Below, one piece after another: positions 1 through 64,000 of a stretch of 64,000 bases of DNA. Position 1 is the stretch's first letter. Each line of letters opens with the position of its first letter. The stretch covers positions 157,978 to 221,977 of the forward strand of contig QJZZ01000001.1 of NCBI GenBank assembly GCA_003246575.1, written 5' to 3'. The translations under genes and the position numbers were made by a program. The stretch is from Candidatus Saccharimonadota bacterium. Lineage in GTDB: Bacteria > Patescibacteriota > Saccharimonadia > Saccharimonadales > Saccharimonadaceae. Below the pieces are notes generated by a model. It was not told the origin of the DNA. It was given only the letters and a program-made list of their open reading frames with translations, and ran no database searches.

Positions 1-688
1 TTTCCGTGAGAAGGTGAGCGCCAGATCCAAGTGTACTGGCGGTTGTGTTTGCGGTAGTCTGTAGAATGACGGTCCATTTGTTGCCCGTATTTTGGCTTGT
101 TGGGACGCCGCCGACGTTAACGGCTGCGTATTGTTGTACGCAAAAGCCGTTCGCGAGACCGTAGTTTGTGTTGCCTGGAACTTTTATCCAAGAGCCGCCA
201 GTTGAAGGGCAAGAATCAGGTTGGATAGCAGAGTATCCGTCAAAACTGGTGCTGCCACCTCCAGTTACCGATGCAACCTCGTAGCCTGCCGGCGGCCCGC
301 TGCCAGAGGCGACATCTCCTGGGCACACGCCGCTCGTTGGGGTAGAGCTCGAAGAGGTAATATAAAAGTCGTTGCCGTTATTTGATCCCGTGAGACAGTA
401 TGAGTTGGTGCCGGAAGTGTAGGTGTACTGATAGGTTGTACCGCTGCTCTTCGTGAGATTCGCCGCATCGCCATCTGAGGGGTATTGGTCGGAATTATTT
501 TCATCGAGACGATATACCTCGAGCTGCTTGGCTGCGCTTGACAGGTCATTTTTGAGTACGGATACATGAGCACGATTGGCGATACCGTTGTATGCTACGA
601 CGGCAAGACTTGCCAGGATAGCAATTACAACGATCACAATTAGCAACTCAACAATCGTGAATGCTTGCTTTGGTTTTACGTGTGCCAC
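1..688 (-). CDS. Type IV prepilin-like protein (partial, C-terminus off window)
   Basis: The reading frame starts with a GTG (686-688) and runs off the left edge after about 229 residues. The N-terminus carries a classic class III prepilin signal: a short basic leader, then the processing motif with Phe at +1 and Glu at +5 (QAFTIVELLIVIVVIAIL), followed directly by a hydrophobic helix. In this family PilD cleaves the leader, methylates the Phe, and the helix packs into the pilus core. The rest is Ser/Thr/Gly-rich with several Cys, as expected for a globular pilin head. No strong Shine-Dalgarno is seen. It could be a major pilin or a minor pseudopilin; neighbouring pilus genes would lie outside the window. 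Confidence 0.85.
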   Translation of the reverse strand, partial: MAHVKPKQAFTIVELLIVIVVIAILASLAVVAYNGIANRAHVSVLKNDLSSAAKQLEVYRLDENNSDQYPSDGDAANLTKSSGTTYQYTYTSGTNSYCLTGSNNGNDFYITSSSSTPTSGVCPGDVASGSGPPAGYEVASVTGGGSTSFDGYSAIQPDSCPSTGGSWIKVPGNTNYGLANGFCVQQYAAVNVGGVPTSQNTGNKWTVILQTTANTTASTLGSGAHLLTE

Positions 689-780
689 GATTTGATTGTA
701 CTCATGATTACAACATTCGTCAAAAATAATCATAAGCATATGGTATGCTAAGTGTGTAACGGTAGTATTCTATAAATTGA

Positions 781-3126
781 ATGGGGACGGTGGTGTCAAA
801 AAAAGAAGCACAACATGTGATAAAACAGAATATGAAAGCGGACGGCGTGAAAAAAGTCCGCATAAAATCGCATCATGCCAAGCCGTATCGTAAACGACAC
901 TACGCTGTACTTGTCTTGGCAATAATTGGTGCTGTTATCTTGCTCGGGTCGCTTATTACCTATCGTGATGCTCTGATGCGTGGCATCGGAAGTTCGAAGC
1001 AATTTATCAGCTCACTCTTTACTATTTCTTCGGGTGCTTCACGCATGGTAACTATTGCCTCGAGTGAGGGTATCTCCCTGGGGTATGATCAAGCTGCATT
1101 CTACGCAAGTGCGCTTGACACAGACAGCAAGCTATATGTAGGCGATGAGCTTACGCAAAGCCATGCATATAGAGTTATTCGTCTAACACCTGCAACATCT
1201 GTTGACATCACTACTGCTCCATCAGCGGCTTTTACGGCAACAATTCATCCGGTCTTTGAGGGCAGTGACGCTACTGCTCAAGCATTTGCTGATGCGGGAC
1301 TCTCTTCTAGTGGTTTGAAGCTTGTCAATGCAGACACCGTGTCATTTTCGAACCGAGAGTACAGCCGATCAACGTATGAGTTGGCTGATGCTGTAGTTAC
1401 TCAAGGTTTGAAACCGCAGTACACAGTCTATACGACAATGGAGAAGAGTAGCTTGCTTACGATTGTAGTCGCTCATGGCACTATCGATGCATCGACCGAC
1501 ACCCGCTTCGACGCTATTCTTGAAAGTATCGCGTTTGATGTGGCATCAGTTGCTGGATTGCAGACATTGAACAATCAAGATATAGCGGCGTCGTACGCAG
1601 GGTCGACGACATCTTTATTGCAGCTTTTGGACTTTGCGACAAATACACAAGTTGCAGCAGCAGCAGCTGAAACTGTAGATGTCTCTGCATCGGAGCGTAT
1701 TGCTGCACTATACAGTTCCGCGACGGTCAAGGTCTACAATGTCTATTGTATGGATGTCACAATAGATAGCGTCCTTGCTTTTAGGGATTACTGTCAAGCA
1801 GGCGCCGGTTCAGGTTTTATCGTTAATGCCGAAGGATACATAGGTACGAATGGACATGTCGCAACCGCGAGTCCTGTCGATGCGATAATCAAACAAGCGA
1901 TCTACGCGTTGTTCCTCAAGGGAGACGCAACGTTGTTTAATTATCTTGCGGATAAGGTAGGCCTTACAGAGTCTGATCTCGCCGGAAAGTCTAGTGACGA
2001 TGCCCTGAAGCTTGTGATCGATACATTCTACACAAAGCTTGATGATTCATCTGTAAAAGCAACGAACTCGATGCAAAACCTCGTCGTATCGGTCACCTCG
2101 ACGCCGCCTGACGTAACCCAGCTCATTGAAGACACGAATGATCGCAAGGCATATACAGAAGACGACAATGTCGTGCCCGCGAAGTTGATAGATAGTAATT
2201 ATAAGGAGCTGGATGGACCTGTACGTGGTGGGTTTACAGCTTCTGACGTCGCGCTCATAAAACTACAAAGCGGGAGTAACTACCCTACAGTCAAACTTGG
2301 CTCGATTGATAATATCGAGCAGGGCTCGAGTTTGTCTATATTGGGATACCCGGGTAATGCAAGTGACAATAGTATAGTAGGCAGTGAAACGGCAAATGCA
2401 ACGCTTACAAACGGTAAGGTGTCGTCAATTAAAAACGCAAACGGCAGTGACCTCAAGGTTATAGAGACGGATACTACTATTGGGCACGGTAATAGTGGCG
2501 GTCCTGCGATGAATGATAACGGGCAGGTCGTGGGTGTTGCGACGTACTCTGTAGATGCGAGCGGCGCGGGTGATGGGACGTACAACTACATCCGAGATAT
2601 CGCAGACTTCGAGGCGCTGCTCGATAGTAATGGTGTTAAGGCGGAAACAAGTGAAACCCAGACGGCGTGGGAGATGGGTATGGACAAATACTACAACTCT
2701 CACTATAAGAGTGCACTCAAGTACTTTGAAACGGTTGCCGATCTTTACCCGAACCACACAAAGGTCGATAAGTTTATCGCGTCTGCACAAACGCATATCG
2801 ATAACGGTGATGACGTTAGTGAATTCCCAATGTGGACTGTATGGGTTGGACTCGGCGCTGTACTGCTCATCATGGGAGGTGTCGTGATACTGATTGTCCG
2901 CCATAGCCATCACCACGCTACATACAAGGCAGGTGTCGCGCAGGGTACGATCCAGCCGATGCAGCCAGGCATGCAGGCTCCTCACCAAGAAGTTGTCGTT
3001 GCACCTGGTCAGCCAGTCGTGCAGCCGATGGCTCACTATCAACAGCAACAGCTGGCTAGTCCTGGGGTGCCGCAGCAACCGGTCGCTGGCGCTAATGATC
3101 AGCAGCCACCGACTCAATACAGCTAA
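781..3126 (+). CDS. Membrane-anchored trypsin-like serine protease with TPR-like segment
   Basis: 781 residues. A basic N-terminus is followed by a TM segment (about residues 43-62), so most of the protein is extracytoplasmic. A trypsin-like (DegP/HtrA-type, S1C) protease core shows the His motif in GYIGTNGHVA (about 360), the Asp in SDVALIKL (about 492) and the Ser in GHGNSGGPAMN (about 569), all three catalytic residues intact. After it comes a TPR-like helix pair (about 625-680), a second TM (about 685-710) and a long Pro/Gln-rich tail, probably cytoplasmic. No PDZ domain is evident, unlike HtrA. A large insertion lies between His and Asp. ATG 781 is the first start; GTG 790 is possible. 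Probably envelope protein quality control or processing of surface proteins; substrate unknown. Confidence 0.85.
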   Translation: MGTVVSKKEAQHVIKQNMKADGVKKVRIKSHHAKPYRKRHYAVLVLAIIGAVILLGSLITYRDALMRGIGSSKQFISSLFTISSGASRMVTIASSEGISLGYDQAAFYASALDTDSKLYVGDELTQSHAYRVIRLTPATSVDITTAPSAAFTATIHPVFEGSDATAQAFADAGLSSSGLKLVNADTVSFSNREYSRSTYELADAVVTQGLKPQYTVYTTMEKSSLLTIVVAHGTIDASTDTRFDAILESIAFDVASVAGLQTLNNQDIAASYAGSTTSLLQLLDFATNTQVAAAAAETVDVSASERIAALYSSATVKVYNVYCMDVTIDSVLAFRDYCQAGAGSGFIVNAEGYIGTNGHVATASPVDAIIKQAIYALFLKGDATLFNYLADKVGLTESDLAGKSSDDALKLVIDTFYTKLDDSSVKATNSMQNLVVSVTSTPPDVTQLIEDTNDRKAYTEDDNVVPAKLIDSNYKELDGPVRGGFTASDVALIKLQSGSNYPTVKLGSIDNIEQGSSLSILGYPGNASDNSIVGSETANATLTNGKVSSIKNANGSDLKVIETDTTIGHGNSGGPAMNDNGQVVGVATYSVDASGAGDGTYNYIRDIADFEALLDSNGVKAETSETQTAWEMGMDKYYNSHYKSALKYFETVADLYPNHTKVDKFIASAQTHIDNGDDVSEFPMWTVWVGLGAVLLIMGGVVILIVRHSHHHATYKAGVAQGTIQPMQPGMQAPHQEVVVAPGQPVVQPMAHYQQQQLASPGVPQQPVAGANDQQPPTQYS

Positions 3127-3137
3127 GTGCCATATAA

Positions 3138-3164
3138 ATACCCCGCAGGATGCGGGGTATTTTG
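3138..3164. terminator. Bidirectional intrinsic terminator
   Basis: A perfect 10-bp stem (ATACCCCGCA, 3138-3147, and its complement 3151-3160) with a 3-nt loop is followed by TTTT on the plus strand and by TTT-rich sequence on the minus strand. It sits between the convergent protease and helicase genes and can end both. Confidence 0.85.
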
Positions 3165-3184
3165 TAGGTCGATAGCTAGAATGC

Positions 3185-4447
3185 TTATCGCTCAGCTGGG
3201 TTTTGACCAACCACAAAGGTGATGGCGTGACCGCGATTACCTGCTCGGCCTGTTCGACCGATGCGGTGAACGTATTCTTCGTAGACCTTTGGTGGATCGA
3301 AGTTGATGACATGAGAGACATTCGGAATGTCGAGGCCACGAGCAGCAACATCGGTTGCGACCAGGACATTGACGTCACCGGCTTTGAAACTCTTGAGGGC
3401 ACGAAGTCGTTGAGACTGAGACTTGTTGCCGTGGATGGCGGCACTTGAGAGGCCGGATTTGTTCAAGCGGTCAGACAGGCGCTGGACGCCGAATTTGGTT
3501 TCGCCAAATACGATGACTTTTTCGAAATCAGGCTTCGACAAAAGCTCGATCAGCATGTCGACTTTTTGTTCTTTGTCTGATGCATGCAGGACTTCTTGTT
3601 CGATGTGGTCGTTAGTAGCGTTCTTGACGACCGAGACAGTGATAGGGTCAACCATGAATTCTTCAACGATTGATTTCACGTCGCTGGTCATCGTGGCACT
3701 AAAACAGAGTGTCTGGCGGTCCATCGGAAGTTCCGACGCGATGCGCTTGATGTCGCGGACGAAGCCCATGTCACACATACGGTCTGCCTCGTCGAGAACG
3801 AAGACGCTTGTCGACTGGAAGCGCAATACGCGGCGCTCGATAAGGTCAGTGATACGACCAGGTGTGCCAATGACGATATGTGGCCCACGTTCGATCTGCT
3901 GGATCTGGCGTCCCATGTTTGCACCACCGACGACGAGCGTCGAGTAGAGCTTTTGGCCAGCAGCGAAGCGACGGAATTCATCGTCTATTTGCTGAGCGAG
4001 TTCACGAGTTGGCGCCAGGATGAGCGCAGTCATCGGCGTGCGGTTTTCGTGAAGACGCTGGATGATAGGCAACAGGAACGCTGCTGTTTTGCCCGTGCCG
4101 GTGTTTGCGAGACCGATAACGTCCTTGCCTTCAATAGCAGGCGGAATACATTGGTCTTGGATGGGCGATGGCGCCGTGAATCCGAGATAGTCGAGCGTTG
4201 CTGTGGTGCGTTCGTTTAGGCCGAAATCATGGAAGCTGTGAGTCGGTACATATACTTCTTCAATTTCCGGTTCGACGGCTTTATTAACGAATTTGCTGTG
4301 GTGAAGTGCCTTCGGTTGTTTGCCTTGGCGGTTGCCTCCGCGTCGTTTGTGCGGCGCAAAGCTAGTACGGCGCTGAGCGCCAGGACGGAATGATTTTTGC
4401 ACTGGATATAACCCTTTCTTGTGCGTTTCTATAGTGATGAACGACAA
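3185..4447 (-). CDS. DEAD-box ATP-dependent RNA helicase
   Basis: 420 residues. A basic, Arg/Gly-rich N-terminal extension of about 70 residues precedes the Q motif (FGLNERTTATLDYLGFTAP region), Walker A (ANTGTGKT), PTRELAQQ, the DEAD box, SAT, and the C-terminal helicase motifs ending in HRIGRTGRAG. This is a complete RhlE/CshA-type core without a long C-terminal RNA-binding domain; the N-terminal basic region may take over RNA binding. Such enzymes unwind RNA in ribosome assembly and mRNA decay. The longest frame begins with TTG at 4447; a GTG about 14 codons downstream is an alternative. Ends at a shared bidirectional terminator. Confidence 0.93.
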   Translation of the reverse strand: MSFITIETHKKGLYPVQKSFRPGAQRRTSFAPHKRRGGNRQGKQPKALHHSKFVNKAVEPEIEEVYVPTHSFHDFGLNERTTATLDYLGFTAPSPIQDQCIPPAIEGKDVIGLANTGTGKTAAFLLPIIQRLHENRTPMTALILAPTRELAQQIDDEFRRFAAGQKLYSTLVVGGANMGRQIQQIERGPHIVIGTPGRITDLIERRVLRFQSTSVFVLDEADRMCDMGFVRDIKRIASELPMDRQTLCFSATMTSDVKSIVEEFMVDPITVSVVKNATNDHIEQEVLHASDKEQKVDMLIELLSKPDFEKVIVFGETKFGVQRLSDRLNKSGLSSAAIHGNKSQSQRLRALKSFKAGDVNVLVATDVAARGLDIPNVSHVINFDPPKVYEEYVHRIGRTGRAGNRGHAITFVVGQNPAER

Positions 4448-4547
4448 GAATTAAAAGATAAAACGCGTATTCATCCAGTAGAGAAATGCTACTTACTATA
4501 ATTTTAGCATGAATTAGTATATTAAGCAATAGTGCTTGTGGTGTTCG

Positions 4548-5498
4548 TCAAATTCGTACGACTGGCGTGAGTACAGATGGGTTAAGACTGGCGATTGCAT
4601 CACGTACGACTTTCGCTGAAGTGTGTAGCGACGCTTGTTCGTCTTCATTTAGCTGGTACCCCTCGATGATTTTCGCGCCATCTACATCGATGGTGTGTGG
4701 CAAGCCAATAACAACATCCGACAAGTCATATTGTCCGGTCGTGAGCGAGCAAAGCGGGATGATCTTTGCCGGACTGTGTTGCATAGCACCGACAACGTAG
4801 GCGATCACTTGGCCAATAGCAAAATAGGTTGAGTGTTTGGCCTCGATAATTTTGTAGACACGGTCTCGGATATTTTGATCAATTGTGCCGAGTGTTGATT
4901 GGTCAAAGCCTGGATAATTGACGAGTGGAATGTCGCCGACGCGTGCGCCGCTGATTGCCGCGAATGATGAGTCGCCATGCTCACCAAGGACATAGGCATC
5001 GACCTCGTCATTGGCGACATCGAGCGAATTGGCGAGTTCAACGCGAAGGCGGAAGGTGTCGAGGGTGGTGCCAGTGCCAAAGACGCGGGAGCTCGGGAGG
5101 CCAGAACTTTTGAGTGCCACATAGGTGAGGACGTCAACTGGATTGGCGACAATAATAATGTAGGGCGATTCACAAGCGTCCATGATGTTGCCTACGACGT
5201 CGTGGATAATACCGGCGTTAACGCCGACCAGCTCAAGACGTGATTGACCCGGCTGCTGGGGAACGCCACTTGTGATAACGACAATATCATCATCGTTAAT
5301 TTCGCTATAAGAGCCAGTGCGTACGGTGATACCATTACCCTCTGCCATTGCATCATTGATATCGGCTGCCTGGCCCCAGGCTGCTTTTTCGTTGATGTCG
5401 ATCAAAATAATCTCTTCTACAACTTCTTGGAGTGCGAGTGCGTAGGCTGCGCTTGCGCCGACCATACCGCCGCCGCCGATGATAAATACTTTTCGCAT
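4548..5498 (-). CDS. ldh: L-lactate dehydrogenase
   Basis: 316 residues from the ATG at 5498, preceded by AAGGAA. NAD-binding Rossmann motif at the N-terminus (FIIGGGGMVGAS), the active-site loop with Gln at the substrate-specificity position (VPQQPGQSR; malate dehydrogenases have Arg here), the substrate-binding Arg in LDTFR and the catalytic His in GEHGDS. It therefore should reduce pyruvate to L-lactate and regenerate NAD+, the usual fermentative end step in Saccharibacteria. A longer frame to ATG 5531 exists, but an extended -10 at 5536-5541 would put the transcript start at about 5529, inside it, so 5498 is preferred. Divergent from the carotenoid operon. Confidence 0.92.
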   Translation of the reverse strand: MRKVFIIGGGGMVGASAAYALALQEVVEEIILIDINEKAAWGQAADINDAMAEGNGITVRTGSYSEINDDDIVVITSGVPQQPGQSRLELVGVNAGIIHDVVGNIMDACESPYIIIVANPVDVLTYVALKSSGLPSSRVFGTGTTLDTFRLRVELANSLDVANDEVDAYVLGEHGDSSFAAISGARVGDIPLVNYPGFDQSTLGTIDQNIRDRVYKIIEAKHSTYFAIGQVIAYVVGAMQHSPAKIIPLCSLTTGQYDLSDVVIGLPHTIDVDGAKIIEGYQLNEDEQASLHTSAKVVRDAIASLNPSVLTPVVRI

Positions 5499-5535
5499 TA
5501 TGTCGTCAAGGTTCCTTTTTATGATTACCATAAAC

Positions 5536-5541
5536 AGTATA
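5536..5541 (-). promoter_or_regulatory. Extended -10 promoter of ldh
   Basis: TATACT preceded by TG-C on the minus strand (TGCTATACT); predicted start about 5529, leaving a leader of about 30 nt with AAGGAA before the ATG at 5498. Confidence 0.6.
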
Positions 5542-5583
5542 GCAAACGTAGTGACAAGAGGGTGTGGGCAAGGGGTTTTGGGG

Positions 5584-5589
5584 TATAAT
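5584..5589 (+). promoter_or_regulatory. -10 box of the carotenoid operon (leaderless)
   Basis: Perfect TATAAT ending 7 nt before the ATG of crtE at 5597, so the mRNA should begin at or one base before the start codon. No good -35 hexamer is visible. Confidence 0.7.
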
Positions 5590-5596
5590 ACAGTAA

Positions 5597-6646
5597 ATGT
5601 TAAACGATTTGCTTCTCAAGGAAACCCGTGAGCACGTGGACGCATACCTTGGCGAACTGTTTACTGAGCGAATCACTCAGGCGCGAGAGATTGGCGGATC
5701 GTATGAACGACTATGGTCGACACTCGAATCAGTCGTGTTTGCCGGTGGTAAGCGAATACGTCCGTACCTGACCGTCGTAGGATACGGATCTCTCGATACA
5801 AAAATCGAGCCAGTTGCGGCTGCACAAGAGCTCATTCACTGTGCAATGCTTGTACATGACGACGTTATTGATCGTGATTTTTCGCGTCATGGGCAGAAGA
5901 ACGTGAATGGGATGTATCGAGATACGTATATGCGGCTCATAGACTCAACTATCGTTGATCACTACGCAAACAGTGCGGCAATTCTGGCGGGAGACGCTCT
6001 GCTATCTGAAGCATATTGCTTGATTGCATCATGCGGGTATACGGGTGAAGTTAAGGATTTGGTCTCGCGTCAGCTGCATCGGTCGATATATGAGGTTATT
6101 GGTGGCGAGCTGATGGACGTTGAAGCCGGTATTGTAGTTGGCACGGAGATAGACCCACTCCAGGTATATCGCTACAAGACGGCTGGGTATAGCTTCATTG
6201 GGCCGTTGGTGTCGGGCGCACTATGTGCTGGGGCCGATGCGGCAACAATACAGAAATTGCATGACTTTGGAGCCGCGGCAGGTATTGCGTTTCAAATACA
6301 AGACGACCTACTGGGTGTCTTTGGCGATGAAGTGAAGACGGGCAAGTCAACGACGAGTGATTTGCGTGAAGGCAAATTAACGACGCTCGTTCAGGCTCAT
6401 CAGCGACTGATGAATGATGAACAGTCAGAACATTTTGCTCAGTGGTTTGGTGTAGCGTCTGCTACAGACCAGGAACTTGGTGCTTTGCGACAGGATATGA
6501 GAGACTCTGGCGCGTATATAGTGAGTATCCAGGTAGTAGATTCGTATTTTGACAGAGCGGAGGCGATCGCTACTGAGTGTGACAGCGCGTGGTATCGTGA
6601 AAAACTTGGCGGGCTCATCAACGGCTTACGTGAGCGGGGTGAGTAG
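5597..6646 (+). CDS. crtE: Polyprenyl (geranylgeranyl) diphosphate synthase
   Basis: 349 residues, trans-isoprenyl diphosphate synthase family. It shows GGKRIRP near residue 52, the first Asp-rich motif HDDVIDRD (about 92) and the second FQIQDDLLG (about 234), which bind the Mg2+-diphosphates. These enzymes elongate farnesyl or dimethylallyl diphosphate with isopentenyl diphosphate; the next gene being phytoene synthase points to a C20 product (GGPP). First gene of a six-gene run with overlapping ends; its TAG shares one base with the GTG of crtB. No SD, leaderless promoter. Whether the cell makes its own isopentenyl diphosphate cannot be judged from this window. Confidence 0.88.
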   Translation: MLNDLLLKETREHVDAYLGELFTERITQAREIGGSYERLWSTLESVVFAGGKRIRPYLTVVGYGSLDTKIEPVAAAQELIHCAMLVHDDVIDRDFSRHGQKNVNGMYRDTYMRLIDSTIVDHYANSAAILAGDALLSEAYCLIASCGYTGEVKDLVSRQLHRSIYEVIGGELMDVEAGIVVGTEIDPLQVYRYKTAGYSFIGPLVSGALCAGADAATIQKLHDFGAAAGIAFQIQDDLLGVFGDEVKTGKSTTSDLREGKLTTLVQAHQRLMNDEQSEHFAQWFGVASATDQELGALRQDMRDSGAYIVSIQVVDSYFDRAEAIATECDSAWYREKLGGLINGLRERGE

Positions 6647-7464
6647 TGGACTTGTATACGGCGACATCATACGAACTTGCCGAGCGCTTGACGAAGCGTT
6701 ACTCGACATCTTTTTCGCTGAGTAGTTTACTCTTCGATAAAGCCATTCGTCCAGATATTTATGCAATTTACGGTCTGGTGCGAATTGCTGATGAGATTGT
6801 CGATGCCTATGATGGGGCAGATCGATCTGAGCAGCTTGATGTGTTACTTGATGAGACAATGGCGGCGATTGAGCGAGGATACTCAGTAAACCCAATCGTA
6901 CATGCATTTTCGGTAACTGCGCGTACGTATGCGATTGACGCTGATCTGATTGAGCCGTTTTTCGAAAGCATGGCGATGGACTTGCATCCGAAAACGTATA
7001 CCAACAAACTCTACGAAACGTATATTTATGGATCGGCTGAGGTTGTCGGCTTGATGTGCTTGCGGGTATTTGTTGCCGGTGATTCTGCGCAGTATGAACG
7101 ACTAACGGCGAGCGCGCGTGCACTCGGATCGGCCTATCAAAAGGTAAACTTTCTCCGTGACATGAAAGCTGATTTTGAACAACTTGGACGGGTCTATTTC
7201 CCGGGCATTGACTATGAACGTTTCGACGATGCGCAAAAAGCAGCAATTATAGCGGATATCGAAGCCGAGTACCGAGCGGCACTTGACGGTATGAAAGACT
7301 TGCCTGCAAACTCGCGCAGAGCAGTGATGGCGAGCTATTATTACTACTCTGCCCTGCTCGCTCAACTGAAAGTAGTATCGGCGGACGAAGTGAAACAACG
7401 TCGTGTGCGAGTGGCGACTGTGCACAAGCTGTACTTGCTTGTGAAGGCATGGATGGGACGATGA
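6646..7464 (+). CDS. crtB: Phytoene synthase
   Basis: 272 residues, squalene/phytoene synthase family. The first Asp-rich site is DEIVDAYDG (about residue 48), and the second region GSAYQKVNFLRDMKADFEQL (about 155-175) carries the NxxRDxxxD pattern that binds the second substrate; the LGRVYFP motif follows. It joins two GGPP molecules to 15-cis-phytoene (C40). Start is GTG 6646, fused to the crtE stop (TAGTG), implying translational coupling; end overlaps crtI by 4 nt. Confidence 0.9.
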   Translation: MDLYTATSYELAERLTKRYSTSFSLSSLLFDKAIRPDIYAIYGLVRIADEIVDAYDGADRSEQLDVLLDETMAAIERGYSVNPIVHAFSVTARTYAIDADLIEPFFESMAMDLHPKTYTNKLYETYIYGSAEVVGLMCLRVFVAGDSAQYERLTASARALGSAYQKVNFLRDMKADFEQLGRVYFPGIDYERFDDAQKAAIIADIEAEYRAALDGMKDLPANSRRAVMASYYYYSALLAQLKVVSADEVKQRRVRVATVHKLYLLVKAWMGR

Positions 7465-8975
7465 AAAAGCGAGCAATTATCATTGGAGCTGGCTATGGCG
7501 GTATGGCACTGGCAAATATTCTGGGCAAGGCAGGCTACAGGGTTGATGTCTACGAAAAGAATAGCGAAGCAGGTGGGCGTATTCACGCTGTCAAGCAGGA
7601 TGGATTCACCTTCGATCTTGGCCCTTCGTGGTATTTGATGCCCGAGGTGTTCGAGGACTACTATTCACTATTTGGTGAGTCTGCTTCTAAGCGGCTTGAT
7701 CTTGTGCGGTTCTCTCCGGGATATAAGGTATATTTTGAGAATCATGACTCACTGCTCGTACAGGGCGATGTCGAGAGCGACAAAGCGACATTCGAAGCAA
7801 TAGAAGCGGGTGCCGGTGAAAAGCTGCAGCGCTATGTGGATGATGCCACACTTGCGTACGAACTTTCTGTGCGGCAGTTTCTATATAACAATTTCTTGCG
7901 TATTCGCGACGTGGTCACATGGCCAGTACTGCGTAACGCGCCGAAAATGCTCCGCTTGGTGGCGAAGACGCTCGATGGCTACGTTAGCCGCAAATTCCGC
8001 GATAAGCGCTTGCAGCAACTCCTCGAGTACCACATGGTGTTTCTTGGAACATCTCCCTTCGCTGCGCCGGCAATATATACGCTGATGAGCCATCTCGACT
8101 ACAGAAGCGGTGTGTATTATCCGCGACGAGGCATGCTGTCGTTGGTTGAAGATATGGAGCGGCTGGGACGTGGGTATGATATTTCGTATCACTATGACGC
8201 ACCGGTTGCAGAGATCGTCGTTGAGAGTGGCGCTGCTGTGGGAATTAAGCTACGAGATGGAACGATCGAGCGCGCAGATATCATTGTGTCGAACGCTGAT
8301 ATGCAATTCACAGAAACACAGTTGGTGCCCGATCGGTACCAGAGTTTCCCAAAAACCTATTGGGAAAAGCGCGAACCAGGGCCGGGGGCACTACTCGTAT
8401 CAATCGGCGTAAAAGGCGAGTTACCAGACCTGTTGCATCACAATTTGTATTTCGTCGACAAGTGGCGTGAGAATTTCGCAGCGATTTATGATGATGCGAC
8501 CATTCCTGAGTATGCTTCAGTCTACGTGTGTAATCCAACCAAGACTGACCCTAGGCTGGCGCCAGACGGTCATGAGAATTTATTCATCCTTATGCCACTG
8601 CCATCGGGTGTTGAGCTGAGCGCAGCAGAGCAGGAACAGCTCGCTGACCGTGCAATCGCAACATTTGCGCAGGCTGCAAGCATAGAGGATATCGAAGAGC
8701 GGATTGTGACGCGTATGACGTTTGGTCCAAAGGAATTTCAAGACAGATATAACGCGTGGCAATTCAATGCATTCGGTGGTGAATCGCACATCTTGCGACA
8801 AAGCGTTATTTTTCGCACGCCAAACAAGAGCAAAAAGCTAAAGAACCTCTACTATGTCGGTGCCGGTACGTTGCCAGGCATTGGGTTGCCAATGTGCCTT
8901 ATCGGGGCGCAGCTTACCTACAAGCAGATCGCCGGCAACCGAACAGCGGGTCCGCTTGGCGAGGAAGATATCTGA
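7461..8975 (+). CDS. crtI: Phytoene desaturase (lycopene-forming)
   Basis: 504 residues from ATG 7461, chosen because it gives a 4-nt ATGA overlap with crtB; an upstream in-frame ATG lies at 7449. N-terminal FAD-binding Rossmann fold (GAGYGGMALANILGKAGY), then the GGR motif and DLGPSWYLMP; a C-terminal FAD-binding stretch ends in YVGAGTLPGIGLPMCLIGA, typical of CrtI. The enzyme introduces double bonds into phytoene, usually four to give lycopene. Lycopene is the substrate of the elongase and cyclase encoded next. Confidence 0.92.
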   Translation: MKKRAIIIGAGYGGMALANILGKAGYRVDVYEKNSEAGGRIHAVKQDGFTFDLGPSWYLMPEVFEDYYSLFGESASKRLDLVRFSPGYKVYFENHDSLLVQGDVESDKATFEAIEAGAGEKLQRYVDDATLAYELSVRQFLYNNFLRIRDVVTWPVLRNAPKMLRLVAKTLDGYVSRKFRDKRLQQLLEYHMVFLGTSPFAAPAIYTLMSHLDYRSGVYYPRRGMLSLVEDMERLGRGYDISYHYDAPVAEIVVESGAAVGIKLRDGTIERADIIVSNADMQFTETQLVPDRYQSFPKTYWEKREPGPGALLVSIGVKGELPDLLHHNLYFVDKWRENFAAIYDDATIPEYASVYVCNPTKTDPRLAPDGHENLFILMPLPSGVELSAAEQEQLADRAIATFAQAASIEDIEERIVTRMTFGPKEFQDRYNAWQFNAFGGESHILRQSVIFRTPNKSKKLKNLYYVGAGTLPGIGLPMCLIGAQLTYKQIAGNRTAGPLGEEDI

Positions 8976-9289
8976 TGCAGTTCGCCTATCTTGCCGGGCT
9001 TGTCATCAGTCTCACCGGGATGGTTGTGTTGGATTGGCGATATACGCTTGCCTGGTTTTTTGATGCACGTGCGACATTCCTGACGCTACTTGCGGGCGTT
9101 CTCGTGTTTGTGGCGTGGGACATATTGGGTATTGGTCTCGGAATTTTTTATAGCGGACAGTCTGCGTATATGACTGGGTGGTATATCGGCCCTGAGTTTC
9201 CCGTCGAAGAGTTATTCTTTCTGACATTTCTCTGCTATTTCACACTGATTCTGTTCCGCATCGGAGGTAAACTATGGCCACGTACCTAG
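8975..9289 (+). CDS. crtYe: Lycopene cyclase subunit (CrtYe/CrtYc-type)
   Basis: 104 residues with three predicted TM helices. It shares TGATG with the crtI stop. The PEFPVEELFFL stretch near residue 70 is the conserved PxE(E/D) signature of heterodimeric lycopene cyclases of actinobacteria and archaea. It should pair with the next gene product to form epsilon- or gamma-type rings on C50 (or beta-type rings on C40) carotenoids. Ring type cannot be told from sequence by eye. Confidence 0.85.
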   Translation: MQFAYLAGLVISLTGMVVLDWRYTLAWFFDARATFLTLLAGVLVFVAWDILGIGLGIFYSGQSAYMTGWYIGPEFPVEELFFLTFLCYFTLILFRIGGKLWPRT

Positions 9290-9576
9290 TCCTGAATATG
9301 GTGGTGAGTATCGTTGTACTTGGAGCGGTGCGACGTATCACCGGAAAACTATCGTGGGGCAAGCTGATTTTTGGGGTGCTTGGCGTATTGGTCGTGTGCA
9401 CTGCAGTGTTTGATTCTATCATTGTGGCGAGTGAGATCGTCGCCTATGATTCAGAGAAGATACTTGGGTGGTATATTGGTGCCGCGCCGATTGAAGATTT
9501 CTTTTATGCAGTGATTGCAGCGTTTATTATCCCTGCGCTTTGGGCGTACAGTAGGAGGCGATATGCAGGCAAGTAA
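9274..9576 (+). CDS. crtYf: Lycopene cyclase subunit (CrtYf/CrtYd-type)
   Basis: 100 residues, three TM helices, overlapping the previous gene by 16 nt and preceded by GGAGG. GAAPIEDFFYA near residue 73 is the same PxE(D/E) signature as in the partner subunit. In Corynebacterium-type pathways both subunits are needed for cyclisation. The very tight overlap of the two genes supports obligatory co-expression. Confidence 0.85.
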   Translation: MATYLVLNMVVSIVVLGAVRRITGKLSWGKLIFGVLGVLVVCTAVFDSIIVASEIVAYDSEKILGWYIGAAPIEDFFYAVIAAFIIPALWAYSRRRYAGK

Positions 9577-10414
9577 AGTACTATTCTGGACATCGCGACC
9601 AGTGTCATGGGTCAATACCGCTTATCCATTCGCAGCAGGGTACCTGCTCATGGGCGGTGGAATTGATTGGCGATTGATCGTCGGAACACTGTTCTTTTTG
9701 ATTCCATACAATTTGCTTATGTACGGTGTTAATGATGTCTACGACTACGAATCTGATATTCGAAATCCGCGCAAAGGAAGTGTCGAAGGTGCAATTACAC
9801 CGAAGAAATACCATCCACTGATACTATGGTCATCCTTCGGTAGCACGATTCCATTTGTTGTCGTGCTATCGGTCGGCGCATCGTGGGCAAGCATCCTCGC
9901 GCTTGTTGCGGTACTGTTCTTTGTCGTTGCTTACAGCCTCAAGGGATTACGATTCAAGGAAATTCCATTCCTTGATTCGATCACGTCGAGCATTCATTTC
10001 GTCGGTCCGCTCGTCTATGCATTCACTCTCGTTGGTTCAACTGACGCGGGCTGGATTGCAGCATTGGCGTTCTTTGCATGGGGAATTGGCAGTCAGGCGT
10101 TTGGCGCTGTACAGGATGTCGTTCCTGACCGTGAAGCGGGTATTCGCTCGATTGCGACGATACTCGGCGCTCGTCGAACGGTTCGTTTTGCATTTCTTAT
10201 GTACTTGCTCGCAAGTGTATTTGTCGCAAGTATCGGGGGAACGATAGCATTGGTCGTAGCGTTTGTCGGGCTTATATATGCCGAGAATGTGTGGCCATAC
10301 ATATCGGTTACTGACAAGAAATCAGGCGCAGCGCGCAAAGGCTGGCGTCGGTTCATGTGGTTGAATTATATAGCTGGTGCAGTTATTACGATTTGCTTCA
10401 TGATTCCACGATAG
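9563..10414 (+). CDS. crtEb: UbiA-family prenyltransferase, probable lycopene elongase
   Basis: 283 residues, multiple TM helices. ATG 9563 is chosen because GGAGG lies 5 nt upstream; a longer frame to 9515 would lie inside crtYf. The first Asp-rich motif is NDVYDYESD (about residue 60), the second DVVPDREAG (about 187), both needed by UbiA enzymes to bind the prenyl diphosphate. In actinobacteria the same gene position after crtYe/crtYf is lycopene elongase CrtEb, which adds two C5 units to lycopene to give C50 flavuxanthin. A quinone or bacteriochlorophyll-type prenyltransferase role is less likely in this context. Ends 17 nt inside the convergent gene at 10398. Confidence 0.82.
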   Translation: MQASKVLFWTSRPVSWVNTAYPFAAGYLLMGGGIDWRLIVGTLFFLIPYNLLMYGVNDVYDYESDIRNPRKGSVEGAITPKKYHPLILWSSFGSTIPFVVVLSVGASWASILALVAVLFFVVAYSLKGLRFKEIPFLDSITSSIHFVGPLVYAFTLVGSTDAGWIAALAFFAWGIGSQAFGAVQDVVPDREAGIRSIATILGARRTVRFAFLMYLLASVFVASIGGTIALVVAFVGLIYAENVWPYISVTDKKSGAARKGWRRFMWLNYIAGAVITICFMIPR

Positions 10415-10646
10415 GAAGCGCCTCTACGGGCAGGCGAAGGATGTGGGCGAGTTGTTCGATTTGCTGAAACTTGCAGTACTTTATCGGTGTGTTGTTGACG
10501 TCATAGATGCGGTAGTAATGCGGAAAGACAACGGTTTCGCCGCGAAAGTTAGTTGCTCGGGTCGGCACGTCAATACGTCGAATCGTCCAGCCGGGCGGCT
10601 GGTCATCAAGAATTCGTTTGATTTTCGCGTAATGGTTAAATGCCAT
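10398..10646 (-). CDS. Short hypothetical protein
   Basis: 82 residues, soluble, no known domain recognised. The start ATG at 10646 is supported by a TATAAT that ends 6 nt upstream (leaderless). Basic N-terminal half with YAKIKRIL; C-terminal FQQIEQLAHILRL helix. It converges with crtEb and overlaps its last 17 nt, so it is not part of the carotenoid operon. Function unknown. Confidence 0.6.
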   Translation of the reverse strand: MAFNHYAKIKRILDDQPPGWTIRRIDVPTRATNFRGETVVFPHYYRIYDVNNTPIKYCKFQQIEQLAHILRLPVEALPIVES

Positions 10647-10652
10647 AGTATG

Positions 10653-10658
10653 ATTATA
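10653..10658 (-). promoter_or_regulatory. -10 box, leaderless promoter of the 82-residue gene
   Basis: TATAAT on the minus strand, 6 nt before ATG 10646. Confidence 0.55.
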
Positions 10659-10709
10659 CCGAGAAAACGGTACGATGCGCGATTGTTGGTTTCTGGAGCA
10701 TTTGGGTGC

Positions 10710-10715
10710 TACCAT
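10710..10715 (+). promoter_or_regulatory. Extended -10 box, leaderless promoter of the YdeI-like gene
   Basis: TACCAT preceded by TG-C, ending 6 nt before ATG 10722. Confidence 0.45.
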
Positions 10716-10721
10716 AGGGAC

Positions 10722-11243
10722 ATGATTACGTGCGACGTTACCTTAGTGGATATACACGAACGAACACTGCTCGTGTTACCAATGCAAGCCAGTGCAGAAC
10801 TGCCATCACGTGGTCTCGTTATGGTGAAGGGAAGTATCAACGGCAAGGCTTTTTCGACGGCGCTTGAGCCGGATGGGCGCGGAAGTCACTGGTTTGATAT
10901 CGCCGATGTGACTCCGGCGACCACTGACCTGAAAGCTGGTGATGCGGTCGCGATTGAGATGGAGTCGACCAAAAACTGGCCGGAGCCCGCTATCCCGGAT
11001 GACCTACAAGCAGCACTCGATGCGGATAGTGAAGCGTATGAACTCTGGCGTACAGTCACTCCCATGGCGAGATGGGACTGGATTCGTTGGATTCGGTCAA
11101 CCAACAATCCTGAAACGCGCGCAAAACATATTGTTGTCGCATTTTCGAAATTAAAAAATGGTACCCGGCGACCATGTTGTTTTAACCGCTCTATGTGCAC
11201 GGACATGACTGTCTCAAAGAGCGGTGTACTGGCTACGAATTAG
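10722..11243 (+). CDS. YdeI/OmdA-like (DUF1905-containing) protein
   Basis: 173 residues from ATG 10722. The N-terminal half looks like the DUF1905 beta-barrel (RGLVMVKGSINGKAFSTAL and GDAVAIEME). The C-terminal half has the YdeI/OmpD-associated pattern: PDDLQAALDADSEAYELWRTV, then WIRSTNNPETRAKHI. Members of this group have been linked to resistance to cationic peptides or bacteriocins, but the biochemistry is poorly defined. The frame is open further upstream, but the promoter position supports this start. The last 11 nt overlap the convergent membrane protein gene. Confidence 0.7.
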   Translation: MITCDVTLVDIHERTLLVLPMQASAELPSRGLVMVKGSINGKAFSTALEPDGRGSHWFDIADVTPATTDLKAGDAVAIEMESTKNWPEPAIPDDLQAALDADSEAYELWRTVTPMARWDWIRWIRSTNNPETRAKHIVVAFSKLKNGTRRPCCFNRSMCTDMTVSKSGVLATN

Positions 11244-11595
11244 TCTCGGATGGGGTGTCTGAAGGCTCCGAGATATCTTGGGTGTTCGATTGTTTGGGCG
11301 TGGTTTGAGGAGGTGCTACTTCCACTGGGGGTGTCACGGGTTGTAGTTCGGCTTTTTGGCGTGCGTTCATTTCTTTGAGAATATCGCGTGTTTCCATAAT
11401 TGCGCGGTTCACGCGCATTTTTTGAATCAAGTGCAGTGCATAGAGTAGCGTCACGCCGACCGACACAACCGTTAGAATAATGAGGTAGGGTTGGAGTGTC
11501 GTCATAATTTGATTCATGTCAAAAAGCGATGATCCATCGGCGCTAGTTCCGCTCAATAGTTGATTAATACCTGATTGGTCGAGTTGTGCTTCCAT
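11233..11595 (-). CDS. Single-TM hypothetical membrane protein
   Basis: 120 residues. One strong TM helix (about residues 36-58) is followed by a short charged helix and a Pro/Thr/Ser-rich tail of about 40 residues. The N-terminal 35 residues are polar. An extended -10 (TGCTATGCT, 11604-11609) ends 8 nt before the ATG. Function unknown. Confidence 0.65.
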   Translation of the reverse strand: MEAQLDQSGINQLLSGTSADGSSLFDMNQIMTTLQPYLIILTVVSVGVTLLYALHLIQKMRVNRAIMETRDILKEMNARQKAELQPVTPPVEVAPPQTTPKQSNTQDISEPSDTPSETNS

Positions 11596-11603
11596 TACTT
11601 CTC

Positions 11604-11609
11604 AGCATA
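11604..11609 (-). promoter_or_regulatory. Extended -10 box, near-leaderless promoter
   Basis: TATGCT preceded by TG-C on the minus strand, 8 nt before ATG 11595. Confidence 0.45.
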
Positions 11610-11671
11610 GCATACTGCTTGTGCAATACCAGAACAGCGGTACAATGGGGGTAGATAAAAGAGAGGTGATA

Positions 11672-12157
11672 ATGGATTCAATTCAGACAATCAAGAAGCA
11701 AATGCGACAATGGCTCCGTCCGATTCCCCATCTGCCATCGGACCTCGCGTCATGGCTAGCACATAACGCATGGTGGGTGACATTAATTGGTGTCGTGCTT
11801 GGTGCGCTGAGTGTGATTGGAACGATCAACGCGCTTGAGGGCGCTGCACATTACTTTGGTTTTCGTGTGCCAGTATCAAGTCTTCTACTTGCAAGTGTAT
11901 GGGTATGGATTGTCATGTACGCAATTGTTCTTGTTCTCGCGGCGCGAGCAGTTACTCCGCTCAAGGCGTTGCAGCTACGAGGCTGGGATCTGATGTTCAC
12001 TGCGGCAGTAATCGTTGCGGTTGGCGGCGTTATCTCTAACTTTATAAAGTTTGATCTCGGCGGAGTGTTGAGCTCGTTCGGTGGATTCATACTCGGTACA
12101 TATGTTCTGCTTGAAATCGAAAAATACTTCACGAAGAAGAAAAAATCAAAATCATAA
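11672..12157 (+). CDS. Hypothetical multi-pass membrane protein
   Basis: 161 residues with four predicted TM helices (about 30-52, 65-90, 104-122, 127-147) and a lysine-rich C-terminal end. ATG 11672 is chosen because GAGAGGTGAT lies just upstream. A TACAAT lies about 28 nt before it, so unlike many genes here this one has a true 5' leader with SD. No family recognised. Confidence 0.7.
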   Translation: MDSIQTIKKQMRQWLRPIPHLPSDLASWLAHNAWWVTLIGVVLGALSVIGTINALEGAAHYFGFRVPVSSLLLASVWVWIVMYAIVLVLAARAVTPLKALQLRGWDLMFTAAVIVAVGGVISNFIKFDLGGVLSSFGGFILGTYVLLEIEKYFTKKKKSKS

Positions 12158-12186
12158 ATACACCCCGGTGGTATTCCGGGGTGTAT
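12158..12186. terminator. Intrinsic terminator hairpin
   Basis: An 11-bp perfect stem (ATACACCCCGG, 12158-12168, complement 12176-12186) with a 7-nt loop lies between two convergent genes. The T-rich side is on the minus strand (end of the MFS gene); it may also stall plus-strand transcripts. Confidence 0.75.
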
Positions 12187-12200
12187 GAAGGGTGCTAGGC

Positions 12201-13886
12201 TTAGGCGATACCAGGATCGCTCGGACCATGACTCTTGAGTTCACGATTCGGAATCCACAGAGCGATAAGCAGCGCAACTGTCATGAGTGAGGCGGAGATG
12301 ATGAAGATATGGTGAAGCGAATCAGTGAAGGCATCAACCACTTCGCCGCTAAATTCATTTTGTTCGGATGTAAATGACTCGATTGCAGCATCTTGCGCTG
12401 GAGCTGGCAGTTGACTCGACTTGATACTGGTGGTTGCTTGTTCCAGGATTGAATCAGATTGTGTGTTGATCTGCAGAAGGGTGTCTGCATCGATGTCGCC
12501 ACTGAGGAATGCCGATGATTGAGGTGATTGCTGCAAGGTTTTGACGTATGGAAGTTCACTTGGCGTGCCGATGGCGGCAATGATGCCAGTTGTAAGAACG
12601 CCGCTGAGGATTGCTGTGCCAACAGTTGAGCCAAGTCCGCGAAAGAGCTGTACGCTTGAGGTTGCTGCGCCAAGATCTTTTTGTTCGAACTCATTTTGTA
12701 CTGCAAGCGTTAGTACTGGCATAGCCATACCCATGCCAAGGCCAGCGAAGAACATTGAGATTGCTTCGTGCAAGTAAGGGCTCTCTGGAGTAAGGAGTGT
12801 GAGTGACGCGATACTTGCGGTTGCAAGTGTGAAGCCTGCGATGATAAATGGTTTGTAGCGACCAAGGCGGGCAATAATTTGTCCAGTGCTGATCGAGGCG
12901 AGCATCATACCTGCCATCATTGGAAGGAGCATGAGACCGGCATTGGTTGCATCGGCGCCAAACACTTGTTGATTGAACTGAGTAAGATAGAGAATCGCAC
13001 CAAGGAAGGCTGCTCCAAAGAGGAGGGTGATGATACTCATCATCGTAAAGGTTTTGTTGGCAAAATATTTCAACGACAGAATAGGTTGTTTTGCTCGACG
13101 CTCGACAGCTATGAATGCTGCCGTTGTGATAGCGAAGAGCGCCCATAATGTTCCCTGGATTGCGCCAAGTGAAATGCCGTTATCAATCAAACCAGAGAAT
13201 ACAACCTCGGTGTTGTCTACAGCAAGAATGAGGGATGAGAGCGCAACGGCTATCAATGCAGCACCGAGGTAGTCTGGTTTGTGAACGCTATCATGCTTGA
13301 TTTGTGGAGTGAAACGAGCAATAACAAGTCCAGCGATGATACCAATCGGCACGTTGATGAGGAAATTCCAGCGCCAGTCGGTCACCAGGCCGAAGATGTG
13401 TTGACCATCGGTCAGCCAACCACCGAGTAGTGGACCAACAACAGATGAAATACCAAAGACGGCACCAATAAACCCTTGCCAGCGTCCACGTTCGCGTGGG
13501 CTGAAAAGGTCGCCGATAATGGTGAATGCATTTGCCATAATCATACCGCCACCGATACCCTGGAAGGCGCGTGCTGCGATCAGCCAGTCCATACTAGTCG
13601 CCATGCCGCTAAGCAGAGAGCCGAGCGTAAAGACGATGACACCGCCAATCAAGATCGGGCGACGACCGTACATGTCTGAAAGTTTACCAGCGAGTGGAAC
13701 ACTAACGGTGCTCGTGAGGAGGTAGGCGGTCACCACGAAGCCGAGGCTAGAGAAGCTATTAAACTCCGTGGTAATAGCGGCAAGCGCCGTTGCAATGATA
13801 GTTTGGTCGAGTGCGACCAAGAACATGCCGCTCATCACTGCGAGCATGACAATAACTTTTTGGCGCGTGCTAATATGGTGCAGCAT
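12201..13886 (-). CDS. MFS multidrug exporter, DHA2 (14-TM) family
   Basis: 561 residues, about 14 TM helices, as in EmrB/QacA-type drug:H+ antiporters. N-terminal LDQTIIATALAAI is the DHA2 motif D1 (LDxTIVNVAL type); motif A is GKLSDMYGRRPIL, motif C-like region GIGGGMIMANAFTIIGDLF. A roughly 100-residue soluble segment near the C-terminus precedes the last TM. It is 28 nt downstream of the AbrB-like regulator and probably in one transcript with it. Substrate unknown. Confidence 0.88.
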   Translation of the reverse strand: MLHHISTRQKVIVMLAVMSGMFLVALDQTIIATALAAITTEFNSFSSLGFVVTAYLLTSTVSVPLAGKLSDMYGRRPILIGGVIVFTLGSLLSGMATSMDWLIAARAFQGIGGGMIMANAFTIIGDLFSPRERGRWQGFIGAVFGISSVVGPLLGGWLTDGQHIFGLVTDWRWNFLINVPIGIIAGLVIARFTPQIKHDSVHKPDYLGAALIAVALSSLILAVDNTEVVFSGLIDNGISLGAIQGTLWALFAITTAAFIAVERRAKQPILSLKYFANKTFTMMSIITLLFGAAFLGAILYLTQFNQQVFGADATNAGLMLLPMMAGMMLASISTGQIIARLGRYKPFIIAGFTLATASIASLTLLTPESPYLHEAISMFFAGLGMGMAMPVLTLAVQNEFEQKDLGAATSSVQLFRGLGSTVGTAILSGVLTTGIIAAIGTPSELPYVKTLQQSPQSSAFLSGDIDADTLLQINTQSDSILEQATTSIKSSQLPAPAQDAAIESFTSEQNEFSGEVVDAFTDSLHHIFIISASLMTVALLIALWIPNRELKSHGPSDPGIA

Positions 13887-13914
13887 TTTTATACTGTCCT
13901 TTCTATTTAGGTTT

Positions 13915-14148
13915 CTAATCTTTGATTGCGTCGCGAAGTGCAGTGACGTGGGTGTCGAAATGATTGATGATTTCTTGTGCTTGGGTCTCGGTCACGAATG
14001 CAACCGATTGCTTGTCCTCAACGTAGAGCACGATGAGTTTATCTCCAGGAGAGATACTCATTTTTTCGCGAACATCAGCAGGAATGACGACTTGGCCTTT
14101 TGGCCCGAGCGTAGCAGTTCCAGCAAGGTGTAGTCTTTTCGCGGGCAT
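13915..14148 (-). CDS. AbrB/MazE/SpoVT-fold DNA-binding regulator
   Basis: 77 residues from ATG 14148. The swapped-hairpin AbrB signature is clear: LGPKGQVVIPADVREKMSISPGDKLIVL. A C-terminal helix follows. The start is ambiguous: TTG 14166, ATG 14157 and ATG 14148 are all in frame inside a 9-bp triplicated repeat. A TTGACT (14179-14184) with 15-bp spacing to TATAAC (14158-14163) gives a plausible promoter ending 9 nt before ATG 14148. It likely regulates itself and the adjacent exporter; an antitoxin role is less likely since no toxin gene follows. Confidence 0.85.
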   Translation of the reverse strand: MPAKRLHLAGTATLGPKGQVVIPADVREKMSISPGDKLIVLYVEDKQSVAFVTETQAQEIINHFDTHVTALRDAIKD

Positions 14149-14172
14149 GTTATACATGTTATACAAGTTATA
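14146..14172 (-). repeat. Triplicated 9-bp repeat at the regulator's promoter/start
   Basis: On the minus strand the units are TATAACTTG, TATAACATG, TATAACATG in tandem. Each unit contains both a -10-like TATAAC and a start codon (TTG or ATG), all in frame. It may also serve as operator for the AbrB-fold protein. Confidence 0.8.
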
Positions 14173-14269
14173 CGTCTAAGTCAAGCACACTACGAAAGAA
14201 CGGATGCTACCTTGAGCTCTCATTATGCTCATGGTAGAATAAGGGCAATAATACGGAGGAAATTCTTAG

Positions 14270-14848
14270 ATGGATACAATGCGCCGCAATACGCAGGTAC
14301 CTGAGCGACGACCAGTTTCGTTGCAGCCTGATACGACCGAACCAGAAACACGAGCAAGTGAACACGTAGCGCACCCGTCAGCGCCGACTCGTCGACGCGA
14401 GCAGGCTGTCGGTGATGTGTCATTCGTATCAAAGATAGCCGAGTTTCTGAAGGGTCCAAAAGGTAAAATTACCGCGCTTGTTGTAGCGATTCTTGCGGTT
14501 GCCGCAATTGGATTTGCTCTATGGAACATGCTGAGCGCCAGTCCAATGAGCACTGTGTTCGACTCGAATAGGTACCAAGCGATTGTTTTGACGACGGGAC
14601 AGCCGTATTTCGGCAAAGTTGAAGTGACTGACGACTACTATGTCCTCACTGATGTTTTCTATCTGCAATCAACCTCTTCTGATGCGACCCAGACAGCTGC
14701 GTCGAGTGATGTCCAGTTGATCAAGCTTGGCTCTGAGGTGCATGGTCCGACAGACAAGATGGTGATTCCAAAAGACCAGGTGCTGTATCTCGAGGACCTG
14801 AAGGATGACAGTCAGGTCGTCACTCTAATCAAAGATTACAATAAGTAG
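14270..14848 (+). CDS. Single-TM hypothetical protein with extracytoplasmic domain
   Basis: 192 residues. A polar, Arg/Pro-rich cytoplasmic N-terminus of about 63 residues, one TM helix (about 65-85), then an extracytoplasmic domain with a conserved-looking core (AIVLTTGQPYFGKVEV, YYVLTDVFYLQ) ending in DQVLYLEDLKDDSQVV. GGAGG lies about 10 nt upstream of the ATG and TAGAAT further up. Six nt before the next gene, hence likely an operon. No function can be assigned. Confidence 0.72.
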   Translation: MDTMRRNTQVPERRPVSLQPDTTEPETRASEHVAHPSAPTRRREQAVGDVSFVSKIAEFLKGPKGKITALVVAILAVAAIGFALWNMLSASPMSTVFDSNRYQAIVLTTGQPYFGKVEVTDDYYVLTDVFYLQSTSSDATQTAASSDVQLIKLGSEVHGPTDKMVIPKDQVLYLEDLKDDSQVVTLIKDYNK

Positions 14849-14854
14849 CCACCG

Positions 14855-15388
14855 ATGCGTTCTATGCGTCTTGGGGATTACGACGCCGCAAAAATAAATG
14901 CACGCAAGCGTCGTCGTCGTAGGGCACTTTCTGTCGCAGCAACTATTGTCGTTTTGCTGGTAGTGTTTGGATCCGCAGGCTTTGTGTACACGTGGTATAT
15001 CGGACAGAATACCACCGTCGAAGAGATAAAAGTTCCGGACACGGCAGTCAATAGGACACTTGCAACACCACCGACGCCAACTGAAGAGTCTCAGGTCGGC
15101 GTTGCCGTACAAGCATTGATGTCACCTGTCAAAGTGGGCGAAAACACCTCATTGTCGATTCGTACGCTCCCCCAGGTTGCCTGTAGTATCATTTTTACCT
15201 ACGGTGAAACAAACAAAAGGAGTGCTGATACTGGGCTGATTCCAAAAATTGCCGATGAATACGGCCTCGTTGAATGGACGTGGCGAGTCTCGGAGGATGT
15301 TCCTGCCGGAACGTGGCCAGTAGAAGTGACGTGTGCAAACGGCAGCAAATCCGCTTACTCACGAAGTGACCTCGTCGTGACGCGATAA
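14855..15388 (+). CDS. Single-TM hypothetical protein with extracytoplasmic domain
   Basis: 177 residues. Basic N-terminus (RKRRRRR) followed by a TM helix (about 25-47) and an extracytoplasmic beta-rich domain of about 130 residues with two Cys (VACSIIF and VTCANGS), probably disulfide-linked. The fold resembles an Ig-like module (WTWRVSEDVPAGTWPVEVTC). Start could be ATG 14855 or 14864. Second gene of a two-gene operon; ends 3 nt before the convergent gene. Confidence 0.72.
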   Translation: MRSMRLGDYDAAKINARKRRRRRALSVAATIVVLLVVFGSAGFVYTWYIGQNTTVEEIKVPDTAVNRTLATPPTPTEESQVGVAVQALMSPVKVGENTSLSIRTLPQVACSIIFTYGETNKRSADTGLIPKIADEYGLVEWTWRVSEDVPAGTWPVEVTCANGSKSAYSRSDLVVTR

Positions 15389-15391
15389 CTA

Positions 15392-15973
15392 TTATCGAAG
15401 TGTGTCGATATAATCAATCCACTGCTCGTCATTCAGGGCGGTGGTTGATTTGATCAAGAACAGGATATCTTTTTTGATAAACAGTAGCGACTGGGGTCCT
15501 TTTGATGATGTCCCGATGAAAATACGCGTTCCGTCTGAACCAGAGATGAAACGATTTGCGCCATAGGCTTGAGCGAGGTCTTCGAGTTTGCTCGTAGAGT
15601 CGCCTTGAAGCTCATCGGGAAGTGGCTGTTCGCTAACGCTAATCGGAATACCACTAATCGCATCGACATACGCAAAAACATCGTTATGTTCGGGTGGGCT
15701 CACTCGTGTCCATCCGCCAAGTGATTCGATCGACTTTCCTGCTGGCAGGATAGTGTCATACTCTGGCGTGCCTTTTGTCAGTGATCCTGTCTGGCGAAAA
15801 TCGGGTGCCATCGAGGATGTATAGGTGATGTCAGGTATTTTCCATTCAGGAAAATAGCGAGGCCATAACCAGACAAGTAGCCCGACAATGACAAGCATAA
15901 CGAAGATAAGCTGTCGGATGATTCTCCTTCGGCGTCGGATGAGTTTACGGATAAGGAATGGAGCTACGGACAT
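15392..15973 (-). CDS. Single-TM hypothetical protein
   Basis: 193 residues. Very basic N-terminus (LIRKLIRRRRRIIRQ) then a TM helix (about 20-40) and an extracytoplasmic domain of about 150 residues ending in DEQWIDYIDTL. It starts 11 nt after the giant surface gene ends, on the same strand, so it is probably the last gene of that transcript. No known domain recognised. Confidence 0.7.
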   Translation of the reverse strand: MSVAPFLIRKLIRRRRRIIRQLIFVMLVIVGLLVWLWPRYFPEWKIPDITYTSSMAPDFRQTGSLTKGTPEYDTILPAGKSIESLGGWTRVSPPEHNDVFAYVDAISGIPISVSEQPLPDELQGDSTSKLEDLAQAYGANRFISGSDGTRIFIGTSSKGPQSLLFIKKDILFLIKSTTALNDEQWIDYIDTLR

Positions 15974-15984
15974 AAAATGATCAC

Positions 15985-18900
15985 CTAGAAATCATACAAT
16001 GGTGTGTCATCAGGCATTAATATTCCATTCGTGAAGGTGCGACCATGCATGAGTCGCTTCGATGGGTCAGCAGTGAATTGGAAGGTGAGGTCTGAAATAG
16101 TTGGTCCACGAGTGACATCGTCTGGATACCCGTATGCGTGAGAGCTGTCCACGGTGATGTCGAAGTAGAAGTAGCGACCACACTGAATGTCAGAGCCGAG
16201 TTCGTTCTTGACAGTGTAATTACCTGGCGTGCCAAGAGTAACATCGCCAAATGTTGTGATTTTGCCCCAGGTCGACATTGTGTCGCATCGTGAAGCTGTT
16301 TGCTGGTTTGCCATACTACGATAACTTAGCTGCCAGCGAGCACCAATCGAGTTGTCGACACCATTGAGGAGCCAATAGTTAGGGAAAACGTCAGAGTCGG
16401 TATCCATCATGATCGAGTACTGCGCAACTTGCGCCTGTGAAAGGAGGGTTGACTGCTGGATGGCCGGTGAAGCATAGGATGTGCCTGAGCCTCCCGGTGT
16501 TATGACGATTCGTCCGCTTGAGCCAGCGCTGCCATGGCTGTTTATGCTACCACCATTTCCACCTTGACCTGAACTTCCTCTCCGGCTGTCTAGTGAATTG
16601 CCGGGTGTTGCACCGCTACCAGCAAGGTCTATCTGGGCGCTACCACTGAGATAGTTGGAGCCACCACCACCACCACCACCACCGGCGGTTGCGGATGATG
16701 AGCTACCACCACCACCACCAAAGAATCCACCACCACCACCACCACCACCGGCGTAGTAGGACGCGTATGTGCCACCGGGTCCGCCATCAGCAGCACCGCC
16801 ATTGTTTGCGCCACCTACAGTTGCAGTGTTACCGTTTGCGCCACTTCCAGATGATTCAAGTCCGCCGCTTGAACCGCTGCTTATTCCGCCGCTTCCTCCG
16901 GCTCCACCTGTGAATTGTGTACCACCGCTTCCTCCTCCGGCTGCAGCGGAACTTCCGCCAGTGATACCAGTGGTGCTGCCGCCACCGCCACCACCGCCGC
17001 CGCTGGTTGTCGATGAGTTGTCGCCACCACCACCGCCGCCACCGCCGGCAGCAATGATCAGATTGGATCCGCTTCTGCTAACCTCGGAGTGTCCACCGCC
17101 ACCACCGCCCTGGCCAGCGGACCACCAGTCAGTATTGCCGGCTCCACCACCGCTGCCAACGTATATATCTAAGGTTTCACCCGGCGTGACGCCTATAGTG
17201 TTCTGTGCGTAGCCTCCTCCTCCTCCGGCTCCTCCGATACTGGCACTACCGCCACCGCCGCCACCGCCGCCACCACCCCAGGCACTGATTGTAATTGAAG
17301 TGACGCCAGCGGGTACTGTGTAAGAGTATGTTCCAGCTGATGTATAGCTTACGTTATTCACAGCACCATTTCCTCCGATACAGTCCATTCCTCCAAGAAT
17401 GTATGCTTTACCGTCAGAGTACACAGCAGAAGAGCCGTAGCGTGAACCACTGTATTTTTCATTTGTTTCATACCAGGCACCGATGCCAGTTGGATAGTTT
17501 CCTGAAGATATGGTAGTATTTGCGCTGACTGGTCCAACGAGCGTTGTAGGGCTGCAGGACGCTGAATCGCTTGATCCGCCGAGAAGATAGATGTATCCGT
17601 TAGCGGCAAACGCATCTGCATCTGCGAGCCGTCGGGGAAGGCTTGTGCTGTAAGACCAGCTACCAATAGAGCCATCGGTAGTGCTGATTTGTGCATATTG
17701 TGTATCGCTTAGATAATTTCCTGAACTATCTTTCCCTCCAAAAATATACAGGTTATTTGCGTATGCTACTGAAGAGAGCGAGCTTCTTGGTATAGCAAAG
17801 GGTGTTGATCCTGTTGACCAAGAAGACGAAATATTTCCGCCGCTGGATAATTGAGGCGACACGTAAATAGTGTTTTTTGTGGTACTTGTGCTATCAATTC
17901 CACCAGTAGCGTAAATACGGTCATTCCATACTGCGACTGAAAGGTGTGTCCTTTCTTGAGGCAGTCCATTTGTGGCTGTTTGCCATGATGGAGACGAACC
18001 GGGAGTCATGTAATATACCTCGGGCCTGGCATCCAATATCACTGAGTTCGACTCACTGGGTGTCGAGTAGTGAGCACTCGATATCGGTCTTTCGACCGTA
18101 TTGTCCGGTAAAGTCCATCCAATTTCTACATGGTCTCCACCGTATGATTCTTTGTAATTTGCTTCAATATAGTAATAATGTCCAGCAACCAATGACACAG
18201 TACTCGAATGCTGTTGCGAGAACTTTGTCCACTCGTACTGATTTGTCCAGCTGCCATCGGGGACTGAGGCGATTGTCGTTGCATTTGCTGGATTGGTGTC
18301 GGTGCTGAGTCGAAGTTCTCCACTGTCGTCGCTCGCGAACCAAAAGCTGTAATTGCCAGTTTGAGGTGCGCAGATGAGGGCAGACAACCTGCCTCCAAAA
18401 GTGTCGCCTATATTTACGGCAGACTCAAGAGATCCTCCACTCAGTATCGTTGATGAGCTCGGACTGTTTGGGTAGCTTGATGCATTGTACAAATCGCTGA
18501 TGGATGTTCCGCTGATGCTGTCGTATTTCTCGAAGTAGGATTTCCCTGTTGGCTCACAGGTGCTATCAGCAGACTGCCCGCCGATCCAGTATAGCGACTT
18601 TCCTGCCGAGGCTAATTTACCCCATGCCCTACCGGCGGGAAGACTGTCCTCTGTCGTCCAAGTGCCGATGGTGCCATTGGCGTCTATTGGGGCGCTTTCG
18701 ACGCTGTCAGAGACGGAGTCGCAGGCTGATGTTGATGAACTGGTACATCCGCCAGCTATATACATTCTGCCGTTCAATATAGTAGCGCTTGCGCCAACTC
18801 TGTGCGGTTCATCAGAATAGGAATTTGCAGAGGTTGTATAACCCGCAGGTGCGCCACTATCGTTATTGTATACCTGGAAGGTTTGGATGTTATTTGTTGG

Positions 18901-21900
18901 CCCCGCACTGTTGCAGGTCGGGCTATTACCATTTGTACATCCGCCGATAACGTACGCGTATGAGTTTGATACCGGTAGACTCAGTCCCCATCGGTGTTGA
19001 ATATTTACGGAAGAAACATGAAAACCATCGGTTGCGCTACCCAGGCTGCCGTCGCTGACGTTAACCTTGATGAACTCAATATCGGCTAGTACTCCAGCGC
19101 TTTGGTCGTAGCCTCCGACAACGTAGATATATCCATTGTACCCAAATGCGGCAGCGCGACGACGGCCGACATCCATTTCATTGGGTGACTCGACCCAGCC
19201 ACCTGAGCTTGTGTTATCTACAGTCGATACGATGTTGTTATTATTGTCGATTTTCGCATATCGTATTGTTGACATGTCTACTAGACTTGGAGTAACTCCG
19301 CCGATTAGGTATATATAATTCGCGTAGATGGTGCCACTCATAATACCTAAACCGGCGCCGGCACTTCCAGGCACTGTGCCTATTTGCTGTTGACCCGATG
19401 TCGAGCAGCTGCTCAGGTTGCCGTTCAGTAAGATGTTGCACTTGTAGACAGCAGGGGAGTAGGCAGTGCAGCCCATACTTGAAGTTGTCATGCAACCACC
19501 TAAGACATATAGGTTTCCTGGTATTGATCCGGCATTTGCTGGATTGGAACGAGCGAAAGAATATAGGTACGATACTGATGTCATGCCTAGGCCAGTCATC
19601 GATTGTGATTGCCAGGGTCCAATGCTTCCGTCGGGGTTAAGAGCAGTATGTATGATGGCGTTCGAGTTGCCGCTTCCGGTAAGGCCGCCAACGAGATATA
19701 GTGTGTTGTTAAAGATGACGGGACTTGCAGCAGCAAGGCCGCCAGTAATCGCATGAGTTGTATCTACGCACCATGTACCTCCCTGACGAGTATTTGGTGA
19801 TGCGCATACCGCAGGTGCTATCATTTTTCCCGTTGAAGAGATGGCAGTGTATACGATGTTACCACTGGTGCTTGGGCAAGTGTTGCTTGTGCACCCACCA
19901 ATAATATATAGGTAGCCGTTAACGATGATCGAGGAGTTTAGTATATTTCCGACGTAAGCTGTACCCGGAAGGTCGCAGCCCTCGGGGGATGTGTCACTAC
20001 AGGGAGAAGTACCGTAGGGCTGTGATTGGTCAACGGTCGAAGCGTCCCCATCTTGGTTAATTGTGCCGTACTTAATATCACCAAGTGCGCTGGTGCAGCT
20101 ACCGGTTGTGACATCTTGGCTGTCGCAGCCGCCAATTTCGTAGAGGCTATTACGCCATGCTACAAGTGTTTGACCTGTGCGAGTATCGGCTACTCCGCCG
20201 ACAGTATTCCAGCTATCGATTGTCCCGTCTGCATTGATGCTTGCAACCTGAGTATTGCTGGCAATTGTTGTACAGTGGCCACTAGCGTTCGTTGCCGAGC
20301 AGCCTCCGCTAACGTATAGGTATCCTCCCCAAACTGCACCAAAGTCACCTCCAGTCGCCATCCTTTGAGTGGTGAGGTCTGTTGTGTGTACCCAGTCATT
20401 GACGGTTCCGTCACTGTTGATACGTGTGTAATACACGGATGTACTTGGGGCGCCACCAATACTGCTAGCACCGCCAACAAGATAGAGGCGGTCATTGTAA
20501 GTTTGTGCGGTGTAGCCGTAGGCTGAATATGGCAGAGAGGTGCCGGTATCCCAACTTCCTAGACGACCGTCCGCCGTGATATCGGCGATCGCGAGCTGGC
20601 CATTGACGGTCGTTGAGCCGCCAGTGCTGCTTAGCCCACCCATTAAGTACATGCGGTTTTTGTAGGCGACAACCTTGACGTCACTACGTGAACTCGGAAG
20701 GTCCGCGTCCCGATACCAGTAGGTCCAGGTGCTTTGGTCGCTACTGGTTGGGCTCCAGAGTTGAGGCTCACCATTGGCTCCAAGCTTTGCGATATACACC
20801 GTGTCGCAGTAGCCACTATCGCCGGTGCCACTCGCAGCTGTGCAGCTACTGTCTTGACCTCCAATTGCGTAGAGAAAACCATTGTATGCAACAAGGGAGA
20901 AGTTTCCGCGTGGGGCAGGGAGGTCGTACTGTGAAGATGTACACCAGCCACTACATGCGCCAGTGCCTGGATTGGTGCTCTCTAAGGTGTTGTTCGTTGT
21001 ATTGAATTTTGCCCACTCAACTGTGCTCGTCGCACCGGTGCCACCCGTATAGGTAATCATGACAAGGCCGTTTGCACCGGTAGTGCCACTTCCGCGGCTC
21101 GTTCCTGCTGACCCAGCTGTGGCCGCTCCAGCTCGGTCTGTATCTGTGTTATTTCCTGGAGTTGTTCCGCTTGCGCCCAGTGTACTCGATGGCGAGCCTG
21201 TTAAGTAGCTTGAGCCACCACCGCCACCACCACCGGCACCGCGGCTCGAAGATCCAGTACCACCACCACCACCGTAGTAGCCACCACCACCACCGCCACC
21301 ACCGGCGTAGCGGTTTGTAACATCATTTGCACCACCATCACCACCACCGGTGGTGCCACCATTGCTCGCGCCACCATCGCCACCCTGTGAGCTGCGACCA
21401 TCGCCACCATCGCCACCGAGTAGGTAGCTACCGCTCGATCCGCTATTGCTACCACCGCTGCCACCACTTCCGCCGGTGCCTTGCGTACCACCGCTGCCAC
21501 CACCACCGCCACCAGCGATACCACTCATACCACCACCACCACCGGCACTACCGCCGGTGTTGCCGCTGTTGTAGCCACCACCACCACCACCACCGCCGCC
21601 GGCTGCTACGAGAAGTGGCGTACTGCCGCGAAGAATAGCGGAATATCCACCACCACCGCCACCGGCGCCTGAGTTGTTCGTGCCAACACCGCCATTACCA
21701 CCACCACCGACGCTCACGGTAAGCGTCTCACCTGGTGTCACAGAGAGAACTGATGTCGAATATCCGCCGCCACCACCATCCGCGCCACTACTACTTCGCC
21801 CAGCGCCGCCGCCACCACCACCGGCGCCCCATGACTTGACAGTAATACTCGTGATACCAGCAGGTACGGTAAAGGTGTCGTTTCCGGCGGTGGTATATAC

Positions 21901-23097
21901 AACCTGTCCGCCCGCTGGGTGAATACCGCCGACAGTGTAGATGAATCCCCCTGCAACGGCCACACCTTGTTTCCACTTGGTTGTATTGAGCGCAAGGGTA
22001 TCATTCCATGAGTCAAAGCGTGCGCCAGTTGTCGCTCCTTTTTTGATGACCTTGTTGTCGACGTCAAAGTCAACGTTGGTCTCGTTATTGCCAGCCATAA
22101 ATTGCTGAGCGGTGACGATATAGACGCTTGGGTCGATTGAGAGCGGATACGACGCATCGAGTAGGTTGGTCGCAGTGACGGTGAGCGTTGATCCATTAAG
22201 CGTAAAAGATGCTTCGACTCCAGTTATTGATTTGCTTGATTCAACGATAGTTGGTGCGGGAATCGTGAAGAGAAGAAGGCTTTTTTCGGCGTTCGCCTTG
22301 GCTTTTTCGAGGAGCGCTTGATCACTTTCTGTTGCGGCGGTGACTGTTCCAAGGAAGAGTTCGTTGCCGTAGATACCAACACTTCCGTCACTCTCGAGAC
22401 GTGCTTCGGTGTTTTCTGGTAGGCCAAGCTGATAGTCAAATGACTGCGTATCCGTAGTCTTGCTTGCCAAGATGATATCTTCCTTGATACCAGTACCTTG
22501 AGCGGTGTAGACGAGCCAACCTTTGTGATCGCGGAATGGGTAAACAATACGATTTTGATCTTGGCGCCCAGTCATGAGATCCATTTTTGGCGTCATCGTG
22601 AGATCGAGCTTGTAGGTTGAGTCCGTTAGTGTCATGCCGGCGCCTGCATCACGAGGAATTGAGGCGCTCAGAAGCGGTGCACCAGTCTGCACTGTCTCGA
22701 TTGAAGCAACGGCGCCGCTCTCGAACGAGTAGGCTTGTGTCACTGGATCAAATTCAATATCGTTTGCCAGACGTTCACTTGGCGCGGATAGCAGAGAGTC
22801 CGCTGCTGCAACGCGGTACGTGTGGGGTCCAAAATAGGTATAGATGCGTTGTGTGATGTAGATAGCGCCTGCGATTACGGCGAGAATAATCGCGATCGTG
22901 AGTAGGTCTTGGCGGGTAGGAACAGGTAGCCGGAGTTGGTAGTAGTCGCGTTTTTCGGTATGTTTACGGTGAAATAGTTGAGAGAATGACGGCAAGCGAA
23001 CGCGACGTGATTTTTGGGTGTGCCGAAAGAAGCTCCACAATAGAAAGCCTGCTGTCCCGTGTCGTTTTCCTCTAAATCTCGACCTTTTTATCTGCAT
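15985..23097 (-). CDS. Giant Kelch-repeat / polyglycine / PA14 surface protein
   Basis: 2370 residues from ATG 23097 (GAGGT 6 nt upstream). A basic cytoplasmic N-terminus of about 60 residues is followed by one TM helix (about 65-90). The extracellular part has a beta-rich region, then many Kelch-like blades (the YxxGG pattern recurs, about 385-415, 700-1520 and 1690-1920), interrupted by two glycine-rich domains (about 415-695 and 1930-2205) each introduced by a TVPAG(I/V)TSIT(V/I) lead-in. A PA14-like carbohydrate-binding module lies at about 1529-1679 (YSFWFASDDSGELRLS, HYYYIEANYKES). Many blades carry a GGC...C pair, suggesting disulfides. Probably a cell-surface adhesin binding host glycans; host binding is inference. 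Confidence 0.88.
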   Translation of the reverse strand: MQIKRSRFRGKRHGTAGFLLWSFFRHTQKSRRVRLPSFSQLFHRKHTEKRDYYQLRLPVPTRQDLLTIAIILAVIAGAIYITQRIYTYFGPHTYRVAAADSLLSAPSERLANDIEFDPVTQAYSFESGAVASIETVQTGAPLLSASIPRDAGAGMTLTDSTYKLDLTMTPKMDLMTGRQDQNRIVYPFRDHKGWLVYTAQGTGIKEDIILASKTTDTQSFDYQLGLPENTEARLESDGSVGIYGNELFLGTVTAATESDQALLEKAKANAEKSLLLFTIPAPTIVESSKSITGVEASFTLNGSTLTVTATNLLDASYPLSIDPSVYIVTAQQFMAGNNETNVDFDVDNKVIKKGATTGARFDSWNDTLALNTTKWKQGVAVAGGFIYTVGGIHPAGGQVVYTTAGNDTFTVPAGITSITVKSWGAGGGGGGAGRSSSGADGGGGGYSTSVLSVTPGETLTVSVGGGGNGGVGTNNSGAGGGGGGYSAILRGSTPLLVAAGGGGGGGGGYNSGNTGGSAGGGGGMSGIAGGGGGGSGGTQGTGGSGGSGGSNSGSSGSYLLGGDGGDGRSSQGGDGGASNGGTTGGGDGGANDVTNRYAGGGGGGGGYYGGGGGTGSSSRGAGGGGGGGSSYLTGSPSSTLGASGTTPGNNTDTDRAGAATAGSAGTSRGSGTTGANGLVMITYTGGTGATSTVEWAKFNTTNNTLESTNPGTGACSGWCTSSQYDLPAPRGNFSLVAYNGFLYAIGGQDSSCTAASGTGDSGYCDTVYIAKLGANGEPQLWSPTSSDQSTWTYWYRDADLPSSRSDVKVVAYKNRMYLMGGLSSTGGSTTVNGQLAIADITADGRLGSWDTGTSLPYSAYGYTAQTYNDRLYLVGGASSIGGAPSTSVYYTRINSDGTVNDWVHTTDLTTQRMATGGDFGAVWGGYLYVSGGCSATNASGHCTTIASNTQVASINADGTIDSWNTVGGVADTRTGQTLVAWRNSLYEIGGCDSQDVTTGSCTSALGDIKYGTINQDGDASTVDQSQPYGTSPCSDTSPEGCDLPGTAYVGNILNSSIIVNGYLYIIGGCTSNTCPSTSGNIVYTAISSTGKMIAPAVCASPNTRQGGTWCVDTTHAITGGLAAASPVIFNNTLYLVGGLTGSGNSNAIIHTALNPDGSIGPWQSQSMTGLGMTSVSYLYSFARSNPANAGSIPGNLYVLGGCMTTSSMGCTAYSPAVYKCNILLNGNLSSCSTSGQQQIGTVPGSAGAGLGIMSGTIYANYIYLIGGVTPSLVDMSTIRYAKIDNNNNIVSTVDNTSSGGWVESPNEMDVGRRRAAAFGYNGYIYVVGGYDQSAGVLADIEFIKVNVSDGSLGSATDGFHVSSVNIQHRWGLSLPVSNSYAYVIGGCTNGNSPTCNSAGPTNNIQTFQVYNNDSGAPAGYTTSANSYSDEPHRVGASATILNGRMYIAGGCTSSSTSACDSVSDSVESAPIDANGTIGTWTTEDSLPAGRAWGKLASAGKSLYWIGGQSADSTCEPTGKSYFEKYDSISGTSISDLYNASSYPNSPSSSTILSGGSLESAVNIGDTFGGRLSALICAPQTGNYSFWFASDDSGELRLSTDTNPANATTIASVPDGSWTNQYEWTKFSQQHSSTVSLVAGHYYYIEANYKESYGGDHVEIGWTLPDNTVERPISSAHYSTPSESNSVILDARPEVYYMTPGSSPSWQTATNGLPQERTHLSVAVWNDRIYATGGIDSTSTTKNTIYVSPQLSSGGNISSSWSTGSTPFAIPRSSLSSVAYANNLYIFGGKDSSGNYLSDTQYAQISTTDGSIGSWSYSTSLPRRLADADAFAANGYIYLLGGSSDSASCSPTTLVGPVSANTTISSGNYPTGIGAWYETNEKYSGSRYGSSAVYSDGKAYILGGMDCIGGNGAVNNVSYTSAGTYSYTVPAGVTSITISAWGGGGGGGGGGSASIGGAGGGGGYAQNTIGVTPGETLDIYVGSGGGAGNTDWWSAGQGGGGGGHSEVSRSGSNLIIAAGGGGGGGGDNSSTTSGGGGGGGGSTTGITGGSSAAAGGGSGGTQFTGGAGGSGGISSGSSGGLESSGSGANGNTATVGGANNGGAADGGPGGTYASYYAGGGGGGGGFFGGGGGSSSSATAGGGGGGGGSNYLSGSAQIDLAGSGATPGNSLDSRRGSSGQGGNGGSINSHGSAGSSGRIVITPGGSGTSYASPAIQQSTLLSQAQVAQYSIMMDTDSDVFPNYWLLNGVDNSIGARWQLSYRSMANQQTASRCDTMSTWGKITTFGDVTLGTPGNYTVKNELGSDIQCGRYFYFDITVDSSHAYGYPDDVTRGPTISDLTFQFTADPSKRLMHGRTFTNGILMPDDTPLYDF
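16480..17310 (-). repeat. Polyglycine-coding low-complexity tract 2
   Basis: Runs of CCACCA/CCGCCG on the plus strand encode GGGGG-rich stretches in the C-terminal glycine-rich domain of the giant protein. Prone to slippage and to misassembly. Confidence 0.85.
21010..21850 (-). repeat. Polyglycine-coding low-complexity tract 1
   Basis: A second, separate tract of the same kind encoding the N-terminal glycine-rich domain, inserted directly after the first Kelch motif. Both tracts share the same lead-in and the VTPGETL motif, so they are duplicate modules. Confidence 0.85.
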
Positions 23098-23157
23098 GTA
23101 TACCTCAACATGTACTAGGGATATTGTACCATAACCGGCATAGTCAACGAAGCGCAA

Positions 23158-26100
23158 TTAACGGTTTGAGAAGGCGAAGTTCAAGTTGCCAACGTAGGCG
23201 TTTGCGGTACGGCTGGCGACGACGTCGATCTTGAAGACGATACTATCTCCAGCGTTGAATCCACACGTAGATGGGTCGGACGCGCCACTCGCAACCTTTG
23301 TTTGCCAGCTCGTCACTGTGCCTGATGATACGTTGATGCTTGAGCCGCAAGAGGTTAGCCCGCTGTCCGAGTTGCGGTATACCTGGTAGCTAACTGATGC
23401 GCCACCACCATTCGTACCATCATCGGTGCGGCCCATCAGGGACGTCTGGCCAGAGTTGAAGCTCTTGAAGGTGCCGGGGAGCTGGTAGGTCACGTAGATA
23501 CTGTATGTCTGTGATGTGTTCTGAGGCGAGGTCCACTTGTAGAAGTTGTACGTTTCACCGCTACCACAGATGGTGTCTTGTCCACTCGTGCCATCATTGA
23601 TACCAAGGGTTGAGCTACATAGGTCACTCGTCATCGTGCCGATACCTGTGCCGTGCAGTACGGCGTTGGTATACTCTGGGCTGATCGTGACGATGTTGTC
23701 TGGGCTCGAGCCACAGGCACCCCAGCCGTCTGCCTCGTAACACTGCAGCTTACCAAGGGTTGTGTCGTAATACATGCTTCCAAGCAGTGCGTCGTTGTTG
23801 CTTGCGATTGGTGCAGATGCGGCTCGGTCGAGTGTGAACAGGGTCACGGCACCACCGTTGACGCCACCACCAATCTGCACGTTTGGTGTTGAGTTACTCG
23901 AGAGTGACATCGAGAAGGTGTCGACGTAGAAGGTACGCGCGACAGCGTCGTTCTGAAGGAAGTAGATGTATGGGCTTGTCGGTGCGTTGCCGTCGGTAGT
24001 GATGTAGCAGGTGATCTTGGTGAAGTCTGAGGTTGAGCTTGAGACGCTTTGCGTATTGTAGTCTGCACAGTTGACATAGTTTGACCCGCCGTCTCTCGAG
24101 TAGCGCACGAGGAATGAGTTGAATCCGGCGGTTGTGCTCGCCGCGTAAACAGTGATGCGATAGAGTGTGTTTGGAAGTGGATTAACTGACAGTTTGTTTC
24201 GAATACCGCGGAGCGAGATAGCGGGAGTGATAATCTCCGCACTGTCACTAGCGTCGTTACCGACCGATGTCGTACGAGAAACAGTCGCGCTGTTGACTGA
24301 CGACCAGTTTGCGGCGAAATTTAAACCATCGGTCACCGAGCCATCTGTCGCGTAGTTGAAGTCAGCTGCGATCGTGACACTCAGGTTATCGGCATAGAAG
24401 GTGCGCGCGGTAGCGGTTGTCTGGCGAATAAGGATCCCATTCGATGCTGTGATGCCTGTCGATGGAGTGGTGAAGGTACAGTTGACCTTGGTCCATATAC
24501 TTATCGTTGCCGTCGCTGCTACCGTACATGGGACGGATGCGTTCGAACCATTGTTCGAGTAGTAGACATTCATGTCGGTGAATGTGCCACTCGAAAGACG
24601 TACAGCGAATGAAACGTTGTATGGCGTGTTTGCAGTCAGTGCAGAGGTGAGGGTGTTTTTGACACCAATGTTTGCAACTGCTGTGGTTGTGGTTGCAACC
24701 GAACCTTGACCAGTGTTGATGTACGGTCCTGTGGTTGTGTACCTTGTGACGGTGCTCGCACCGATGGCTGTCCAGGTGGATGCAGGGAACGTCGTACTGC
24801 TAGCGCCTGCAACCTCGGCGCCCGCATCGCTGGCGTATTCGGTAACATTGCCATTGACCGAGAGAAGTGACGCCGCAGATGAGGTCTGAACACTCAAGAG
24901 CGTTCCATTGACAGGGTTGGTCGCGCTGTCACGAATTGTCAAACCATTCGTATTACCTGTATTGCTGACGACGAGCTCGGCACCACCGGCGCTTTGCAGG
25001 GTGTTGTCATAGGCTGACTGGAGAGTAGTCGAGCTCGATGCACCGGCTGCCGTCCAGTCGCTACCGTTCCAAATCATGGTAGCTGTGGTGTTTTGGCGCA
25101 TTGCGATAGTGTTACCGGTTCCGCCGTTGTTGACCGAAAGGGTGAAGTCGCTTGATCCGTTAGCTGCGGTGATGTAGACGATACGTCCAGCAGTCAGAAT
25201 CGTAGGGTCAGGAAGGGTAGCGGTTTGGCCATCGGCGCTGAATCCGACAATGATAGCTGCGGAACTATTCACCGAACTTGAGGTAATAGTACAGCTCGAT
25301 GCGACAAGCGCGCCGCTCGCGAAACAGTTTGCGTCGTTTGTCGAAGTTGAGAATGTCGGTGTGTTGAAGATAACGAGGCCGCTGACACCAGTGCCGGTAC
25401 CGACGCCACCGAGAAGGTTTAGGTTACCACCGTTTGCATTTGTGAGGCCGCCAGTTCCGCCTTGGATGGTAATAGCGCCACCTTGACCGAAGCCGTTGCC
25501 GGTTGAGCCGACGATAGTCAGCTGACTGCCAGCAGTGTTGGCAGCAGTCTGTGCGACGCTAGTGATGGTGGTGCCGGTAGCTGCAGTACCAAGTGTCAAG
25601 CTAGTGCTGGTGATGGCGGTTGACGCACTACCGTCCGCTTTGCCGATCGTGAGTGAGGTTGAGTTGGCTGCACCAATACTCAGAGCGCCGGCTGATGCAA
25701 CGTCGAACGTTGATGCCTGGAACGTGCTGGCAATACCAGTGCCGTCGATATTGAAGCTTGCAGCGTTTTGGACGCTGGTGCCATTTTGAATAAATCCTTC
25801 AGAGGTGCGACCACCGAGCATGCCGGCATTGAGAGCGTATGGCGTTGAGCTGAGACGCTTCATAGGGAGCATTTCACCGTCACCACCACAATCAGCGGTG
25901 AAACTGGTCGAGATTGTACAACTTGTAGTGTTACCGATGTTGACACTCAGATAGAGCGTGTCTTGGTTCCAGTCTATCTGGCTTGCAAATGGGTTGATGC
26001 TACCAAGTTCAACGCTAAAGTAGCCATTGCGCACGGTGACGCCCTGGCCTGCAGAATTCAACCAATTTTCTGTCCACTGCAAACTTCCGGCAGGGGAGCC

Positions 26101-26343
26101 GGTGGTGTTACCTGCGGATTGTCCGTCACCATCCTGATAGATCTTGAACTCGACGTTATAGAAACCATCTGCCGCAGTCGCGCCAGAGCTTGTCAATAGT
26201 CGACCCTGAAAGTTGATACGCTGGTTGATCCCAGGTGCAGCATTAACAGGGGCAGTCAAAGATGCCAGAACAACAACAAACAGGGCCAATAAAAGGCTAC
26301 CCGCAATCATTGTGCGCAGTGCACGAAAAACACTAATAGTCAT
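23158..26343 (-). CDS. Secreted fibre-like surface protein with tandem beta modules
   Basis: 1061 residues. Signal peptide (TM stretch about 10-33, cleavage near VNAAPG). The N-terminal domain INQRINFQGRLLTSSG with FYNVEFKIYQDG and later STPYALNA is a domain common in surface proteins of these genomes. Then come coiled or beta-helix-like repeats (SIGAANSTSLTIG), and two successive modules of about 150 residues, each with an ending of the type TARTFY(A/V)D, looking like jelly-roll carbohydrate-binding domains. A further beta domain with Cys pairs ends the protein. Located 60 nt upstream of the giant adhesin and probably co-transcribed. Role in attachment is inference. Confidence 0.85.
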   Translation of the reverse strand: MTISVFRALRTMIAGSLLLALFVVVLASLTAPVNAAPGINQRINFQGRLLTSSGATAADGFYNVEFKIYQDGDGQSAGNTTGSPAGSLQWTENWLNSAGQGVTVRNGYFSVELGSINPFASQIDWNQDTLYLSVNIGNTTSCTISTSFTADCGGDGEMLPMKRLSSTPYALNAGMLGGRTSEGFIQNGTSVQNAASFNIDGTGIASTFQASTFDVASAGALSIGAANSTSLTIGKADGSASTAITSTSLTLGTAATGTTITSVAQTAANTAGSQLTIVGSTGNGFGQGGAITIQGGTGGLTNANGGNLNLLGGVGTGTGVSGLVIFNTPTFSTSTNDANCFASGALVASSCTITSSSVNSSAAIIVGFSADGQTATLPDPTILTAGRIVYITAANGSSDFTLSVNNGGTGNTIAMRQNTTATMIWNGSDWTAAGASSSTTLQSAYDNTLQSAGGAELVVSNTGNTNGLTIRDSATNPVNGTLLSVQTSSAASLLSVNGNVTEYASDAGAEVAGASSTTFPASTWTAIGASTVTRYTTTGPYINTGQGSVATTTTAVANIGVKNTLTSALTANTPYNVSFAVRLSSGTFTDMNVYYSNNGSNASVPCTVAATATISIWTKVNCTFTTPSTGITASNGILIRQTTATARTFYADNLSVTIAADFNYATDGSVTDGLNFAANWSSVNSATVSRTTSVGNDASDSAEIITPAISLRGIRNKLSVNPLPNTLYRITVYAASTTAGFNSFLVRYSRDGGSNYVNCADYNTQSVSSSTSDFTKITCYITTDGNAPTSPYIYFLQNDAVARTFYVDTFSMSLSSNSTPNVQIGGGVNGGAVTLFTLDRAASAPIASNNDALLGSMYYDTTLGKLQCYEADGWGACGSSPDNIVTISPEYTNAVLHGTGIGTMTSDLCSSTLGINDGTSGQDTICGSGETYNFYKWTSPQNTSQTYSIYVTYQLPGTFKSFNSGQTSLMGRTDDGTNGGGASVSYQVYRNSDSGLTSCGSSINVSSGTVTSWQTKVASGASDPSTCGFNAGDSIVFKIDVVASRTANAYVGNLNFAFSNR

Positions 26344-26480
26344 ATTTGTTTCGTGTTTTTTGTTGTTATTTTAAAAACTCTTTTGTAATCTCGTTTTTGT
26401 CTCACACAAAATTACACTATGTATTATACCTGCTTATGGTAAAAATACAAGATTGATTACAGAGTAGCTGTGGATAACTT

Positions 26481-27458
26481 CTACGCGTGATGCGGAAGCA
26501 TGTGCTTCGAGAGGATTTTCTTTTCGCGTTGTTCGCCAAGCCAGAAGCTGACGACCATAACAACGGCGCCGATATAGACCGGCCAAAGAACAAGTAGACG
26601 TTGCATAACAGAGGTGTTTGCTGCGCCAGTACCATCGGTGGTTCCGGCCCCTGCTGCGTATGGCTGGCCGTTGACGATTGCCGCTACAGTCAAGAATGCG
26701 ACGCGGCCATCGGCGTCGGTTGCCTGAATTGATAGATTGTAGGTACCTGCTTTCGTGTAGGTGTGGTTGATGCGAAAGTCTTCGTTGGTCGGACGCGACA
26801 CTACTTTGTTCGTTGCGTCACCCCATTGGACGTTGAAAGCGTATGGTGCGCGGCCACCAAGAATGTTGATTGGGACGCTCATGTCTTGGTTCGGGAACGT
26901 GCCACGGAAAACAGCATCAGTATTGACGACAAGTTGGTCTCCGCCAAAGCTCAGTGCGGAAAGTTGCTGACCTTGAGTAATCTGAGCATCATAGAACACA
27001 GTGAGTGATTCAGAAACTGGCCCGGATTGGTTCAGGGCGTCGTAAATGTATGCAGTTAGCACGTTCTGTCCGATCAACAGATCAATATCGACATCATAGG
27101 TGCCATCATTTTTGCAGACGGTTGAGCCCGCAAAAATATTGTTTTTGTAGATTTCAACGAGCATACCTTCGGTGCAGCTACCATGGAGTCCAACCGGAGT
27201 GCTGGTGTACCTATCCCTGTTGTCTTTGGTCGCAAGTGTTGCGACGACGGTAGGGGGATCCGCAGGTAGTGTGCCGGAAAGACCGATAGTAACCGTCTCG
27301 GGACCGGGACTCGCGAGGAACGCCGTTGACGTAAATGTCGTCAGTGAGGCACCAACCATTGTCAGCAAAAGGAGTAGCGCAGTGTACGACGTATGTTCAT
27401 GTGCACGGTGCGCACCTGTATGCGAGTGATGCAAGAGCTTCAAACGACGGTGTTTCAT
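26481..27458 (-). CDS. Membrane-anchored PKD-domain protein
   Basis: 325 residues from ATG 27458. His-rich N-terminus, signal-anchor TM (about 30-50), an Ig-like domain with a Cys pair (LHGSCTEG and STVCKNDG), a PKD-like domain (INILGGRAPYAFNVQWGD, then HTYTKAGTYNLSIQATDADG), and a C-terminal TM (about 288-310) with a basic tail. TACAAT ends 6 nt before the ATG (leaderless). An upstream in-frame ATG at 27485 is excluded by that promoter. Follows the DUF916-like gene closely, on the same strand. Confidence 0.83.
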   Translation of the reverse strand: MKHRRLKLLHHSHTGAHRAHEHTSYTALLLLLTMVGASLTTFTSTAFLASPGPETVTIGLSGTLPADPPTVVATLATKDNRDRYTSTPVGLHGSCTEGMLVEIYKNNIFAGSTVCKNDGTYDVDIDLLIGQNVLTAYIYDALNQSGPVSESLTVFYDAQITQGQQLSALSFGGDQLVVNTDAVFRGTFPNQDMSVPINILGGRAPYAFNVQWGDATNKVVSRPTNEDFRINHTYTKAGTYNLSIQATDADGRVAFLTVAAIVNGQPYAAGAGTTDGTGAANTSVMQRLLVLWPVYIGAVVMVVSFWLGEQREKKILSKHMLPHHA

Positions 27459-27464
27459 GAGTCG

Positions 27465-27470
27465 ATTGTA
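27465..27470 (-). promoter_or_regulatory. -10 box, leaderless promoter of the PKD gene
   Basis: TACAAT on the minus strand, 6 nt before ATG 27458. Confidence 0.55.
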
Positions 27471-27487
27471 CCACATACCGTTCACGC

Positions 27488-28510
27488 TTAGCGACGACGG
27501 CGAGATGATCCGCGGTGGCTTGATGCTGTTGAGCGGCGGCTGCGGTTACCACGGTGACCCGACATGCTGCGGTCGTGTGACACGAGCCAGTAGCGGAAGC
27601 CACCAATGATTGCTGCAAGTGCAACGATGATGCCGAGCACGATTTGCCATGGGAAGACAAAGATGCGTACGGTTTTTGTGACGGTTTGGCCGTCGCCGAA
27701 AGTAGTTGTCAGTTTGCCGGTATACATGCCGAATAGCATACGGTTACCAATGTTAGTTTTATCGAGTGAAGTTTCAAAGCGACGAATACTATCTGGGAGG
27801 ACGGTGTTCTTCGCGAGATTGAAGCTGAGGTTCGCAACTGGCTTGCCGAACATATCCGCGACAGCAAGGACACCGACTGGTTGCTCCTGGACGTTTCCGG
27901 TGTTCTTGACGCGCTGTACGAAGGTAATTGGTGAGCCATCAAAGAACCAACCGCGCTTGCCTTCTTTTTGTGCGTAGAGTTCTTCGACTTCCATGCTTTC
28001 GGTCGCATCACCGTTAACACGGATGAAGACGAGAGCACCGAGGCTTGCTGAAAGTGCAACTCCTGACGAGTTCAGGGAACCAGCTTTGGCGGTGAAGCGA
28101 ATCACGCCGTAGTAGCCACCAGGTGAAGCATTTGATGGTACGTTAATTTCGACTGGTAAGCTTTTGATTTCGCCCGGGATGAGGGTTAATTGATTGAGGG
28201 GTTGCACCCAATCGATGATTGAGTACGGACTTTTCTCTGTCGTATCGGTAGCGATCTTTGGAATACCCGTTTCGCCGTCGGAGCTAAAGTCATTGACTTC
28301 GCCGGTGACAACAAGGGGCACCTTAGCGATATCGCGAATCTTGATATCTGCGGTCACTGTTTGACCTGGATCCGCCCTGAGCGACACCAATGGAGGTGCG
28401 ATCTCAAGTGCTTGGCCTGTGCCTAGATCTTCGTCTACTGCGTATGTTGCGTTAGCAAATAAACCGGCAGTGACGAGTGTAAATAGCAGGGCAAGGAGGA
28501 TCTTCTTCAT
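27488..28510 (-). CDS. DUF916-like (WxL-associated) cell-surface protein
   Basis: 340 residues. Signal peptide (cleavage near TYAVDE), an Ig-like domain with PPLVSLRADPGQTVTADIKIRD, then SPGGYYGVIRF, a second beta domain with VQRVKNTGNVQEQPVGVL, a C-terminal TM (about 287-310) and a basic Arg/Ser/His tail. This order (signal peptide, DUF916-like, DUF3324-like, TM, basic tail) is that of the Firmicutes proteins which tether WxL proteins to peptidoglycan. The assignment is by architecture and a few motifs and would need a profile search. The gene follows a series of secreted paralogues, as in WxL loci. Confidence 0.68.
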   Translation of the reverse strand: MKKILLALLFTLVTAGLFANATYAVDEDLGTGQALEIAPPLVSLRADPGQTVTADIKIRDIAKVPLVVTGEVNDFSSDGETGIPKIATDTTEKSPYSIIDWVQPLNQLTLIPGEIKSLPVEINVPSNASPGGYYGVIRFTAKAGSLNSSGVALSASLGALVFIRVNGDATESMEVEELYAQKEGKRGWFFDGSPITFVQRVKNTGNVQEQPVGVLAVADMFGKPVANLSFNLAKNTVLPDSIRRFETSLDKTNIGNRMLFGMYTGKLTTTFGDGQTVTKTVRIFVFPWQIVLGIIVALAAIIGGFRYWLVSHDRSMSGHRGNRSRRSTASSHRGSSRRRR

Positions 28511-28517
28511 GGCAGAA

Positions 28518-29624
28518 TTAGTAAGTAGGTGTACAGATGTACGTTAAGGTTGTTGTGTAGGTACCCGCGAGCTGGTTACCAGCGACGTTGACCATATATG
28601 ACGCAGTGTATTTCTGACCAGCAGATGGACCTGTGCTTGATGCAACAGTTTGAACACTTGTGTCGTCGAATGTGAAGGTGCCGTCTGTGGCAAATGGTGC
28701 AGTTGCGTCACCAGTGTAGTCGCCAGCGTCTGCGGCAGGTGATACATCGGCGCCGAAAGCAAGAGTCGTGTTAGCGACGACGTTCATGCCGAACTCACTT
28801 TTACCGATAGTTGGTGTTGCAGGAGTTGTCATAGCAGCGATTGAGTTTGACCCATTGGTTAGTGTTGCACCCTCAACTGTCACGACGTAGCCAGAGAGGC
28901 CATTTGTGCTGGCGGCAAACTCAGATGTTGCTGTCGTGGTTGCAGTTGGCGAGAAGACACCGAAGTCAATCGTACCGGCCGTAACTGTCTGGCAGGTTGC
29001 GTCAACAGTCGTGCCTGTACAGAAGACAAGCGTTTCAGGCATGTAACCAGTGAAGTCGATTGGATTTGCTGTTGCGGCAGTAACAGTACCGTCATCCACG
29101 GCGCCTGTACCGTCAGAGGCTGAATAAGTTGTTATGCGTACGTAAAATGTGTAGTTTGCGGTTGATGGATTCTGAACTCCGTTGAGAGTAATGTGTATAG
29201 CGGCACCTGTTGGATTCGCAGGAGTCGGACGGGTGATGTACACAGTGTTTGCTGTTGGTGCCGGTGCGTCGCCGCCGTTACCAATCGTGAAGCCCGTTGC
29301 GCCACTACCGGTGTCATCTCCGTAGCTTACACCTGATGCACTTAATCCTGTTGGTGTGTTGCATGTTCCCGATGCAGCATCACAGTATTCAAATTTAATA
29401 GAACCTATATTTGTTGTTGTACTTGGTACAGTGAAGTCGAATGCGTGATTGACGACACCACCAGGCGTTGATCCACCGACCGAGCCGACAGATTGTAATG
29501 TAAGTGATCGTGGCTGCATTTGTGCCGCGAACACTGATGAGCCTCCCAAAAGCGGTACGACACTCGCAACCGCCATCATGATACCCAAAATAATGTGTTG
29601 TGTTTTTGTTTGTTTTCCCCTCAT
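28518..29624 (-). CDS. Secreted surface protein of a local paralogue family
   Basis: 368 residues, intact member. Signal peptide (about 1-33, ending SVFAA), then SLTLQSVG, GSTPGGVVNHAFDF and a Cys pair (EYCDAASGTCNTPTG), a middle junction (TGYMPETLVFC) and a C-terminal beta domain ending in AGTYTTTLTYICTPTY. The C-terminal GTYTTTLTY resembles the end of WxL domains (GTYxxxITW). It lies 8 nt before the DUF916-like gene, so they are one operon. Extended -10 (TGATACAAT, 29634-29639) ends 9 nt before the ATG. Confidence 0.78.
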   Translation of the reverse strand: MRGKQTKTQHIILGIMMAVASVVPLLGGSSVFAAQMQPRSLTLQSVGSVGGSTPGGVVNHAFDFTVPSTTTNIGSIKFEYCDAASGTCNTPTGLSASGVSYGDDTGSGATGFTIGNGGDAPAPTANTVYITRPTPANPTGAAIHITLNGVQNPSTANYTFYVRITTYSASDGTGAVDDGTVTAATANPIDFTGYMPETLVFCTGTTVDATCQTVTAGTIDFGVFSPTATTTATSEFAASTNGLSGYVVTVEGATLTNGSNSIAAMTTPATPTIGKSEFGMNVVANTTLAFGADVSPAADAGDYTGDATAPFATDGTFTFDDTSVQTVASSTGPSAGQKYTASYMVNVAGNQLAGTYTTTLTYICTPTY

Positions 29625-29720
29625 AACACAATAATTGTATCACAAGCATAGGCACAATGTCAACAACAAACTCATGCTTTTTCATCTGTAAAACCACATT
29701 TTTTCGCTAAAAATTATTGC

Positions 29721-29755
29721 ACAAAATATACCGCGCCGAGATGGGCGCGGTATAT
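29721..29755 (-). terminator. Intrinsic terminator
   Basis: A 12-bp stem (ATATACCGCGCC at 29726-29737 pairing with 29744-29755) followed by TTTT on the minus strand. It ends the transcript of the frameshifted paralogue copy 1. Confidence 0.82.
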
Positions 29756-29776
29756 GAATTTCTAGGCAATATCTAC

Positions 29777-30373
29777 TTAGAACGTAGGAGTACAAATGTA
29801 CTGCAAAGTCGTAGTGTAGGTACCAGGTGCCTGGCTACCAGCGACGTTCGCGATGTAGCTCACAGTGTAGATCTGGGCGTCTGTAGGGCCGAGAACGTTA
29901 TCGCCACTGTTGGCAATCACGTCACCAGAGAGGAACTTGAATTCGCCATTGGTTGCGTAATCGGTGGTAGGTTGACCGCGGAGGTTTGTTTGGTTCGATG
30001 TCAAATCGATGTCTGCACTGGCGACAAATGTGTCGTAGGCGTCAATCGTTGGTGCGTTACCGTAGCCTGCCGTGCCGTTGTCGTTACGGACAAGGTTGAG
30101 TCCGAATTGACCGGTACCGAAGGCGCTTTGTGCGACTGAGCTCATAGCTGGAATCGTGTAGCTACCTGATGTCAAGGTTGGACCGTTGACTGAGATAGCG
30201 TAGCCACCGCCAGCGTTGGTACTCGCAGCCATCTGTGACGTTGCGTAGGCAGTTGCCGTTGACGAGAACAGCTGGTTGAAGCTGACAGCGCCAGTTGTTG
30301 CAGTTGTACAGTCAGGCACACTTGCGGTCTTTGCGATGGTTGCACCAGCACAGAAGACAAGTGATTCTGGCAT
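29777..30373 (-). CDS. Surface paralogue copy 1, C-terminal half (frame-shifted)
   Basis: 198 residues from ATG 30373. In the intact relative at 28518 this part is fused to the N-terminal half through the sequence MPETLVFC; here it is MPESLVFC. The domain ends in PGTYTTTLQYICTPTF like its relatives. The frame is open upstream to include NPIVLSGV, matching the relatives, so the break is a frameshift and not a natural gene end. If expressed separately, the ATG lies 8 nt after the TGA of the upstream half, with a weak GAGCGG before it, so termination-reinitiation is conceivable. No signal peptide of its own. Confidence 0.65.
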   Translation of the reverse strand: MPESLVFCAGATIAKTASVPDCTTATTGAVSFNQLFSSTATAYATSQMAASTNAGGGYAISVNGPTLTSGSYTIPAMSSVAQSAFGTGQFGLNLVRNDNGTAGYGNAPTIDAYDTFVASADIDLTSNQTNLRGQPTTDYATNGEFKFLSGDVIANSGDNVLGPTDAQIYTVSYIANVAGSQAPGTYTTTLQYICTPTF

Positions 30374-30381
30374 GACACCGC

Positions 30382-30930
30382 TCAGGACGATTGGATTGCC
30401 GAGACCGTACCAGCGTTAATAATTGATCCAGTTGCGTTGTTGTTGCTGTAGGCAAGGAGGCGAACATAGAATGTCTCGTTGTTGCCAGTCGGGTTGGTGA
30501 CCGAACCGATTACTACTGAAATTGTATCACTGGCAGTGTGGCTACCGGCGTAGTTAAGATATGGTGCACCCGCTGTTGTATTGTTTAGAGTTGCACCCTG
30601 TAGGCTACCAGTGTCGGCATCTAGCGTTGCACTTGTCGTAACGAGACCAGTCGGAGTCACACAGTTGTTTTCTCCGACATCAGCTGTCGTACAGTAGAGC
30701 AGCTTGATTGACTGCCAGCTTGCACTTGCAGGCATAGTGAAATCGAGTTTGTGCTTAACGACGCCGCCAGGTGTTGAGCCTTGTACGAGACCGTTATTTT
30801 GTAATGTGAGCGAGCGTGTGGTGATTGCCGCAGCATACGTCGACTGCGAGAGCAGTACGGGCGCAATGGTTGCGAGCAACATGAAAACAGCACCCACGAG
30901 GTATCGCTGTTTGACTGTTCCTCTTGCCAT
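30382..30930 (-). CDS. Surface paralogue copy 1, N-terminal half (frame-shifted)
   Basis: 182 residues. Signal peptide ending near STYAAA, then SLTLQNNGLVQGSTPGG, a Cys pair (LLYCTT...NNCVTPTG) and FYVRLLAYSNNNATGSII, ending prematurely after GTVSA at a TGA (30382-30384). A change of 3n+1 nt just after a GGTCTC (30401-30406, minus strand) would restore the full-length gene. AAGGAAG lies about 8 nt upstream of the ATG. The upstream half alone would be a secreted one-domain protein. Confidence 0.68.
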   Translation of the reverse strand: MARGTVKQRYLVGAVFMLLATIAPVLLSQSTYAAAITTRSLTLQNNGLVQGSTPGGVVKHKLDFTMPASASWQSIKLLYCTTADVGENNCVTPTGLVTTSATLDADTGSLQGATLNNTTAGAPYLNYAGSHTASDTISVVIGSVTNPTGNNETFYVRLLAYSNNNATGSIINAGTVSAIQSS

Positions 30931-31035
30931 AATAATTACTTCTTCCTTGTTTTTAATTGTGATTGTTGGTTTTTATAGTAGTTTGTATTGCTATAGTACC
31001 GTAAGCGGAATGCAAAGTCAACAACAAAACATAAG

Positions 31036-31066
31036 CAAAAAACTACACCCCATAGTGGGGTGTAGT
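31036..31066 (-). terminator. Intrinsic terminator
   Basis: A perfect 10-bp stem (ACTACACCCC at 31042-31051, complement 31057-31066) followed on the minus strand by a run of six T. It ends the transcript of paralogue copy 2. Confidence 0.87.
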
Positions 31067-31103
31067 CGATCCATCATATCCAGTGGTGGTTGGCTATGCG
31101 GTA

Positions 31104-31700
31104 CTAGAACGTAGGAGTACAAATGTACTGCAAAGTCGTAGTGTAGGTACCAGGTGCCTGGCTACCAGCGACGTTCGCGATGTAGCTCACAGTGTAGATC
31201 TGGGCGTCTGTAGGGCCGAGAGCACTATCGCCACTGTCGGCGATGGTGTCGCCTGAGAGGAACTTGAAGACACCGTTTGTAGCGTAGTCAGTAGTAGGTT
31301 GACCGCGGAGGTTGGTGGTGTTTGACGTCAGGTCGATGTCTGCGCTGGCGACAAATGTGTCGTAGGCGTCAATCGTTGGTGCGTTACCATAGCCGGCAGT
31401 CGACTGGTCGTTGCGAACAAGGTTGAGGCCAAATTGACCGACGCCAAATGCACTCTGAGTAGCAGATGCCATTGCAGGGATGGTGTAGCTACCTGATGTC
31501 AAGGTTGGACCGTTGACTGAGATAGCATAACCTGAACCGGCATTGGTACTTGCTGACATTTGAGATGTTGCGTATGACGTTGCCGTTGACGAGAACAGCT
31601 GGTTGAAGCTGACAGCGCCAGTTGTTGCAGTTGTACAGTCAGGCACACTTGCGGTCTTTGCGATGGTTGCACCAGCACAGAAGACAAGTGATTCTGGCAT
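31104..31700 (-). CDS. Surface paralogue copy 2, C-terminal half (frame-shifted)
   Basis: 198 residues from ATG 31700, the same length as the copy 1 half and nearly identical in long stretches (identical C-terminal PGTYTTTLQYICTPTF). The frame remains open upstream and includes RPIVLSGV, which matches the intact relatives, so it is the second part of a broken gene. No own signal peptide, so secretion would need the upstream part. Confidence 0.65.
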   Translation of the reverse strand: MPESLVFCAGATIAKTASVPDCTTATTGAVSFNQLFSSTATSYATSQMSASTNAGSGYAISVNGPTLTSGSYTIPAMASATQSAFGVGQFGLNLVRNDQSTAGYGNAPTIDAYDTFVASADIDLTSNTTNLRGQPTTDYATNGVFKFLSGDTIADSGDSALGPTDAQIYTVSYIANVAGSQAPGTYTTTLQYICTPTF

Positions 31701-32262
31701 GACACCGCTCAGGACGATTGGACGAGACCGTACCCGAGTTGATGATAGAGCCTGTACCGTCGTTGCCACTATAGGCAAGGAGGCGAACATAGAATGTCTC
31801 GTTGTTGGTGGTTGGGTTGGTGATACTGCCAATGGTGATGTGCTGAGTGAATAGTGCAGATTGTCCACTTACGTAAGACAGGTACGGAGCACCGTTAACT
31901 GAGTTATTGAGTGTTGCTCCGGTGAGGCCTGAGCCGAACTCATCATCGAGCGTCGCACTCGTTGTGTCGAGGCCAGTTGGTGTTACACAGTTGTTTTCGC
32001 CGACGTCGGCGTTAGTACAGTACAGCAGCTTGATTGACTGCCAGGTGCCTGTAGCTGGCATCGTGAAGTCAAATTTATGCTTGACAACACCGCCAGGTGT
32101 TGAACCCTCGACGAGACCATTGGCAAGCAGCGTCAATGACCTTGTACTGATGGCGTCTGCATACGTTGCTGACGAAAGCAGCAGCGGCGTGACTGTTGCC
32201 ACGAGCAACAGACTGGCAGAAACCAGGGCACGTAAACGGTTGATATTGATGTGGTGGATCAT
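31639..32262 (-). CDS. Surface paralogue copy 2, N-terminal half (frame-shifted)
   Basis: 207 residues. Signal peptide ending near ATYADA, SLTLLANGLVEGSTPGG, a Cys pair (LLYCTN...NNCVTPTG), FYVRLLAYSGNDGTGSII, then after GTVSS the frame runs into out-of-frame sequence (last about 27 residues are meaningless) and stops inside the C-terminal half. The shift lies at the same position as in copy 1, next to GGTCTC (31724-31729, minus strand), but by 4 nt less sequence. AGAG lies before the ATG. Confidence 0.68.
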   Translation of the reverse strand: MIHHININRLRALVSASLLLVATVTPLLLSSATYADAISTRSLTLLANGLVEGSTPGGVVKHKFDFTMPATGTWQSIKLLYCTNADVGENNCVTPTGLDTTSATLDDEFGSGLTGATLNNSVNGAPYLSYVSGQSALFTQHITIGSITNPTTNNETFYVRLLAYSGNDGTGSIINSGTVSSNRPERCHARITCLLCWCNHRKDRKCA

Positions 32263-32378
32263 ATAGTTCTCTTTGTTTTAGAGTTGGTATATGCACAGAT
32301 AATAGCATTAGCATTTTGACGTTGTCAACAAAACATGGCCAGAAAGAAAACGTATATGTGGACAAGTTGTGGATGAGG

Positions 32379-33107
32379 TTAGTAGGTGGCAGTCACGAGA
32401 AGGGTTTGCGAGATGTTGTAGACACCACCCGGTGTCAGGGGCGAGACGTTGGCGAGAAATGATACGGTGTACGTGGTTTCGCCGGAATCTCCCGGGGCAG
32501 ACGCGATGACATCACCGTCGAAATATTGGTAATGATTCGCTACATCATAGCCACTCGCGACGCTCCCGTTGCCGAAGTCGCCATTGTCGAGATTGGCGCC
32601 GAGCGATACCGGGCTAGTATTGGCAACGAGATTGATGCCATATTGTTCGACGCCAACCTGAGACACGTCTGGGGCTGTCAAGTGCGCAAGGGTATGTGTG
32701 CCATTCGTCGGGCCGTCACCAAAGATCTGTACGATATAGCCGAATGTCGTGTAATCTTTGACGGTGAAGTTGATCGTTGTCGTCGAGGCTTGCGTGGTAC
32801 TGAAGGTACCAAAGTCTGCTCCGACTGCATCGACGCTAAACGAAAGCACGGGATCTTCGCTCGTTTTGGAACCGGCGTTGATCTGGTAGTTAGGCGAAGC
32901 AGAGTTGCCAACGCCGAGGTCGCCAGTGCCGCTCGTCAGGCCGTAGGTAGCAGATTGAACACCGACCGCATCGCTTGTGCCGATGCTCGTTTCATTGAGT
33001 TTGTAATTCGAAGACTGACTCGTCTCAGCACTGGCGTAGGGCATGGCCAAAAACATCAGACAAATGCTGATGACACCAAACTCCGGCCACAACTTGCGTA
33101 GTCGCAT
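32379..33107 (-). CDS. Secreted surface protein, distant paralogue
   Basis: 242 residues from ATG 33107. Signal peptide (about 7-28, cleavage near SAETSQ), SSNYKLNETSIGTSDAVG, then the C-terminal domain (VDFGTFSTTQAS type region, YVVQI-like GYIVQIFG, ending in GGVYNISQTLLVTATY). It shares the C-terminal domain plan with the other family members but lacks their Cys-containing N-domain and the terminal ICTP motif. The frame is open upstream to 33290 but without a plausible signal peptide, so the shorter start is chosen. Confidence 0.75.
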   Translation of the reverse strand: MRLRKLWPEFGVISICLMFLAMPYASAETSQSSNYKLNETSIGTSDAVGVQSATYGLTSGTGDLGVGNSASPNYQINAGSKTSEDPVLSFSVDAVGADFGTFSTTQASTTTINFTVKDYTTFGYIVQIFGDGPTNGTHTLAHLTAPDVSQVGVEQYGINLVANTSPVSLGANLDNGDFGNGSVASGYDVANHYQYFDGDVIASAPGDSGETTYTVSFLANVSPLTPGGVYNISQTLLVTATY

Positions 33108-33199
33108 GCTGCTATTGTTGGACAGCGTAAGCTTTTTTGCAAGTTTTTGTTGCACAAGGTATAGTACATACATACTAATTAGGTGGCGAACAAAAGATA

Positions 33200-34234
33200 A
33201 TGGAACAAAACAATCCGAACACTTCGGGTGAATCGCAAAGCCCGAAGCCAATGGCGCTGAAGGTTGATGAGAATCAGGCTGTCGCAACAACTGTCTACGG
33301 TGGCGATTCGAGTGTCAAAGAAACGACCAAGCGTCGTCGTATGACCTATCGTCCTTCGCACAAAGCTACCTTCGTAGGTCTTGCTGTCATCTCTGTATTT
33401 TTGCTCGCAAATGTCGCCGGATTGTGGTTCTTGCTGCGAAGCCAGGCAGATACGCAAGAGCAGCTCGTTAACAACGGTGTTACATTGAGTACGGACACGT
33501 TGTCGCAGCTTGGTGTGAATCGTGATTCAGTCGGCGAGGCGTCGGAGCTAACTATCGGTCCCGACACGACCTTTCGTAGCGGTGTCACAATCGGCAACGA
33601 CGTTAGCATTGGTGGAAGCCTTCAGCTCAACAGTGACTTCGTAACGGGGTCTGCAAAGATCACCAATCTGCAAGCTGGTGAAACTCAACTTGAGTCGCTC
33701 AATGTGAATGGTGATGGCACAATCACGACCCTGAACCTGCGCAATGATTTGAATGTTGTTGGAACGACGCGTCTACAAGGCCAGGCAATCTTTTCGCAGC
33801 TCGTGACAGTCAACAATAATGTGAATATTGCTGGTAACTTGTCAGTTGGTGGTATATTCGCCGCCAAGAGTTTTGAGGCGAGTACACTGACTGCCGGCCA
33901 ACAGCTGACTGTCGGCGGGCATATCGTTACTTCTGGAAGTGGGCCGACCTTTGCGCAAGGCTCTGCGCTCGGTAGTGGCGGTACGGCATCGGCAAACGGT
34001 ACAGACGCTGCGGGCACCATATCGGTCAACGTCGGTACAGGTGCTGGAACTGGGTTGATCGGGACTGTGACGTTTAATCGCGCCTATGCGGCAATGCCAA
34101 GCGTCGTTGTATCGCCAATTGGAACGCCAATGCCGGGACTCTACGTTAATCGCACGACAACTGGCTTCAGTGTCAGCACAACGAGTGCGCTGCCTGTTGG
34201 CAGCTATGCGATTGATTTCATCGTAATGCAATAG
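33200..34234 (+). CDS. Membrane-anchored beta-helix/tail-fibre-like protein
   Basis: 344 residues. Polar N-terminus of about 55 residues, one TM helix (about 57-80), then short imperfect repeats (TIGNDVSIGGSLQLN, LNLRNDLNVVGTTRLQGQ, NVNIAGNLSVGG) typical of a right-handed beta-helix or bactofilin/tail-spike shaft, and a C-terminal beta domain (TVTFNRAYAAMPSVVVSPIG) resembling a phage tail-fibre tip. AGGTGG lies about 15 nt upstream of the ATG. It is the only plus-strand gene in the surface cluster and converges on the ATPase operon. Confidence 0.75.
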   Translation: MEQNNPNTSGESQSPKPMALKVDENQAVATTVYGGDSSVKETTKRRRMTYRPSHKATFVGLAVISVFLLANVAGLWFLLRSQADTQEQLVNNGVTLSTDTLSQLGVNRDSVGEASELTIGPDTTFRSGVTIGNDVSIGGSLQLNSDFVTGSAKITNLQAGETQLESLNVNGDGTITTLNLRNDLNVVGTTRLQGQAIFSQLVTVNNNVNIAGNLSVGGIFAAKSFEASTLTAGQQLTVGGHIVTSGSGPTFAQGSALGSGGTASANGTDAAGTISVNVGTGAGTGLIGTVTFNRAYAAMPSVVVSPIGTPMPGLYVNRTTTGFSVSTTSALPVGSYAIDFIVMQ

Positions 34235-34245
34235 GCAACGTCCGC

Positions 34246-34509
34246 TTAGACGTTCACGAATAGGTAGACGAGGTTATCTCGCACAGTGACGAGGCCACTT
34301 TCGACGTCGAATGATGTGATGGTTTCACCGTTGATGATCTCGACCTTGCATGGCTCGAGCATCGAAAAGAAATCTGCGTGCCCGGGCAAAATCGAAAAGT
34401 CGCCAACGGCATTTTTGGCGGAAAACGCGCTGGCTTCGCCGTCATAGTAGACATGAAATGGCGCGCGCGCGATAACTTTTATGCGCTCTTCAAAATCAAG
34501 CTTGGCCAT
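34246..34509 (-). CDS. atpC: F1-type ATPase epsilon subunit, beta-sandwich only
   Basis: 87 residues from ATG 34509, overlapping atpD by 14 nt (an ATG two codons earlier is possible). The sequence matches the N-terminal beta-sandwich of epsilon: GDFSILPGHADFFSMLEPCKVEI, then a short end VRDNLVYLFVNV. The usual C-terminal two-helix domain, which inhibits ATP hydrolysis in many bacteria, is absent; full-length epsilon is about 130-140 residues. Last gene of the operon. Confidence 0.8.
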   Translation of the reverse strand: MAKLDFEERIKVIARAPFHVYYDGEASAFSAKNAVGDFSILPGHADFFSMLEPCKVEIINGETITSFDVESGLVTVRDNLVYLFVNV

Positions 34510-35974
34510 TCGCATCTGATTCCTGACTTGGTGCGCTTGCGTCAACTGATTCAGCTGGCTTGTCTCCTGATGCCTGTGCGGCGGCTGGGTCGGATGAAGC
34601 AAGAATCGCTTCGATGCCACTCAATGTTTCTTCGAGTGTGTAGTATTCGCCAGGTTTACCGGTGAACTTTTCGGCAACGGCAAAGTCTTGCGAGAAGAAT
34701 TGAATAAGCTTCTTGGCGTTCTGGTAGTCGGCACGGTCGGCTGGACTTAGCTCGTTTTCACCAACGATAGCGATGATGTTTTTGAGGCTGTCGTATTTCT
34801 GCATGATTGCCTGAACGCGCTCGGCGAGTCGATAGTGTCGCTCGCCTACGATGGTTGGCGTCAGTAGGGAACTGGTCGTCTTGAGGAGGTTCACGGCCGG
34901 GCGAATACCTTGCTCGGCAACAGAACGGTCGAGCACGAGGACCGAGTCGAGCTGCTGAGAGATGGCTTGCACCGCAGGGTCGGAAAGGTCGTCAGCCGGT
35001 ACGTAGATGGCCTGGACACTAGTGATAGTACCCTGGGCGGTTGAGCTGAGTCGGTCTTGGAGACGACGTAAATCTGAGAAGACCATTGGGCTGTAGCCAC
35101 CTTCAGACGGGATCAATCCGAGGTTAGTTGAAAGCTCGGTCATAGCCTGGACGTGACGGTAGATGTTGTCGACGAAAAACAGAATGTCTTTACCTTCTTC
35201 GTCGCGGAAATACTCCGCTGCGGTTGCCGCGGCAGGGCCGACCATACTACGAATAGCTGGTGTGGCGTCCATCTGGCCAAAGAACATGACGGTGTTTTTG
35301 AGCACGTCAGTGTCACGGAGTGTTTCGTAGAGTTCGTTACCTTCACGGATACGTTCACCGACGCCGCAGTAGATAGACAGGGAATTGCTCTTGGACTCAG
35401 CTTCGCTGCCGTTGGCAGGTTTCTTCGACATGGTGACGTTGTGGATCATTTCCATCGTGAGGACGGTTTTGCCGACACCGGCACCACCGATAACGCCAAT
35501 TTTGCGTCCCTTGACGAACGGTGTCAAAAAGTCGATCACTTTGAGGCCCGTTTCGAGCAACTCCAGCTTTTGGCTGTTGCGGTAGCTCTTGGTGCCACTT
35601 GGTACGGTGATCGGACGGAGATTTTCGGTAATCGCTTCGCCTTTGTCGAGCGGCTCGCCGGTAGCGCTAAAAACGCGTCCCATTGTAGCGGCGCCAACCG
35701 GCACGCTGACTTTTTGGCGCGTACGGAGGACGCGTTGACCGCAGGCGACAACTTGATCATTATTGAGGTTGAGACAGACGGCGTTCGAGCCGCGGAAGAA
35801 GTTCACTTCAAGCAGGACATGTTCGATGCCTTCGATTTTGAGGAGCTCTTTGATCTCTGGAGTTTTGTCGAGAATTTCCACCTCGACCGTCAGACCGCGA
35901 ATGGCGCGAACAAAGCCGACAACCTCTTCGAATGTTTCTTGCTTTACTGGCATTGATGGTTCGGTTTTGCTCAT
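34496..35974 (-). CDS. atpD: F1-type ATPase beta subunit
   Basis: 492 residues. Catalytic features are kept: P-loop GGAGVGKT, the catalytic Glu/Arg pair in GVGERIREGNELY, EYFRDEEGKDILFFVDNIYR and YVPADDLSDPA. The usual DELSEED lever is changed to NELSPAD, and the canonical APATTFAHLD segment is changed to AVQAISQQLD. The last roughly 35 residues are an Ala/Ser/Asp-rich tail not found in typical beta subunits. ATP hydrolysis or synthesis at three sites is expected. Start overlaps atpG by 4 nt. Confidence 0.93.
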   Translation of the reverse strand: MSKTEPSMPVKQETFEEVVGFVRAIRGLTVEVEILDKTPEIKELLKIEGIEHVLLEVNFFRGSNAVCLNLNNDQVVACGQRVLRTRQKVSVPVGAATMGRVFSATGEPLDKGEAITENLRPITVPSGTKSYRNSQKLELLETGLKVIDFLTPFVKGRKIGVIGGAGVGKTVLTMEMIHNVTMSKKPANGSEAESKSNSLSIYCGVGERIREGNELYETLRDTDVLKNTVMFFGQMDATPAIRSMVGPAAATAAEYFRDEEGKDILFFVDNIYRHVQAMTELSTNLGLIPSEGGYSPMVFSDLRRLQDRLSSTAQGTITSVQAIYVPADDLSDPAVQAISQQLDSVLVLDRSVAEQGIRPAVNLLKTTSSLLTPTIVGERHYRLAERVQAIMQKYDSLKNIIAIVGENELSPADRADYQNAKKLIQFFSQDFAVAEKFTGKPGEYYTLEETLSGIEAILASSDPAAAQASGDKPAESVDASAPSQESDANGQA

Positions 35975-36834
35975 ATCATACTCCCGGCTTGTTCTCGGCG
36001 TTTCTTTTTGATACTAACGAGGACCTCGCGCAATCGGCGGTCATTTTCGGCACGTTTGGCACGGTGAAATTCCATCGTATAGTCGCGCAGTAGATCGGAC
36101 GCGCGGTCTTCGGCGACGGTCATGGCGTTGAATCGGCTGGCTGCCTGGGCGAGTCCCGACTGCAAGATAGCCTGAGCGAGCGCCAGACTCATCATACTGG
36201 CCTCCATCATGTAGGCGATCTCCTCGATGGACGGCTCAAAGATGGTATCAAAATCGGTCATCGTGCCTTCTTCGAGCTCGTCGGTCATTGTCTTGATGCT
36301 CGATACGAGATCCATACGACGCACTTCTTGTTGGCCGAGAGATAGGTACTCTTCAAAGTAGACGGTGATCGTCTTGTAGGGCATAAGGACGTCGATGACG
36401 GGCGCAACGTCGATGTAGACGTCGCTTTCTGGTACCTGAAACAGGCGAATATACGGGATTTCACGCTGCGAGAGTTGATTGGCGCCGTGGCTACCAAGCA
36501 CGACGATATCAGTATTCGACGGGTCATATTCGGTCTGCATACTTTCGATCATACGTTGGTCGAGGTCTCCAGAAAGTCCGGCTTCGGCAGAGAGCAGGAC
36601 GAGCACTTTGCGGTCGAGATCACCGATGCCATCGCGTTCGGTGATGCGTTTGCGTGGATCGATGCGGAGGGAGGTATAACGCTCCCAGAGCAAGTTGAAG
36701 AATTCTTGGCCGGTTTGGGCGTTATTCTTCACCTTGGCAACCTGAGTACTTGCGAGGCTTTCAAAGACGTTTGTCAGGTCTTTGAGTGTGCCGATGCTGA
36801 CCATGTCTTTTTCAACTAAGTTCGCACGTCTCAT
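35971..36834 (-). CDS. atpG: F1-type ATPase gamma subunit (divergent)
   Basis: 287 residues. The N-terminal helix (MVSIGTLKDLTNVFESLASTQVAKVKN) corresponds to the RI..IK...KIT.AM..VA..K helix of gamma; LLSAEAGLSGDLDQRMI replaces the TDRGLCGG...N motif; the C-terminal long helix ends in LRDYTMEFHRAKRAENDRRL. Strongly diverged but with the expected length and two-helix coiled-coil plan, and in the usual place between alpha and beta. It forms the rotor shaft. ATGA overlap with atpA. Confidence 0.85.
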   Translation of the reverse strand: MRRANLVEKDMVSIGTLKDLTNVFESLASTQVAKVKNNAQTGQEFFNLLWERYTSLRIDPRKRITERDGIGDLDRKVLVLLSAEAGLSGDLDQRMIESMQTEYDPSNTDIVVLGSHGANQLSQREIPYIRLFQVPESDVYIDVAPVIDVLMPYKTITVYFEEYLSLGQQEVRRMDLVSSIKTMTDELEEGTMTDFDTIFEPSIEEIAYMMEASMMSLALAQAILQSGLAQAASRFNAMTVAEDRASDLLRDYTMEFHRAKRAENDRRLREVLVSIKKKRREQAGSMI

Positions 36835-38318
36835 TTTTTCTTCTCCTGCTCAGGTTCGGCTGGAGCAGTTTCAGTCGGTACCGGCGCGGCTGCTGCCAGT
36901 TGTTGGGCTGCGAATTTTTCAAACAGCTCAGCTTCGATATGGTCGAAGTCATCTTCACTCTTAACTTCTGGCGCTCGCTCGACAACGGCTTTTTTGAGCC
37001 CGGCAACATCGATTGATCGATCATCTTCGCTCTTCATGATGGTCTCAAGCATGAGCTGCTGTTCAACCAGCGAGAAGCGTTCTTCTGGCGGTTGGCCGAG
37101 AGCTTGGTAGAGGTGTTTACCGCGAGCGAGGTCGCGACGAGTTTCGCTCGAAAGCTGGCTTGAGAAGTGGGAGAATTCATCAGCTTGGTGATAGCTTGCC
37201 AGCGATTTGAAAAGTGCAGTTGATAACTGCTTTTGTCTGGTGGTTTGCGCCTGGCCACCGACACGTGAGACCGAGAGACCGGCGTTGACAGCTGGGCGGA
37301 CGCCTTTGCGGAAGAACCCAAGATCGAAAACGATCTGACCGTCGGTGATAGACATGATGTTTGTCGAAAGGTAGCCAGTGATGTCGTCATTCGGCGTCAA
37401 TACAACCGGGAGGGCCGTCAGTGTCTTTTCATTCGTCAGCAAGCGACCAGCACGTTCGAGAAGGCTCGAGTGGGTGTAGAAGATATCACCTGGGTATGAA
37501 TCGCGTCCCGGGTCAACCTCCTGGAGGAGCGACAATTGTCGGTAGGCCTCAGCGTGCGAAGAGAGGTCATCATAGATAATGATCATGTCACGATTGTCAT
37601 TGACCCATAGGTATTCAGCCATCGCACAGGCGGCGTAGGGCGCAATGTAGCTCTGGGTGAGGCTATCGAAGATGTTAGCGAGCACGACGATCGTGTGTTC
37701 CATGGCACCGGACTCGTTCAGCTCACGAAGCAGGCGTTCGACGTCAACCTTGCGTTTACCGATCAGGACATAGACGACGATACGTTCCGTGCCTTCCTGT
37801 TCTGCACTCAACTGTCCGAGAAAGGTACTTTTACCAGATTTGCTATCGCCAAGAATAGCGATACGCTGGCCCAGGACAATAGGGAAGAAGCTGTCGACGG
37901 CCGAGACGCCACTCGCGAGTTGTTCATCAAGGACTTTGCGGTCCATGATGCCTGGAGCTGGGTTGAAGATGCCTGAACTATGAGTAGCCGAGATCGGGCC
38001 TTTATCATCGAGTGGGCGACCGAGTGGGTCAACAACGCGGCCGACGAGTTCGCGTCCAACGGGCACCATCAAGTCGTCAAACTCGACGACAGCCATAGCG
38101 CCAATGGCGAGCTCTTCGGAGTCGATGTTGTAGAGGACCGCGTGATCGGCGTAGGCTTCACGTACCATGCCGCGTTGGCCATCTTCGAAGAGGATCTGGG
38201 CACCAATCTGTACACCCTCAAGCCCTTTGACGGTAATGATGAAGCGGTTGACTGATACGACGACACCAGTAAGATTGCCGGCTTCGACGAGTTTTTGAAA
38301 TGCGGCGTTATCAAACAT
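36831..38318 (-). CDS. atpA: F1-type ATPase alpha subunit
   Basis: 495 residues. P-loop is GDSKSGKST in place of the usual GDRQTGKT; MSITDGQIVFDLGFFRKGVRPAVNAG and the arginine finger region SVSRVGG are present. The N-terminus begins close to the beta-barrel, so the roughly 20-residue helix that normally binds subunit delta is shortened. C-terminal roughly 40 residues are charged with an EKKK end. Divergent from standard alpha but clearly of this family. Overlaps atpH by 8 nt. Confidence 0.92.
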   Translation of the reverse strand: MFDNAAFQKLVEAGNLTGVVVSVNRFIITVKGLEGVQIGAQILFEDGQRGMVREAYADHAVLYNIDSEELAIGAMAVVEFDDLMVPVGRELVGRVVDPLGRPLDDKGPISATHSSGIFNPAPGIMDRKVLDEQLASGVSAVDSFFPIVLGQRIAILGDSKSGKSTFLGQLSAEQEGTERIVVYVLIGKRKVDVERLLRELNESGAMEHTIVVLANIFDSLTQSYIAPYAACAMAEYLWVNDNRDMIIIYDDLSSHAEAYRQLSLLQEVDPGRDSYPGDIFYTHSSLLERAGRLLTNEKTLTALPVVLTPNDDITGYLSTNIMSITDGQIVFDLGFFRKGVRPAVNAGLSVSRVGGQAQTTRQKQLSTALFKSLASYHQADEFSHFSSQLSSETRRDLARGKHLYQALGQPPEERFSLVEQQLMLETIMKSEDDRSIDVAGLKKAVVERAPEVKSEDDFDHIEAELFEKFAAQQLAAAAPVPTETAPAEPEQEKKK

Positions 38319-38784
38319 GGGCGAGCCTCTCGATCAACTTGTCGCGATTGGCGAGGAGACGATCGCGATATGACCAGTCATGAAATCCGGTGTCAGTTTT
38401 GGCGATAATGCCGCCGAGAATGCGCGTGTTCCAGCGAAATTCAACGAGCATGGCTGGATCAATATTTTCGCGTACCCACGTCACCAAGCTGGCTTGAACG
38501 GACGCTGGGGGAGGTCCGGCAAGTGTCAGCGTCATCGAAGGCGCCGATGCGGCGATATCTGCAAGATTCTTGATCATGTCCGTGAGGAGCTGCTTGCTAT
38601 CGAGCCACTGGCGAATCATGAGGCTTGCGCCTTCGGAGAGCATTGGTTGTTCATTTTGGTAGGTGACTGAGCGCTTGGCAGCATTTTCGTATTGGTCCAT
38701 CCAGCTACGATAGCGCTCGACTTCAGTGCGAAGACGCATGACATCTTGGCGAGATGCGATGGTTGCAGGCAGTGTCAACGTCAT
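38311..38784 (-). CDS. atpH: F1-type ATPase delta-like subunit
   Basis: 157 residues. The C-terminal part (about 105-150: VRENIDPAMLVEFRWNTRILGGIIAK and DWSYRDRLLANRDKL) resembles the end of the OSCP/delta subunit, which links the stator stalk to the top of F1. The N-terminal helical bundle is recognisable only by position. Shorter than the typical 175-180 residues. ATGA overlap with atpF, 8-nt overlap with atpA. Confidence 0.72.
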   Translation of the reverse strand: MTLTLPATIASRQDVMRLRTEVERYRSWMDQYENAAKRSVTYQNEQPMLSEGASLMIRQWLDSKQLLTDMIKNLADIAASAPSMTLTLAGPPPASVQASLVTWVRENIDPAMLVEFRWNTRILGGIIAKTDTGFHDWSYRDRLLANRDKLIERLAHV

Positions 38785-39641
38785 TTCTGAACTCCCTTGA
38801 GGAGCTCGTCCTTGTGCGAGTTGAGTAGTTCGGTGAGCGATGCGGTTTGTGCGCCGAGGTCGATGTCGCTGCCGAGTGCATCGGTCAGGAAGGCAATAAC
38901 CGTATCGGCTAGTTCAGCTTCAAGCTTGCCGGAGAGGGCTTGGCGGCGAGCTTCGATGCTTGCTTGGAGTTTCGCCTCTGCTTCTTGCTGTTTTTCGATG
39001 TAGCTTTTCTCGAGCTCAGCAAGTTTGGTTTCGAGTTCTGCTTCGGTTTTAGCGAGTGATGCCTCGCGTTTTGCGAGTGCGCCTTCGAGTGACTTTTGGT
39101 GCTCGAGTAGCTGGGCTTCGAATCCGGCCTCTCGCTTTTCATATTCAACACGCTGCGTCTGTAGGTCGTGTTCGGTTTTAGCTGCTTCTTCTTCGAGCGC
39201 TGCATCGAGCTTGGCTTGATGATCCTCAAAGTGCTTTCGAAGAGACTGTTGGTGCTCAGCGATTTCTTCGGCTGTTGAGCCCATGATGCCAGCGGCTTTG
39301 TTTCGGATAGAATTGAGTACTTCGTCATAGCGATCCTGTTCTTCGTGAGACACATTTTCGCGTAGTTTCTCGAGTGACTGATTGAGACGGTCGGTCGTTG
39401 AACTGAGATTACGGTCGAGCTCGACAGCCGTCTTTTTGACGGCTTCTTGGTACTGCGCGCGGGCTTCTTGCATCAATTGGTCACGAGTACTCTGGGGTAG
39501 GAGGTCGATTGCCGGTGTGGCAGGCGGGGTGTTTTTGTTGCGAGCGTGTGCCCTGAAATGCTGCACAGCAAGGGTAATAACCGCTCCGAGAATGAAAACG
39601 TTGAGATACAGAATTATTTGAATTACCCACCCTAAAATCAT
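38781..39641 (-). CDS. atpF: b-like stator stalk subunit, greatly lengthened
   Basis: 286 residues from ATG 39641 (GTG 39644 also possible; AAGGA upstream). One N-terminal TM helix (about 4-27) followed by about 230 residues of almost unbroken, Glu/Lys/Ala/Gln-rich coiled coil, and a short helical end. Position before the delta gene and topology fit subunit b, but a usual b subunit has about 155-170 residues, so the stalk would be roughly 100 residues longer. Stop/start sharing (TGATG) with the upstream membrane protein shows that they are translated together. Confidence 0.72.
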   Translation of the reverse strand: MILGWVIQIILYLNVFILGAVITLAVQHFRAHARNKNTPPATPAIDLLPQSTRDQLMQEARAQYQEAVKKTAVELDRNLSSTTDRLNQSLEKLRENVSHEEQDRYDEVLNSIRNKAAGIMGSTAEEIAEHQQSLRKHFEDHQAKLDAALEEEAAKTEHDLQTQRVEYEKREAGFEAQLLEHQKSLEGALAKREASLAKTEAELETKLAELEKSYIEKQQEAEAKLQASIEARRQALSGKLEAELADTVIAFLTDALGSDIDLGAQTASLTELLNSHKDELLKGVQK

Positions 39642-40483
39642 CACATTGTCCTTAGTATAAAGTATATTGCCGCAATTGAGGCAGCAATAATCACAATAAT
39701 CACCGCAGAAAGTTGTACGACGTCACGATAGACCGCTGATTGCGAGAGCGGGTTACGTCCAACGGAAATAATTGAGCTACGAATCATAGAGAAGATGATG
39801 ATCATAACGACCACGAGCATGATGATGAAGATGACGGCGCTTAGAATGATAGGGAGTGGCTCAACGGAGCGGCCGGCAACAGCATTTGCGATATTTTGGA
39901 TAGCGGCAGGAATGAGGGTCCGTTCAGGAGTCTGGTAGTGGTATGAGACATTGATGAGTACGGGAACACTCCCGAGCTTGACGGTTGTAGGCGTGCCATT
40001 CTGATCGACGGTTTGCTCGGTAGTTACGGTCATATCAGCTTGTGCGACGCCAATGACTTTTGCGTTGGTGCTCACTTTCATGCCAACGCCGGCGATAGGT
40101 GATGCCGTGACTTGGTCACCTTCTTTGATGTCGCCATTGATGTCGCTCGCGAGAACGGTCATTGAACCGCCTGTTGCAACCTGGACTTCGCTTGAGCTAC
40201 CATTGCCAAATACCAGGGCTGAACTGTTGTCGCTAACGACGACGCCGAGGAGGTTGTTGGTGTTGTCGACGGTTGCTGCTTGTACAGTGTCAGAGGAGTC
40301 GGGGATTAAACTCACGAGTGATCCGATGGCAACATCATCGCCTGTAGTATAGCCTTGAGAGATTGGCGTTGCTGCCCGTGCGAGAGGCGCGAAAAAGAGT
40401 ACCGCAAGGAGAATCGAGACTGCGATATATCGGAACTGTAGCGTTGCTACACGGCTAGTGGCAATTCGTGACGGTACCCTCAT
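39641..40483 (-). CDS. Secreted-domain protein with C-terminal two-helix hairpin (first gene of F1 operon)
   Basis: 280 residues. Signal peptide (about 20-37, cleavage near ARAATP), a beta-rich extracytoplasmic domain of about 130 residues with internal repeats (YTTGDDVAIGSLVSL; DINGDIKEGDQVTAS), a linker, then two TM helices (about 208-230 and 250-275) joined by a short loop SVGRNPLSQ. Two helices joined by an R(N/Q)P loop is the plan of ATP-synthase subunit c, and the topology would also match, but no Glu/Asp lies in mid-membrane. It stands where a and c genes normally stand and is coupled to atpF. A c-like rotor part or an unrelated anchor are both possible. Confidence 0.7.
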   Translation of the reverse strand: MRVPSRIATSRVATLQFRYIAVSILLAVLFFAPLARAATPISQGYTTGDDVAIGSLVSLIPDSSDTVQAATVDNTNNLLGVVVSDNSSALVFGNGSSSEVQVATGGSMTVLASDINGDIKEGDQVTASPIAGVGMKVSTNAKVIGVAQADMTVTTEQTVDQNGTPTTVKLGSVPVLINVSYHYQTPERTLIPAAIQNIANAVAGRSVEPLPIILSAVIFIIMLVVVMIIIFSMIRSSIISVGRNPLSQSAVYRDVVQLSAVIIVIIAASIAAIYFILRTM

Positions 40484-40484
40484 A

Positions 40485-40497
40485 CGTATCTGATACG
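40485..40497. promoter_or_regulatory. Perfect palindrome before the F1 operon
   Basis: CGTATC-T-GATACG lies between a TATACT (minus strand, about 40498-40503) and ATG 40483. Possible operator or 5' hairpin. Confidence 0.4.
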
Positions 40498-40548
40498 AGT
40501 ATACAAGAAAAGCACTAGCATTACTAGGGAAAGAATCAATCTTTGTGC

Positions 40549-40554
40549 TATGCT
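40549..40554 (+). promoter_or_regulatory. Extended -10 box, leaderless promoter of the mini-pilin
   Basis: TATGCT preceded by TG-C, 6 nt before ATG 40561. Confidence 0.5.
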
Positions 40555-40560
40555 AGTGCT

Positions 40561-40659
40561 ATGAATCGTGACCAAGGTTTTACGACGCTTGAAGTGATTG
40601 TTGTGGCGGCACTCGTCATTATTATGATTGTGCTCGCTTTCAGCATCCAGTACCTCTAG
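40561..40659 (+). CDS. Mini prepilin-like peptide (32 residues)
   Basis: Starts MNRDQG, then FTTLEVIVVAALVIIMIVLA and ends SIQYL. It has all parts of a class III prepilin N-terminus: charged leader ending in Gly, Phe at +1, Glu at +5 and an uninterrupted hydrophobic helix, but the protein then stops, leaving a mature peptide of about 26 residues with no globular head. A leaderless promoter directly precedes it. Its TAG is interlocked with the stop of the convergent LysM-CHAP gene (CTAG). It might be a real mini-pilin or the remnant of a longer pilin gene. Confidence 0.6.
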   Translation: MNRDQGFTTLEVIVVAALVIIMIVLAFSIQYL

Positions 40660-41333
40660 TAGATGAAGCGCAGGCCGGCCGAAGAGATTGTTCGTGTATG
40701 AACAACGCCGATGCCGCCATTGTAGTTCATTTCAGAAACAGTGATGGTGCCGTTGTCGTGCACTGACTCGACGTACATCACATGTCCAGGGCCCTCTGCG
40801 ACGGCGCCGACGCGAGGGCTCGAGCCGGTTGTATAGCCACGTGCAGCTGCATTGGCAACCCATTGTCCACCATTACCAAGCATGTTCGGTAGGTCGGGGC
40901 GGCGATTTTTGACGTACCATGTACAGTTGCCCCACGCGTAGGTATTGCCTGAGCTGGTTGCTCGGTAGTTCGTTGTAGGTGTTGATGACGGTGAGGTGGA
41001 CGGCATGTTATACGTTGCAGTGCCGTAGTTTGAAATTTCCTGCTGATAGGCTTCAAATCGTTGCGGCAACTGTTCATCTTTCGCGGGGATACGAATCTTA
41101 TCGCCGACATGAATAAGATCTGGATTGCCGATAAAGTCGTTGGCATTGAAAAGATCAACGTAGGTGACATTGTATTTTTCAGCGATTGCCGAGAGGTAGT
41201 CGCCCGGTTGGACAGTGACGATGATGGTACCGTCAGTTTCGGTTGTGGGTGTGTCTAGGGCGTAGGTCGATGAGCCGAAGAGCGCAAAAATAGCACTGGC
41301 GCCAAGCGCCAAGAGGCCATACTTGAAATTCAT
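40656..41333 (-). CDS. LysM-CHAP peptidoglycan amidase/endopeptidase
   Basis: 225 residues from ATG 41333 with a strong AAGGAG 7 nt upstream. Signal peptide (cleavage near STYALD), a LysM domain (VTVQPGDYLSAIAEKYNVTYVDLFNAN...IHVGDKIRIP), a Ser/Thr-rich linker and a C-terminal CHAP domain with the catalytic Cys in WGNCTWYV, His in GPGHVMYVE and Asn in SEMNYNG. It should bind peptidoglycan and cut peptide stems or cross-links; in an epibiont this may act on its own wall or that of the host. A 5' leader with a strong hairpin separates it from its promoter. Confidence 0.9.
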   Translation of the reverse strand: MNFKYGLLALGASAIFALFGSSTYALDTPTTETDGTIIVTVQPGDYLSAIAEKYNVTYVDLFNANDFIGNPDLIHVGDKIRIPAKDEQLPQRFEAYQQEISNYGTATYNMPSTSPSSTPTTNYRATSSGNTYAWGNCTWYVKNRRPDLPNMLGNGGQWVANAAARGYTTGSSPRVGAVAEGPGHVMYVESVHDNGTITVSEMNYNGGIGVVHTRTISSAGLRFIY

Positions 41334-41673
41334 ATTCTTCTCCTTATTGAACTGATTGCAGCGTTTGAAATATAAGATGACGCAACCAGGATGTGATTTT
41401 TTCAAAGTCTCGCGGCTTTGAAAAAACACAAGTTTGAGCTTATGAAAATGGTTATGTAGTGTCAACACAAAATTGCGAAAAAAACCAAAAAACAGAGGAA
41501 AAATAGTGGTGTGAAATTCGCAACGACGCTATATGTATAGTGTCGGATAAACGTTGTACTCGGTGCAACGCGTGTCAAGCACCAAAGGGGTGTAATTTTT
41601 GCAGTTTGTAAGCATTTTTTAGGCCAGGTGTATACTGAATTTTACACGACACTAACTAACAAAGGAGGTGAAT
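41334..41673. other. Intergenic regulatory region, 340 nt
   Basis: No gene seen. It holds the long leader of the LysM-CHAP gene with a -35 TTGACA (41460-41465) and a -10-like TAAGCT (41437-41442), 17 bp apart, on the minus strand, and on the plus strand a TATACT (41631-41636) before the next gene, which has a perfect AAAGGAGGTG. The centre (about 41470-41600) shows nothing recognisable. Confidence 0.5.
41397..41426 (-). promoter_or_regulatory. Perfect hairpin in the LysM-CHAP mRNA leader
   Basis: TTTTTTCAAAG (41397-41407) pairs fully with CTTTGAAAAAA (41416-41426), 8-nt loop. It sits about 65 nt before the start codon in the predicted 5' leader and could be an attenuator or stability element. 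Confidence 0.6.
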
Positions 41674-41934
41674 ATGTGGGAATTACTAATGTGGCTTTTG
41701 ATCGGCGGACTCGCAGGATGGATCGCCAGTATAATCATGAAAACTGACGCTCAGATGGGTGCCGGAGCCAATATTGTCGTCGGTGTCATAGGAGCTTTGA
41801 TCGGCGGCTGGCTCGCGCGCATGTTGTTTGACGTCAACGTTGATCCAAGCGGCTTTTCGCTCATTAGTCTCGTGATTGCTGTCCTTGGCGCAGTACTCCT
41901 TCTTTGGCTCTTGAAGCTCGTCAAGCACTCGTAG
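41674..41934 (+). CDS. GlsB/YeaQ/YmgE-family small membrane protein
   Basis: 86 residues, three TM helices: WLLIGGLAGWIASIIMK, then GANIVVGVIGALIGGWLARMLF and SLVIAVLGAVLLLWLLKL. This pattern is the transglycosylase-associated/GlsB family (Pfam Transgly_assoc), often induced under envelope or osmotic stress; no enzyme activity is established. ATG 41674 is fixed by AGGAGG 5 nt upstream. Followed by its own terminator. Confidence 0.88.
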   Translation: MWELLMWLLIGGLAGWIASIIMKTDAQMGAGANIVVGVIGALIGGWLARMLFDVNVDPSGFSLISLVIAVLGAVLLLWLLKLVKHS

Positions 41935-41956
41935 TTTTCAGTGAGTTGTACCTGGA

Positions 41957-41986
41957 ATTACCTCTGTTTACAGAGGTAATTTTTTT
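41957..41986 (+). terminator. Intrinsic terminator
   Basis: Stem ATTACCTCTG / CAGAGGTAAT, loop TTTA, then TTTTTT. Ends the GlsB-like gene. Confidence 0.92.
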
Positions 41987-42050
41987 AAGCAATCTCTCAG
42001 TACCTATCAGCGATACTACAAACACAAACAGCAAAGAAAGGAGACACCAA

Positions 42051-42314
42051 ATGAAAACACCTCATGTCAACCTATCGAGCGAAGACGCACTTGTACTGCA
42101 GATTATTTCAGAATCCGGCGAAGAAGATATCATCAGTCTCGAGCAGTCGCTCGGCATGAACCGAGGGCGCGTCATGGCGAGTCTAGAAAGCTTGCGTCGT
42201 AAGGGCCTCATCACCGTTCGGCGGATTTCCGGTGATTGGTGGGTGCGTGTTTCGGCCAAAGGTAAGCAGCTGACCCATCATATTTGGCCTGAATTCGCCA
42301 TGCGCGCAGTCTAG
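42051..42314 (+). CDS. Small winged-helix DNA-binding protein
   Basis: 87 residues from ATG 42051 with AAAGGAG about 9 nt upstream. A single winged-helix fold: DALVLQIISESGEEDIISLEQSLGMN, recognition helix RGRVMASLESLRRKG, wing LITVRRISGDWWVRVS. Resembles MarR/PadR-like or DprA-tail domains. It stands just before a two-component system but has its own SD and leader. Target unknown. Confidence 0.75.
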   Translation: MKTPHVNLSSEDALVLQIISESGEEDIISLEQSLGMNRGRVMASLESLRRKGLITVRRISGDWWVRVSAKGKQLTHHIWPEFAMRAV

Positions 42315-42345
42315 GGTGTATTTTAAGCTTTTTCTCAGCTGAGCG

Positions 42346-42351
42346 TATAAT
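42346..42351 (+). promoter_or_regulatory. -10 box of the two-component operon
   Basis: Perfect TATAAT, ending 10 nt before ATG 42362; predicted leader of only 2-4 nt. Confidence 0.6.
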
Positions 42352-42361
42352 ACTGGGTAGT

Positions 42362-43045
42362 ATGAAGATACTGATTGTGGAAGATGAACACCGCATCGCT
42401 CAGGCACTAAAAGATGGTCTGAGCGATGAGGGATATGCGGTCGACGTCGCCTATGACGGCGAAGAAGGTCTGCGGACGGCCCTTGCTGATGAATATGACT
42501 GTATCGTGATGGATGTTATGATGCCGGTGATGGACGGCGTACAAGCAAGTCGAAAGATTCGTGAAGCGGGAAACCATACGCCAATTTTGATGCTGACGGC
42601 AAAAAGTCAGGCACGCGATATTGTGTCTGGACTCGACGCTGGCGCCGATGATTATCTGCCAAAGCCCTTTTCGTTCGATGTGCTGCTTGCTCGTATTCGC
42701 GCACTGCTACGACGACCAAATGAAGTACTTGATACCGTCCTGAGTGTTGATGATCTTGAACTCGATGTCGCCAAGCATACTGTCGTTCGTGATGGCAAAG
42801 ATATCCAGCTATCGGGCAAAGAGTATGCAATCCTCGAGTACCTGCTACGAAACAAGGGTCGTATTTTATCGAAGAATAATATTATTTCTCATGTGTGGGA
42901 TTTTGACGCGGATGTTTTGCCGAATAACGTTGAAGTCTTTATTACCTATCTTCGCAATAAAGTCGATCGACCATTCCCTGATTCACGACCACTCATCCAG
43001 ACTGTGCGAGGCTTTGGATACGTGATCAAGGATGAGCCTGCATGA
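42362..43045 (+). CDS. OmpR/PhoB-family response regulator
   Basis: 227 residues. Receiver domain with acidic pair EDE near residue 7, phospho-acceptor Asp in YDCIVMDVMMPVMDG (about 51), Thr in LMLTAKS and Lys in YLPKPFS; C-terminal winged helix (ELDVAKHTVVRDGKDIQLSGKEYAILEYLLRN ... TVRGFGYVI). It should be phosphorylated by the kinase encoded next, with which it overlaps by 4 nt (ATGA). Confidence 0.93.
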   Translation: MKILIVEDEHRIAQALKDGLSDEGYAVDVAYDGEEGLRTALADEYDCIVMDVMMPVMDGVQASRKIREAGNHTPILMLTAKSQARDIVSGLDAGADDYLPKPFSFDVLLARIRALLRRPNEVLDTVLSVDDLELDVAKHTVVRDGKDIQLSGKEYAILEYLLRNKGRILSKNNIISHVWDFDADVLPNNVEVFITYLRNKVDRPFPDSRPLIQTVRGFGYVIKDEPA

Positions 43046-44082
43046 CGGGGCAGCTCGTAGAGTTTTTTCGTTCTCAGACGGCACGATTGATGCTGACCTA
43101 TTTGGCTATTATCATGGCGATGACGATTAGTTTCTCGTCGATCATTTTCTATGTTTCAGTTGAGCAGCTCGAACGACAATTACCACGAGGGATTGGGTAT
43201 TATGTAGATAGCCAGGGGCAATTCGTACCGGCGCCGCGAGTGCAGGCCTATATCGAGCAGCAGATTGACACGGGCAAACATGAATTGCTGATTCGGCTCT
43301 ATGTTCTAAATCTTGTCGTGCTTGTATTTGGTGCTGCGTTTAGTTTTATACTAGCGCGGTGGACGCTTGAGCCAATCGAACGCAGTGTCGAAGCTCAGAC
43401 GCGTTTTGTGTCTGACGCAAGCCACGAATTGAGGACGCCACTCACTGCTATTCAGGCGACGAATGAAGTTGCACTGCGCCGCAAATCACTGACACTTGCT
43501 GATGCTCGTGCTGTCATAGAATCAAATCTTGACGACGTGATGCGCTTGCAGCGTATGGCGACAAATCTCCTCGAGCTCGCAAACGATGATCGCAAATTGA
43601 TGCTCATACCAACACCTGTGCATGACATTGTTTCGATGGCGTTAACGAATGTCGCAGTGGGTGCTGGCACGAAAAATATTGAGATTGATGACAGGACAAA
43701 AAACCAGTCGGTGTTGGCCGAATCTGAGTCGGCAGCACAGGCGCTGACAATCTTGCTCGATAACGCGATCAAGTACAGTCCCGAAAACTCAACTGTTACG
43801 CTGAGTAGCGTCAATAAGCGTTCAATGGTGTCTATCAGCGTCAAAGATAATGGTCCTGGTATTAACAAGGAAGAGCAGAAGAAGATTTTTGGCCGATTCT
43901 ACCGTAGCGATGAAGCGCGTAATCACAGTCAGGGCGCCGGCTACGGTCTAGGGCTGGAGATTGCACAAAAGATCGCAAAATCGCACAACGGAACAATCGA
44001 GTTGACGTCTTCGCCTGGTAAGGGCAGCACATTCTCGTTGGTGCTTCACGCAGAAAAAGCCAGTAGCAAAAAAACAGCCTAA
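43042..44082 (+). CDS. Sensor histidine kinase
   Basis: 346 residues. Two TM helices (about 15-38 and 86-106) enclose a short extracytoplasmic loop of about 45 residues; the HisKA phospho-acceptor is SDASHELRTPLTAIQ (about 127), followed by the HATPase domain with N box LLDNAIKYSP, G1 DNGPGI, F box FGRFYRSD and G2 GAGYGLGLEIA. The sensing loop is small, so the signal may come from the membrane itself. Its stop interlocks with that of the convergent TerC-like gene. Confidence 0.92.
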   Translation: MTGQLVEFFRSQTARLMLTYLAIIMAMTISFSSIIFYVSVEQLERQLPRGIGYYVDSQGQFVPAPRVQAYIEQQIDTGKHELLIRLYVLNLVVLVFGAAFSFILARWTLEPIERSVEAQTRFVSDASHELRTPLTAIQATNEVALRRKSLTLADARAVIESNLDDVMRLQRMATNLLELANDDRKLMLIPTPVHDIVSMALTNVAVGAGTKNIEIDDRTKNQSVLAESESAAQALTILLDNAIKYSPENSTVTLSSVNKRSMVSISVKDNGPGINKEEQKKIFGRFYRSDEARNHSQGAGYGLGLEIAQKIAKSHNGTIELTSSPGKGSTFSLVLHAEKASSKKTA

Positions 44083-45116
44083 GATCCGAGACGGCGGCGT
44101 TCGATAATCGACGAGACGACCGCTGTCGCAATAAAGATCATTCCCATGCCACCAATCATCCACTCTGGTGGCTCAAGGTGGTAAATCTTCAAAATCATAA
44201 CCGTACCGAGCGCGAGAATTGCCCAGTGGGCGCCGTGCTCAAGATAGCGGTATTTGCCGAGAGTTTTCGTCCGTACGAGGTAGATCGTGAGGGATCGTAC
44301 CCATAGAGCGCCAACACCGAGTCCAGCCATGATCAGTAGAACGTCTGGTGTGATCGCGAATGCGCCAATGACACCATCGAGGCTGAAGGACGAATCAAGT
44401 ACTTCGAGGTAGAGAAATGACATGAATGCAGCCCAGCCAACGAGTGTGCGTGCGTTGCTTTGGTGATGTGCAAAAAACGCTCCCATGACTTCGAGTAGCA
44501 TATGGAGCGCGATGCCGAATAGGGACGAGACGAGCACGAGCGTACGATGTTCTTCGCTGACAGTAAGATAGAGAAGGAGTGCGACGGCAAGCATGACAAG
44601 CGCCTTGAAGTTTTCATATTTGCCAACTGCGGCTAGGTGTGACTCGATGTGTCGTAGCCAGTGGATATCTTTTTTGCGGTCGATAAAATAACTGAGCCCG
44701 AGCATGAGCAGGAATGCGCCACCGAATCCATTGATAATAGGAGCCGCCTCGTGAAGCGTCTCGCTGTACGTTGCGGGTTCGTTGAGTGCCATATGAATGA
44801 CATCGCCAAAACCAGTTCCAGCGGCAAACATAACGATGAGTATTGGGAGGGCGAATCGAACGACGAACACGGCGATAAAGATACCGACGGTCAAAAAGAT
44901 CGTTTGCCAGCGGTGCGACAGTTTCGCCAGAATTTTGCTATTAATCACTGCATTGTCGAAGCTGAATGTGACTTCAAGCACGACGAGAATCGCGTAGAGC
45001 CATACATCGACAAGCCCTCCGTAGACGAACATAACAATGCCGAGGAGAAGCGTGACAAGTCCTGAGATCCCGAAAATTCGAAATGGATGGTGGGCGTGGA
45101 GTAGGGAGTGGGCCAT
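44079..45116 (-). CDS. TerC/DUF475-family integral membrane protein
   Basis: 345 residues from ATG 45116, about nine TM helices. It shows the acidic motifs of the TerC/DUF475 group: LEVTFSFDNAVINSKIL near the N-terminus and LEVLDSSFSLDGVIGAFA in the second half, a duplicated pattern probably binding a metal ion. TerC-like proteins are linked to metal efflux, for example Mn2+, sometimes loading secreted enzymes. A TATACT ends 7 nt before the ATG (leaderless). An upstream in-frame ATG at 45146 is excluded by that promoter. Confidence 0.85.
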   Translation of the reverse strand: MAHSLLHAHHPFRIFGISGLVTLLLGIVMFVYGGLVDVWLYAILVVLEVTFSFDNAVINSKILAKLSHRWQTIFLTVGIFIAVFVVRFALPILIVMFAAGTGFGDVIHMALNEPATYSETLHEAAPIINGFGGAFLLMLGLSYFIDRKKDIHWLRHIESHLAAVGKYENFKALVMLAVALLLYLTVSEEHRTLVLVSSLFGIALHMLLEVMGAFFAHHQSNARTLVGWAAFMSFLYLEVLDSSFSLDGVIGAFAITPDVLLIMAGLGVGALWVRSLTIYLVRTKTLGKYRYLEHGAHWAILALGTVMILKIYHLEPPEWMIGGMGMIFIATAVVSSIIERRRLGS

Positions 45117-45123
45117 TATTTTT

Positions 45124-45129
45124 AGTATA
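45124..45129 (-). promoter_or_regulatory. -10 box, leaderless promoter of the TerC-like gene
   Basis: TATACT on the minus strand, 7 nt before ATG 45116. Confidence 0.55.
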
Positions 45130-45157
45130 GCGCGTTTCGTATCCATGAGCGAGATGA

Positions 45158-45163
45158 TAGAAT
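45158..45163 (+). promoter_or_regulatory. Extended -10 box, leaderless promoter of the CorA-like gene
   Basis: TAGAAT preceded by TG-A, 6 nt before GTG 45170. Confidence 0.5.
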
Positions 45164-45169
45164 ACGAGA

Positions 45170-46087
45170 GTGATTAACTTTTATCGATCTACACCGTATG
45201 CGCCAAAAATTATTGCGGATGACCAGGCCCATCAGCATGGTGACTGGATCCGTGTCGAACGACCGGAAGAAGAAGATCTGGCACTCCTGATATCACTTGG
45301 CGTTGATGGTGATATTGTTGCGGACGCACTCGACCCGAATGAGGTTCCGCGTATTGATGCAGAGGATGACTGGACGTATTTCATTACTCGCCTCCCGGAC
45401 ACTGATGACGATTTCAACGATTTCACGACGCCGATTCTGTTTGCGATTGGCCGCAAATATATTGCGACGGTGAGTCGTGACTCCTTGGGTCGTTTGTGGC
45501 AGCCGTTTGTCGACAAGGCGCAAGTTGCGACATCTGACCGCGAAAATCTCTTTTTTGCCATGATGGATACGATTACTGATAGCTATGAATCGCGCGTGGC
45601 TCGAATCAATCGCCAAATGCGTGCTGTGACGCACGATATTCATCACTTGAATCCTCGTGACATCACAACATTGGTTGAGTATGAGCGCAAGCTCAATGAT
45701 TATCTCGATGCTTTGATTCCGACGAATACCGCACTTGAGCGAATACGCTCGGGTAAGTATCTTCACCTTGACGAGGATGACCGTGATCTCGTTGAGACAT
45801 TGTCCGTCGATATGGAGCAGGTGATTGCACGATGTAAGTCGTTGCTACGTACAATCACGAATGTACGTGATAGCTACCGTGCTGTCATGGACACACGCTT
45901 GAACGAGACCATGCGTGTTCTGACGGTCGCGACGTTGGCGATTACGATCCCAACAATGCTAGCGGGACTCTATGGTATGAATGTACCACTTCCAGGTTCG
46001 GAATCGCCGTGGCTCTTTACGGGAATCGTTAGCGCGAGTCTTGTAGCGGCCTTTGTGATTGTGTATTATTTCCTACGACGTCGTTAG
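45170..46087 (+). CDS. corA: CorA-family Mg2+/divalent cation channel
   Basis: 305 residues, GTG start supported by the promoter 6 nt upstream. N-terminal cytoplasmic domain, long helices, and two C-terminal TM helices joined by the pore signature YGMNVPLPGSE (about 270). CorA pentamers admit Mg2+ (or Co2+/Ni2+). Divergent from the TerC-like gene with only 53 nt between start codons, which hints at joint metal control. Confidence 0.92.
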   Translation: MINFYRSTPYAPKIIADDQAHQHGDWIRVERPEEEDLALLISLGVDGDIVADALDPNEVPRIDAEDDWTYFITRLPDTDDDFNDFTTPILFAIGRKYIATVSRDSLGRLWQPFVDKAQVATSDRENLFFAMMDTITDSYESRVARINRQMRAVTHDIHHLNPRDITTLVEYERKLNDYLDALIPTNTALERIRSGKYLHLDEDDRDLVETLSVDMEQVIARCKSLLRTITNVRDSYRAVMDTRLNETMRVLTVATLAITIPTMLAGLYGMNVPLPGSESPWLFTGIVSASLVAAFVIVYYFLRRR

Positions 46088-46476
46088 TTTGATGACCAAA
46101 ATACAACAAAGTAACCATAACCACCTCTACAGATGTGTGAAACTTCTCATGCTGCCAGCATAAGCAAAATCATAGTCACGAAATACTTGAATGATTTTGT
46201 CTATATCGGTACAATTGCCGTTGGTGTTTTTAGCGCGTAAATAATTGCACACGCCTTGAGTAGTCAACAGCACGTGCAGATCGAGCGCGCCGATCTAACT
46301 TTCACCAGAGGAGTTTACCCCTCATGCCAATCGCTATCAAAATCGCTCCGTCAAGGAGCAAGAAGATAGAGGTGGACGTGACCCCTGCCAAATGGCAGTC
46401 GTATATCGCACAATAACGATCTACGTATTCTCAAATCAATCGAGTACCTACCCTCCACTCGAACGATTCACCCAAG
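46088..46476. other. Intergenic region, about 390 nt, mostly unexplained
   Basis: No large gene. It contains an 8-bp inverted repeat (CAAAATCA at 46165-46172, TGATTTTG at 46192-46199), a TACAAT near 46208 and a possible 30-residue ORF (46324-46416). No tRNA or known RNA fold was recognised. Confidence 0.5.
46324..46416 (+). CDS. Possible 30-residue basic peptide
   Basis: ATG 46324 to TAA 46416 encodes MPIAIKIAPSRSKKIEV... ending WQSYIAQ. GAGGAG lies about 10 nt upstream, but GAGG can pair with CCTC just before the ATG, which could hide the SD. Low-confidence; no similarity recognised. Confidence 0.3.
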   Translation: MPIAIKIAPSRSKKIEVDVTPAKWQSYIAQ

Positions 46477-46518
46477 AAAAAAGTCCCTGGCCGCACAAGG
46501 CGGTAGGGGACTTTTTCG
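46477..46518. terminator. Bidirectional intrinsic terminator
   Basis: A 10-bp outer stem (AAAAAGTCCC pairing with GGGACTTTTT) plus an inner CCGC/GCGG pairing, with A-runs and T-runs on the flanks. It ends the DsbA-like gene on the minus strand and any transcript from the plus-strand intergenic region. Confidence 0.85.
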
Positions 46519-46532
46519 TTTGCGAACTTTTG

Positions 46533-47276
46533 TTATTCGTTGCCAGCTGCTTCTTCGAGGAGTGGTTTGATCACGTAGTTTTCGAAGTTCTCTGCTGATG
46601 ACCACACGAATGGAGAGCTTGAGCTGCCAGTGGCGGTAGCTTTACCATCTTCGACACGAATGTCACTGTATGACTGACCATTAACGATGATGGTTGGCGT
46701 GCCTTGAGCACCAGCCTTCTGTGCAAGCGCAGTGTCGTATGAGATCTTCTTGGAGACAGCATCGGACGTCAGGTCATTGGTGAACTGATCTGAATCGAGC
46801 CCAAGCGACACAGCATATCCGACAAAGATGTTCGTTCGGTCTGTTCCTGAGAGGTTTTCCCACGCTGACTGGTTCTTGTAGAGCAGGTCATGCATTTCCC
46901 AGAACTTTCCTTGCAACCCGGCAGCCTCAGCGGCAGAAGCTGCTGCGAGTGCGTTCGGGTGGATAGTAGTGAGTGGGAAGTTGCGGAAGATGAGTTTCAC
47001 ACCCTTGTCTGCATAGTCACTGACAACCTGACGAATGACGGGTGCTGCCGTGCCGCATCCAGGACACTGGTAGTCTCCATACTCGATAATGGTGACGACA
47101 GGTTCGCCTGAACCCTCCTCGTGGTCGGCGATGTTGCCATTATCAGCAGATGCTGCTTGAATTTTATTTTGGTCGACCGTATCGACGTTGACCTGTGATC
47201 CGCGTGAGACGAAAATTAGTCCGCCGAGTGCGACAACACATAGTCCAATGAAAACGATCCAGCTAGTTCGGCCCAT
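46533..47276 (-). CDS. Membrane-anchored DsbA-family thiol oxidoreductase
   Basis: 247 residues. N-terminal TM anchor (about 6-24), then a thioredoxin fold with a helical insertion and the active site CPGC in YGDYQCPGCGTAAPVI; cis-Pro loop GTPTIIVNGQ. DsbA/BdbD-like proteins form disulfide bonds in exported proteins. The many Cys pairs in the surface proteins of this window are likely clients. AAAGGAG precedes the ATG and TATAAT lies about 30 nt upstream. Confidence 0.92.
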   Translation of the reverse strand: MGRTSWIVFIGLCVVALGGLIFVSRGSQVNVDTVDQNKIQAASADNGNIADHEEGSGEPVVTIIEYGDYQCPGCGTAAPVIRQVVSDYADKGVKLIFRNFPLTTIHPNALAAASAAEAAGLQGKFWEMHDLLYKNQSAWENLSGTDRTNIFVGYAVSLGLDSDQFTNDLTSDAVSKKISYDTALAQKAGAQGTPTIIVNGQSYSDIRVEDGKATATGSSSSPFVWSSAENFENYVIKPLLEEAAGNE

Positions 47277-47338
47277 AGTGCTCCTTTGCTCAAAAATTAC
47301 TACATCTATTATAGCATTATCGAATCACAAAAATACGG

Positions 47339-47344
47339 TACAAT
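47339..47344 (+). promoter_or_regulatory. -10 box, leaderless promoter of the CBS-domain gene
   Basis: TACAAT, 6 nt before ATG 47351. Confidence 0.5.
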
Positions 47345-47350
47345 AAGGAC

Positions 47351-48352
47351 ATGTTCATGCTTATTGTTGTATTTATGAGTGTCCTCTTTGTGTTTACGAG
47401 TATTCGACCGAATAGGAGTACATTGAGTGAGTTTGAACTCCGCCGCCGATTGGACGCCAAAGTTGACGAAGCACTACTCGAGTGGCGTCGTGGTGAACTG
47501 CGTGTGTCAGTTATGACGGTACGGCGCACACTGATCGCACTTTCACTTGTGATTGTGGCGACGTTGTTGATTACTACCTACGGCTGGTGGTGGGGGCTTC
47601 TTAGTACCATACTCGTGACAGTTCTCTATAATCGGATTGCTCGACTCAAGCTGATACATACCCACTCGCAGCGGCTATACGATCGTTACGAAGTTGCATT
47701 CCTCGGTTTTGTCGAAAAATGGCAAGGAGCCATACAGCTTCTAGCCGGCCCGGCCGATGCTGAGATTGAACGCCATATTGCATCACGAGACGAGTTCGAG
47801 CATACATTTGCTGAGCTCACCGATTTACTGAGCCCAAACGAGCGCAAGATGATTTCGGGAGTGATGCATTTTGACGAGAAACTCGTCAAAGACTACATGA
47901 CGCCACGCTCGGTCATGGAGGCGATTGGCGCCAATGAACTCCTCGGCCCGTTGGTTCTCGATAATCTTCACAAGACAGGGCACACGCACTTTCCTGTGTT
48001 TGAGGGTGATATCGATCATCTGGTCGGTATTCTGCATATCTATAGTCTCTTTACACTCGAGAACAAGAAGTCGCTTGCCGTCAAGGACGCTATGGAACCG
48101 CGAGTATTTTATATCCATGAAGATCAGACACTGGAGGAGGCGCTGTTTGCCTGTATTAAGCACCGTCGACACCTGCTCGTTGTCGTGAATTCGTATCGAG
48201 AGACTGTCGGTGTTATCACGATCGAAGATGCCGTTGAGCAATTGATTGGACGCAAAATTGTCGACCAATTCGCCGAACATGATGATCTGCGAAAAGTCGC
48301 AGAACGCAATCCTCGCCACAACAATTCTTCCGACGCCGCGGTTGACGTTTAG
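47351..48352 (+). CDS. CNNM/CorC-like membrane protein with CBS pair
   Basis: 333 residues. Two N-terminal hydrophobic segments (about 1-18 and 58-95), then a cytoplasmic CBS pair: MTPRSVMEAIGANELLG...THFPVFEGDIDHLVGILHIYSLF and MEPRVFYIHEDQTLEEALFACIKHRRHLLVVVN...GVITIEDAVEQLIG. The CBS arrangement is that of CorC/HlyC-type ion transport regulators, but the membrane part is much shorter than a DUF21 domain. CBS modules usually bind adenine nucleotides. No C-terminal CorC_HlyC domain is present. Confidence 0.78.
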   Translation: MFMLIVVFMSVLFVFTSIRPNRSTLSEFELRRRLDAKVDEALLEWRRGELRVSVMTVRRTLIALSLVIVATLLITTYGWWWGLLSTILVTVLYNRIARLKLIHTHSQRLYDRYEVAFLGFVEKWQGAIQLLAGPADAEIERHIASRDEFEHTFAELTDLLSPNERKMISGVMHFDEKLVKDYMTPRSVMEAIGANELLGPLVLDNLHKTGHTHFPVFEGDIDHLVGILHIYSLFTLENKKSLAVKDAMEPRVFYIHEDQTLEEALFACIKHRRHLLVVVNSYRETVGVITIEDAVEQLIGRKIVDQFAEHDDLRKVAERNPRHNNSSDAAVDV

Positions 48353-48372
48353 GATTTTTGCCCTAACAGTGG

Positions 48373-48378
48373 TAAAAT
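48373..48378 (+). promoter_or_regulatory. Extended -10 box of aspS
   Basis: TAAAAT preceded by TG-G, 8 nt before ATG 48387. Confidence 0.5.
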
Positions 48379-48386
48379 AGGCAAAT

Positions 48387-50135
48387 ATGATGCGAACACT
48401 ATCGGCAGACACGCCCCAAAAAATCGGTGAAACAATTTCAGTTAGCGGCTGGGTTCAGTCACGACGTGACCACGGTGGACTTATTTTTGTCGACCTACGC
48501 GACCACAGGGGTCTCGTGCAGCTCGTTTTTCAGCCAGGTAATGACGACATGTTCTCGCTCGCTGAACAGCTCCGCGATGAATACGTTATTCGCGTAGAGG
48601 GTGAAGTCAAGGAACGCGGCAAAGGTCTGGAGAACCCGAACCTTGAAAGCGGCACAATCGAAATTGTCGTTAGCGCGCTGACTATTCTCAACCGTGCCGA
48701 GACACTTCCGATTCAACCGTTCAGTGAACAGCAGGCAAACGAAGAACTGCGCCTCAAGTATCGCTATCTTGATCTGCGTCGTCCCAAGATGCAGCATACA
48801 CTCAAGCGCCGTGCTGAAATGTTCAGCATGATTCGTGACTACATGGAGTCGCTTGCGTTCACCGAGGTGACCACGCCAATTCTTGCTAACTCAAGCCCAG
48901 AGGGTGCACGTGACTTTTTGATCCCAAGCCGATTGCAGGAAGGGAAATTCTACGCATTGCCACAGGCGCCACAGCAGTTCAAACAGCTCCTGATGGTTGG
49001 CGGTGTATCGCGCTACTACCAGATGGCGGCATGTTTCCGCGACGAAGATCCACGGGCTGATCGTCTGTACGGTGAATTTTACCAGATGGATGCTGAACTC
49101 AGCTTCATTGAAGACGGCGAAGAAGTTCGTTCAACCTTCGATCCGATGATCAAGAAGCTTGCAACTGAGTTTGCCGGTAAGACACTTAAGTTTGGTGACG
49201 AGATCCCACGTATACCATACACCGAAGCGATGGAGCGTTACGGAAGCGACAAGCCAGACTTGCGATTCGATATGGAACTCATTGAACTTACGGACGATTT
49301 TGCGTCGACTGAATTTGGTGTCTTCAAAAATGCAGAATGCATCAAAGCAATTTGCGTCAAAAATGGTGCCGGACTCACTCGTAAGCAAATTGACCACTTC
49401 ACTGATATCGCCAAATCTGAAGGCGCCGGTGGACTTGCGTACATCACCTATGAAGCAGGCGAGGCGAAAAGCCCAATTGCTAAATTTCTTTCTGAGGCCG
49501 AGCTTGCAGCTGTGCGTGAACGCACTGGCGCGCAGGACGGTGATGCAGTCTTCTTTGGTGCTGACAAGCGCACGACAGTCAATGCCGTTCTCGGTCGCCT
49601 TCGTAATGAATTCGCTCGTCACTTTGAGCTGAAGGATCCAAATGTCATCGCACTTGCGTGGGTGATCGATTTTCCGTTCTATGAGTGGAGTGAAACGTCA
49701 GGCAAGCTCGACTTTGGTCACAACCCATTCAGCATGCCAAAGGGCGGCATCGACGCCGTTAAGGCTGCCCAGACGGACGAAGAGAAGCTTGCTATCGTTG
49801 CCGACCAATATGACATGGTGATGAACGGGTATGAAATTTGTTCTGGCGGTGTCCGAAACCACAACCCAGAAGTACTCTACGAGGTCTTTGGTGTGCTCGG
49901 CTTTGACAAAGCGTATGTTGAAGCAAAGTTCGGCGCTATGATCAACGCCTTCAAATACGGCGCACCGCCACACGCTGGTCTTGCGTATGGTGTTGACCGC
50001 ATGTTCATGGAATTGATGAGTGAAGATAACATCCGCGAAGTGATCGCCTTTCCAAAGAACGGCTCAGGCGTCGATGTGATGATGAACAGCCCGAGTGTGG
50101 TTGACCCGGCTCAGCTTAAAGAACTTGGTTTGTAG
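48387..50135 (+). CDS. aspS: Aspartyl-tRNA synthetase
   Basis: 582 residues, bacterial type. N-terminal OB-fold anticodon-binding domain (SVSGWVQSRRDHGGLIFVDLRD), class II motif 2 (FRDEDPRADRLYGEFYQMD), the bacterial GAD insertion domain (about 285-410), and motif 3 (GLAYGVDRMFMEL). Loads Asp onto tRNA-Asp. Whether it is non-discriminating (also tRNA-Asn) cannot be judged without knowing if gatCAB and asnS exist elsewhere. Confidence 0.95.
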   Translation: MMRTLSADTPQKIGETISVSGWVQSRRDHGGLIFVDLRDHRGLVQLVFQPGNDDMFSLAEQLRDEYVIRVEGEVKERGKGLENPNLESGTIEIVVSALTILNRAETLPIQPFSEQQANEELRLKYRYLDLRRPKMQHTLKRRAEMFSMIRDYMESLAFTEVTTPILANSSPEGARDFLIPSRLQEGKFYALPQAPQQFKQLLMVGGVSRYYQMAACFRDEDPRADRLYGEFYQMDAELSFIEDGEEVRSTFDPMIKKLATEFAGKTLKFGDEIPRIPYTEAMERYGSDKPDLRFDMELIELTDDFASTEFGVFKNAECIKAICVKNGAGLTRKQIDHFTDIAKSEGAGGLAYITYEAGEAKSPIAKFLSEAELAAVRERTGAQDGDAVFFGADKRTTVNAVLGRLRNEFARHFELKDPNVIALAWVIDFPFYEWSETSGKLDFGHNPFSMPKGGIDAVKAAQTDEEKLAIVADQYDMVMNGYEICSGGVRNHNPEVLYEVFGVLGFDKAYVEAKFGAMINAFKYGAPPHAGLAYGVDRMFMELMSEDNIREVIAFPKNGSGVDVMMNSPSVVDPAQLKELGL

Positions 50136-50167
50136 AAAACTTTCAGTTTTGATTAAGCATAAAGTGC

Positions 50168-50173
50168 TATACT
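50168..50173 (+). promoter_or_regulatory. Extended -10 box of the superoxide dismutase gene
   Basis: TATACT preceded by TG-C; leader of about 45 nt with CTAGGAGG before ATG 50224. Confidence 0.55.
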
Positions 50174-50223
50174 AGATATAGTAACTAAGTAATTCTGCCA
50201 AGCAGTTAGTCTAGGAGGCATCT

Positions 50224-50820
50224 ATGCACACATTACCAGACCTTGACTATGCATATGATGCGCTTGCTCCACATATCAGTGAAGCAATCATGAAATTGCA
50301 CCATCAAAACCATCATCAAACCTATGTTGATAAGCTAAATGCTGCGCTCGAGTCGGCGCCGGAGTTGGCGGACGTGCCACTCCAAGAACTGCTCGCTCGA
50401 CTCGATGATGTGCCTGAGAATATCCGAAAAATAGTTCGTGACGATGGTGGTGGACACTACAACCATAGTCAATTTTGGAAATGGCTGTCGCCGAATGGTG
50501 GGGGCGAACCGACTGGTGCGCTCGCAGACGGACTCATCGGTGCGTACGGTAGCTTCCAGGCGTTCATTGATTCGTTTGACGCGCAGGCGACGGGCTTGTT
50601 CGGGAGCGGTTGGGTGTGGCTGATGCCAGACCTGACAATCCAGACGACTCCGAACCAGGATTCGCCATTGATGGCAGGTGGTCCGGCGCCGATCCTCGGA
50701 CTTGATGTCTGGGAGCATGCCTATTATCTCGACTACACCTATAAGCGCGCCGACTATATCAAGGCGTGGTGGAACGTTGTCAATTGGCGCGAAGTCGAGT
50801 CTCGTTACGTGGCGAATTAG
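50224..50820 (+). CDS. sodA: Superoxide dismutase [Mn/Fe]
   Basis: 198 residues. Metal ligands: His26 in [13 protein letters not shown], His in [11 protein letters not shown], and Asp/His in [12 protein letters not shown]. The GGGH pattern is closer to Mn-type enzymes, but metal choice cannot be settled from sequence alone. No signal peptide, so cytosolic. AGGAGG before the ATG and a true 5' leader, unlike the leaderless genes near it, suggest higher or regulated expression. Stop interlocks with the convergent gene (TTAG). Confidence 0.95.
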
Positions 50821-51275
50821 CGTTCGCCGAAGTAGCGCTCGAGTTTCGCAAAGTCTTCTTTGAGTATCTTTGAGCTATCGACAAGTTTTTGAATCGCCGT
50901 CTCATCACGGTGTCGCATAGTATCCCAGATCGTCATCAGTGCAAAGATGAAAACTGGAGTATTCTTAATGTCTGCGAGACCCTTCAGCCGACCAGTGAAC
51001 TTTTCGAGTTCCTCGCGCTGAGTGCGAGTGAAGGGGTGGCGGTGAATTGACACAATGATTTTATTTGCAATTGCTCGCAAGATGAGAAATCCTAAATACA
51101 GAAGCATGACAGGCAAAAGCAGTATGAGCCACCAGGCGGTGAAAACATATGCAAGCGCGATGACACTCGCTGCGACAATGAGAGCTATAGAGGTGAATAT
51201 AAGTGTGACGAGTCGGAGTGACTGGCGTGCGCTGTATGCTGCAAGCGCTCGCATTGCATTGATTTTAGAATTCAT
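50817..51275 (-). CDS. Hypothetical membrane protein (two TM)
   Basis: 152 residues. Two adjacent TM helices (about 22-44 and 46-68), then a cytoplasmic helical domain rich in charged residues, with [19 protein letters not shown] and a helical C-terminus. No known family recognised. Its stop is interlocked with that of the superoxide dismutase gene. Confidence 0.68.
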
Positions 51276-51309
51276 AACTACTGTCTATTCTAACATGGAT
51301 ACACTATTG

Positions 51310-51921
51310 TCAAGCCGGCTCGTTGTCGAGACTTGCCCACACGTAGCGACAAGCGACTGATTCGTACGGATGCCACTGATGTGTTTCGGCAATTTCACGC
51401 ACCTGTTCAATCGATGCCGGCGGCGTCAAGCCGTACAGTCTTGCTACACCGTTTCGGATGCCGAGGTCACCAATAGGCAGGACGTCCATGCGCCGCATCG
51501 AAAACATCAAAAACATGTGCACTGTCCATTCGCCAACACCTTTGATGGCGATGAGTTTATGCATAATTTCATCGTTTGATAAGGCGTCGAGATGATCGAA
51601 CTGCACAGAGCCGTCGAGTACATGCGCGGCTAAGTCGCGAATATAGAGCGCCTTAGCGCGGCTTAGGCCGGCAGTGCGTAGCTCGTCTATATCTTTTGCG
51701 ATAATTTGCTCTGGATTCGGAAACTCATCACCACCAAACAACTCAATAAATCGTCGGTTGATAGCGGCGGCGGCTTTGACGCTTAGCTGTTGGCCGATGA
51801 TACTGCGCGCCAGTTGTCGATAGTACTCGTGATGTCGCTCGATTTCGGGAAGGCTAAATCGATCGATCAGTGTCGCCATAATCGGATCATGCGCGGCGAG
51901 ATGAAGATGTGCTTCATGCAT
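51310..51921 (-). CDS. DNA-3-methyladenine glycosylase (AlkA-type HhH-GPD)
   Basis: 203 residues from ATG 51921, which overlaps the end of the upstream hydrolase gene by 8 nt. HhH-GPD core: IIGQQLSVKAAAAINRRF, hairpin LIAIKGVGEWTVHMFLMF, and the catalytic Asp in MDVLPIGDLGIRNG. No FeS cluster Cys. It should remove alkylated bases. Part of a minus-strand run with the hydrolase and msrA. Confidence 0.88.
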   Translation of the reverse strand: MHEAHLHLAAHDPIMATLIDRFSLPEIERHHEYYRQLARSIIGQQLSVKAAAAINRRFIELFGGDEFPNPEQIIAKDIDELRTAGLSRAKALYIRDLAAHVLDGSVQFDHLDALSNDEIMHKLIAIKGVGEWTVHMFLMFSMRRMDVLPIGDLGIRNGVARLYGLTPPASIEQVREIAETHQWHPYESVACRYVWASLDNEPA

Positions 51922-52558
51922 CGATAGCAAGACTTTCGGTCAAGCGATGGTAGGTGCTTCCGGCTTTGTCGGCGGCAAGCTTCATCCAGTTGTCGTTGAA
52001 AGCTTTGCCGGAGTCCGATAGGATCGCATCGTGTGTTGGAAACGCTAGGGATGGTCGAATCTTCATGAGGTACTCCATGCCGTCTGCCGTCTTCATCCAT
52101 GGTGCGGCGATTGGCAGTGCTAGGACAGCGACCGGACCCTCAGGGAGCGCAAATGAGTCGCCAGGATAGTAGACAGCAGCGTTGATATACACACTAAGGT
52201 TTGCACAGTGCGGTGCGAGCTCGTGGATGATCGCGTGTTCGCCGCCAGAGAATTCGAGATGAAATGGCCCCTCATCGCGAACATCGCTGACCGAAACTGC
52301 AACCGCATTGGTGACTGCTGGATCGAGCGCGTCGATGACGTCTTGATGTGCCAGCACGTCTGCGTCTGGGTACTGTGCCTGGATAGTGATAATCTGCTCA
52401 GAGCTCAAATGATCGGGGTGGATGTGGGTGACGACAATTGCTGCGACTGGCGTCGTAGGTACCACAAAGTCACGTGACAAAACACCCGGGTCAACGACCA
52501 GGGTCTGGCCGTCTTTCGTGAGCGTGAAGCAGGCATGTTCAAATTTTTGTAGTTCCAT
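51914..52558 (-). CDS. Metallo-beta-lactamase-fold hydrolase
   Basis: 214 residues from ATG 52558 (GGAA upstream). The metal-binding motif THIHPDHLS (about 44-52) and later GGEHAIIHE and YPGDSF and FPTHD fit the UlaG/UPF0173-like group of the superfamily. Substrate cannot be told. It is 13 nt downstream of msrA, so the two are co-transcribed. Confidence 0.82.
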   Translation of the reverse strand: MELQKFEHACFTLTKDGQTLVVDPGVLSRDFVVPTTPVAAIVVTHIHPDHLSSEQIITIQAQYPDADVLAHQDVIDALDPAVTNAVAVSVSDVRDEGPFHLEFSGGEHAIIHELAPHCANLSVYINAAVYYPGDSFALPEGPVAVLALPIAAPWMKTADGMEYLMKIRPSLAFPTHDAILSDSGKAFNDNWMKLAADKAGSTYHRLTESLAIDA

Positions 52559-52571
52559 CGTGGGTTCCTTT

Positions 52572-53093
52572 CTATATAAAATACTGGGCGTAGTGCTGGC
52601 GAACTTTCTGTACTTTCGGTGAGATGACGACTGAGCAGTAGGGGTTCGCTGGGTTATTGGCGAAATAATCTTGATGCTCTGACTCTGCAGGATAAAACGC
52701 ATTGAGCGGGTCGATCTCTGTGACGATAGGATCATTCCATACACTTTCTGTGCGAGTACGAGCCTGTTCGAATAGCTGTCTTTGAGCCTCGTCTGCATAG
52801 AACATTGCCGAGCGATACTGTGGTCCAACGTCAGCACCTTGACGGTTGAGCGTCGTCGGATCATGAAGAATGAAGTAGATGTCGAGCAGCGCATCGGCGG
52901 GCAGGATCGATTCGTCGAAGGTTACCTGCACGCTCTCGGCGTGTCCTGTCTTGCCTGAGGCAACCGTGTAGTAGCTGGCGTCCTCGGCAGTTCCTTCCGC
53001 ATAGCCAGCAATCGATGCCGTCACGCCTTTGAGCTGACGAAATATGGCGTCCAGGCACCAGAAGCATCCACCAGCGAGCGTAAAAGTTGTCAT
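52572..53093 (-). CDS. msrA: Peptide methionine sulfoxide reductase A
   Basis: 173 residues from ATG 53093. Catalytic Cys in LAGGCFWCLDAIF, followed by GYAEGTAEDASYYTVASGKTGHAE and PLNAFYPAESEHQDYF. Repairs methionine-S-sulfoxide in proteins. TACAAT (53101-53106) ends 7 nt before the ATG (leaderless); an in-frame ATG at 53102 overlaps this box and is therefore not the start. First gene of a three-gene repair run with the hydrolase and AlkA-like genes. Confidence 0.94.
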   Translation of the reverse strand: MTTFTLAGGCFWCLDAIFRQLKGVTASIAGYAEGTAEDASYYTVASGKTGHAESVQVTFDESILPADALLDIYFILHDPTTLNRQGADVGPQYRSAMFYADEAQRQLFEQARTRTESVWNDPIVTEIDPLNAFYPAESEHQDYFANNPANPYCSVVISPKVQKVRQHYAQYFI

Positions 53094-53100
53094 ACTATCC

Positions 53101-53106
53101 ATTGTA
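53101..53106 (-). promoter_or_regulatory. -10 box, leaderless promoter of msrA
   Basis: TACAAT on the minus strand, 7 nt before ATG 53093. Confidence 0.6.
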
Positions 53107-53111
53107 CGCGC

Positions 53112-53117
53112 TATACT
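53112..53117 (+). promoter_or_regulatory. -10 box, leaderless promoter of the divergent gene
   Basis: TATACT, 7 nt before ATG 53125. Only 5 bp separate it from the msrA -10 box, so the two promoters cannot easily be occupied together. Confidence 0.6.
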
Positions 53118-53124
53118 GGACTAT

Positions 53125-53367
53125 ATGAAACGTCATACAGCGCATCGTGCGAAAAAAGGCGCTTGGTTCGTACCACTGCGCGGGAGCTTTCTGCCTGTAA
53201 ATACAAAAGGCTGGTCGCTGTACACCCTCTACGTGATATATCTCGTGGCGACGCTGCTCTATGTATGGTTCCGCGCGGTAGACATGCTTGATTATGTTGT
53301 TACGCTGCCACTGCTGCTTTTGGCGGGACTTGTGTCGATGACATTGGTTGCGGAACGTCATAGTTGA
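53125..53367 (+). CDS. Small two-TM hypothetical membrane protein
   Basis: 80 residues. Basic N-terminus (KRHTAHRAKKG), then two TM helices (about 29-50 and 55-75). Ends TGATG-fused to the MutY-like gene, hence an operon with it. No family recognised. Confidence 0.65.
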   Translation: MKRHTAHRAKKGAWFVPLRGSFLPVNTKGWSLYTLYVIYLVATLLYVWFRAVDMLDYVVTLPLLLLAGLVSMTLVAERHS

Positions 53368-54167
53368 TGAGACGAGACGACTTTACTCGTTTGATAGAGG
53401 AGATGGGGCGCGAACATTGGCGCTCGATGCCATGGCGGGATGATACGAATCCCTATTTTGTTGTCGTGAGCGAACTGATGTTACAGCAGACGCAGGTGAG
53501 TCGTGTGTTACCAAAATTCGATGCGTTTATTGCTCGGTTTCCTGATGTCGCGAAGCTTGCTACTGCCTCGCTGGCGGAAGTGATCGAACTGTGGCAGGGG
53601 CTTGGCTACAATCGCCGCGCGAAATATCTTCACGAGATGGCCCGTACAGTCGAAGGCGAATACGGAGGCCAATTTCCGCGACAGTATTCTGAGTTATTGC
53701 AGCTACCCGGCATAGGTCCGAATACTGCAGGGGCGATTATGGCGTATGCGTACAATACGCCCGTAACGTTCATCGAAACCAATATCCGCACTGTCTACAT
53801 CCATCATTTTTTTGCTGATGATTTCGCCGTTGATGATGCACAGTTGCGCGACCTACTCGAAGAGACGCTCGACCAGGAGCATCCACGAGAATTTTACTGG
53901 GCGCTAATGGATTATGGTTCGTGGCTCAAGGCAAATGGTGTACGCAACAACTCACAGAGTCGTCAGTACAAAAAGCAAGCACCTCTTGCCGGAAGTGTGC
54001 GTGAAGTCAGGGGGCAGATTCTCAGGCAGCTCACTGTTGCGGCGAGTTCAGAATGGGACCTCAGGATAGTGCTCGGTGCTGATGAGCGGTTTGATAGGGC
54101 GCTACACGGACTCGCAGACGATGGTTTGATTCAGCTGGTTGACGGGTATTGGCGATTGACGAGGTAG
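53367..54167 (+). CDS. MutY-like adenine DNA glycosylase without FeS cluster
   Basis: 266 residues from ATG 53367. HhH-GPD fold: the catalytic Glu36 in SELMLQQTQVSRV matches MutY (MLQQT), the hairpin is LPGIGPNTAGAIMAYA. Two oddities: the usual catalytic Asp position (LDGNVxRV in MutY) reads IETNIRTV, giving Glu137, and the whole protein has no Cys, so the four-Cys [4Fe-4S] loop is missing. The MutT-like C-terminal domain is also absent; a small helical C-terminus (winged-helix-like) follows. May remove A opposite 8-oxoG or another mispaired base. Confidence 0.82.
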   Translation: MRRDDFTRLIEEMGREHWRSMPWRDDTNPYFVVVSELMLQQTQVSRVLPKFDAFIARFPDVAKLATASLAEVIELWQGLGYNRRAKYLHEMARTVEGEYGGQFPRQYSELLQLPGIGPNTAGAIMAYAYNTPVTFIETNIRTVYIHHFFADDFAVDDAQLRDLLEETLDQEHPREFYWALMDYGSWLKANGVRNNSQSRQYKKQAPLAGSVREVRGQILRQLTVAASSEWDLRIVLGADERFDRALHGLADDGLIQLVDGYWRLTR

Positions 54168-54178
54168 GGTGAGCACGC

Positions 54179-54184
54179 CATAAT
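54179..54184 (+). promoter_or_regulatory. -10 box, leaderless promoter
   Basis: CATAAT, 7 nt before ATG 54192. Confidence 0.45.
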
Positions 54185-54191
54185 AGAACCT

Positions 54192-54728
54192 ATGCAAAAA
54201 ATCCTGCGAGCCATTGTTTTGTCACTTGGGGCGGTTTGTGTCGTGGCATATCCAACCTATGCTATTAGTGGTGTCGTTTTGACTGATTCGCAAATTGAGC
54301 TCATCCGATCAACGTGCCAGACGGCGCAGGTAAATCTCAACACGCTTCACACCAATGATGCTGTCCTTCGTGTCAATCTGGGTGAGCGCTACCTCAATAT
54401 TGCGCGCCGCCTCATGGCACCGATGAACAGCCGTATTGCACTGAATGGACTCGATGGTGTTGCACTTGCGCAGACAGCGGTGAGCTACAACGAAGGCTAC
54501 CAATCGTTTAGTACCGCGTATGCAACCTATCAGACAAGTCTTGAGACGGCGATCAATATAGATTGTCGTGCTCAGCCGGTGGAATTTTATCAAGCAATTG
54601 AGAAGGCCCGCGCCGATCGCGGCGATGTTGCGTACGTTGTCGAGCAGATGTATACGCTCGGCGTCCAGTACCGCACACAGTTGGACGAGTTTGCGAAAAA
54701 TATTTCTGCTACAGGAACGCAACAGTGA
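54192..54728 (+). CDS. Secreted hypothetical protein
   Basis: 178 residues. Signal peptide (about 1-24, cleavage near TYAISG), then an all-helical domain (VLTDSQIELIRSTCQTAQVNLNTL onward) with two Cys, probably bridged. Four nt overlap (GTGA) with the next gene; both look like an envelope pair. No known domain recognised. Confidence 0.72.
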   Translation: MQKILRAIVLSLGAVCVVAYPTYAISGVVLTDSQIELIRSTCQTAQVNLNTLHTNDAVLRVNLGERYLNIARRLMAPMNSRIALNGLDGVALAQTAVSYNEGYQSFSTAYATYQTSLETAINIDCRAQPVEFYQAIEKARADRGDVAYVVEQMYTLGVQYRTQLDEFAKNISATGTQQ

Positions 54729-55102
54729 ACGACAAACATTCAATCGCAGCACAGTTGAAGGACCTTGATGCCGAAACACTACCTTGGTACCGTCGCAATT
54801 TGGTGATGCTCATTATCGCCGCAGTTGTTTTCGCGATCGCGCTGACGAGCCTATCGCTCCATCTCTACAGTACGAGCACTGCATCCCAACTTGATTTGAG
54901 TCGTCCTGGCTATGAATCAGTGCGTGCAGCAATCGAAAAAAATGACATCAAAGACTTTTCGGCAACTGGCGTTATCACAGGCGAGACAATCGACCAGTTT
55001 GATACGCTCTATGATGCACAGGTGACCAAGACCCAATCCACGCAACTATCGAGTGATGCACTTTCGGACGAAGCGCTCGGCTTGCCGTCGATTGGCAATT
55101 AA
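54725..55102 (+). CDS. Single-TM hypothetical protein
   Basis: 125 residues, GTG start in a GTGA overlap. Cytoplasmic N-terminus of about 24 residues, one TM (about 26-48), then an extracytoplasmic Ser/Thr/Asp-rich segment. Stop interlocked with that of the convergent antiporter (TTAA). Function unknown. Confidence 0.65.
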   Translation: MNDKHSIAAQLKDLDAETLPWYRRNLVMLIIAAVVFAIALTSLSLHLYSTSTASQLDLSRPGYESVRAAIEKNDIKDFSATGVITGETIDQFDTLYDAQVTKTQSTQLSSDALSDEALGLPSIGN

Positions 55103-56790
55103 CTTCCGGAAGACTCGAGTGCTTTACGGCCAATCGTGATCAGGTGACGATCGCGATAATTCGAAAGAGCTGCATGGCTCATGCCGTGTCGTTTGATAAA
55201 GTTTGAGATGCGTTCGGAGCCGATGTAGTGCGGCAAACTAACATAGCTTGCGCCATGCTCGTAGAGTGTTGCAGCATCCTCGTAACTGATGGCGTGGCAG
55301 ACAAAACTCACGTGCGGGTTGTGTCGACGTAGGTACTTGAGCGTGACGAGGTTGGTCTCGAGTGTATCGAGTGTTGACACGATCAGCTCTGCTCGAGCGG
55401 CATTGATCTCTTCAAGAAATTCTTCGTCAGTCATGTCACCGTACGCGTGGCGAATACCTTGATGTTCGAGGTGCTCGATGATTTCAGGGTTGTAGTCAAC
55501 CACTAGATATTTTTGATTCATCTCACGAAACGCTTCGACAAACTCATGTCCACCCTTGTGGTAGCCGAACAGAATCACAGGAAAACTCGCGCGCCGTTGA
55601 CGTTCGCTGCGCGTGACTTTGCGTTCAAAGAATTTCAAGTGCTGTTCGAGCAGACGGTAGATTGTCTCGTCGTACTTCATCAAGTAGGTCGAGATGCCGA
55701 TAGTGATCAGCGCTACCAGTGTGATAACAGGCACAGCGCGTTCGGCGACGACACCCGATGACGCAGCGAAAATGATCAAGATGATCGAAAATTCCGACAC
55801 TTGGCTTAGGTGAATTGCTGTCTTGAACGCTGTCAATCGAGTGTAGCGCATCCAGCCGAGAGTACTCATCACAAAGAGCGGCTTGCCGACCATGACAACG
55901 AGTGAGAGCAGGATTGCCGGTACGAAACTTTCCTTGATCGCGTCGAAGGTGAATAGCTCGCCGAGTGTGACGAAAAATAGCACAACGAAAAAGTCACGAA
56001 GTGGCTTGAGTTTTGATGCCATTTCGGTTGCGTAAGGAAGCCCGGCGAGCGAGACTCCAGCGAACAGCGCGCCAACTTCGTGTGAGAGCCCGGCGAGTTC
56101 GAACAGACTGGCAACACTGAGACCCCAGCCGATAGAGAAGAGGAACAACAGCTCACTTGATTTTGCTAGCAACTTGCCGATACGTGGTACGACGTATGTG
56201 CCCATGAGCGCGAGTCCGAGTCCGAGTCCGAGCGCCCGTAGTCCAAGTCCTTCAAATGCACCGATGGTGATATCACCCTTTGCGAGCATTGCGGCTACAA
56301 CGAGTGCGATGGTTGCTACAACATCCTCGACGAGCAGTACACCGATAGCGATTTGACCATACAATCGGCCGAGTTCATGTTTGTCTGAGAGCACCTTGAG
56401 CACGATGATTGTTGAACTAAAGAACAGAGCAATACCGAGGAACATAGCTGTCTGATTATCGAAACCGAGTAGGAGCGAGAGGCCGTGACCCACTGACCCA
56501 ACCAGCAGTAGAACTGCCATAGAAGCGCTGAGCGATACTCTGCCGAGTCCACGGATGACGCCCGCATTCAGGCCGAGACCGATAATGAACAGAAGTAAGG
56601 CGATGCCAATTTGTGCAAATGTTTCAAAGGCATCTTTGGCGTGTACGAGATTCAATACGCTCGGCCCCACGATGATACCAGTGAGGATGTATCCCATGAT
56701 GAGCGGCTGGCGAAGAAGGCGCATAACAATAGACATGACTGCCGCTACGGCGATGACTAGACTGATTTGTGTGAATATACTCAGGTCCAT
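55099..56790 (-). CDS. Kef-type cation/proton antiporter with TrkA-N domain
   Basis: 563 residues. About 12 TM helices of the CPA2 family (GYILTGIIVGPSVL, FIIGLGLN, ELAGLSHEVGALFAGVSLA) followed by a cytoplasmic Rossmann RCK/TrkA-N domain (VILFGYHKGGHEFVEAF, LVVDYNPEIIEHLEHQGIRHAYGDMTD). Such proteins export K+ or Na+ in exchange for H+ under nucleotide or thiol control. No TrkA-C domain seen. Own promoter upstream with a short leader. Confidence 0.9.
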   Translation of the reverse strand: MDLSIFTQISLVIAVAAVMSIVMRLLRQPLIMGYILTGIIVGPSVLNLVHAKDAFETFAQIGIALLLFIIGLGLNAGVIRGLGRVSLSASMAVLLLVGSVGHGLSLLLGFDNQTAMFLGIALFFSSTIIVLKVLSDKHELGRLYGQIAIGVLLVEDVVATIALVVAAMLAKGDITIGAFEGLGLRALGLGLGLALMGTYVVPRIGKLLAKSSELLFLFSIGWGLSVASLFELAGLSHEVGALFAGVSLAGLPYATEMASKLKPLRDFFVVLFFVTLGELFTFDAIKESFVPAILLSLVVMVGKPLFVMSTLGWMRYTRLTAFKTAIHLSQVSEFSIILIIFAASSGVVAERAVPVITLVALITIGISTYLMKYDETIYRLLEQHLKFFERKVTRSERQRRASFPVILFGYHKGGHEFVEAFREMNQKYLVVDYNPEIIEHLEHQGIRHAYGDMTDEEFLEEINAARAELIVSTLDTLETNLVTLKYLRRHNPHVSFVCHAISYEDAATLYEHGASYVSLPHYIGSERISNFIKRHGMSHAALSNYRDRHLITIGRKALESSGS

Positions 56791-56863
56791 TGTTTATTTC
56801 GTCCCACTCTTTATACATAAGTAGTATCCCATAACCTCGAGAGAAACTCAAGCCACGCTGTGC

Positions 56864-56869
56864 TAAAAT
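56864..56869 (+). promoter_or_regulatory. Extended -10 box, leaderless promoter of the Sua5-trmB operon
   Basis: TAAAAT preceded by TG-C, 7 nt before ATG 56877. Confidence 0.55.
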
Positions 56870-56876
56870 AGGACAA

Positions 56877-57437
56877 ATGAAAACAGTGTCATCACTTTCA
56901 GACCCAAGCGTTGCTGCCGTACTCGATGCCGGCGGAATTGTCGTTGCGCGAACCGATACGATTTATGGCATATTGGCGCGAGCTGATGATGAACGTGCAG
57001 TGCAGCGCGTGTTCGCGGTCAAGGGCCGTAGTGACTACAAGTCTCCGATCGTCTTGATTGCAAGCCGTGAACAAATGCTCGTGCCGCTGCCTGCTCGCGA
57101 ATACGAACTTTCGCTAAGCGTCTGGCCAGGCCCGGTGACAATCGCTATTCCTGTCGATACCGCAACCGCACCTGCATGGCTTCATCGTGGAAACAGCGAA
57201 TTTGGACATCGTATGCCAGGCAAAGATGATTTGCGTGAATTGATTGCCGTGACCGGTCCGCTGATTGCGCCAAGCGCCAATCATGAAGGCGAAGAGCCGG
57301 CGATGGATATCGAGCGAGCCAGGGCGTATTTCGGTGATGAGATTGATCTCTATGTCGATGGTGGGCGAGTCGAAGGCGGTACGCCATCACAGCTCCTGCG
57401 CATCAATGAATCAGGTGAAGTCGAGCGACTCAGGTGA
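56877..57437 (+). CDS. tsaC: Threonylcarbamoyl-AMP synthase (Sua5/YrdC/TsaC)
   Basis: 186 residues. YrdC fold: GGIVVARTDTIYGILARA, VFAVKGRSDYKSPIVL, WPGPVTIAIPV, and APSANHEGEEPAMDI. It makes threonylcarbamoyl-AMP from Thr, bicarbonate and ATP for t6A37 of ANN-decoding tRNAs. Some residues of the KR/SxN signature differ (KGR...KSP), so it could be a diverged member. Followed by trmB with a GTGA overlap, making a tRNA-modification operon. Confidence 0.88.
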   Translation: MKTVSSLSDPSVAAVLDAGGIVVARTDTIYGILARADDERAVQRVFAVKGRSDYKSPIVLIASREQMLVPLPAREYELSLSVWPGPVTIAIPVDTATAPAWLHRGNSEFGHRMPGKDDLRELIAVTGPLIAPSANHEGEEPAMDIERARAYFGDEIDLYVDGGRVEGGTPSQLLRINESGEVERLR

Positions 57438-58087
57438 GCGAGTACGTTGATCCAACACAGTTTGTCATTACTCGTCGTCGCAAAAAGTACAAATTTGCCA
57501 AATTCCACAATGCCGAAAATTGTTTTGAATTCGACGAGTGGACGAAGCGACCTGTTGACGTCGTAGAAATAGGGGCGGGCAGTGGACGATTCAGCGTCGA
57601 ACTCGCTCTACTCCACCCGGACAAAACGTTCGTTGCGCTCGATGTCAAAGCCGACCGCTTGCAAAAGGGCGCCTATGACGCGCTTGAACGCGGCATCAAA
57701 AACATCTACTTTATTCGTGCTCGGGCCGACCAAGTCTCGGAATTATTTGACGAACAATCACTCGATACGGTATGGGTGACCTTTCCAGACCCGTACCCGA
57801 AGAAGCGCGCTGCCGGACGTCGTCTGACGCATCAACATTTTCTCTCGCAGTACCAACAGCTGCTCCGTCCGACGGGAAGTTTTTGTCTCAAGCACGACAA
57901 TCCAGAGTTTTTTTCCTGGAGTCTAGAGCAACTTGTTGCGGCGAAATGGCATATTGAAGAATTGAGCTTCGACCTTCATGAATCGGAATTGAGCGAGGAG
58001 TACCGTATCAAAACTGACTACGAACGACGCTGGCTCGATGAAGGTCGGCATACCAATTTCGTCCGTGCTTGCTATAATCGAACATAA
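57434..58087 (+). CDS. trmB: tRNA (guanine-N7-)-methyltransferase
   Basis: 217 residues, GTG start. SAM-binding motif VVEIGAGSGRFSVELA, then VALDVKADRLQKGA and the TrmB signature VWVTFPDPYPKKRAAGRRLTHQHFL, and a C-terminal TDYERRWLDEGRHTNFV. It methylates G46 in tRNA variable loops. Its end lies one base before the start of the permease gene. Confidence 0.93.
   Translation: MSEYVDPTQFVITRRRKKYKFAKFHNAENCFEFDEWTKRPVDVVEIGAGSGRFSVELALLHPDKTFVALDVKADRLQKGAYDALERGIKNIYFIRARADQVSELFDEQSLDTVWVTFPDPYPKKRAAGRRLTHQHFLSQYQQLLRPTGSFCLKHDNPEFFSWSLEQLVAAKWHIEELSFDLHESELSEEYRIKTDYERRWLDEGRHTNFVRACYNRT
58073..58078 (+). promoter_or_regulatory. Extended -10 box of the DMT permease gene
   Basis: Perfect TATAAT preceded by TG-C, inside the end of trmB, 8 nt before ATG 58087. 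Confidence 0.6.
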
Positions 58088-59007
58088 TGAAACGTGGCGG
58101 TAGAAGATGGTTCTGGATTGCGCTTGTCGCGGCGCTGCTCGCGGCGCCAAACGCGACAATTGTGCGCGTTGCTATCGATAGTGCTGATCCGTATTACTGG
58201 ATTGCAACGCGCTTCATTTTGATTAGCATCGTATGTCTGCCGTTCGTCATCAAAGCGCGCAAGGTTTTCGCGAAGTCAAAGGCTCGCCGAGAACTTCTGA
58301 AGGCAAGCATCGCTCTGACGATTGCTATGCTATCGTTTACCTTCGCTGTTTACTACAGCCAAGCGAGCTACGTATCGATCATTACCTTGATGACGCCGAT
58401 TATATTCGTGACGTTGTCGGCTCGGTTTGTCGGCGAACGTATCAACTCGCGATCGGTTGCCGGTATCACGCTTGCGGCCGCGGGTGCAGTGATACTGGTG
58501 TTGCTGCCAATTGCCTTGCAGCAAGGTGGCGTGACATTTTATCCACTCGCAACCGTCTTCGGACTGATTGATTGTATTGCCTATGCGTTTGGAATTATCT
58601 ATTTGCGCAGGGCAGACGAAGCGGGCGTCGGCACGATGGCGTCGATTGGTGTATCTGCAACTATGACGGCACTGGTCGCGTCACTACTACTCGTGTTATA
58701 TGGTGATTTTCATCGAATTCCTGTCGATGGTGGCTACTGGCTGGCCGTTGCGTACTCGGCCTTGATTGTTGCGCTCCTCGCTCGTGCGCTCAATGTCATC
58801 GTCTACGAACGACTTGGCTCGACAACTGTCAGTGCGCTTGGATACCTGCAAACATTGGCAGCTATTTTGATACCAGTTGCGGTCCTTGGAGAAAAATTAT
58901 CACCAGAGATGGTGATAGGCGGGGCGCTCATTTTATTTGGTGTCTACGTCGTCGAATCGCACAAGCATCCGCACGGACGCCATCATTTTATTCATCAGCA
59001 TCGGTAG
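58087..59007 (+). CDS. EamA/DMT-family transporter
   Basis: 306 residues with ten TM helices in two EamA repeats (about 10-140 and 155-290). A His-rich C-terminus (HKHPHGRHHFIHQHR) could bind metal. The drug/metabolite transporter superfamily exports or imports metabolites; substrate unknown. The last 20 nt overlap the convergent HD gene. Confidence 0.85.
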   Translation: MKRGGRRWFWIALVAALLAAPNATIVRVAIDSADPYYWIATRFILISIVCLPFVIKARKVFAKSKARRELLKASIALTIAMLSFTFAVYYSQASYVSIITLMTPIIFVTLSARFVGERINSRSVAGITLAAAGAVILVLLPIALQQGGVTFYPLATVFGLIDCIAYAFGIIYLRRADEAGVGTMASIGVSATMTALVASLLLVLYGDFHRIPVDGGYWLAVAYSALIVALLARALNVIVYERLGSTTVSALGYLQTLAAILIPVAVLGEKLSPEMVIGGALILFGVYVVESHKHPHGRHHFIHQHR

Positions 59008-59761
59008 GCGAAATACCGTAGTTCGCAAGCTCGTCACGGACGGCAGTCAAATACGTGAAGTGACCGAGTTTTTCTGTGTTATTCTCGTGCACTTCTTCGA
59101 CGAGTCGCTCCAAAATAGGGCGAAGTATAGGATTGTCTTTGTGAAGCTCCAAGGACTCGCGAGCCTTCTTGACGGTGTCCGAAACCTGTAGCTCATGCGC
59201 TGCTTCGTACAATTCATGAACCAATTCATCACCGGTGATCGGCGCGTGCATGATGAGCGCTTCGGCACGGGTCAAGAATGTATCGTCGACATCACTGAAA
59301 AATTTGTGAAAGATAAAACTGCGAACGTTTGCTTCGTCGCGGCGATTCTGGTCGGTCTTTTTGCCGCTCATGATATCACCAACGACAGTCAAACCGGCGT
59401 CTGTGATTGATTGGTGCTCCGATTCGCCGACATCATGGAAGAAGGCGGTGAAGTAAAGGAGCGCTTGGTCTTCTGGTGAGATTTCGTATTTTTTGCCGAT
59501 TTCTGCTGCAAGTGTCGCCGTGAGATGGCGCTCAGCGAGCTCCATTTGGTGCTCGAGTGGAAGTGAATCATCGCCAAGTAGTTCGGGGATGCGTGAGTAG
59601 TGTTCTTCTGGAAAACGACTCGCGTAGCGCGGCGTCTGCTTGTTCATTCCGTGGGCGATATCGCTATCATAGAAGCGATCACGTAGCTCACCCAGGTCGA
59701 TGTAGCCTCCATTGTTTGAGGGAATAGCTGTAGAAGTGGCAGTCAGTAACTCAGCTGTCAT
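58988..59761 (-). CDS. HD-domain hydrolase
   Basis: 257 residues. The metal-binding HD signature is AFFHDVGESEHQ with an upstream conserved His in AERHLTAT and later IMHAPITG. HD proteins are phosphohydrolases acting on nucleotides or second messengers; the specific substrate is not evident. TATAAT (59769-59774) ends 7 nt before the ATG. Overlaps the permease gene end. Confidence 0.82.
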   Translation of the reverse strand: MTAELLTATSTAIPSNNGGYIDLGELRDRFYDSDIAHGMNKQTPRYASRFPEEHYSRIPELLGDDSLPLEHQMELAERHLTATLAAEIGKKYEISPEDQALLYFTAFFHDVGESEHQSITDAGLTVVGDIMSGKKTDQNRRDEANVRSFIFHKFFSDVDDTFLTRAEALIMHAPITGDELVHELYEAAHELQVSDTVKKARESLELHKDNPILRPILERLVEEVHENNTEKLGHFTYLTAVRDELANYGISPTDADE

Positions 59762-59768
59762 TATATAT

Positions 59769-59774
59769 ATTATA
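59769..59774 (-). promoter_or_regulatory. -10 box, leaderless promoter of the HD gene
   Basis: TATAAT on the minus strand, 7 nt before ATG 59761. Confidence 0.6.
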
Positions 59775-59788
59775 TACCAATTAACAAT

Positions 59789-61048
59789 TTAATGCAACTT
59801 TGAGCGCAGCCATCCATCAATCGTGCCTGCGCCCATGCCGAGTACGAGGTGTTGCTTGGAGCGATGGTTTTGTATCGATTGCCACAGGTCGTCATCGAGC
59901 TGTGCGATGTGGATGTCTTTGTCGGTGATGGCTGTAGTTAGTTGCTCCGGCGTCAAAATCTCGAGGTTTGGATCTTCGCGGCTGAGATAGGTTGGAAGCC
60001 AGTAGATTTCATTAGCGTGTGCAAATATTTCGTTCGTGTACTGATCGCGGACACTATGCTGGCGAACATTTTGATGCGGTTGGTAGACGAGTACGACGTA
60101 GTCGGAGCGCTCGTGGGCTGCCTGAAGTGACGCGGCGATCTCGTTCGGGTGGTGGCCATAGTCACTATAGAGATTGTCATCGAGTTCTTCCATGCGGCGG
60201 TCGGTGCCGGGGAAGTTGTTGATTGCACTGATGAGGTCGTGGTACGGCGTGCCGGGAAACAGGCGGAGAATTGCTCGTTCGACCAGGAAGGCGTCTCGTC
60301 GGAGGTAGTCTCCCGCCAAGTGAAGGTGGTCGAGTGGCATAGTTTCGTCAAAAATCGTCACATCACTTGAGCTCGGACTGATCGTGTCATAGTCACCGCG
60401 CCAGAGCAGTGAGTGGTCCGATTGGTCGATGAATGCATCGAATGCTTCGGTGTAGCTCTCACGAGTCGGGTAGATGTCCGGGTGGTCGTAGTCGACGCTG
60501 GTGATGAGCGAGAGTGATGGCGTGAAATGCAGGAAGTTGCGATCGTATTCGTCGCACTCGTACACGAAGTAACGGCTTTCCGGGTCGAAGTCGCCGCTCG
60601 GTCCGAAATTGAGTGTTGTCCCGACGGAATAGCTGACTGGGAGGCCAAGCTGTTTCATCGTCCAGACCATTAGCCCGGTTGTCGTTGTCTTGCCGTGAGT
60701 GCCGGCGACGGCAACCATGTCGAGCTTTTTGTCGCTAAGGATGCGCGCCAGCATGCCGTCGCGTTTGAGGCACATGATGCCGAGCTGTCGTGCCGCAACC
60801 AGCTCGGGGTGATCGAGCGGTAACGATGAGGTGTAGACGAAGTAATCAAATGGCATGGCTGCATGTTCGCTGCGAAGAAACTCGTCAGTCTGTTCACCTA
60901 TCCTGAGGCGGATGTGTTCATCCTGGAGGCGATGTGTCGTCAGTGAGGCTTCACGGTCAGACCCCACGATGTCATACCCGGCTTTGCGGGCAATCTGCGC
61001 GAGTGGTCCGATACCAACGCCGCCGATTCCTGAGAAAAACACACGCAT
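59789..61048 (-). CDS. murC: UDP-N-acetylmuramate--L-alanine ligase
   Basis: 419 residues. N-terminal UDP-binding fold (FSGIGGVGIGPLAQIARKAGYDIVGSD), Mur ligase P-loop AVAGTHGKTTTTGLMVW, YECDEYDRNFL, YDHPDIYP, and the C-terminal DYGHHPNEIAASLQA. It adds L-Ala to UDP-MurNAc, the first step of the peptide stem. It could alternatively be an Mpl-type murein peptide ligase, but the HHPNEI and length fit MurC. Extended -10 TATACT (61058-61063) lies 9 nt before the ATG; between them GGAGG. Confidence 0.88.
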   Translation of the reverse strand: MRVFFSGIGGVGIGPLAQIARKAGYDIVGSDREASLTTHRLQDEHIRLRIGEQTDEFLRSEHAAMPFDYFVYTSSLPLDHPELVAARQLGIMCLKRDGMLARILSDKKLDMVAVAGTHGKTTTTGLMVWTMKQLGLPVSYSVGTTLNFGPSGDFDPESRYFVYECDEYDRNFLHFTPSLSLITSVDYDHPDIYPTRESYTEAFDAFIDQSDHSLLWRGDYDTISPSSSDVTIFDETMPLDHLHLAGDYLRRDAFLVERAILRLFPGTPYHDLISAINNFPGTDRRMEELDDNLYSDYGHHPNEIAASLQAAHERSDYVVLVYQPHQNVRQHSVRDQYTNEIFAHANEIYWLPTYLSREDPNLEILTPEQLTTAITDKDIHIAQLDDDLWQSIQNHRSKQHLVLGMGAGTIDGWLRSKLH

Positions 61049-61101
61049 GATGCCTCCAGTATAGCATTTCAGCGTGATATACTAATAGATAATGAGAAAG
61101 G

Positions 61102-61755
61102 GTGGCGTACTGGGTGGCGAATAAGCGGTCAGTCAAGCGGGATATCAAAAAACTGCAGCATGTCAAAACGTGGCATCTTGTGGTTCTTTTGGCGTTGTCA
61201 CTCTTTGTGTCAGCGACCTTTTTGCGCCTCAACAACGTTGGCATGGTAGAGCGACGTGATGCCGTCTATGCTGCCGACAAGGTTGGCGACGAAAACGCCA
61301 TCTGGGATCGTCTCTATGATTTGCAGCGCTATGCAGCGACACATATGAACGCCGATACGGGTGATGTCTATCTGGATAATCTCTACAAGGCCGACGTCGA
61401 AGCAATTACGAAGCAGACTGAGCAGGCCAATGCCAACGGCAATAGCAGTGGTGCAGCATTACTTCGTGCTGCCTATGAGACGTGCAAGAATAGGTACCCA
61501 GGGTACTCTCCTGCGTATATAGCCTGTGTACAGTCGGAGCAGGCCAAGATTCCAGCTGGCACAGTAACTATTGAATCGGCGCAGTTTCCGTCGCCGTCCC
61601 TGTACCGCCATGCCTACATAGCACCACTCTGGTCACCAGACTATGCTGGGTGGGCCGTCCTCGTCTCGTTCGTGTTTGCAGTCGCGGTTATTGTGCGTTT
61701 TTGTATCGAAGTCTACCTGCGCTGGCAACTGCGCCGTACGTATCGGGTTGTCTAA
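61102..61755 (+). CDS. Two-TM hypothetical protein with extracytoplasmic domain
   Basis: 217 residues from GTG 61102, or 213 from GTG 61114, which has a better spacing to AAAGGG. Basic N-terminus, TM helix (about 26-42), an extracytoplasmic helical domain of about 135 residues with two Cys (YETCKNRYPG and IACVQSE), and a second TM (about 185-207). A TATACT lies at about 61078. No family recognised. Confidence 0.68.
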   Translation: MAYWVANKRSVKRDIKKLQHVKTWHLVVLLALSLFVSATFLRLNNVGMVERRDAVYAADKVGDENAIWDRLYDLQRYAATHMNADTGDVYLDNLYKADVEAITKQTEQANANGNSSGAALLRAAYETCKNRYPGYSPAYIACVQSEQAKIPAGTVTIESAQFPSPSLYRHAYIAPLWSPDYAGWAVLVSFVFAVAVIVRFCIEVYLRWQLRRTYRVV

Positions 61756-61836
61756 TCTGTTGAAAATATAGTTGACAGGGGCCACTAGAGGCGATACCCT
61801 AATAGATGTAAAGCTTAAGAGGAGGTATAAGACCAT

Positions 61837-62043
61837 ATGGCTTACAAGCATCAAAACTCGAAAGGTACTACTTACTACCTACACAAGACTGATGTCACAC
61901 TTCGTGGCGGCAAACCACAGACAATCTACTTTTTCGCAAAGGTAGAGAAGAACGACAAGGGTGAGCCTTGCGACCTTCCAGAAGACCGTGTAGTCAAGGA
62001 AAACCCACGTAACGGTTTCCTTACTGTTTCTAAGAAAAAATAG
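61837..62043 (+). CDS. Short conserved-looking basic protein
   Basis: 68 residues with GAGGAGG upstream. Sequence begins MAYKHQNSKGTTYYLH and contains TLRGGKPQTIYFFAK and ENPRNGFLTVSKKK. The pattern (beta-rich, basic, Lys tail) suggests a small nucleic-acid-binding or ribosome-associated protein; I believe similar short proteins occur in other Saccharibacteria, but that is memory, not a search. Strong SD and own terminator suggest good expression. Confidence 0.72.
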   Translation: MAYKHQNSKGTTYYLHKTDVTLRGGKPQTIYFFAKVEKNDKGEPCDLPEDRVVKENPRNGFLTVSKKK

Positions 62044-62065
62044 TCGTAGCGTTGCTATGATAGCG

Positions 62066-62093
62066 AGGACCACTAGAAATAGTGGTCCTTTCA
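62066..62093 (+). terminator. Intrinsic terminator with GAAA tetraloop
   Basis: 10-bp perfect stem AGGACCACTA / TAGTGGTCCT around a GAAA loop, followed by TTTC. Ends the 68-residue gene. Confidence 0.85.
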
Positions 62094-62110
62094 TGTTGTA
62101 ACAAAAACTT

Positions 62111-62140
62111 TTGCAAAGCATAAGCAGCAGATGCTATAGT
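62111..62140 (+). promoter_or_regulatory. Promoter of candidate small RNA
   Basis: TTGCAA (62111-62116), 18-bp spacer ending in TG-C, and TATAGT (62135-62140). No ORF follows before the next terminator. Confidence 0.5.
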
Positions 62141-62146
62141 GAGAGC

Positions 62147-62199
62147 ACAAACAAACAGGTGCCAAAATAGCCCCGACGGGTCGTCCGTCGGGGCGTTTT
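62147..62199 (+). ncRNA. Candidate small RNA of about 50 nt
   Basis: Between two terminators there is a good promoter and then a short transcript with no start codon: a small stem GCAC...GTGC around an A/C-rich loop, a short A-rich linker, and a strong terminator (GCCCCGACGG pairing with CCGTCGGGGC, then GTTTTGC; 62170-62199). The A/C-rich loop could pair with SD sequences. No known RNA family recognised. Confidence 0.45.
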
Positions 62200-62216
62200 G
62201 CTTCTCTGGTTGGTGA

Positions 62217-62222
62217 TACAAT
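62217..62222 (+). promoter_or_regulatory. Extended -10 box, leaderless promoter of the ABC operon
   Basis: TACAAT preceded by TG-A, 6 nt before ATG 62229. Confidence 0.55.
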
Positions 62223-62228
62223 GAACGT

Positions 62229-62984
62229 ATGAAATCTATCGTATCCGTAAAGAACCTCGTCAAGACCTACGACGGCAAAAATGTCGTCGACGGTATCAGT
62301 TTTGACGTCAAAGAAGGGGAGATCTTCGGAATCCTCGGTCCAAATGGCGCCGGCAAGACGACGACGCTCGAAATGCTTGAGACGCTACGCCCCATTGATG
62401 GCGGCTCGGCCTCTGTTGCCGGTGTTGACGTCAGTAAAGATGCCAATGAGGTAAAGCGTTTGATCGGTGTCCAGCCACAATCGCCAGCCTTCCAGGACAA
62501 AACCAAGCTGTACGAAGTGATCGAGCAGTTTGCTGCTGCCTATGGCGAGCGTGTCGATGTGATGAAATTCTTGCGTGATGTTGATCTAGAAGAAAAGGCC
62601 AATGCCTTCGTCGAGCAGTTATCAGGCGGCCAGCGTCAGCGGCTCAGCATCACCACGGCGCTTGTGCATGGACCGAAAGTCTTTTTCCTCGACGAGCCGA
62701 CCACTGGCCTCGACCCGCAGGCGCGCCGCAATCTCTGGGATCTTATCGAAGACATTCGCAAGCGTGGTGTCAGCGTCATCATGACGACTCACTACATGGA
62801 CGAGGCGGAGATTCTCTGCGATCGCATTGCCGTCATGGATGCAGGCAAGATCGTCGCGCTTGATACGCCGAAAAACCTGATCAAAAACCTTCTCAAGAAG
62901 GGCTTCAAGAAAAAACAGCATGTCGAACAGGCAGACCTCGAGGATGTCTTCATCGATCTGACCGGAAAGGCACTGAGGGACTAA
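62229..62984 (+). CDS. ABC exporter ATP-binding protein
   Basis: 251 residues. Walker A GPNGAGKTT, Q-loop GVQPQSP, signature LSGGQRQR, Walker B KVFFLDEPTTGLDP, and switch His in TTHYMDE. It is of the DrrA/ABC-2 type. Partner of the permease encoded 1 nt downstream. Confidence 0.93.
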   Translation: MKSIVSVKNLVKTYDGKNVVDGISFDVKEGEIFGILGPNGAGKTTTLEMLETLRPIDGGSASVAGVDVSKDANEVKRLIGVQPQSPAFQDKTKLYEVIEQFAAAYGERVDVMKFLRDVDLEEKANAFVEQLSGGQRQRLSITTALVHGPKVFFLDEPTTGLDPQARRNLWDLIEDIRKRGVSVIMTTHYMDEAEILCDRIAVMDAGKIVALDTPKNLIKNLLKKGFKKKQHVEQADLEDVFIDLTGKALRD

Positions 62985-64000
62985 TATGCAATTACCAAAA
63001 TCACTGTTCACTGTCGTCACGTTTGCGCGTATCAACACCAGGCGTTTCTTTCGTGATCGCCTCAGTATCTTCTTTGGTATCCTATTTCCGCTCTTTCTTT
63101 TACTTATTTTCGGTGGAATCTTTGGCAATAGTGATTCCGCAAGTTTTCGCGTTGCAGTGATCAATGAGTCCGGCTCTGAATTTGCAACCAATTTTGTCAA
63201 AGAACTTGATGACGAGAAGTCATTCGATGTCAACCAGTCCTATGCGACGCTCGATGACGCCAAGGATGACATGGTTCATTCACAGATTGATGCGACGATT
63301 ATCTTGCCTGAAAACTTCGGTGCCGTCGACGAGTCGACCCGCATGCCGAGCGGTCAGGTCAAGTTGTACTACACGCAAAATAACGCCCAGGCAGGACAGA
63401 CACTGACGACAGTGCTCGACGGTTTATTCAAGGGCGTGAATACAGATATTACACAAGTAGGAACACCTTTTACTGTGAGCGGAGAGGAAATTAATGATCA
63501 GTCGCTTTCCCAGTTCGACTACACATTTGCAGGTATGCTTGGCTTCGCACTCCTCGGTATCGGTATCTTTGGCCCGGTCAACGTGTTCCCAGAGCTCAAA
63601 AAGCAGGGGATTCTTCGTCGCCTGAGCACAACACCGCTCAAGGTGTGGCAGTACTTTAGCTCTATCGCAATTTCTCAGGCGATTATCGGTCTGGTATCGA
63701 TCGCCGTCATGTTCATCGTCGCGCTGACAGTGTTCAAGCTGGAGGTAGTGGGTAATATATTCTTGCTGCTCATCTTCATCGTGTTCAGTATTATCGAAAT
63801 CCTCGGTATTGGCCTCGCTATCGGTGGCTGGGCGCGCAATGAACGTCAAGCGGCACCTCTGTCAAATATCGTTGTTTTCCCGATGATGTTCCTCGCTGGC
63901 ACCTTCTTCCCACGCTTCCTGATGCCAGACTGGCTCCAGGCGGCGTCTGGCTTCTTGCCACTCACCCCTGTTATCGACGGTATCCGTTTCATCGTCAACG
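62985..64000 (+). CDS. ABC-2 type permease (partial, runs off window)
   Basis: At least 338 residues. N-terminal TM (about 27-48), a large extracytoplasmic domain (about 50-180; VAVINESGSEFATNFVKEL), then a group of TM helices (from about 183) including GTFFPRFLMPDWLQAASGFLPLTPVIDGIR, the characteristic end of ABC-2 membrane proteins such as DrrB/YhgE types. Substrate could be a lipid, drug or polysaccharide; not evident. The end of the gene is beyond base 64000. Confidence 0.9.

Follow-up and report, generated by a model that had tools for sequence, protein, structure and literature searches.

The window analysed here, a stretch of 64,000 nucleotides (G000:C1:157978-221977), carries a complete operon of six carotenoid genes, which most probably covers only the downstream steps towards a cyclic C50 carotenoid, in a pathway fed by the host and serving the membrane or antioxidant protection, and which would represent an old, patchily distributed trait of the Saccharimonadia (probability about 0.72). 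The enzymes and their gene order are of an already known kind. The genome consists of four contigs with a size of 931 kb and is near-complete (98.6% completeness, 0.19% contamination). It belongs to a Saccharibacterium, a very small and probably host-dependent bacterium, as the preliminary description had proposed, since the 16S sequence on contig C3 contains the exact sites of three TM7-specific primers (TM7-580F, TM7-910F and TM7-1177R). In the sequence searched, 72 kb (72,000 bases) of contig C1 are N, and the statements on gene absence below carry this gap.

The genes crtE-crtB-crtI-crtYe-crtYf-crtEb occupy positions 5597-10414 of the window as six intact open frames, all on the plus strand and with overlaps of 1-16 bases; their coordinates, family cut-offs and motifs agree with the complete C50-type operon reported previously. 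Gene crtE (5597..6646, ATG start) encodes a geranylgeranyl diphosphate synthase of 349 aa (PF00348 polyprenyl_synt, 1.4e-46) that retains the catalytic motifs DDVID and DDLLG. The phytoene synthase gene crtB (6646..7464, 272 aa; PF00494 SQS_PSY, 1.9e-41) has a GTG start overlapping the stop of crtE, and its product retains the catalytic motif NFLRDMKAD. The phytoene desaturase CrtI (7449..8975, 508 aa) matched crtI_fam TIGR02734 with 492 bits (cut-off 238), retains the GAGYGG motif and is related to the solved structures 4rep and 4dgk. Two adjacent genes encode small cyclase subunits of CarR type, both above the cut-off of CarR_dom TIGR03462 (39.4 bits): crtYe, subunit 1 of the heterodimeric C50 carotenoid cyclase (8975..9289, 104 aa, 43.8 bits), and crtYf, subunit 2 (9274..9576, 100 aa, 50.6 bits; PF18916, 4e-9). 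The last gene, crtEb (9563..10414), encodes a UbiA-type lycopene C5-elongase/hydratase of 283 aa, counted from the ATG at 9563 in a frame that is open from an upstream TTG at 9515; the protein matched PRK13105/NF009608 with 394 bits (cut-off 217) and retains both Asp motifs, NDVYDYESD (NDxxDxxxD) and DVVPD (DxxxD). Genes crtE, crtB and crtI are thus all in one operon with those of the cyclase and the elongase.

The base composition and codon use of the operon are native. Its GC is 0.49-0.51 and its GC3 0.48-0.54, against a GC3 of 0.45-0.66 in the other genes of the window, with a codon-use correlation of 0.76. The enzymes have been kept by purifying selection, since dS was saturated at dN 0.11-0.50 and omega was low (0.07-0.18 where computable).

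An intergenic region (5532..5596) separates crtE from a divergent L-lactate dehydrogenase gene and contains a -10-like TATAAT 13 bases upstream of crtE, the start being near-leaderless. TATANT was kept 12-18 bases 5' of crtE at 14 of 22 related loci (counted by eye), compared with 29 of 176 other long ORFs, which suggests that the operon carries its own near-leaderless promoter. A sigma-70 two-hexamer promoter scan gave no match above chance.

Elsewhere in the window, genes for SOD (50224-50820) and for an MsrA with a GCFWC motif (52572-53102) are both about 40 kb away from the operon, not nearby as formerly stated. Two very large proteins, probably of the cell surface, are encoded at 15985-26343; the first has 2390 aa and contains long glycine-rich stretches, the second has 1061 aa. 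A second F1-like ATPase gene set (alpha, beta, gamma and unknown proteins) is located at 34496-40483; among the relatives of its proteins are the MMOB1660/1670 and MSC_0618/0619 families of mycoplasmas, and a second ATPase alpha/beta pair was observed on contig C4. Rfam and tRNA scans of the whole window gave zero matches.

In the proposed pathway, CrtE would form GGPP, CrtB phytoene and CrtI lycopene. CrtEb would then elongate lycopene by two C5 units to the flavuxanthin type, and CrtYe/CrtYf would close the end rings to give a pigment of decaprenoxanthin or sarcinaxanthin type, the sequence fitting either ring type. This unusual pigment, which would be yellow or orange, would most likely be located in the membrane, as rigidifier and antioxidant. 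In actinobacteria, C50 carotenoids have been connected with the fluidity of the membrane (discussed in PMC9948471); a protective effect against oxidation and UV has also been ascribed to C50 carotenoids (PMC12422013), and a membrane or protective role may likewise be expected in this Saccharibacterium.

The genome of the window appears to be without its own supply of IPP and DMAPP, both known routes being missing. IspH of the MEP route was found in none of the 48 genomes tested, elongase-positive or not, and the GHMP kinase N-domain in only one of them, which is not that of the window; among the control genomes, IspH matched 9 of 14 and GHMP kinase 14 of 14. The GHMP kinase domain covers IspE as well as the mevalonate kinases and decarboxylase, and because the MEP and mevalonate routes both need GHMP kinases, its absence bears on both. 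It is unlikely that a C5 gene is hidden in the N stretch of contig C1, given that the absences of IspH and GHMP kinases recur across the 48-genome survey. From these absences we infer that the C5 units come from outside: IPP, or something converted to IPP, would be taken from the surroundings, most likely from the host. The earlier view that CPR bacteria lack such biosynthesis holds here for the C5 steps but not for the late steps, which are present. An independent report agrees with these absences: in freshwater CPR, C5 isoprenoid synthesis has been credited to Gracilibacteria alone, the other classes doing only C10-C20 isoprenoid synthesis (PMC9166423).

A type-1 IPP isomerase (IDI), which would balance IPP and DMAPP, is encoded at C1:422684-423202 (225 bits, cut-off 127), and strong type-1 IDI matches were found in 5/28 elongase-positive and 0/20 elongase-lacking genomes. 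By eye, the genes for this isomerase and for a UbiE/MenG-like methyltransferase overlap end to end (G000:C1:421893-423220). Salvage through isopentenyl phosphate kinase was considered and dropped, as this kinase was not found in the genome of the window and was present only in G069. Motifs of UppS and UppP are present in the genome of the window, in which CrtE is the only trans-prenyl synthase detected; CrtE may also prime UppS for the cell-wall lipid undecaprenyl phosphate.

The elongase family NF009608 was detected in 46 of 393 genomes of the class Saccharimonadia (40 above the curated cut-off), several single-contig assemblies among them, and 22 of the positive genomes belong to the family of the window. 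A chimeric contig, which according to the preliminary description would have overturned its reading, or contamination is excluded by the 45 other elongase-positive genomes of the class and by the native composition. In a survey of 380 Patescibacteria genomes, drawn evenly, all eight elongase matches above the cut-off were in Saccharimonadia; weaker matches outside this class were accompanied by crtE, crtB and crtI without a cyclase gene, and seem to be of the acyclic type. Among Actinobacteria, the elongase was above the cut-off in 56 of 159 genomes of one order, and Mycobacteriales were positive in 1/200. Eight loci (L209-L216) form a tight clade of Actinomycetota elongases with about 150-173 bits, below the cut-off, and adjoin a divergent CrtI-like protein.

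In the clade of the window (SacA, comprising family f1 and its relatives f6 and f12) the six genes have identical order and strand at 22 of 24 loci, the remaining two being cut by contig ends. The flanks of these operons differ, and the neighbour genes of the window recur as scattered single matches, so the operon occupies different genomic sites; it may be regarded as an old trait of the Saccharimonadia that was patchily retained. SacB, a group made up of other families of the class, has a split operon in which crtI-E-B faces Ye-Yf-Eb, and several of its loci adjoin apparent nusG and rplK genes (identified by eye). The Eb of SacB lies within a single protein of ~680 aa, one open frame of about 665-697 aa being observed at L054-L058, L060-L064 and L067. 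At the two loci examined, L057 and L061, the elongase is fused to a family-2 glycosyltransferase, which suggests a glycosylated C50 pigment. A third group, SacRub (G069, G287 and G010; loci L068-L070), has a LyeJ-like elongase and CrtI. Locus L069 of G069 (6810-13248) holds a bacterioruberin-type set with CruF, close to genes for an IPP isomerase and an isopentenyl phosphate kinase, and G010 carries both a cyclic and a bacterioruberin-type set in one genome.

A relic operon in decay, or an artefact of binning or assembly, is hardly credible: the presence of the operon is patchy, the sole other genome of the same genus that was drawn (G216, 96% complete) is without the operon and its NF009608 elongase, and crtI is fragmented in G006 of SacB, but the six overlapping frames are intact with their catalytic motifs, omega is low, the near-leaderless -10 is conserved and the positive genomes of the class are numerous and include single-contig ones. 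A pathway ending at C40 beta-carotene and feeding retinal to a rhodopsin is very improbable. Although rhodopsins are used by freshwater Saccharibacteria, blh has been reported as lacking in the rhodopsin-bearing ones (PMC9296517), and no blh dioxygenase was found among the window ORFs scanned. Microbial rhodopsin PF01036 gave 0 matches at E ≤ 10 in the genome, so that a retinal supply is unlikely, in line with the previous remark that retinal is not the obvious product; besides, the elongase lies far above the cut-off of its C50 family and co-occurs with the cyclases.

For the phylogenetic analysis of CrtEb, other Patescibacteria and one haloarchaeon were used as outgroups; Mycobacteriales were represented in the trees by one locus, and Corynebacterium and Dietzia were not placed by name. 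The topology obtained was (SacC,(SacB,(G013,(SacA,Actinobacteria)))), with support of 97/90 for SacA and 99/97 for Actinobacteria, the latter with 45 of 46 rows, G1138 being the single actinobacterial row without a resolved place. Actinobacteria were already one clade in an early, Micrococcales-heavy tree, and SacA was still one clade when deep Actinomycetales and the Mycobacteriales locus were added. In the CrtB and CrtE trees SacA adjoins Actinobacteria and SacB is deeper, with weaker support; in the CrtI tree SacA and Actinobacteria are together (98) and SacB is with another relative. When CrtE, CrtB, CrtYe, CrtYf and CrtEb were concatenated (1056 columns), Actinobacteria received a support of 100/100, and of 100/99 without long rows. 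A distant clade of the elongase trees holds the bacterioruberin-type elongases. For CrtEb, CrtI, CrtB, CrtE and the five-gene concatenation the Saccharimonadia were outside the sampled Actinobacteria, and judging from these trees their placement stands under either root. The operon does not resemble genes borrowed recently from the known hosts; it would rather be an old branch of its own, of C50 type, beside Actinobacteria. A grouping with non-actinobacterial C40 pathways had been named beforehand as the outcome that would count against an actinobacterial origin; the proteins proved to be C50-type, and their separate branch had not been foreseen.

The gain from an actinobacterial host suggested by the preliminary description, whether recent or from a sampled lineage, is improbable. 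Actinobacteria are the closest outside relatives of the operon proteins and the known hosts of Saccharibacteria, yet in the concatenation they form one clade (100/100) without Saccharimonadia, other Saccharimonadia are deeper than the clade of the window, and the Arthrobacter CrtEb compared is just 48% identical to that of the window. The trait is, moreover, widespread and diverse in the class, and the comparison of GC and codon use proposed at that time turned out native, against a recent gain. A single old exchange between the Saccharimonadia stem and Actinobacteria, in either direction, is a serious contender, although we place it somewhat below even odds; the apparent nesting of Actinobacteria in Saccharimonadia would then result from misrooting by long outgroup branches. 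A misplaced root is a serious concern because the branch to the outgroup is very long, with 2-3 changes per site, and the SacB rows are compositionally odd, and mutual rooting of the short proteins CrtYe and CrtYf gives no settled root. Against it, forcing the Saccharimonadia to one clade gave AU p values of 0.046 for CrtEb and of 0.018 and 0.032 for the concatenation with and without long rows, by which one clade is weakly rejected. Since the rejection reaches only p 0.018-0.046, the exchange with Actinobacteria is considered old and may have run either way, and long-branch artefacts may play a part. A single old exchange would be an alternative only to what the preferred explanation says on evolution and does not touch the host-fed C50 pathway. 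That the cyclic C50 pathway of Actinobacteria came from Saccharibacteria, from symbiont to host lineage, with Saccharibacteria keeping a host-fed version without their own C5 supply, is conceivable but rather doubtful.

In the open-access literature searched, no report was found of a cyclic C50 operon in Saccharibacteria or of its phylogenetic position, nor of the elongase-glycosyltransferase fusion. CPR bacteria are generally regarded as importers of most of their lipids, and here a Saccharibacteria lineage keeps six lipid-like biosynthesis genes without the C5 steps. An exchange of isoprenoid precursors between symbiont and host would be a concrete, testable prediction for co-cultures, in which the pigment would serve as a simple visible marker, and the phylogeny questions the usual view of symbiont genes as recent host loans.

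Among known systems, bacterioruberin C50 carotenoid genes (lyeJ, crtD and cruF) have already been reported in Patescibacteria from Lake Baikal, including a Saccharibacteria bin (PMC9948471). They share with the window the presence of C50 carotenoid genes in CPR and a UbiA-type elongase, but their pathway is acyclic, with CruF and without CrtYe/Yf; no CruF-like gene was found among the window ORFs scanned, and in the elongase tree the elongase of the window is in a different clade from those of the bacterioruberin type (LyeJ).

The decaprenoxanthin operon of Corynebacterium glutamicum, crtE-cg0722-crtBIYeYfEb (PMC5401885, PMC6393565), has the same six enzymes in the same order, with overlapping frames, a heterodimeric cyclase and a separate elongase. 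It differs from the operon of the window, whose sequences are on a separate branch, in having cg0722 between crtE and crtB, in the crtR-type regulator, none of which was seen beside the window operon, and in the C5 pathway that feeds it. The gene order claimed previously thus matches C. glutamicum, except for cg0722, but not Micrococcus luteus, where the same enzyme set is arranged for sarcinaxanthin as crtE2-crtYg-crtYh with crtE, B and I, the elongase preceding the cyclase genes (PMC6393565). Dietzia (lbtA-lbtBC) and Arthrobacter sp. StoSoilB13, which likewise have a C50 elongase and cyclase, fuse a cyclase subunit to the elongase (PMC6393565), whereas the window has separate genes for Yf and Eb, and other Saccharimonadia fuse Eb to a family-2 glycosyltransferase.

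Follow-up and report, generated by a model that had tools for sequence, protein, structure and literature searches.

A second F1 gene set in Saccharimonadia with a c-like, acid-less membrane subunit: a candidate ATP-driven surface rotor

Non-respiratory F1 sets are already known from Mycoplasma and Omnitrophota. In the excerpts of their description used here (PMC3369863), the type 2 and type 3 F1-like sets of Mycoplasma have neither delta nor b and include one protein with 12 transmembrane (TM) helices; their protein 5 has a signal peptide, two C-terminal TM helices and, in one of two predictions, a mostly outside body, and homology of the X0 proteins to Fo was rejected. What these F1 heads drive has, on the same excerpts, been an open question since the sets were described. 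The gliding motor of M. mobile is an F1-like (F1-X0) system (PMC11864180). For the non-respiratory F-ATPases of Omnitrophota, a 2023 report as excerpted (PMC10066038) places beta with Ca. Saccharimonadia and alpha with the Mycoplasma types. We analysed a window of 64,000 nucleotides (the whole stretch of DNA under study) from a Candidatus Saccharimonadota genome, holding an F1 operon whose membrane part can be given a name: to judge by its sequence, it is a c subunit minus its acid, plus an outside head. This differs from the membrane part in the excerpted Mycoplasma description, and recognition of the first gene, g1, as a probable rebuilt c subunit is what is new here. With the membrane part named, the question of what such heads drive becomes directly testable.

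The operon and the ordinary ATP synthase of the same genome

The first-pass annotation had read seven F1-type genes joined by overlaps of 1-14 nt, and this layout holds: seven minus-strand frames run from 40483 to 34246 in the order g1, b, delta, alpha, gamma, beta, epsilon, with successive overlaps of 4, 4, 8, 4, 4 and 14 nt (the last value taking the ATG at 34509 as the epsilon start).

39641..40483, minus strand: g1, putative secreted c-like rotor subunit, 280 aa; homologues in 57/57 class loci of the same type; model pLDDT 90
38781..39644, minus strand: b-like stalk, 287 aa; one N-terminal TM helix and a long coiled coil
38311..38784, minus strand: delta-like stator subunit, 157 aa; family profile matches the delta place of ordinary operons
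36831..38318, minus strand: alpha, 495 aa; Pfam 2.7e-64; GDSKSGKS and GLSVSRVGG
35971..36834, minus strand: gamma, 287 aa; Pfam 1.2e-25
34496..35974, minus strand: beta, 492 aa; Pfam 6.9e-63; catalytic motifs kept
34246..34509, minus strand: epsilon, 87 aa; N-terminal beta-sandwich only; Pfam 2.6e-11

Catalytic alpha and beta, with gamma and epsilon, were recognised from sequence families and motifs. Beta retains GGAGVGKT and GERIREG, that is, the P-loop and catalytic glutamate it had been said to keep, and alpha retains the Walker A sequence GDSKSGKS together with GLSVSRVGG, which we take to be its arginine-finger motif, as we likewise presume the roles of the other alpha and beta motifs. Scores with the NCBIfam general models reached neither cut-off (alpha 390 of 484 bits for atpA, beta 441 of 463 bits for atpD), and those with the models for N-ATPase, the alternate F1F0 enzyme (TIGR03324/TIGR03305), were likewise below cut-off (345 of 750.5 and 396 of 752 bits). 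The longest epsilon frame begins at 34620; the ATG at 34509 gives 87 aa, the median of its relatives (n = 95, range 82-135) vs. 134-154 aa in 16 ordinary epsilons, which leaves no room for a C-terminal helical domain. The Pfam signal of delta is marginal (OSCP, E 0.2); in 12 of 20 loci with an ordinary operon, however, its family profile picks up frames in the delta position (best 3.2e-6, all E <=0.01). For b there was no fitting Pfam match, and its family profile matched 3 of the 20 ordinary loci weakly (best E 0.002); an N-terminal hydrophobic helix is found in 97 of 99 b relatives.

From g1 to epsilon we found no a subunit, no ordinary c subunit and no multi-TM gene. The earlier claim that a and c are both missing thus stands for a and for an ordinary c, and gives way where g1 is concerned, its hairpin being an apparent acid-less c homologue with a GRNP loop. 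The source genome has one a, one c and two gamma genes, and its only a and c belong, with F1 genes of their own, to a complete ordinary ATP synthase operon on another contig. The beta tree unites 25 ordinary Patescibacteria enzymes in a single clade that excludes the window set (support 99/100; 100% of 200 bootstrap trees; the L219 beta, a wrongly picked ORF with branch length 10, was removed before the final tree). The pattern that had been set against the proposal at the outset (a and c elsewhere, no second F1 set, F1 subunits within the normal CPR clade) is not the one observed: there is a second F1 set, and its beta falls outside that clade.

The membrane subunit g1 and its relation to subunit c

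The operon had been said to be headed by a signal-peptide protein with a C-terminal TM hairpin, and the sequence and model of g1 bear this out, giving four parts:

40373..40483, minus strand: signal peptide, residues 1-37; cleavage after ARA placed by eye; model helix 11-30
39938..40363, minus strand: outside beta domain, residues 41-182; phage appendage / capsid-cement-like fold
39647..39859, minus strand: c-like two-helix hairpin, residues 209-279, from sequence and model
39749..39760, minus strand: GRNP loop of the hairpin, residues 242-245, the same as in ordinary c

On present sequence evidence, g1 is a rebuilt c subunit that has lost the ion-binding acid and gained an outside domain. GRNP is invariant in the aligned g1 proteins (36 of 36 and 54 of 54). 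Counted from the P of the loop, ordinary c subunits have their acid at position +18 in 27 of 29 cases, and at +16 and +17 in the other two, whereas it is absent from all 107 unique g1 hairpins. In none of these is +18 a D or E, nor is either residue present among the first 24 of the 33 positions that precede the loop; in 11 of them such a residue occurs somewhere from +11 to +30. An RNP loop close to the C-terminus was the criterion for picking these hairpins, and its presence in all 107 reflects that selection; four g1 matches with no such hairpin in view were left out (L162 and L181, at contig ends, one in L182, and L183).

Pfam and NCBIfam searches of the window g1 for subunit c gave no match, PF00137 touched one of 36 g1 proteins, at E 0.29, and hhalign of the c profile to class g1 alone was weak (64.8% over 43 columns); the case for c homology therefore rests on intermediates, which, on sequence comparison, tie g1 to subunit c. 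Among them are two giants, secreted proteins of 664 and 820 aa whose C-terminal end is an acid-less c hairpin, assigned by NCBIfam to subunit c (9.8e-9 and 5.6e-7). When an HMM of ordinary c was run over 7,900 ORFs, seven true c subunits (mostly members of its training set) came first and the two giants next (6.7e-14 and 6.6e-12), and g1-type proteins, so labelled by RNP loop pattern and length, made up 89 of the best 100 matches vs. 130 among all 7,900 ORFs. By hhalign the c profile matched non-class g1 hairpins at 94.0% and the giants (two rows) at 98.8%, with reversed controls at 1.4 and 1.6%. The giants retain the Gly-rich motif of c helix 1 and class g1 has lost it, so that packing and copy number of the g1 hairpins may differ from those of c. 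The F1 genes that accompany the giants are placed closer to the ordinary clade than those of the window, making the giants a related type and not the same type.

The g1 model has a full-length hairpin, and its five best hairpin matches by VIA-align are c subunits, at Z 9.0-8.5, values of 8-9 for a helical hairpin falling short of the score of about 13 under which the tool advises caution; unrelated helical chains were interspersed with c subunits among the matches (BBSome 8.4, seryl-tRNA synthetase 8.0). Plain Foldseek gave beta-domain or weak matches and no c subunit among its best 50. The outside domain matches the C-terminal fragment of phage phi29 gp12 (VIA-align Z 14.2, 112 aligned, rmsd 2.1) and shares the fold of capsid cement and head-fibre base proteins (Z 14.2 to 8.5 over all of these, gp12 included); the likeness is one of fold only, with g1 fusing this fold to a c-like hairpin, and a PHROGs search with g1 returned nothing. 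Taking sequence and model together, we consider it highly likely that the second F1 set is real and that its membrane subunit derives from c, has no acid and is exposed at the surface.

Distribution and neighbouring surface genes

Related operons recur across the phylum Patescibacteria, and the first gene is conserved with the operon: every class locus of the window type carries g1, all seven genes being recognised in 47 of the 57, and in two (L075 and L080) g1 lies downstream of epsilon, still linked. (Class loci L036-L095 and named loci L124-L183 overlap in part, and their counts are not additive.) Strong gamma relatives occur in 131 of 294 class genomes, counted as best E <=2.4e-29, the next best being 5.3e-15 and weaker matches taken as ordinary gamma. 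The operon is present on a closed chromosome (CP025011.1), and the a gene is absent from 21 of 38 tested carrier genomes, three of those 21 being on a single contig. No strong gamma of the window type was found in G216, a genome in 30 contigs from the genus to which the window belongs; the operon is thus not universal.

The operon had also been placed beside an adhesin cluster, and it does adjoin a cluster of secreted proteins that is often conserved with it:

33200..34234, plus strand: TM-anchored fibre-like protein, convergent neighbour; C-terminal domain weakly like lectins and tailspikes
32379..33161, minus strand: secreted surface protein; family often beside the operon (38/51 class loci)
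28521..29639, minus strand: second member of the secreted family (34% identity, E 7.9e-12)

The convergent neighbour was present in 40 of the 51 class loci with at least 1.5 kb downstream and in none of seven ordinary loci; it was not found in 11 of the 51, nor the secreted neighbour in 13, and neither was found in any of 11 non-class loci. The secreted family has three matches in the source genome, all at the operon's locus. Only the last 100 residues of the convergent protein are modelled with confidence, at VIA Z <=7.2, so a lectin-like character is a lead to follow. Beside the giant-c operons of distant Patescibacteria lies a secreted protein with relatives among the frames that flank class operons (best E 8.8e-8), and such neighbours gave no match at E 1 to window frames of at least 100 codons. 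By eye, both the secreted neighbours in the window and g1 carry N-terminal signal-like sequences. A prepilin-like frame, also noted by eye, lies at 2-769, more than 33 kb from the operon.

A proposed surface rotor and its alternatives

We give roughly 60% probability to an F1Fo-derived second rotary complex that is unable to move ions and does mechanical work at the surface, the best explanation overall. In such a complex alpha3beta3 would hydrolyse ATP, as the conserved catalytic residues suggest, turning gamma/epsilon, which would take hold of a ring of g1 hairpins by their GRNP loops, just as they grip c in ATP synthase, while delta and b, to judge from their conservation, would keep the head still. 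The g1 ring would bear a crown of beta domains outside the cell and turn it; we lean towards this ATP-driven turning of the crown, a ring and its rotation being inferred. With no ion-binding acid in the ring and no a subunit in the complex, the work would leave the cell mechanically, perhaps serving, jointly with the fibre and secreted proteins encoded next to it, to fix the cell to a host surface or to move it along one; such use in host contact or motility we propose tentatively, at somewhat less than even odds. Rather than making ATP, the complex probably spends it on turning some structure at the cell surface, since its membrane ring would have no ion-binding site and would carry outward-facing domains. 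Of the repurposed ATP-driven surface device suggested at first pass, the second F1 set and the surface-exposed membrane part are thus upheld, and the surface function keeps its standing as conjecture.

An ordinary ATP synthase with scattered genes is practically ruled out: the genome does have an a and a c, but these sit in the ordinary operon with its own F1 genes, the ordinary betas form a clade without the window set, more than half of the tested carriers have no a gene, and g1 has no ion-binding acid. The retained loop and hairpin of c would suit an ion pump in which g1 has an unusual ion site and an a-like partner has escaped recognition, a very improbable arrangement given the distribution of D/E in the 107 hairpins and an operon without any multi-TM gene. 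F1-like ATPases drive type III secretion, and the secreted family often adjoins the operon, so F1 might instead work a pore of g1 through which the surface proteins encoded nearby are exported; we think this quite unlikely, as those proteins and g1 have signal-like sequences of their own and as genes for a putative stator are retained, something that would be needed by a rotary motor and not by a plain unfoldase.

Common descent with mycoplasmas and Omnitrophota, making this a type 2/3-like F1-X0 ATPase, accords with the excerpted layout of protein 5 (PMC3369863) and the excerpted Omnitrophota placements (PMC10066038). We nevertheless hold it unlikely, and the kinship to types 2 and 3 suggested earlier fits poorly: delta and b are lacking from the Mycoplasma sets as excerpted, and delta-like and b-like genes are present here, and the model of the 12-TM protein (MSC_0624) found no match in the source genome at E 10; it matched one of five genomes (0.002, far below cut-off) and likewise 5 of 14 control genomes. 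The Mycoplasma epsilon model had no match in six genomes. The window alpha scored 400 bits with the general model vs. 312 and 253 with two Mycoplasma models (MMOB1660, cut-off 600, and MSC_0619, cut-off 520), and beta 441 vs. 367 and 331 (MSC_0618, cut-off 570, and MMOB1670, cut-off 850), all four Mycoplasma scores being below cut-off.

The surface rotor, to return to it, would plausibly power host contact in bacteria living on other cells and would show a route from an ion-driven to a purely mechanical rotor; counts of atpA/atpD in Patescibacteria genomes can, in addition, overstate ATP synthesis. A wider reading, to which we give not quite even odds, is that an ATP synthase was here converted into an ATP-driven surface rotor, a novel type of molecular motor (acid-less c-ring, no a) that is spread across Patescibacteria, with secreted, phage-fibre-like or adhesin-like heads of ~140 to >700 residues; in some Patescibacteria it may be the only F-type machine, and on this reading the X0 sector of Mycoplasma (protein 5) would likewise be a c subunit rebuilt in this way.

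Set beside F1Fo ATP synthase, the operon has alpha, beta, gamma, epsilon, delta-like and b-like genes and a putatively c-derived membrane subunit in near-usual order, with catalytic residues kept, but it has no a, its c-type subunit is acid-less with a signal peptide and an outside domain, its epsilon is short, and its F1 set falls outside the ordinary clade. With Mycoplasma types 2 and 3 it shares being a second, non-respiratory F1 set in small host-bound bacteria, with alpha, beta, gamma and epsilon and without a, and g1 resembles protein 5, by described layout alone, in its signal peptide and two C-terminal TM helices; it differs in having delta-like and b-like genes, in order, and a membrane protein traceable to subunit c, a distinction drawn from the excerpted description and the model scores. 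The 'symbiotic' F-type ATPases of Omnitrophota are, by description, likewise non-respiratory F1 homologues of putatively host-associated nanobacteria, and differ, in the excerpts, in adjoining type-4a pilus genes (PMC10066038).

A second F1 gene set in the genome

The operon and the neighbouring genes considered here are:

34246-40483 (-): operon g1, b, delta, alpha, gamma, beta, epsilon
39641-40483 (-): g1, 280 aa; signal peptide, outside beta domain, C-terminal c-like hairpin
33200-34234 (+): convergent gene, fibre-like, 3' of the operon
32379-33161 (-): member of a secreted family, 3' of the operon

The seven minus-strand genes overlap by 4-14 nt. Alpha, beta, gamma and epsilon were matched by Pfam; b and delta have diverged too far to be recognised in this way, but in 12 of 20 ordinary operon loci the delta family profile matches frames at the position of delta. 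The first-pass annotation had named as its main alternative an ordinary ATP synthase with a and c encoded elsewhere. The genome (931 kb, four contigs, 98.6% complete) does hold one a gene and one c gene, but these sit with F1 genes of their own on another contig, C4, in a complete ordinary operon (order I-like, a, c, b, delta, alpha, gamma, beta, epsilon) whose c contains '...ALGRNPEKGNDIRTMMILAIAFTDALAI...' with the acid at the expected place. Two gamma genes were counted genome-wide, and the window operon is a second F1 set.

The beta tree (79 rows, rooted on alpha) argues against the same alternative: 25 ordinary Patescibacteria rows form one clade (support 99/100, in 100% of 200 bootstrap trees), and the window set lies outside it. 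Support for the class set is modest (72/52); non-class rows do not group as a single clade. In a first, quick tree, six odd rows, of the giant-c and ABC-linked types, shared a branch (97) with the ordinary rows; we therefore regard the giants (secreted c-like proteins of 664 and 820 aa) as a related type. A third F1 type was seen in two distant Patescibacteria, at L081 2564-10928 (G072, of the window's family) and L112 1974-10944, with b, delta, alpha, gamma, beta and epsilon and no a, c or g1 in view; 5' of these lie genes that by eye encode an ABC-type ATPase, a MacB/FtsX-like permease and a large fibronectin/Ig-like protein.

Across 58 aligned rows, the Walker A motif and the region of the catalytic Glu are conserved in beta, as are a Walker A motif and the arginine finger in alpha; judged by these residues, the window-type F1 should still be an ATPase. 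The C-terminal domain of epsilon inhibits ATP hydrolysis, and an epsilon of ~87 aa, vs. 134-154 aa in 16 ordinary epsilons, leaves no room for it.

g1 as a rebuilt c subunit

The annotation had described an operon without a and c; a is indeed absent, but a c-type subunit is present in the form of g1. When 7,900 ORFs were ranked with an HMM built from 29 ordinary c subunits of Patescibacteria, seven true c subunits came on top (mostly members of its training set), followed by the giants of 820 and 664 aa (E = 6.7e-14 and 6.6e-12) and then by g1; the first 100 ranks held 89 g1-type proteins and four others, g1-type proteins being 130 of the 7,900 overall. Single class g1 proteins scored no better than E 0.003 to above 1. 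NCBIfam calls the ends of the two giants subunit c (9.8e-9, 5.6e-7) and matched the one non-class g1 tried at 0.0076, while the window g1 had no NCBIfam subunit c match. Profile against profile, matches to c reached 98.8% for giants, 94.0% for non-class g1 and 64.8% for class g1, vs. 1.6, 1.4 and 0.2% for the reversed-profile controls.

In the structure model of g1 (pLDDT 90, built with 54 sequences) a signal helix and a beta domain (41-182) precede a hairpin of 35 + 33 residues, whose five best structural matches are ATP synthase c subunits (Z 9.0 to 8.5; further c subunits to 7.4). Unrelated helical chains are interspersed among these (BBSome 8.4, seryl-tRNA synthetase 8.0), so the fold match supports the assignment without proving it. 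For the beta domain the matches are phi29 gp12 (Z 14.2) and phage cement and head-fibre proteins. By its sequence relationships, g1 is homologous to subunit c.

The giants head F1 operons at L113 7706-9700 and L123 5999-8461, with repeated Ig-like stretches (by eye) and an acid-less C-terminal c hairpin. In a Giovannonibacterium, a protein of 1741 aa (L183 4570-9795) matches g1, with no hairpin recognised.

The loop motif GRNP is invariant in aligned g1 proteins (36/36 and 54/54) and present in 102 of 107 unique hairpins of a wider set, selected by presence of the RNP loop. In ordinary c subunits the acid sits at +18 from the loop P in 27 of 29 cases and at +16 and +17 in the other two. Among the 107 g1 hairpins none has D/E at +18, or in the first 24 of the 33 residues preceding the loop; 11 have D/E somewhere in +11 to +30. 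An a gene was found exactly once in 17 of 38 genomes tested and not at all in 21. A locus of this type had been fetched for 18 of the a-less genomes, with g1 or its hairpin recognised in 17 (G626 excepted); a-less G501, G596 and G611 count as carriers by gamma match alone. Among the 17 genomes with a, G427 and G625 carry the giant-c type and G507 has cut loci only. Three a-less genomes are single contigs (99, 94 and 95% complete), and in family f72 the a gene is missing from 16 of 17 tested genomes. Loss of the acid and absence of a are seen directly in the sequences, which would leave the complex without an ion path.

Spread and surroundings of the operon

With the window gamma as query, 170 of 294 class genomes matched at E 1e-5, and 131 strongly (2.4e-29 or better by our own count from the table; next best 5.3e-15); matches from that gap down were taken as ordinary gamma. 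Sixty class loci were fetched from strong and weak matches, and 57 were of this type (two ordinary operons, one another type). As to the suggested check on conservation of the first gene across Saccharibacteria, g1 occurs in 57/57, as first recognised gene in 55 and 3' of epsilon in two (L075, L080), and all seven genes were recognised in 47. The gamma profile also found relatives outside the class. Of 16 further loci with a beta scoring nearer this type than ordinary, ten had g1; the others were cut by contig ends (L108, L109, L110), giant c-like (L113, L123) or ABC-linked (L112). A last set of 16 had g1 in 15, none being recognised in L251. Among 60 named loci fetched by g1, and so containing it by construction, all 49 with gamma and beta in view were of this type; this set partly overlaps the class set. 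Most of the named g1 relatives bear the title Candidatus Saccharibacteria or simply bacterium, and a few come from other Patescibacteria. At the level of sequence, the gene set and its conservation are established.

The closed chromosome CP025011.1 has the complete operon as well as an ordinary gamma and a; it also carries two additional g1 genes with no F1 genes in view. Such lone g1 genes, there and in other genomes (L171 8953-9807, L173 8911-9768, L174, L175, L176, L178), side by side as a pair in L175, may supply the same motor with alternative heads. Six genomes (G210, G118, G011, G199, G056, G001) have two operons of this type. In family f109 (L104, L106, L107) one F1 operon has two different g1 genes, one on either side; the second lies 3' of epsilon and is encoded on the other strand. 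Mixed rings could therefore occur.

Occurrence of the two genes 3' of the operon
Convergent gene (33200-34234): 40/51 class loci with enough flank; 37/40 named loci
Secreted family (32379-33161): 38/51 class loci; 37/40 named loci

Neither was found in 7 ordinary or 11 non-class loci. The secreted family matched three places in the window's genome, all within the operon's locus. In distant Patescibacteria, giant-c operons are accompanied by a secreted protein related to frames that flank class operons (best E 8.8e-8). The convergent protein contains a single TM helix; its C-terminal domain weakly resembles tailspikes and H-type lectins (Z at most 7.2). Also 3' of the operon, very large secreted-looking proteins (2390- and 1070-codon frames, 15988-26370) form part of an adhesin cluster. 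Directly 5' lies a LysM + CHAP cell-wall enzyme gene (40656-41468), seen in only 1 of the 53 class loci whose upstream flank is long enough.

A proposed machine and comparable known systems

We propose that g1 hairpins would form a ring contacted by gamma, that the complex would rotate with b and delta as stator, and that it would be used at the host surface. That delta and b have been kept favours a machine having to withstand torque.

Non-respiratory F-ATPases of Omnitrophota have a beta clustering with Ca. Saccharimonadia (PMC10066038); the literature has thus already touched on a second F1 in Saccharimonadia. The available portions of five Patescibacteria papers (PMC6031116, PMC8080830, PMC12281837, PMC12592800, PMC8386444) do not mention a second F-ATPase type, and searches of open-licence full texts turned up no account of a c subunit lacking its acid and bearing an outside domain. 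ATP synthase genes are dispensable in Southlakia epibionticum, according to PMC10633639. For M. mobile, PMC11864180 suggests MMOB1610 and MMOB1650 as gamma partners. The Mycoplasma type 2/3 sets include a 12-TM protein and protein 5, which has a signal peptide and two C-terminal TM helices, both judged not homologous to Fo in PMC3369863; these sets are without delta and b, whereas the window operon has both.
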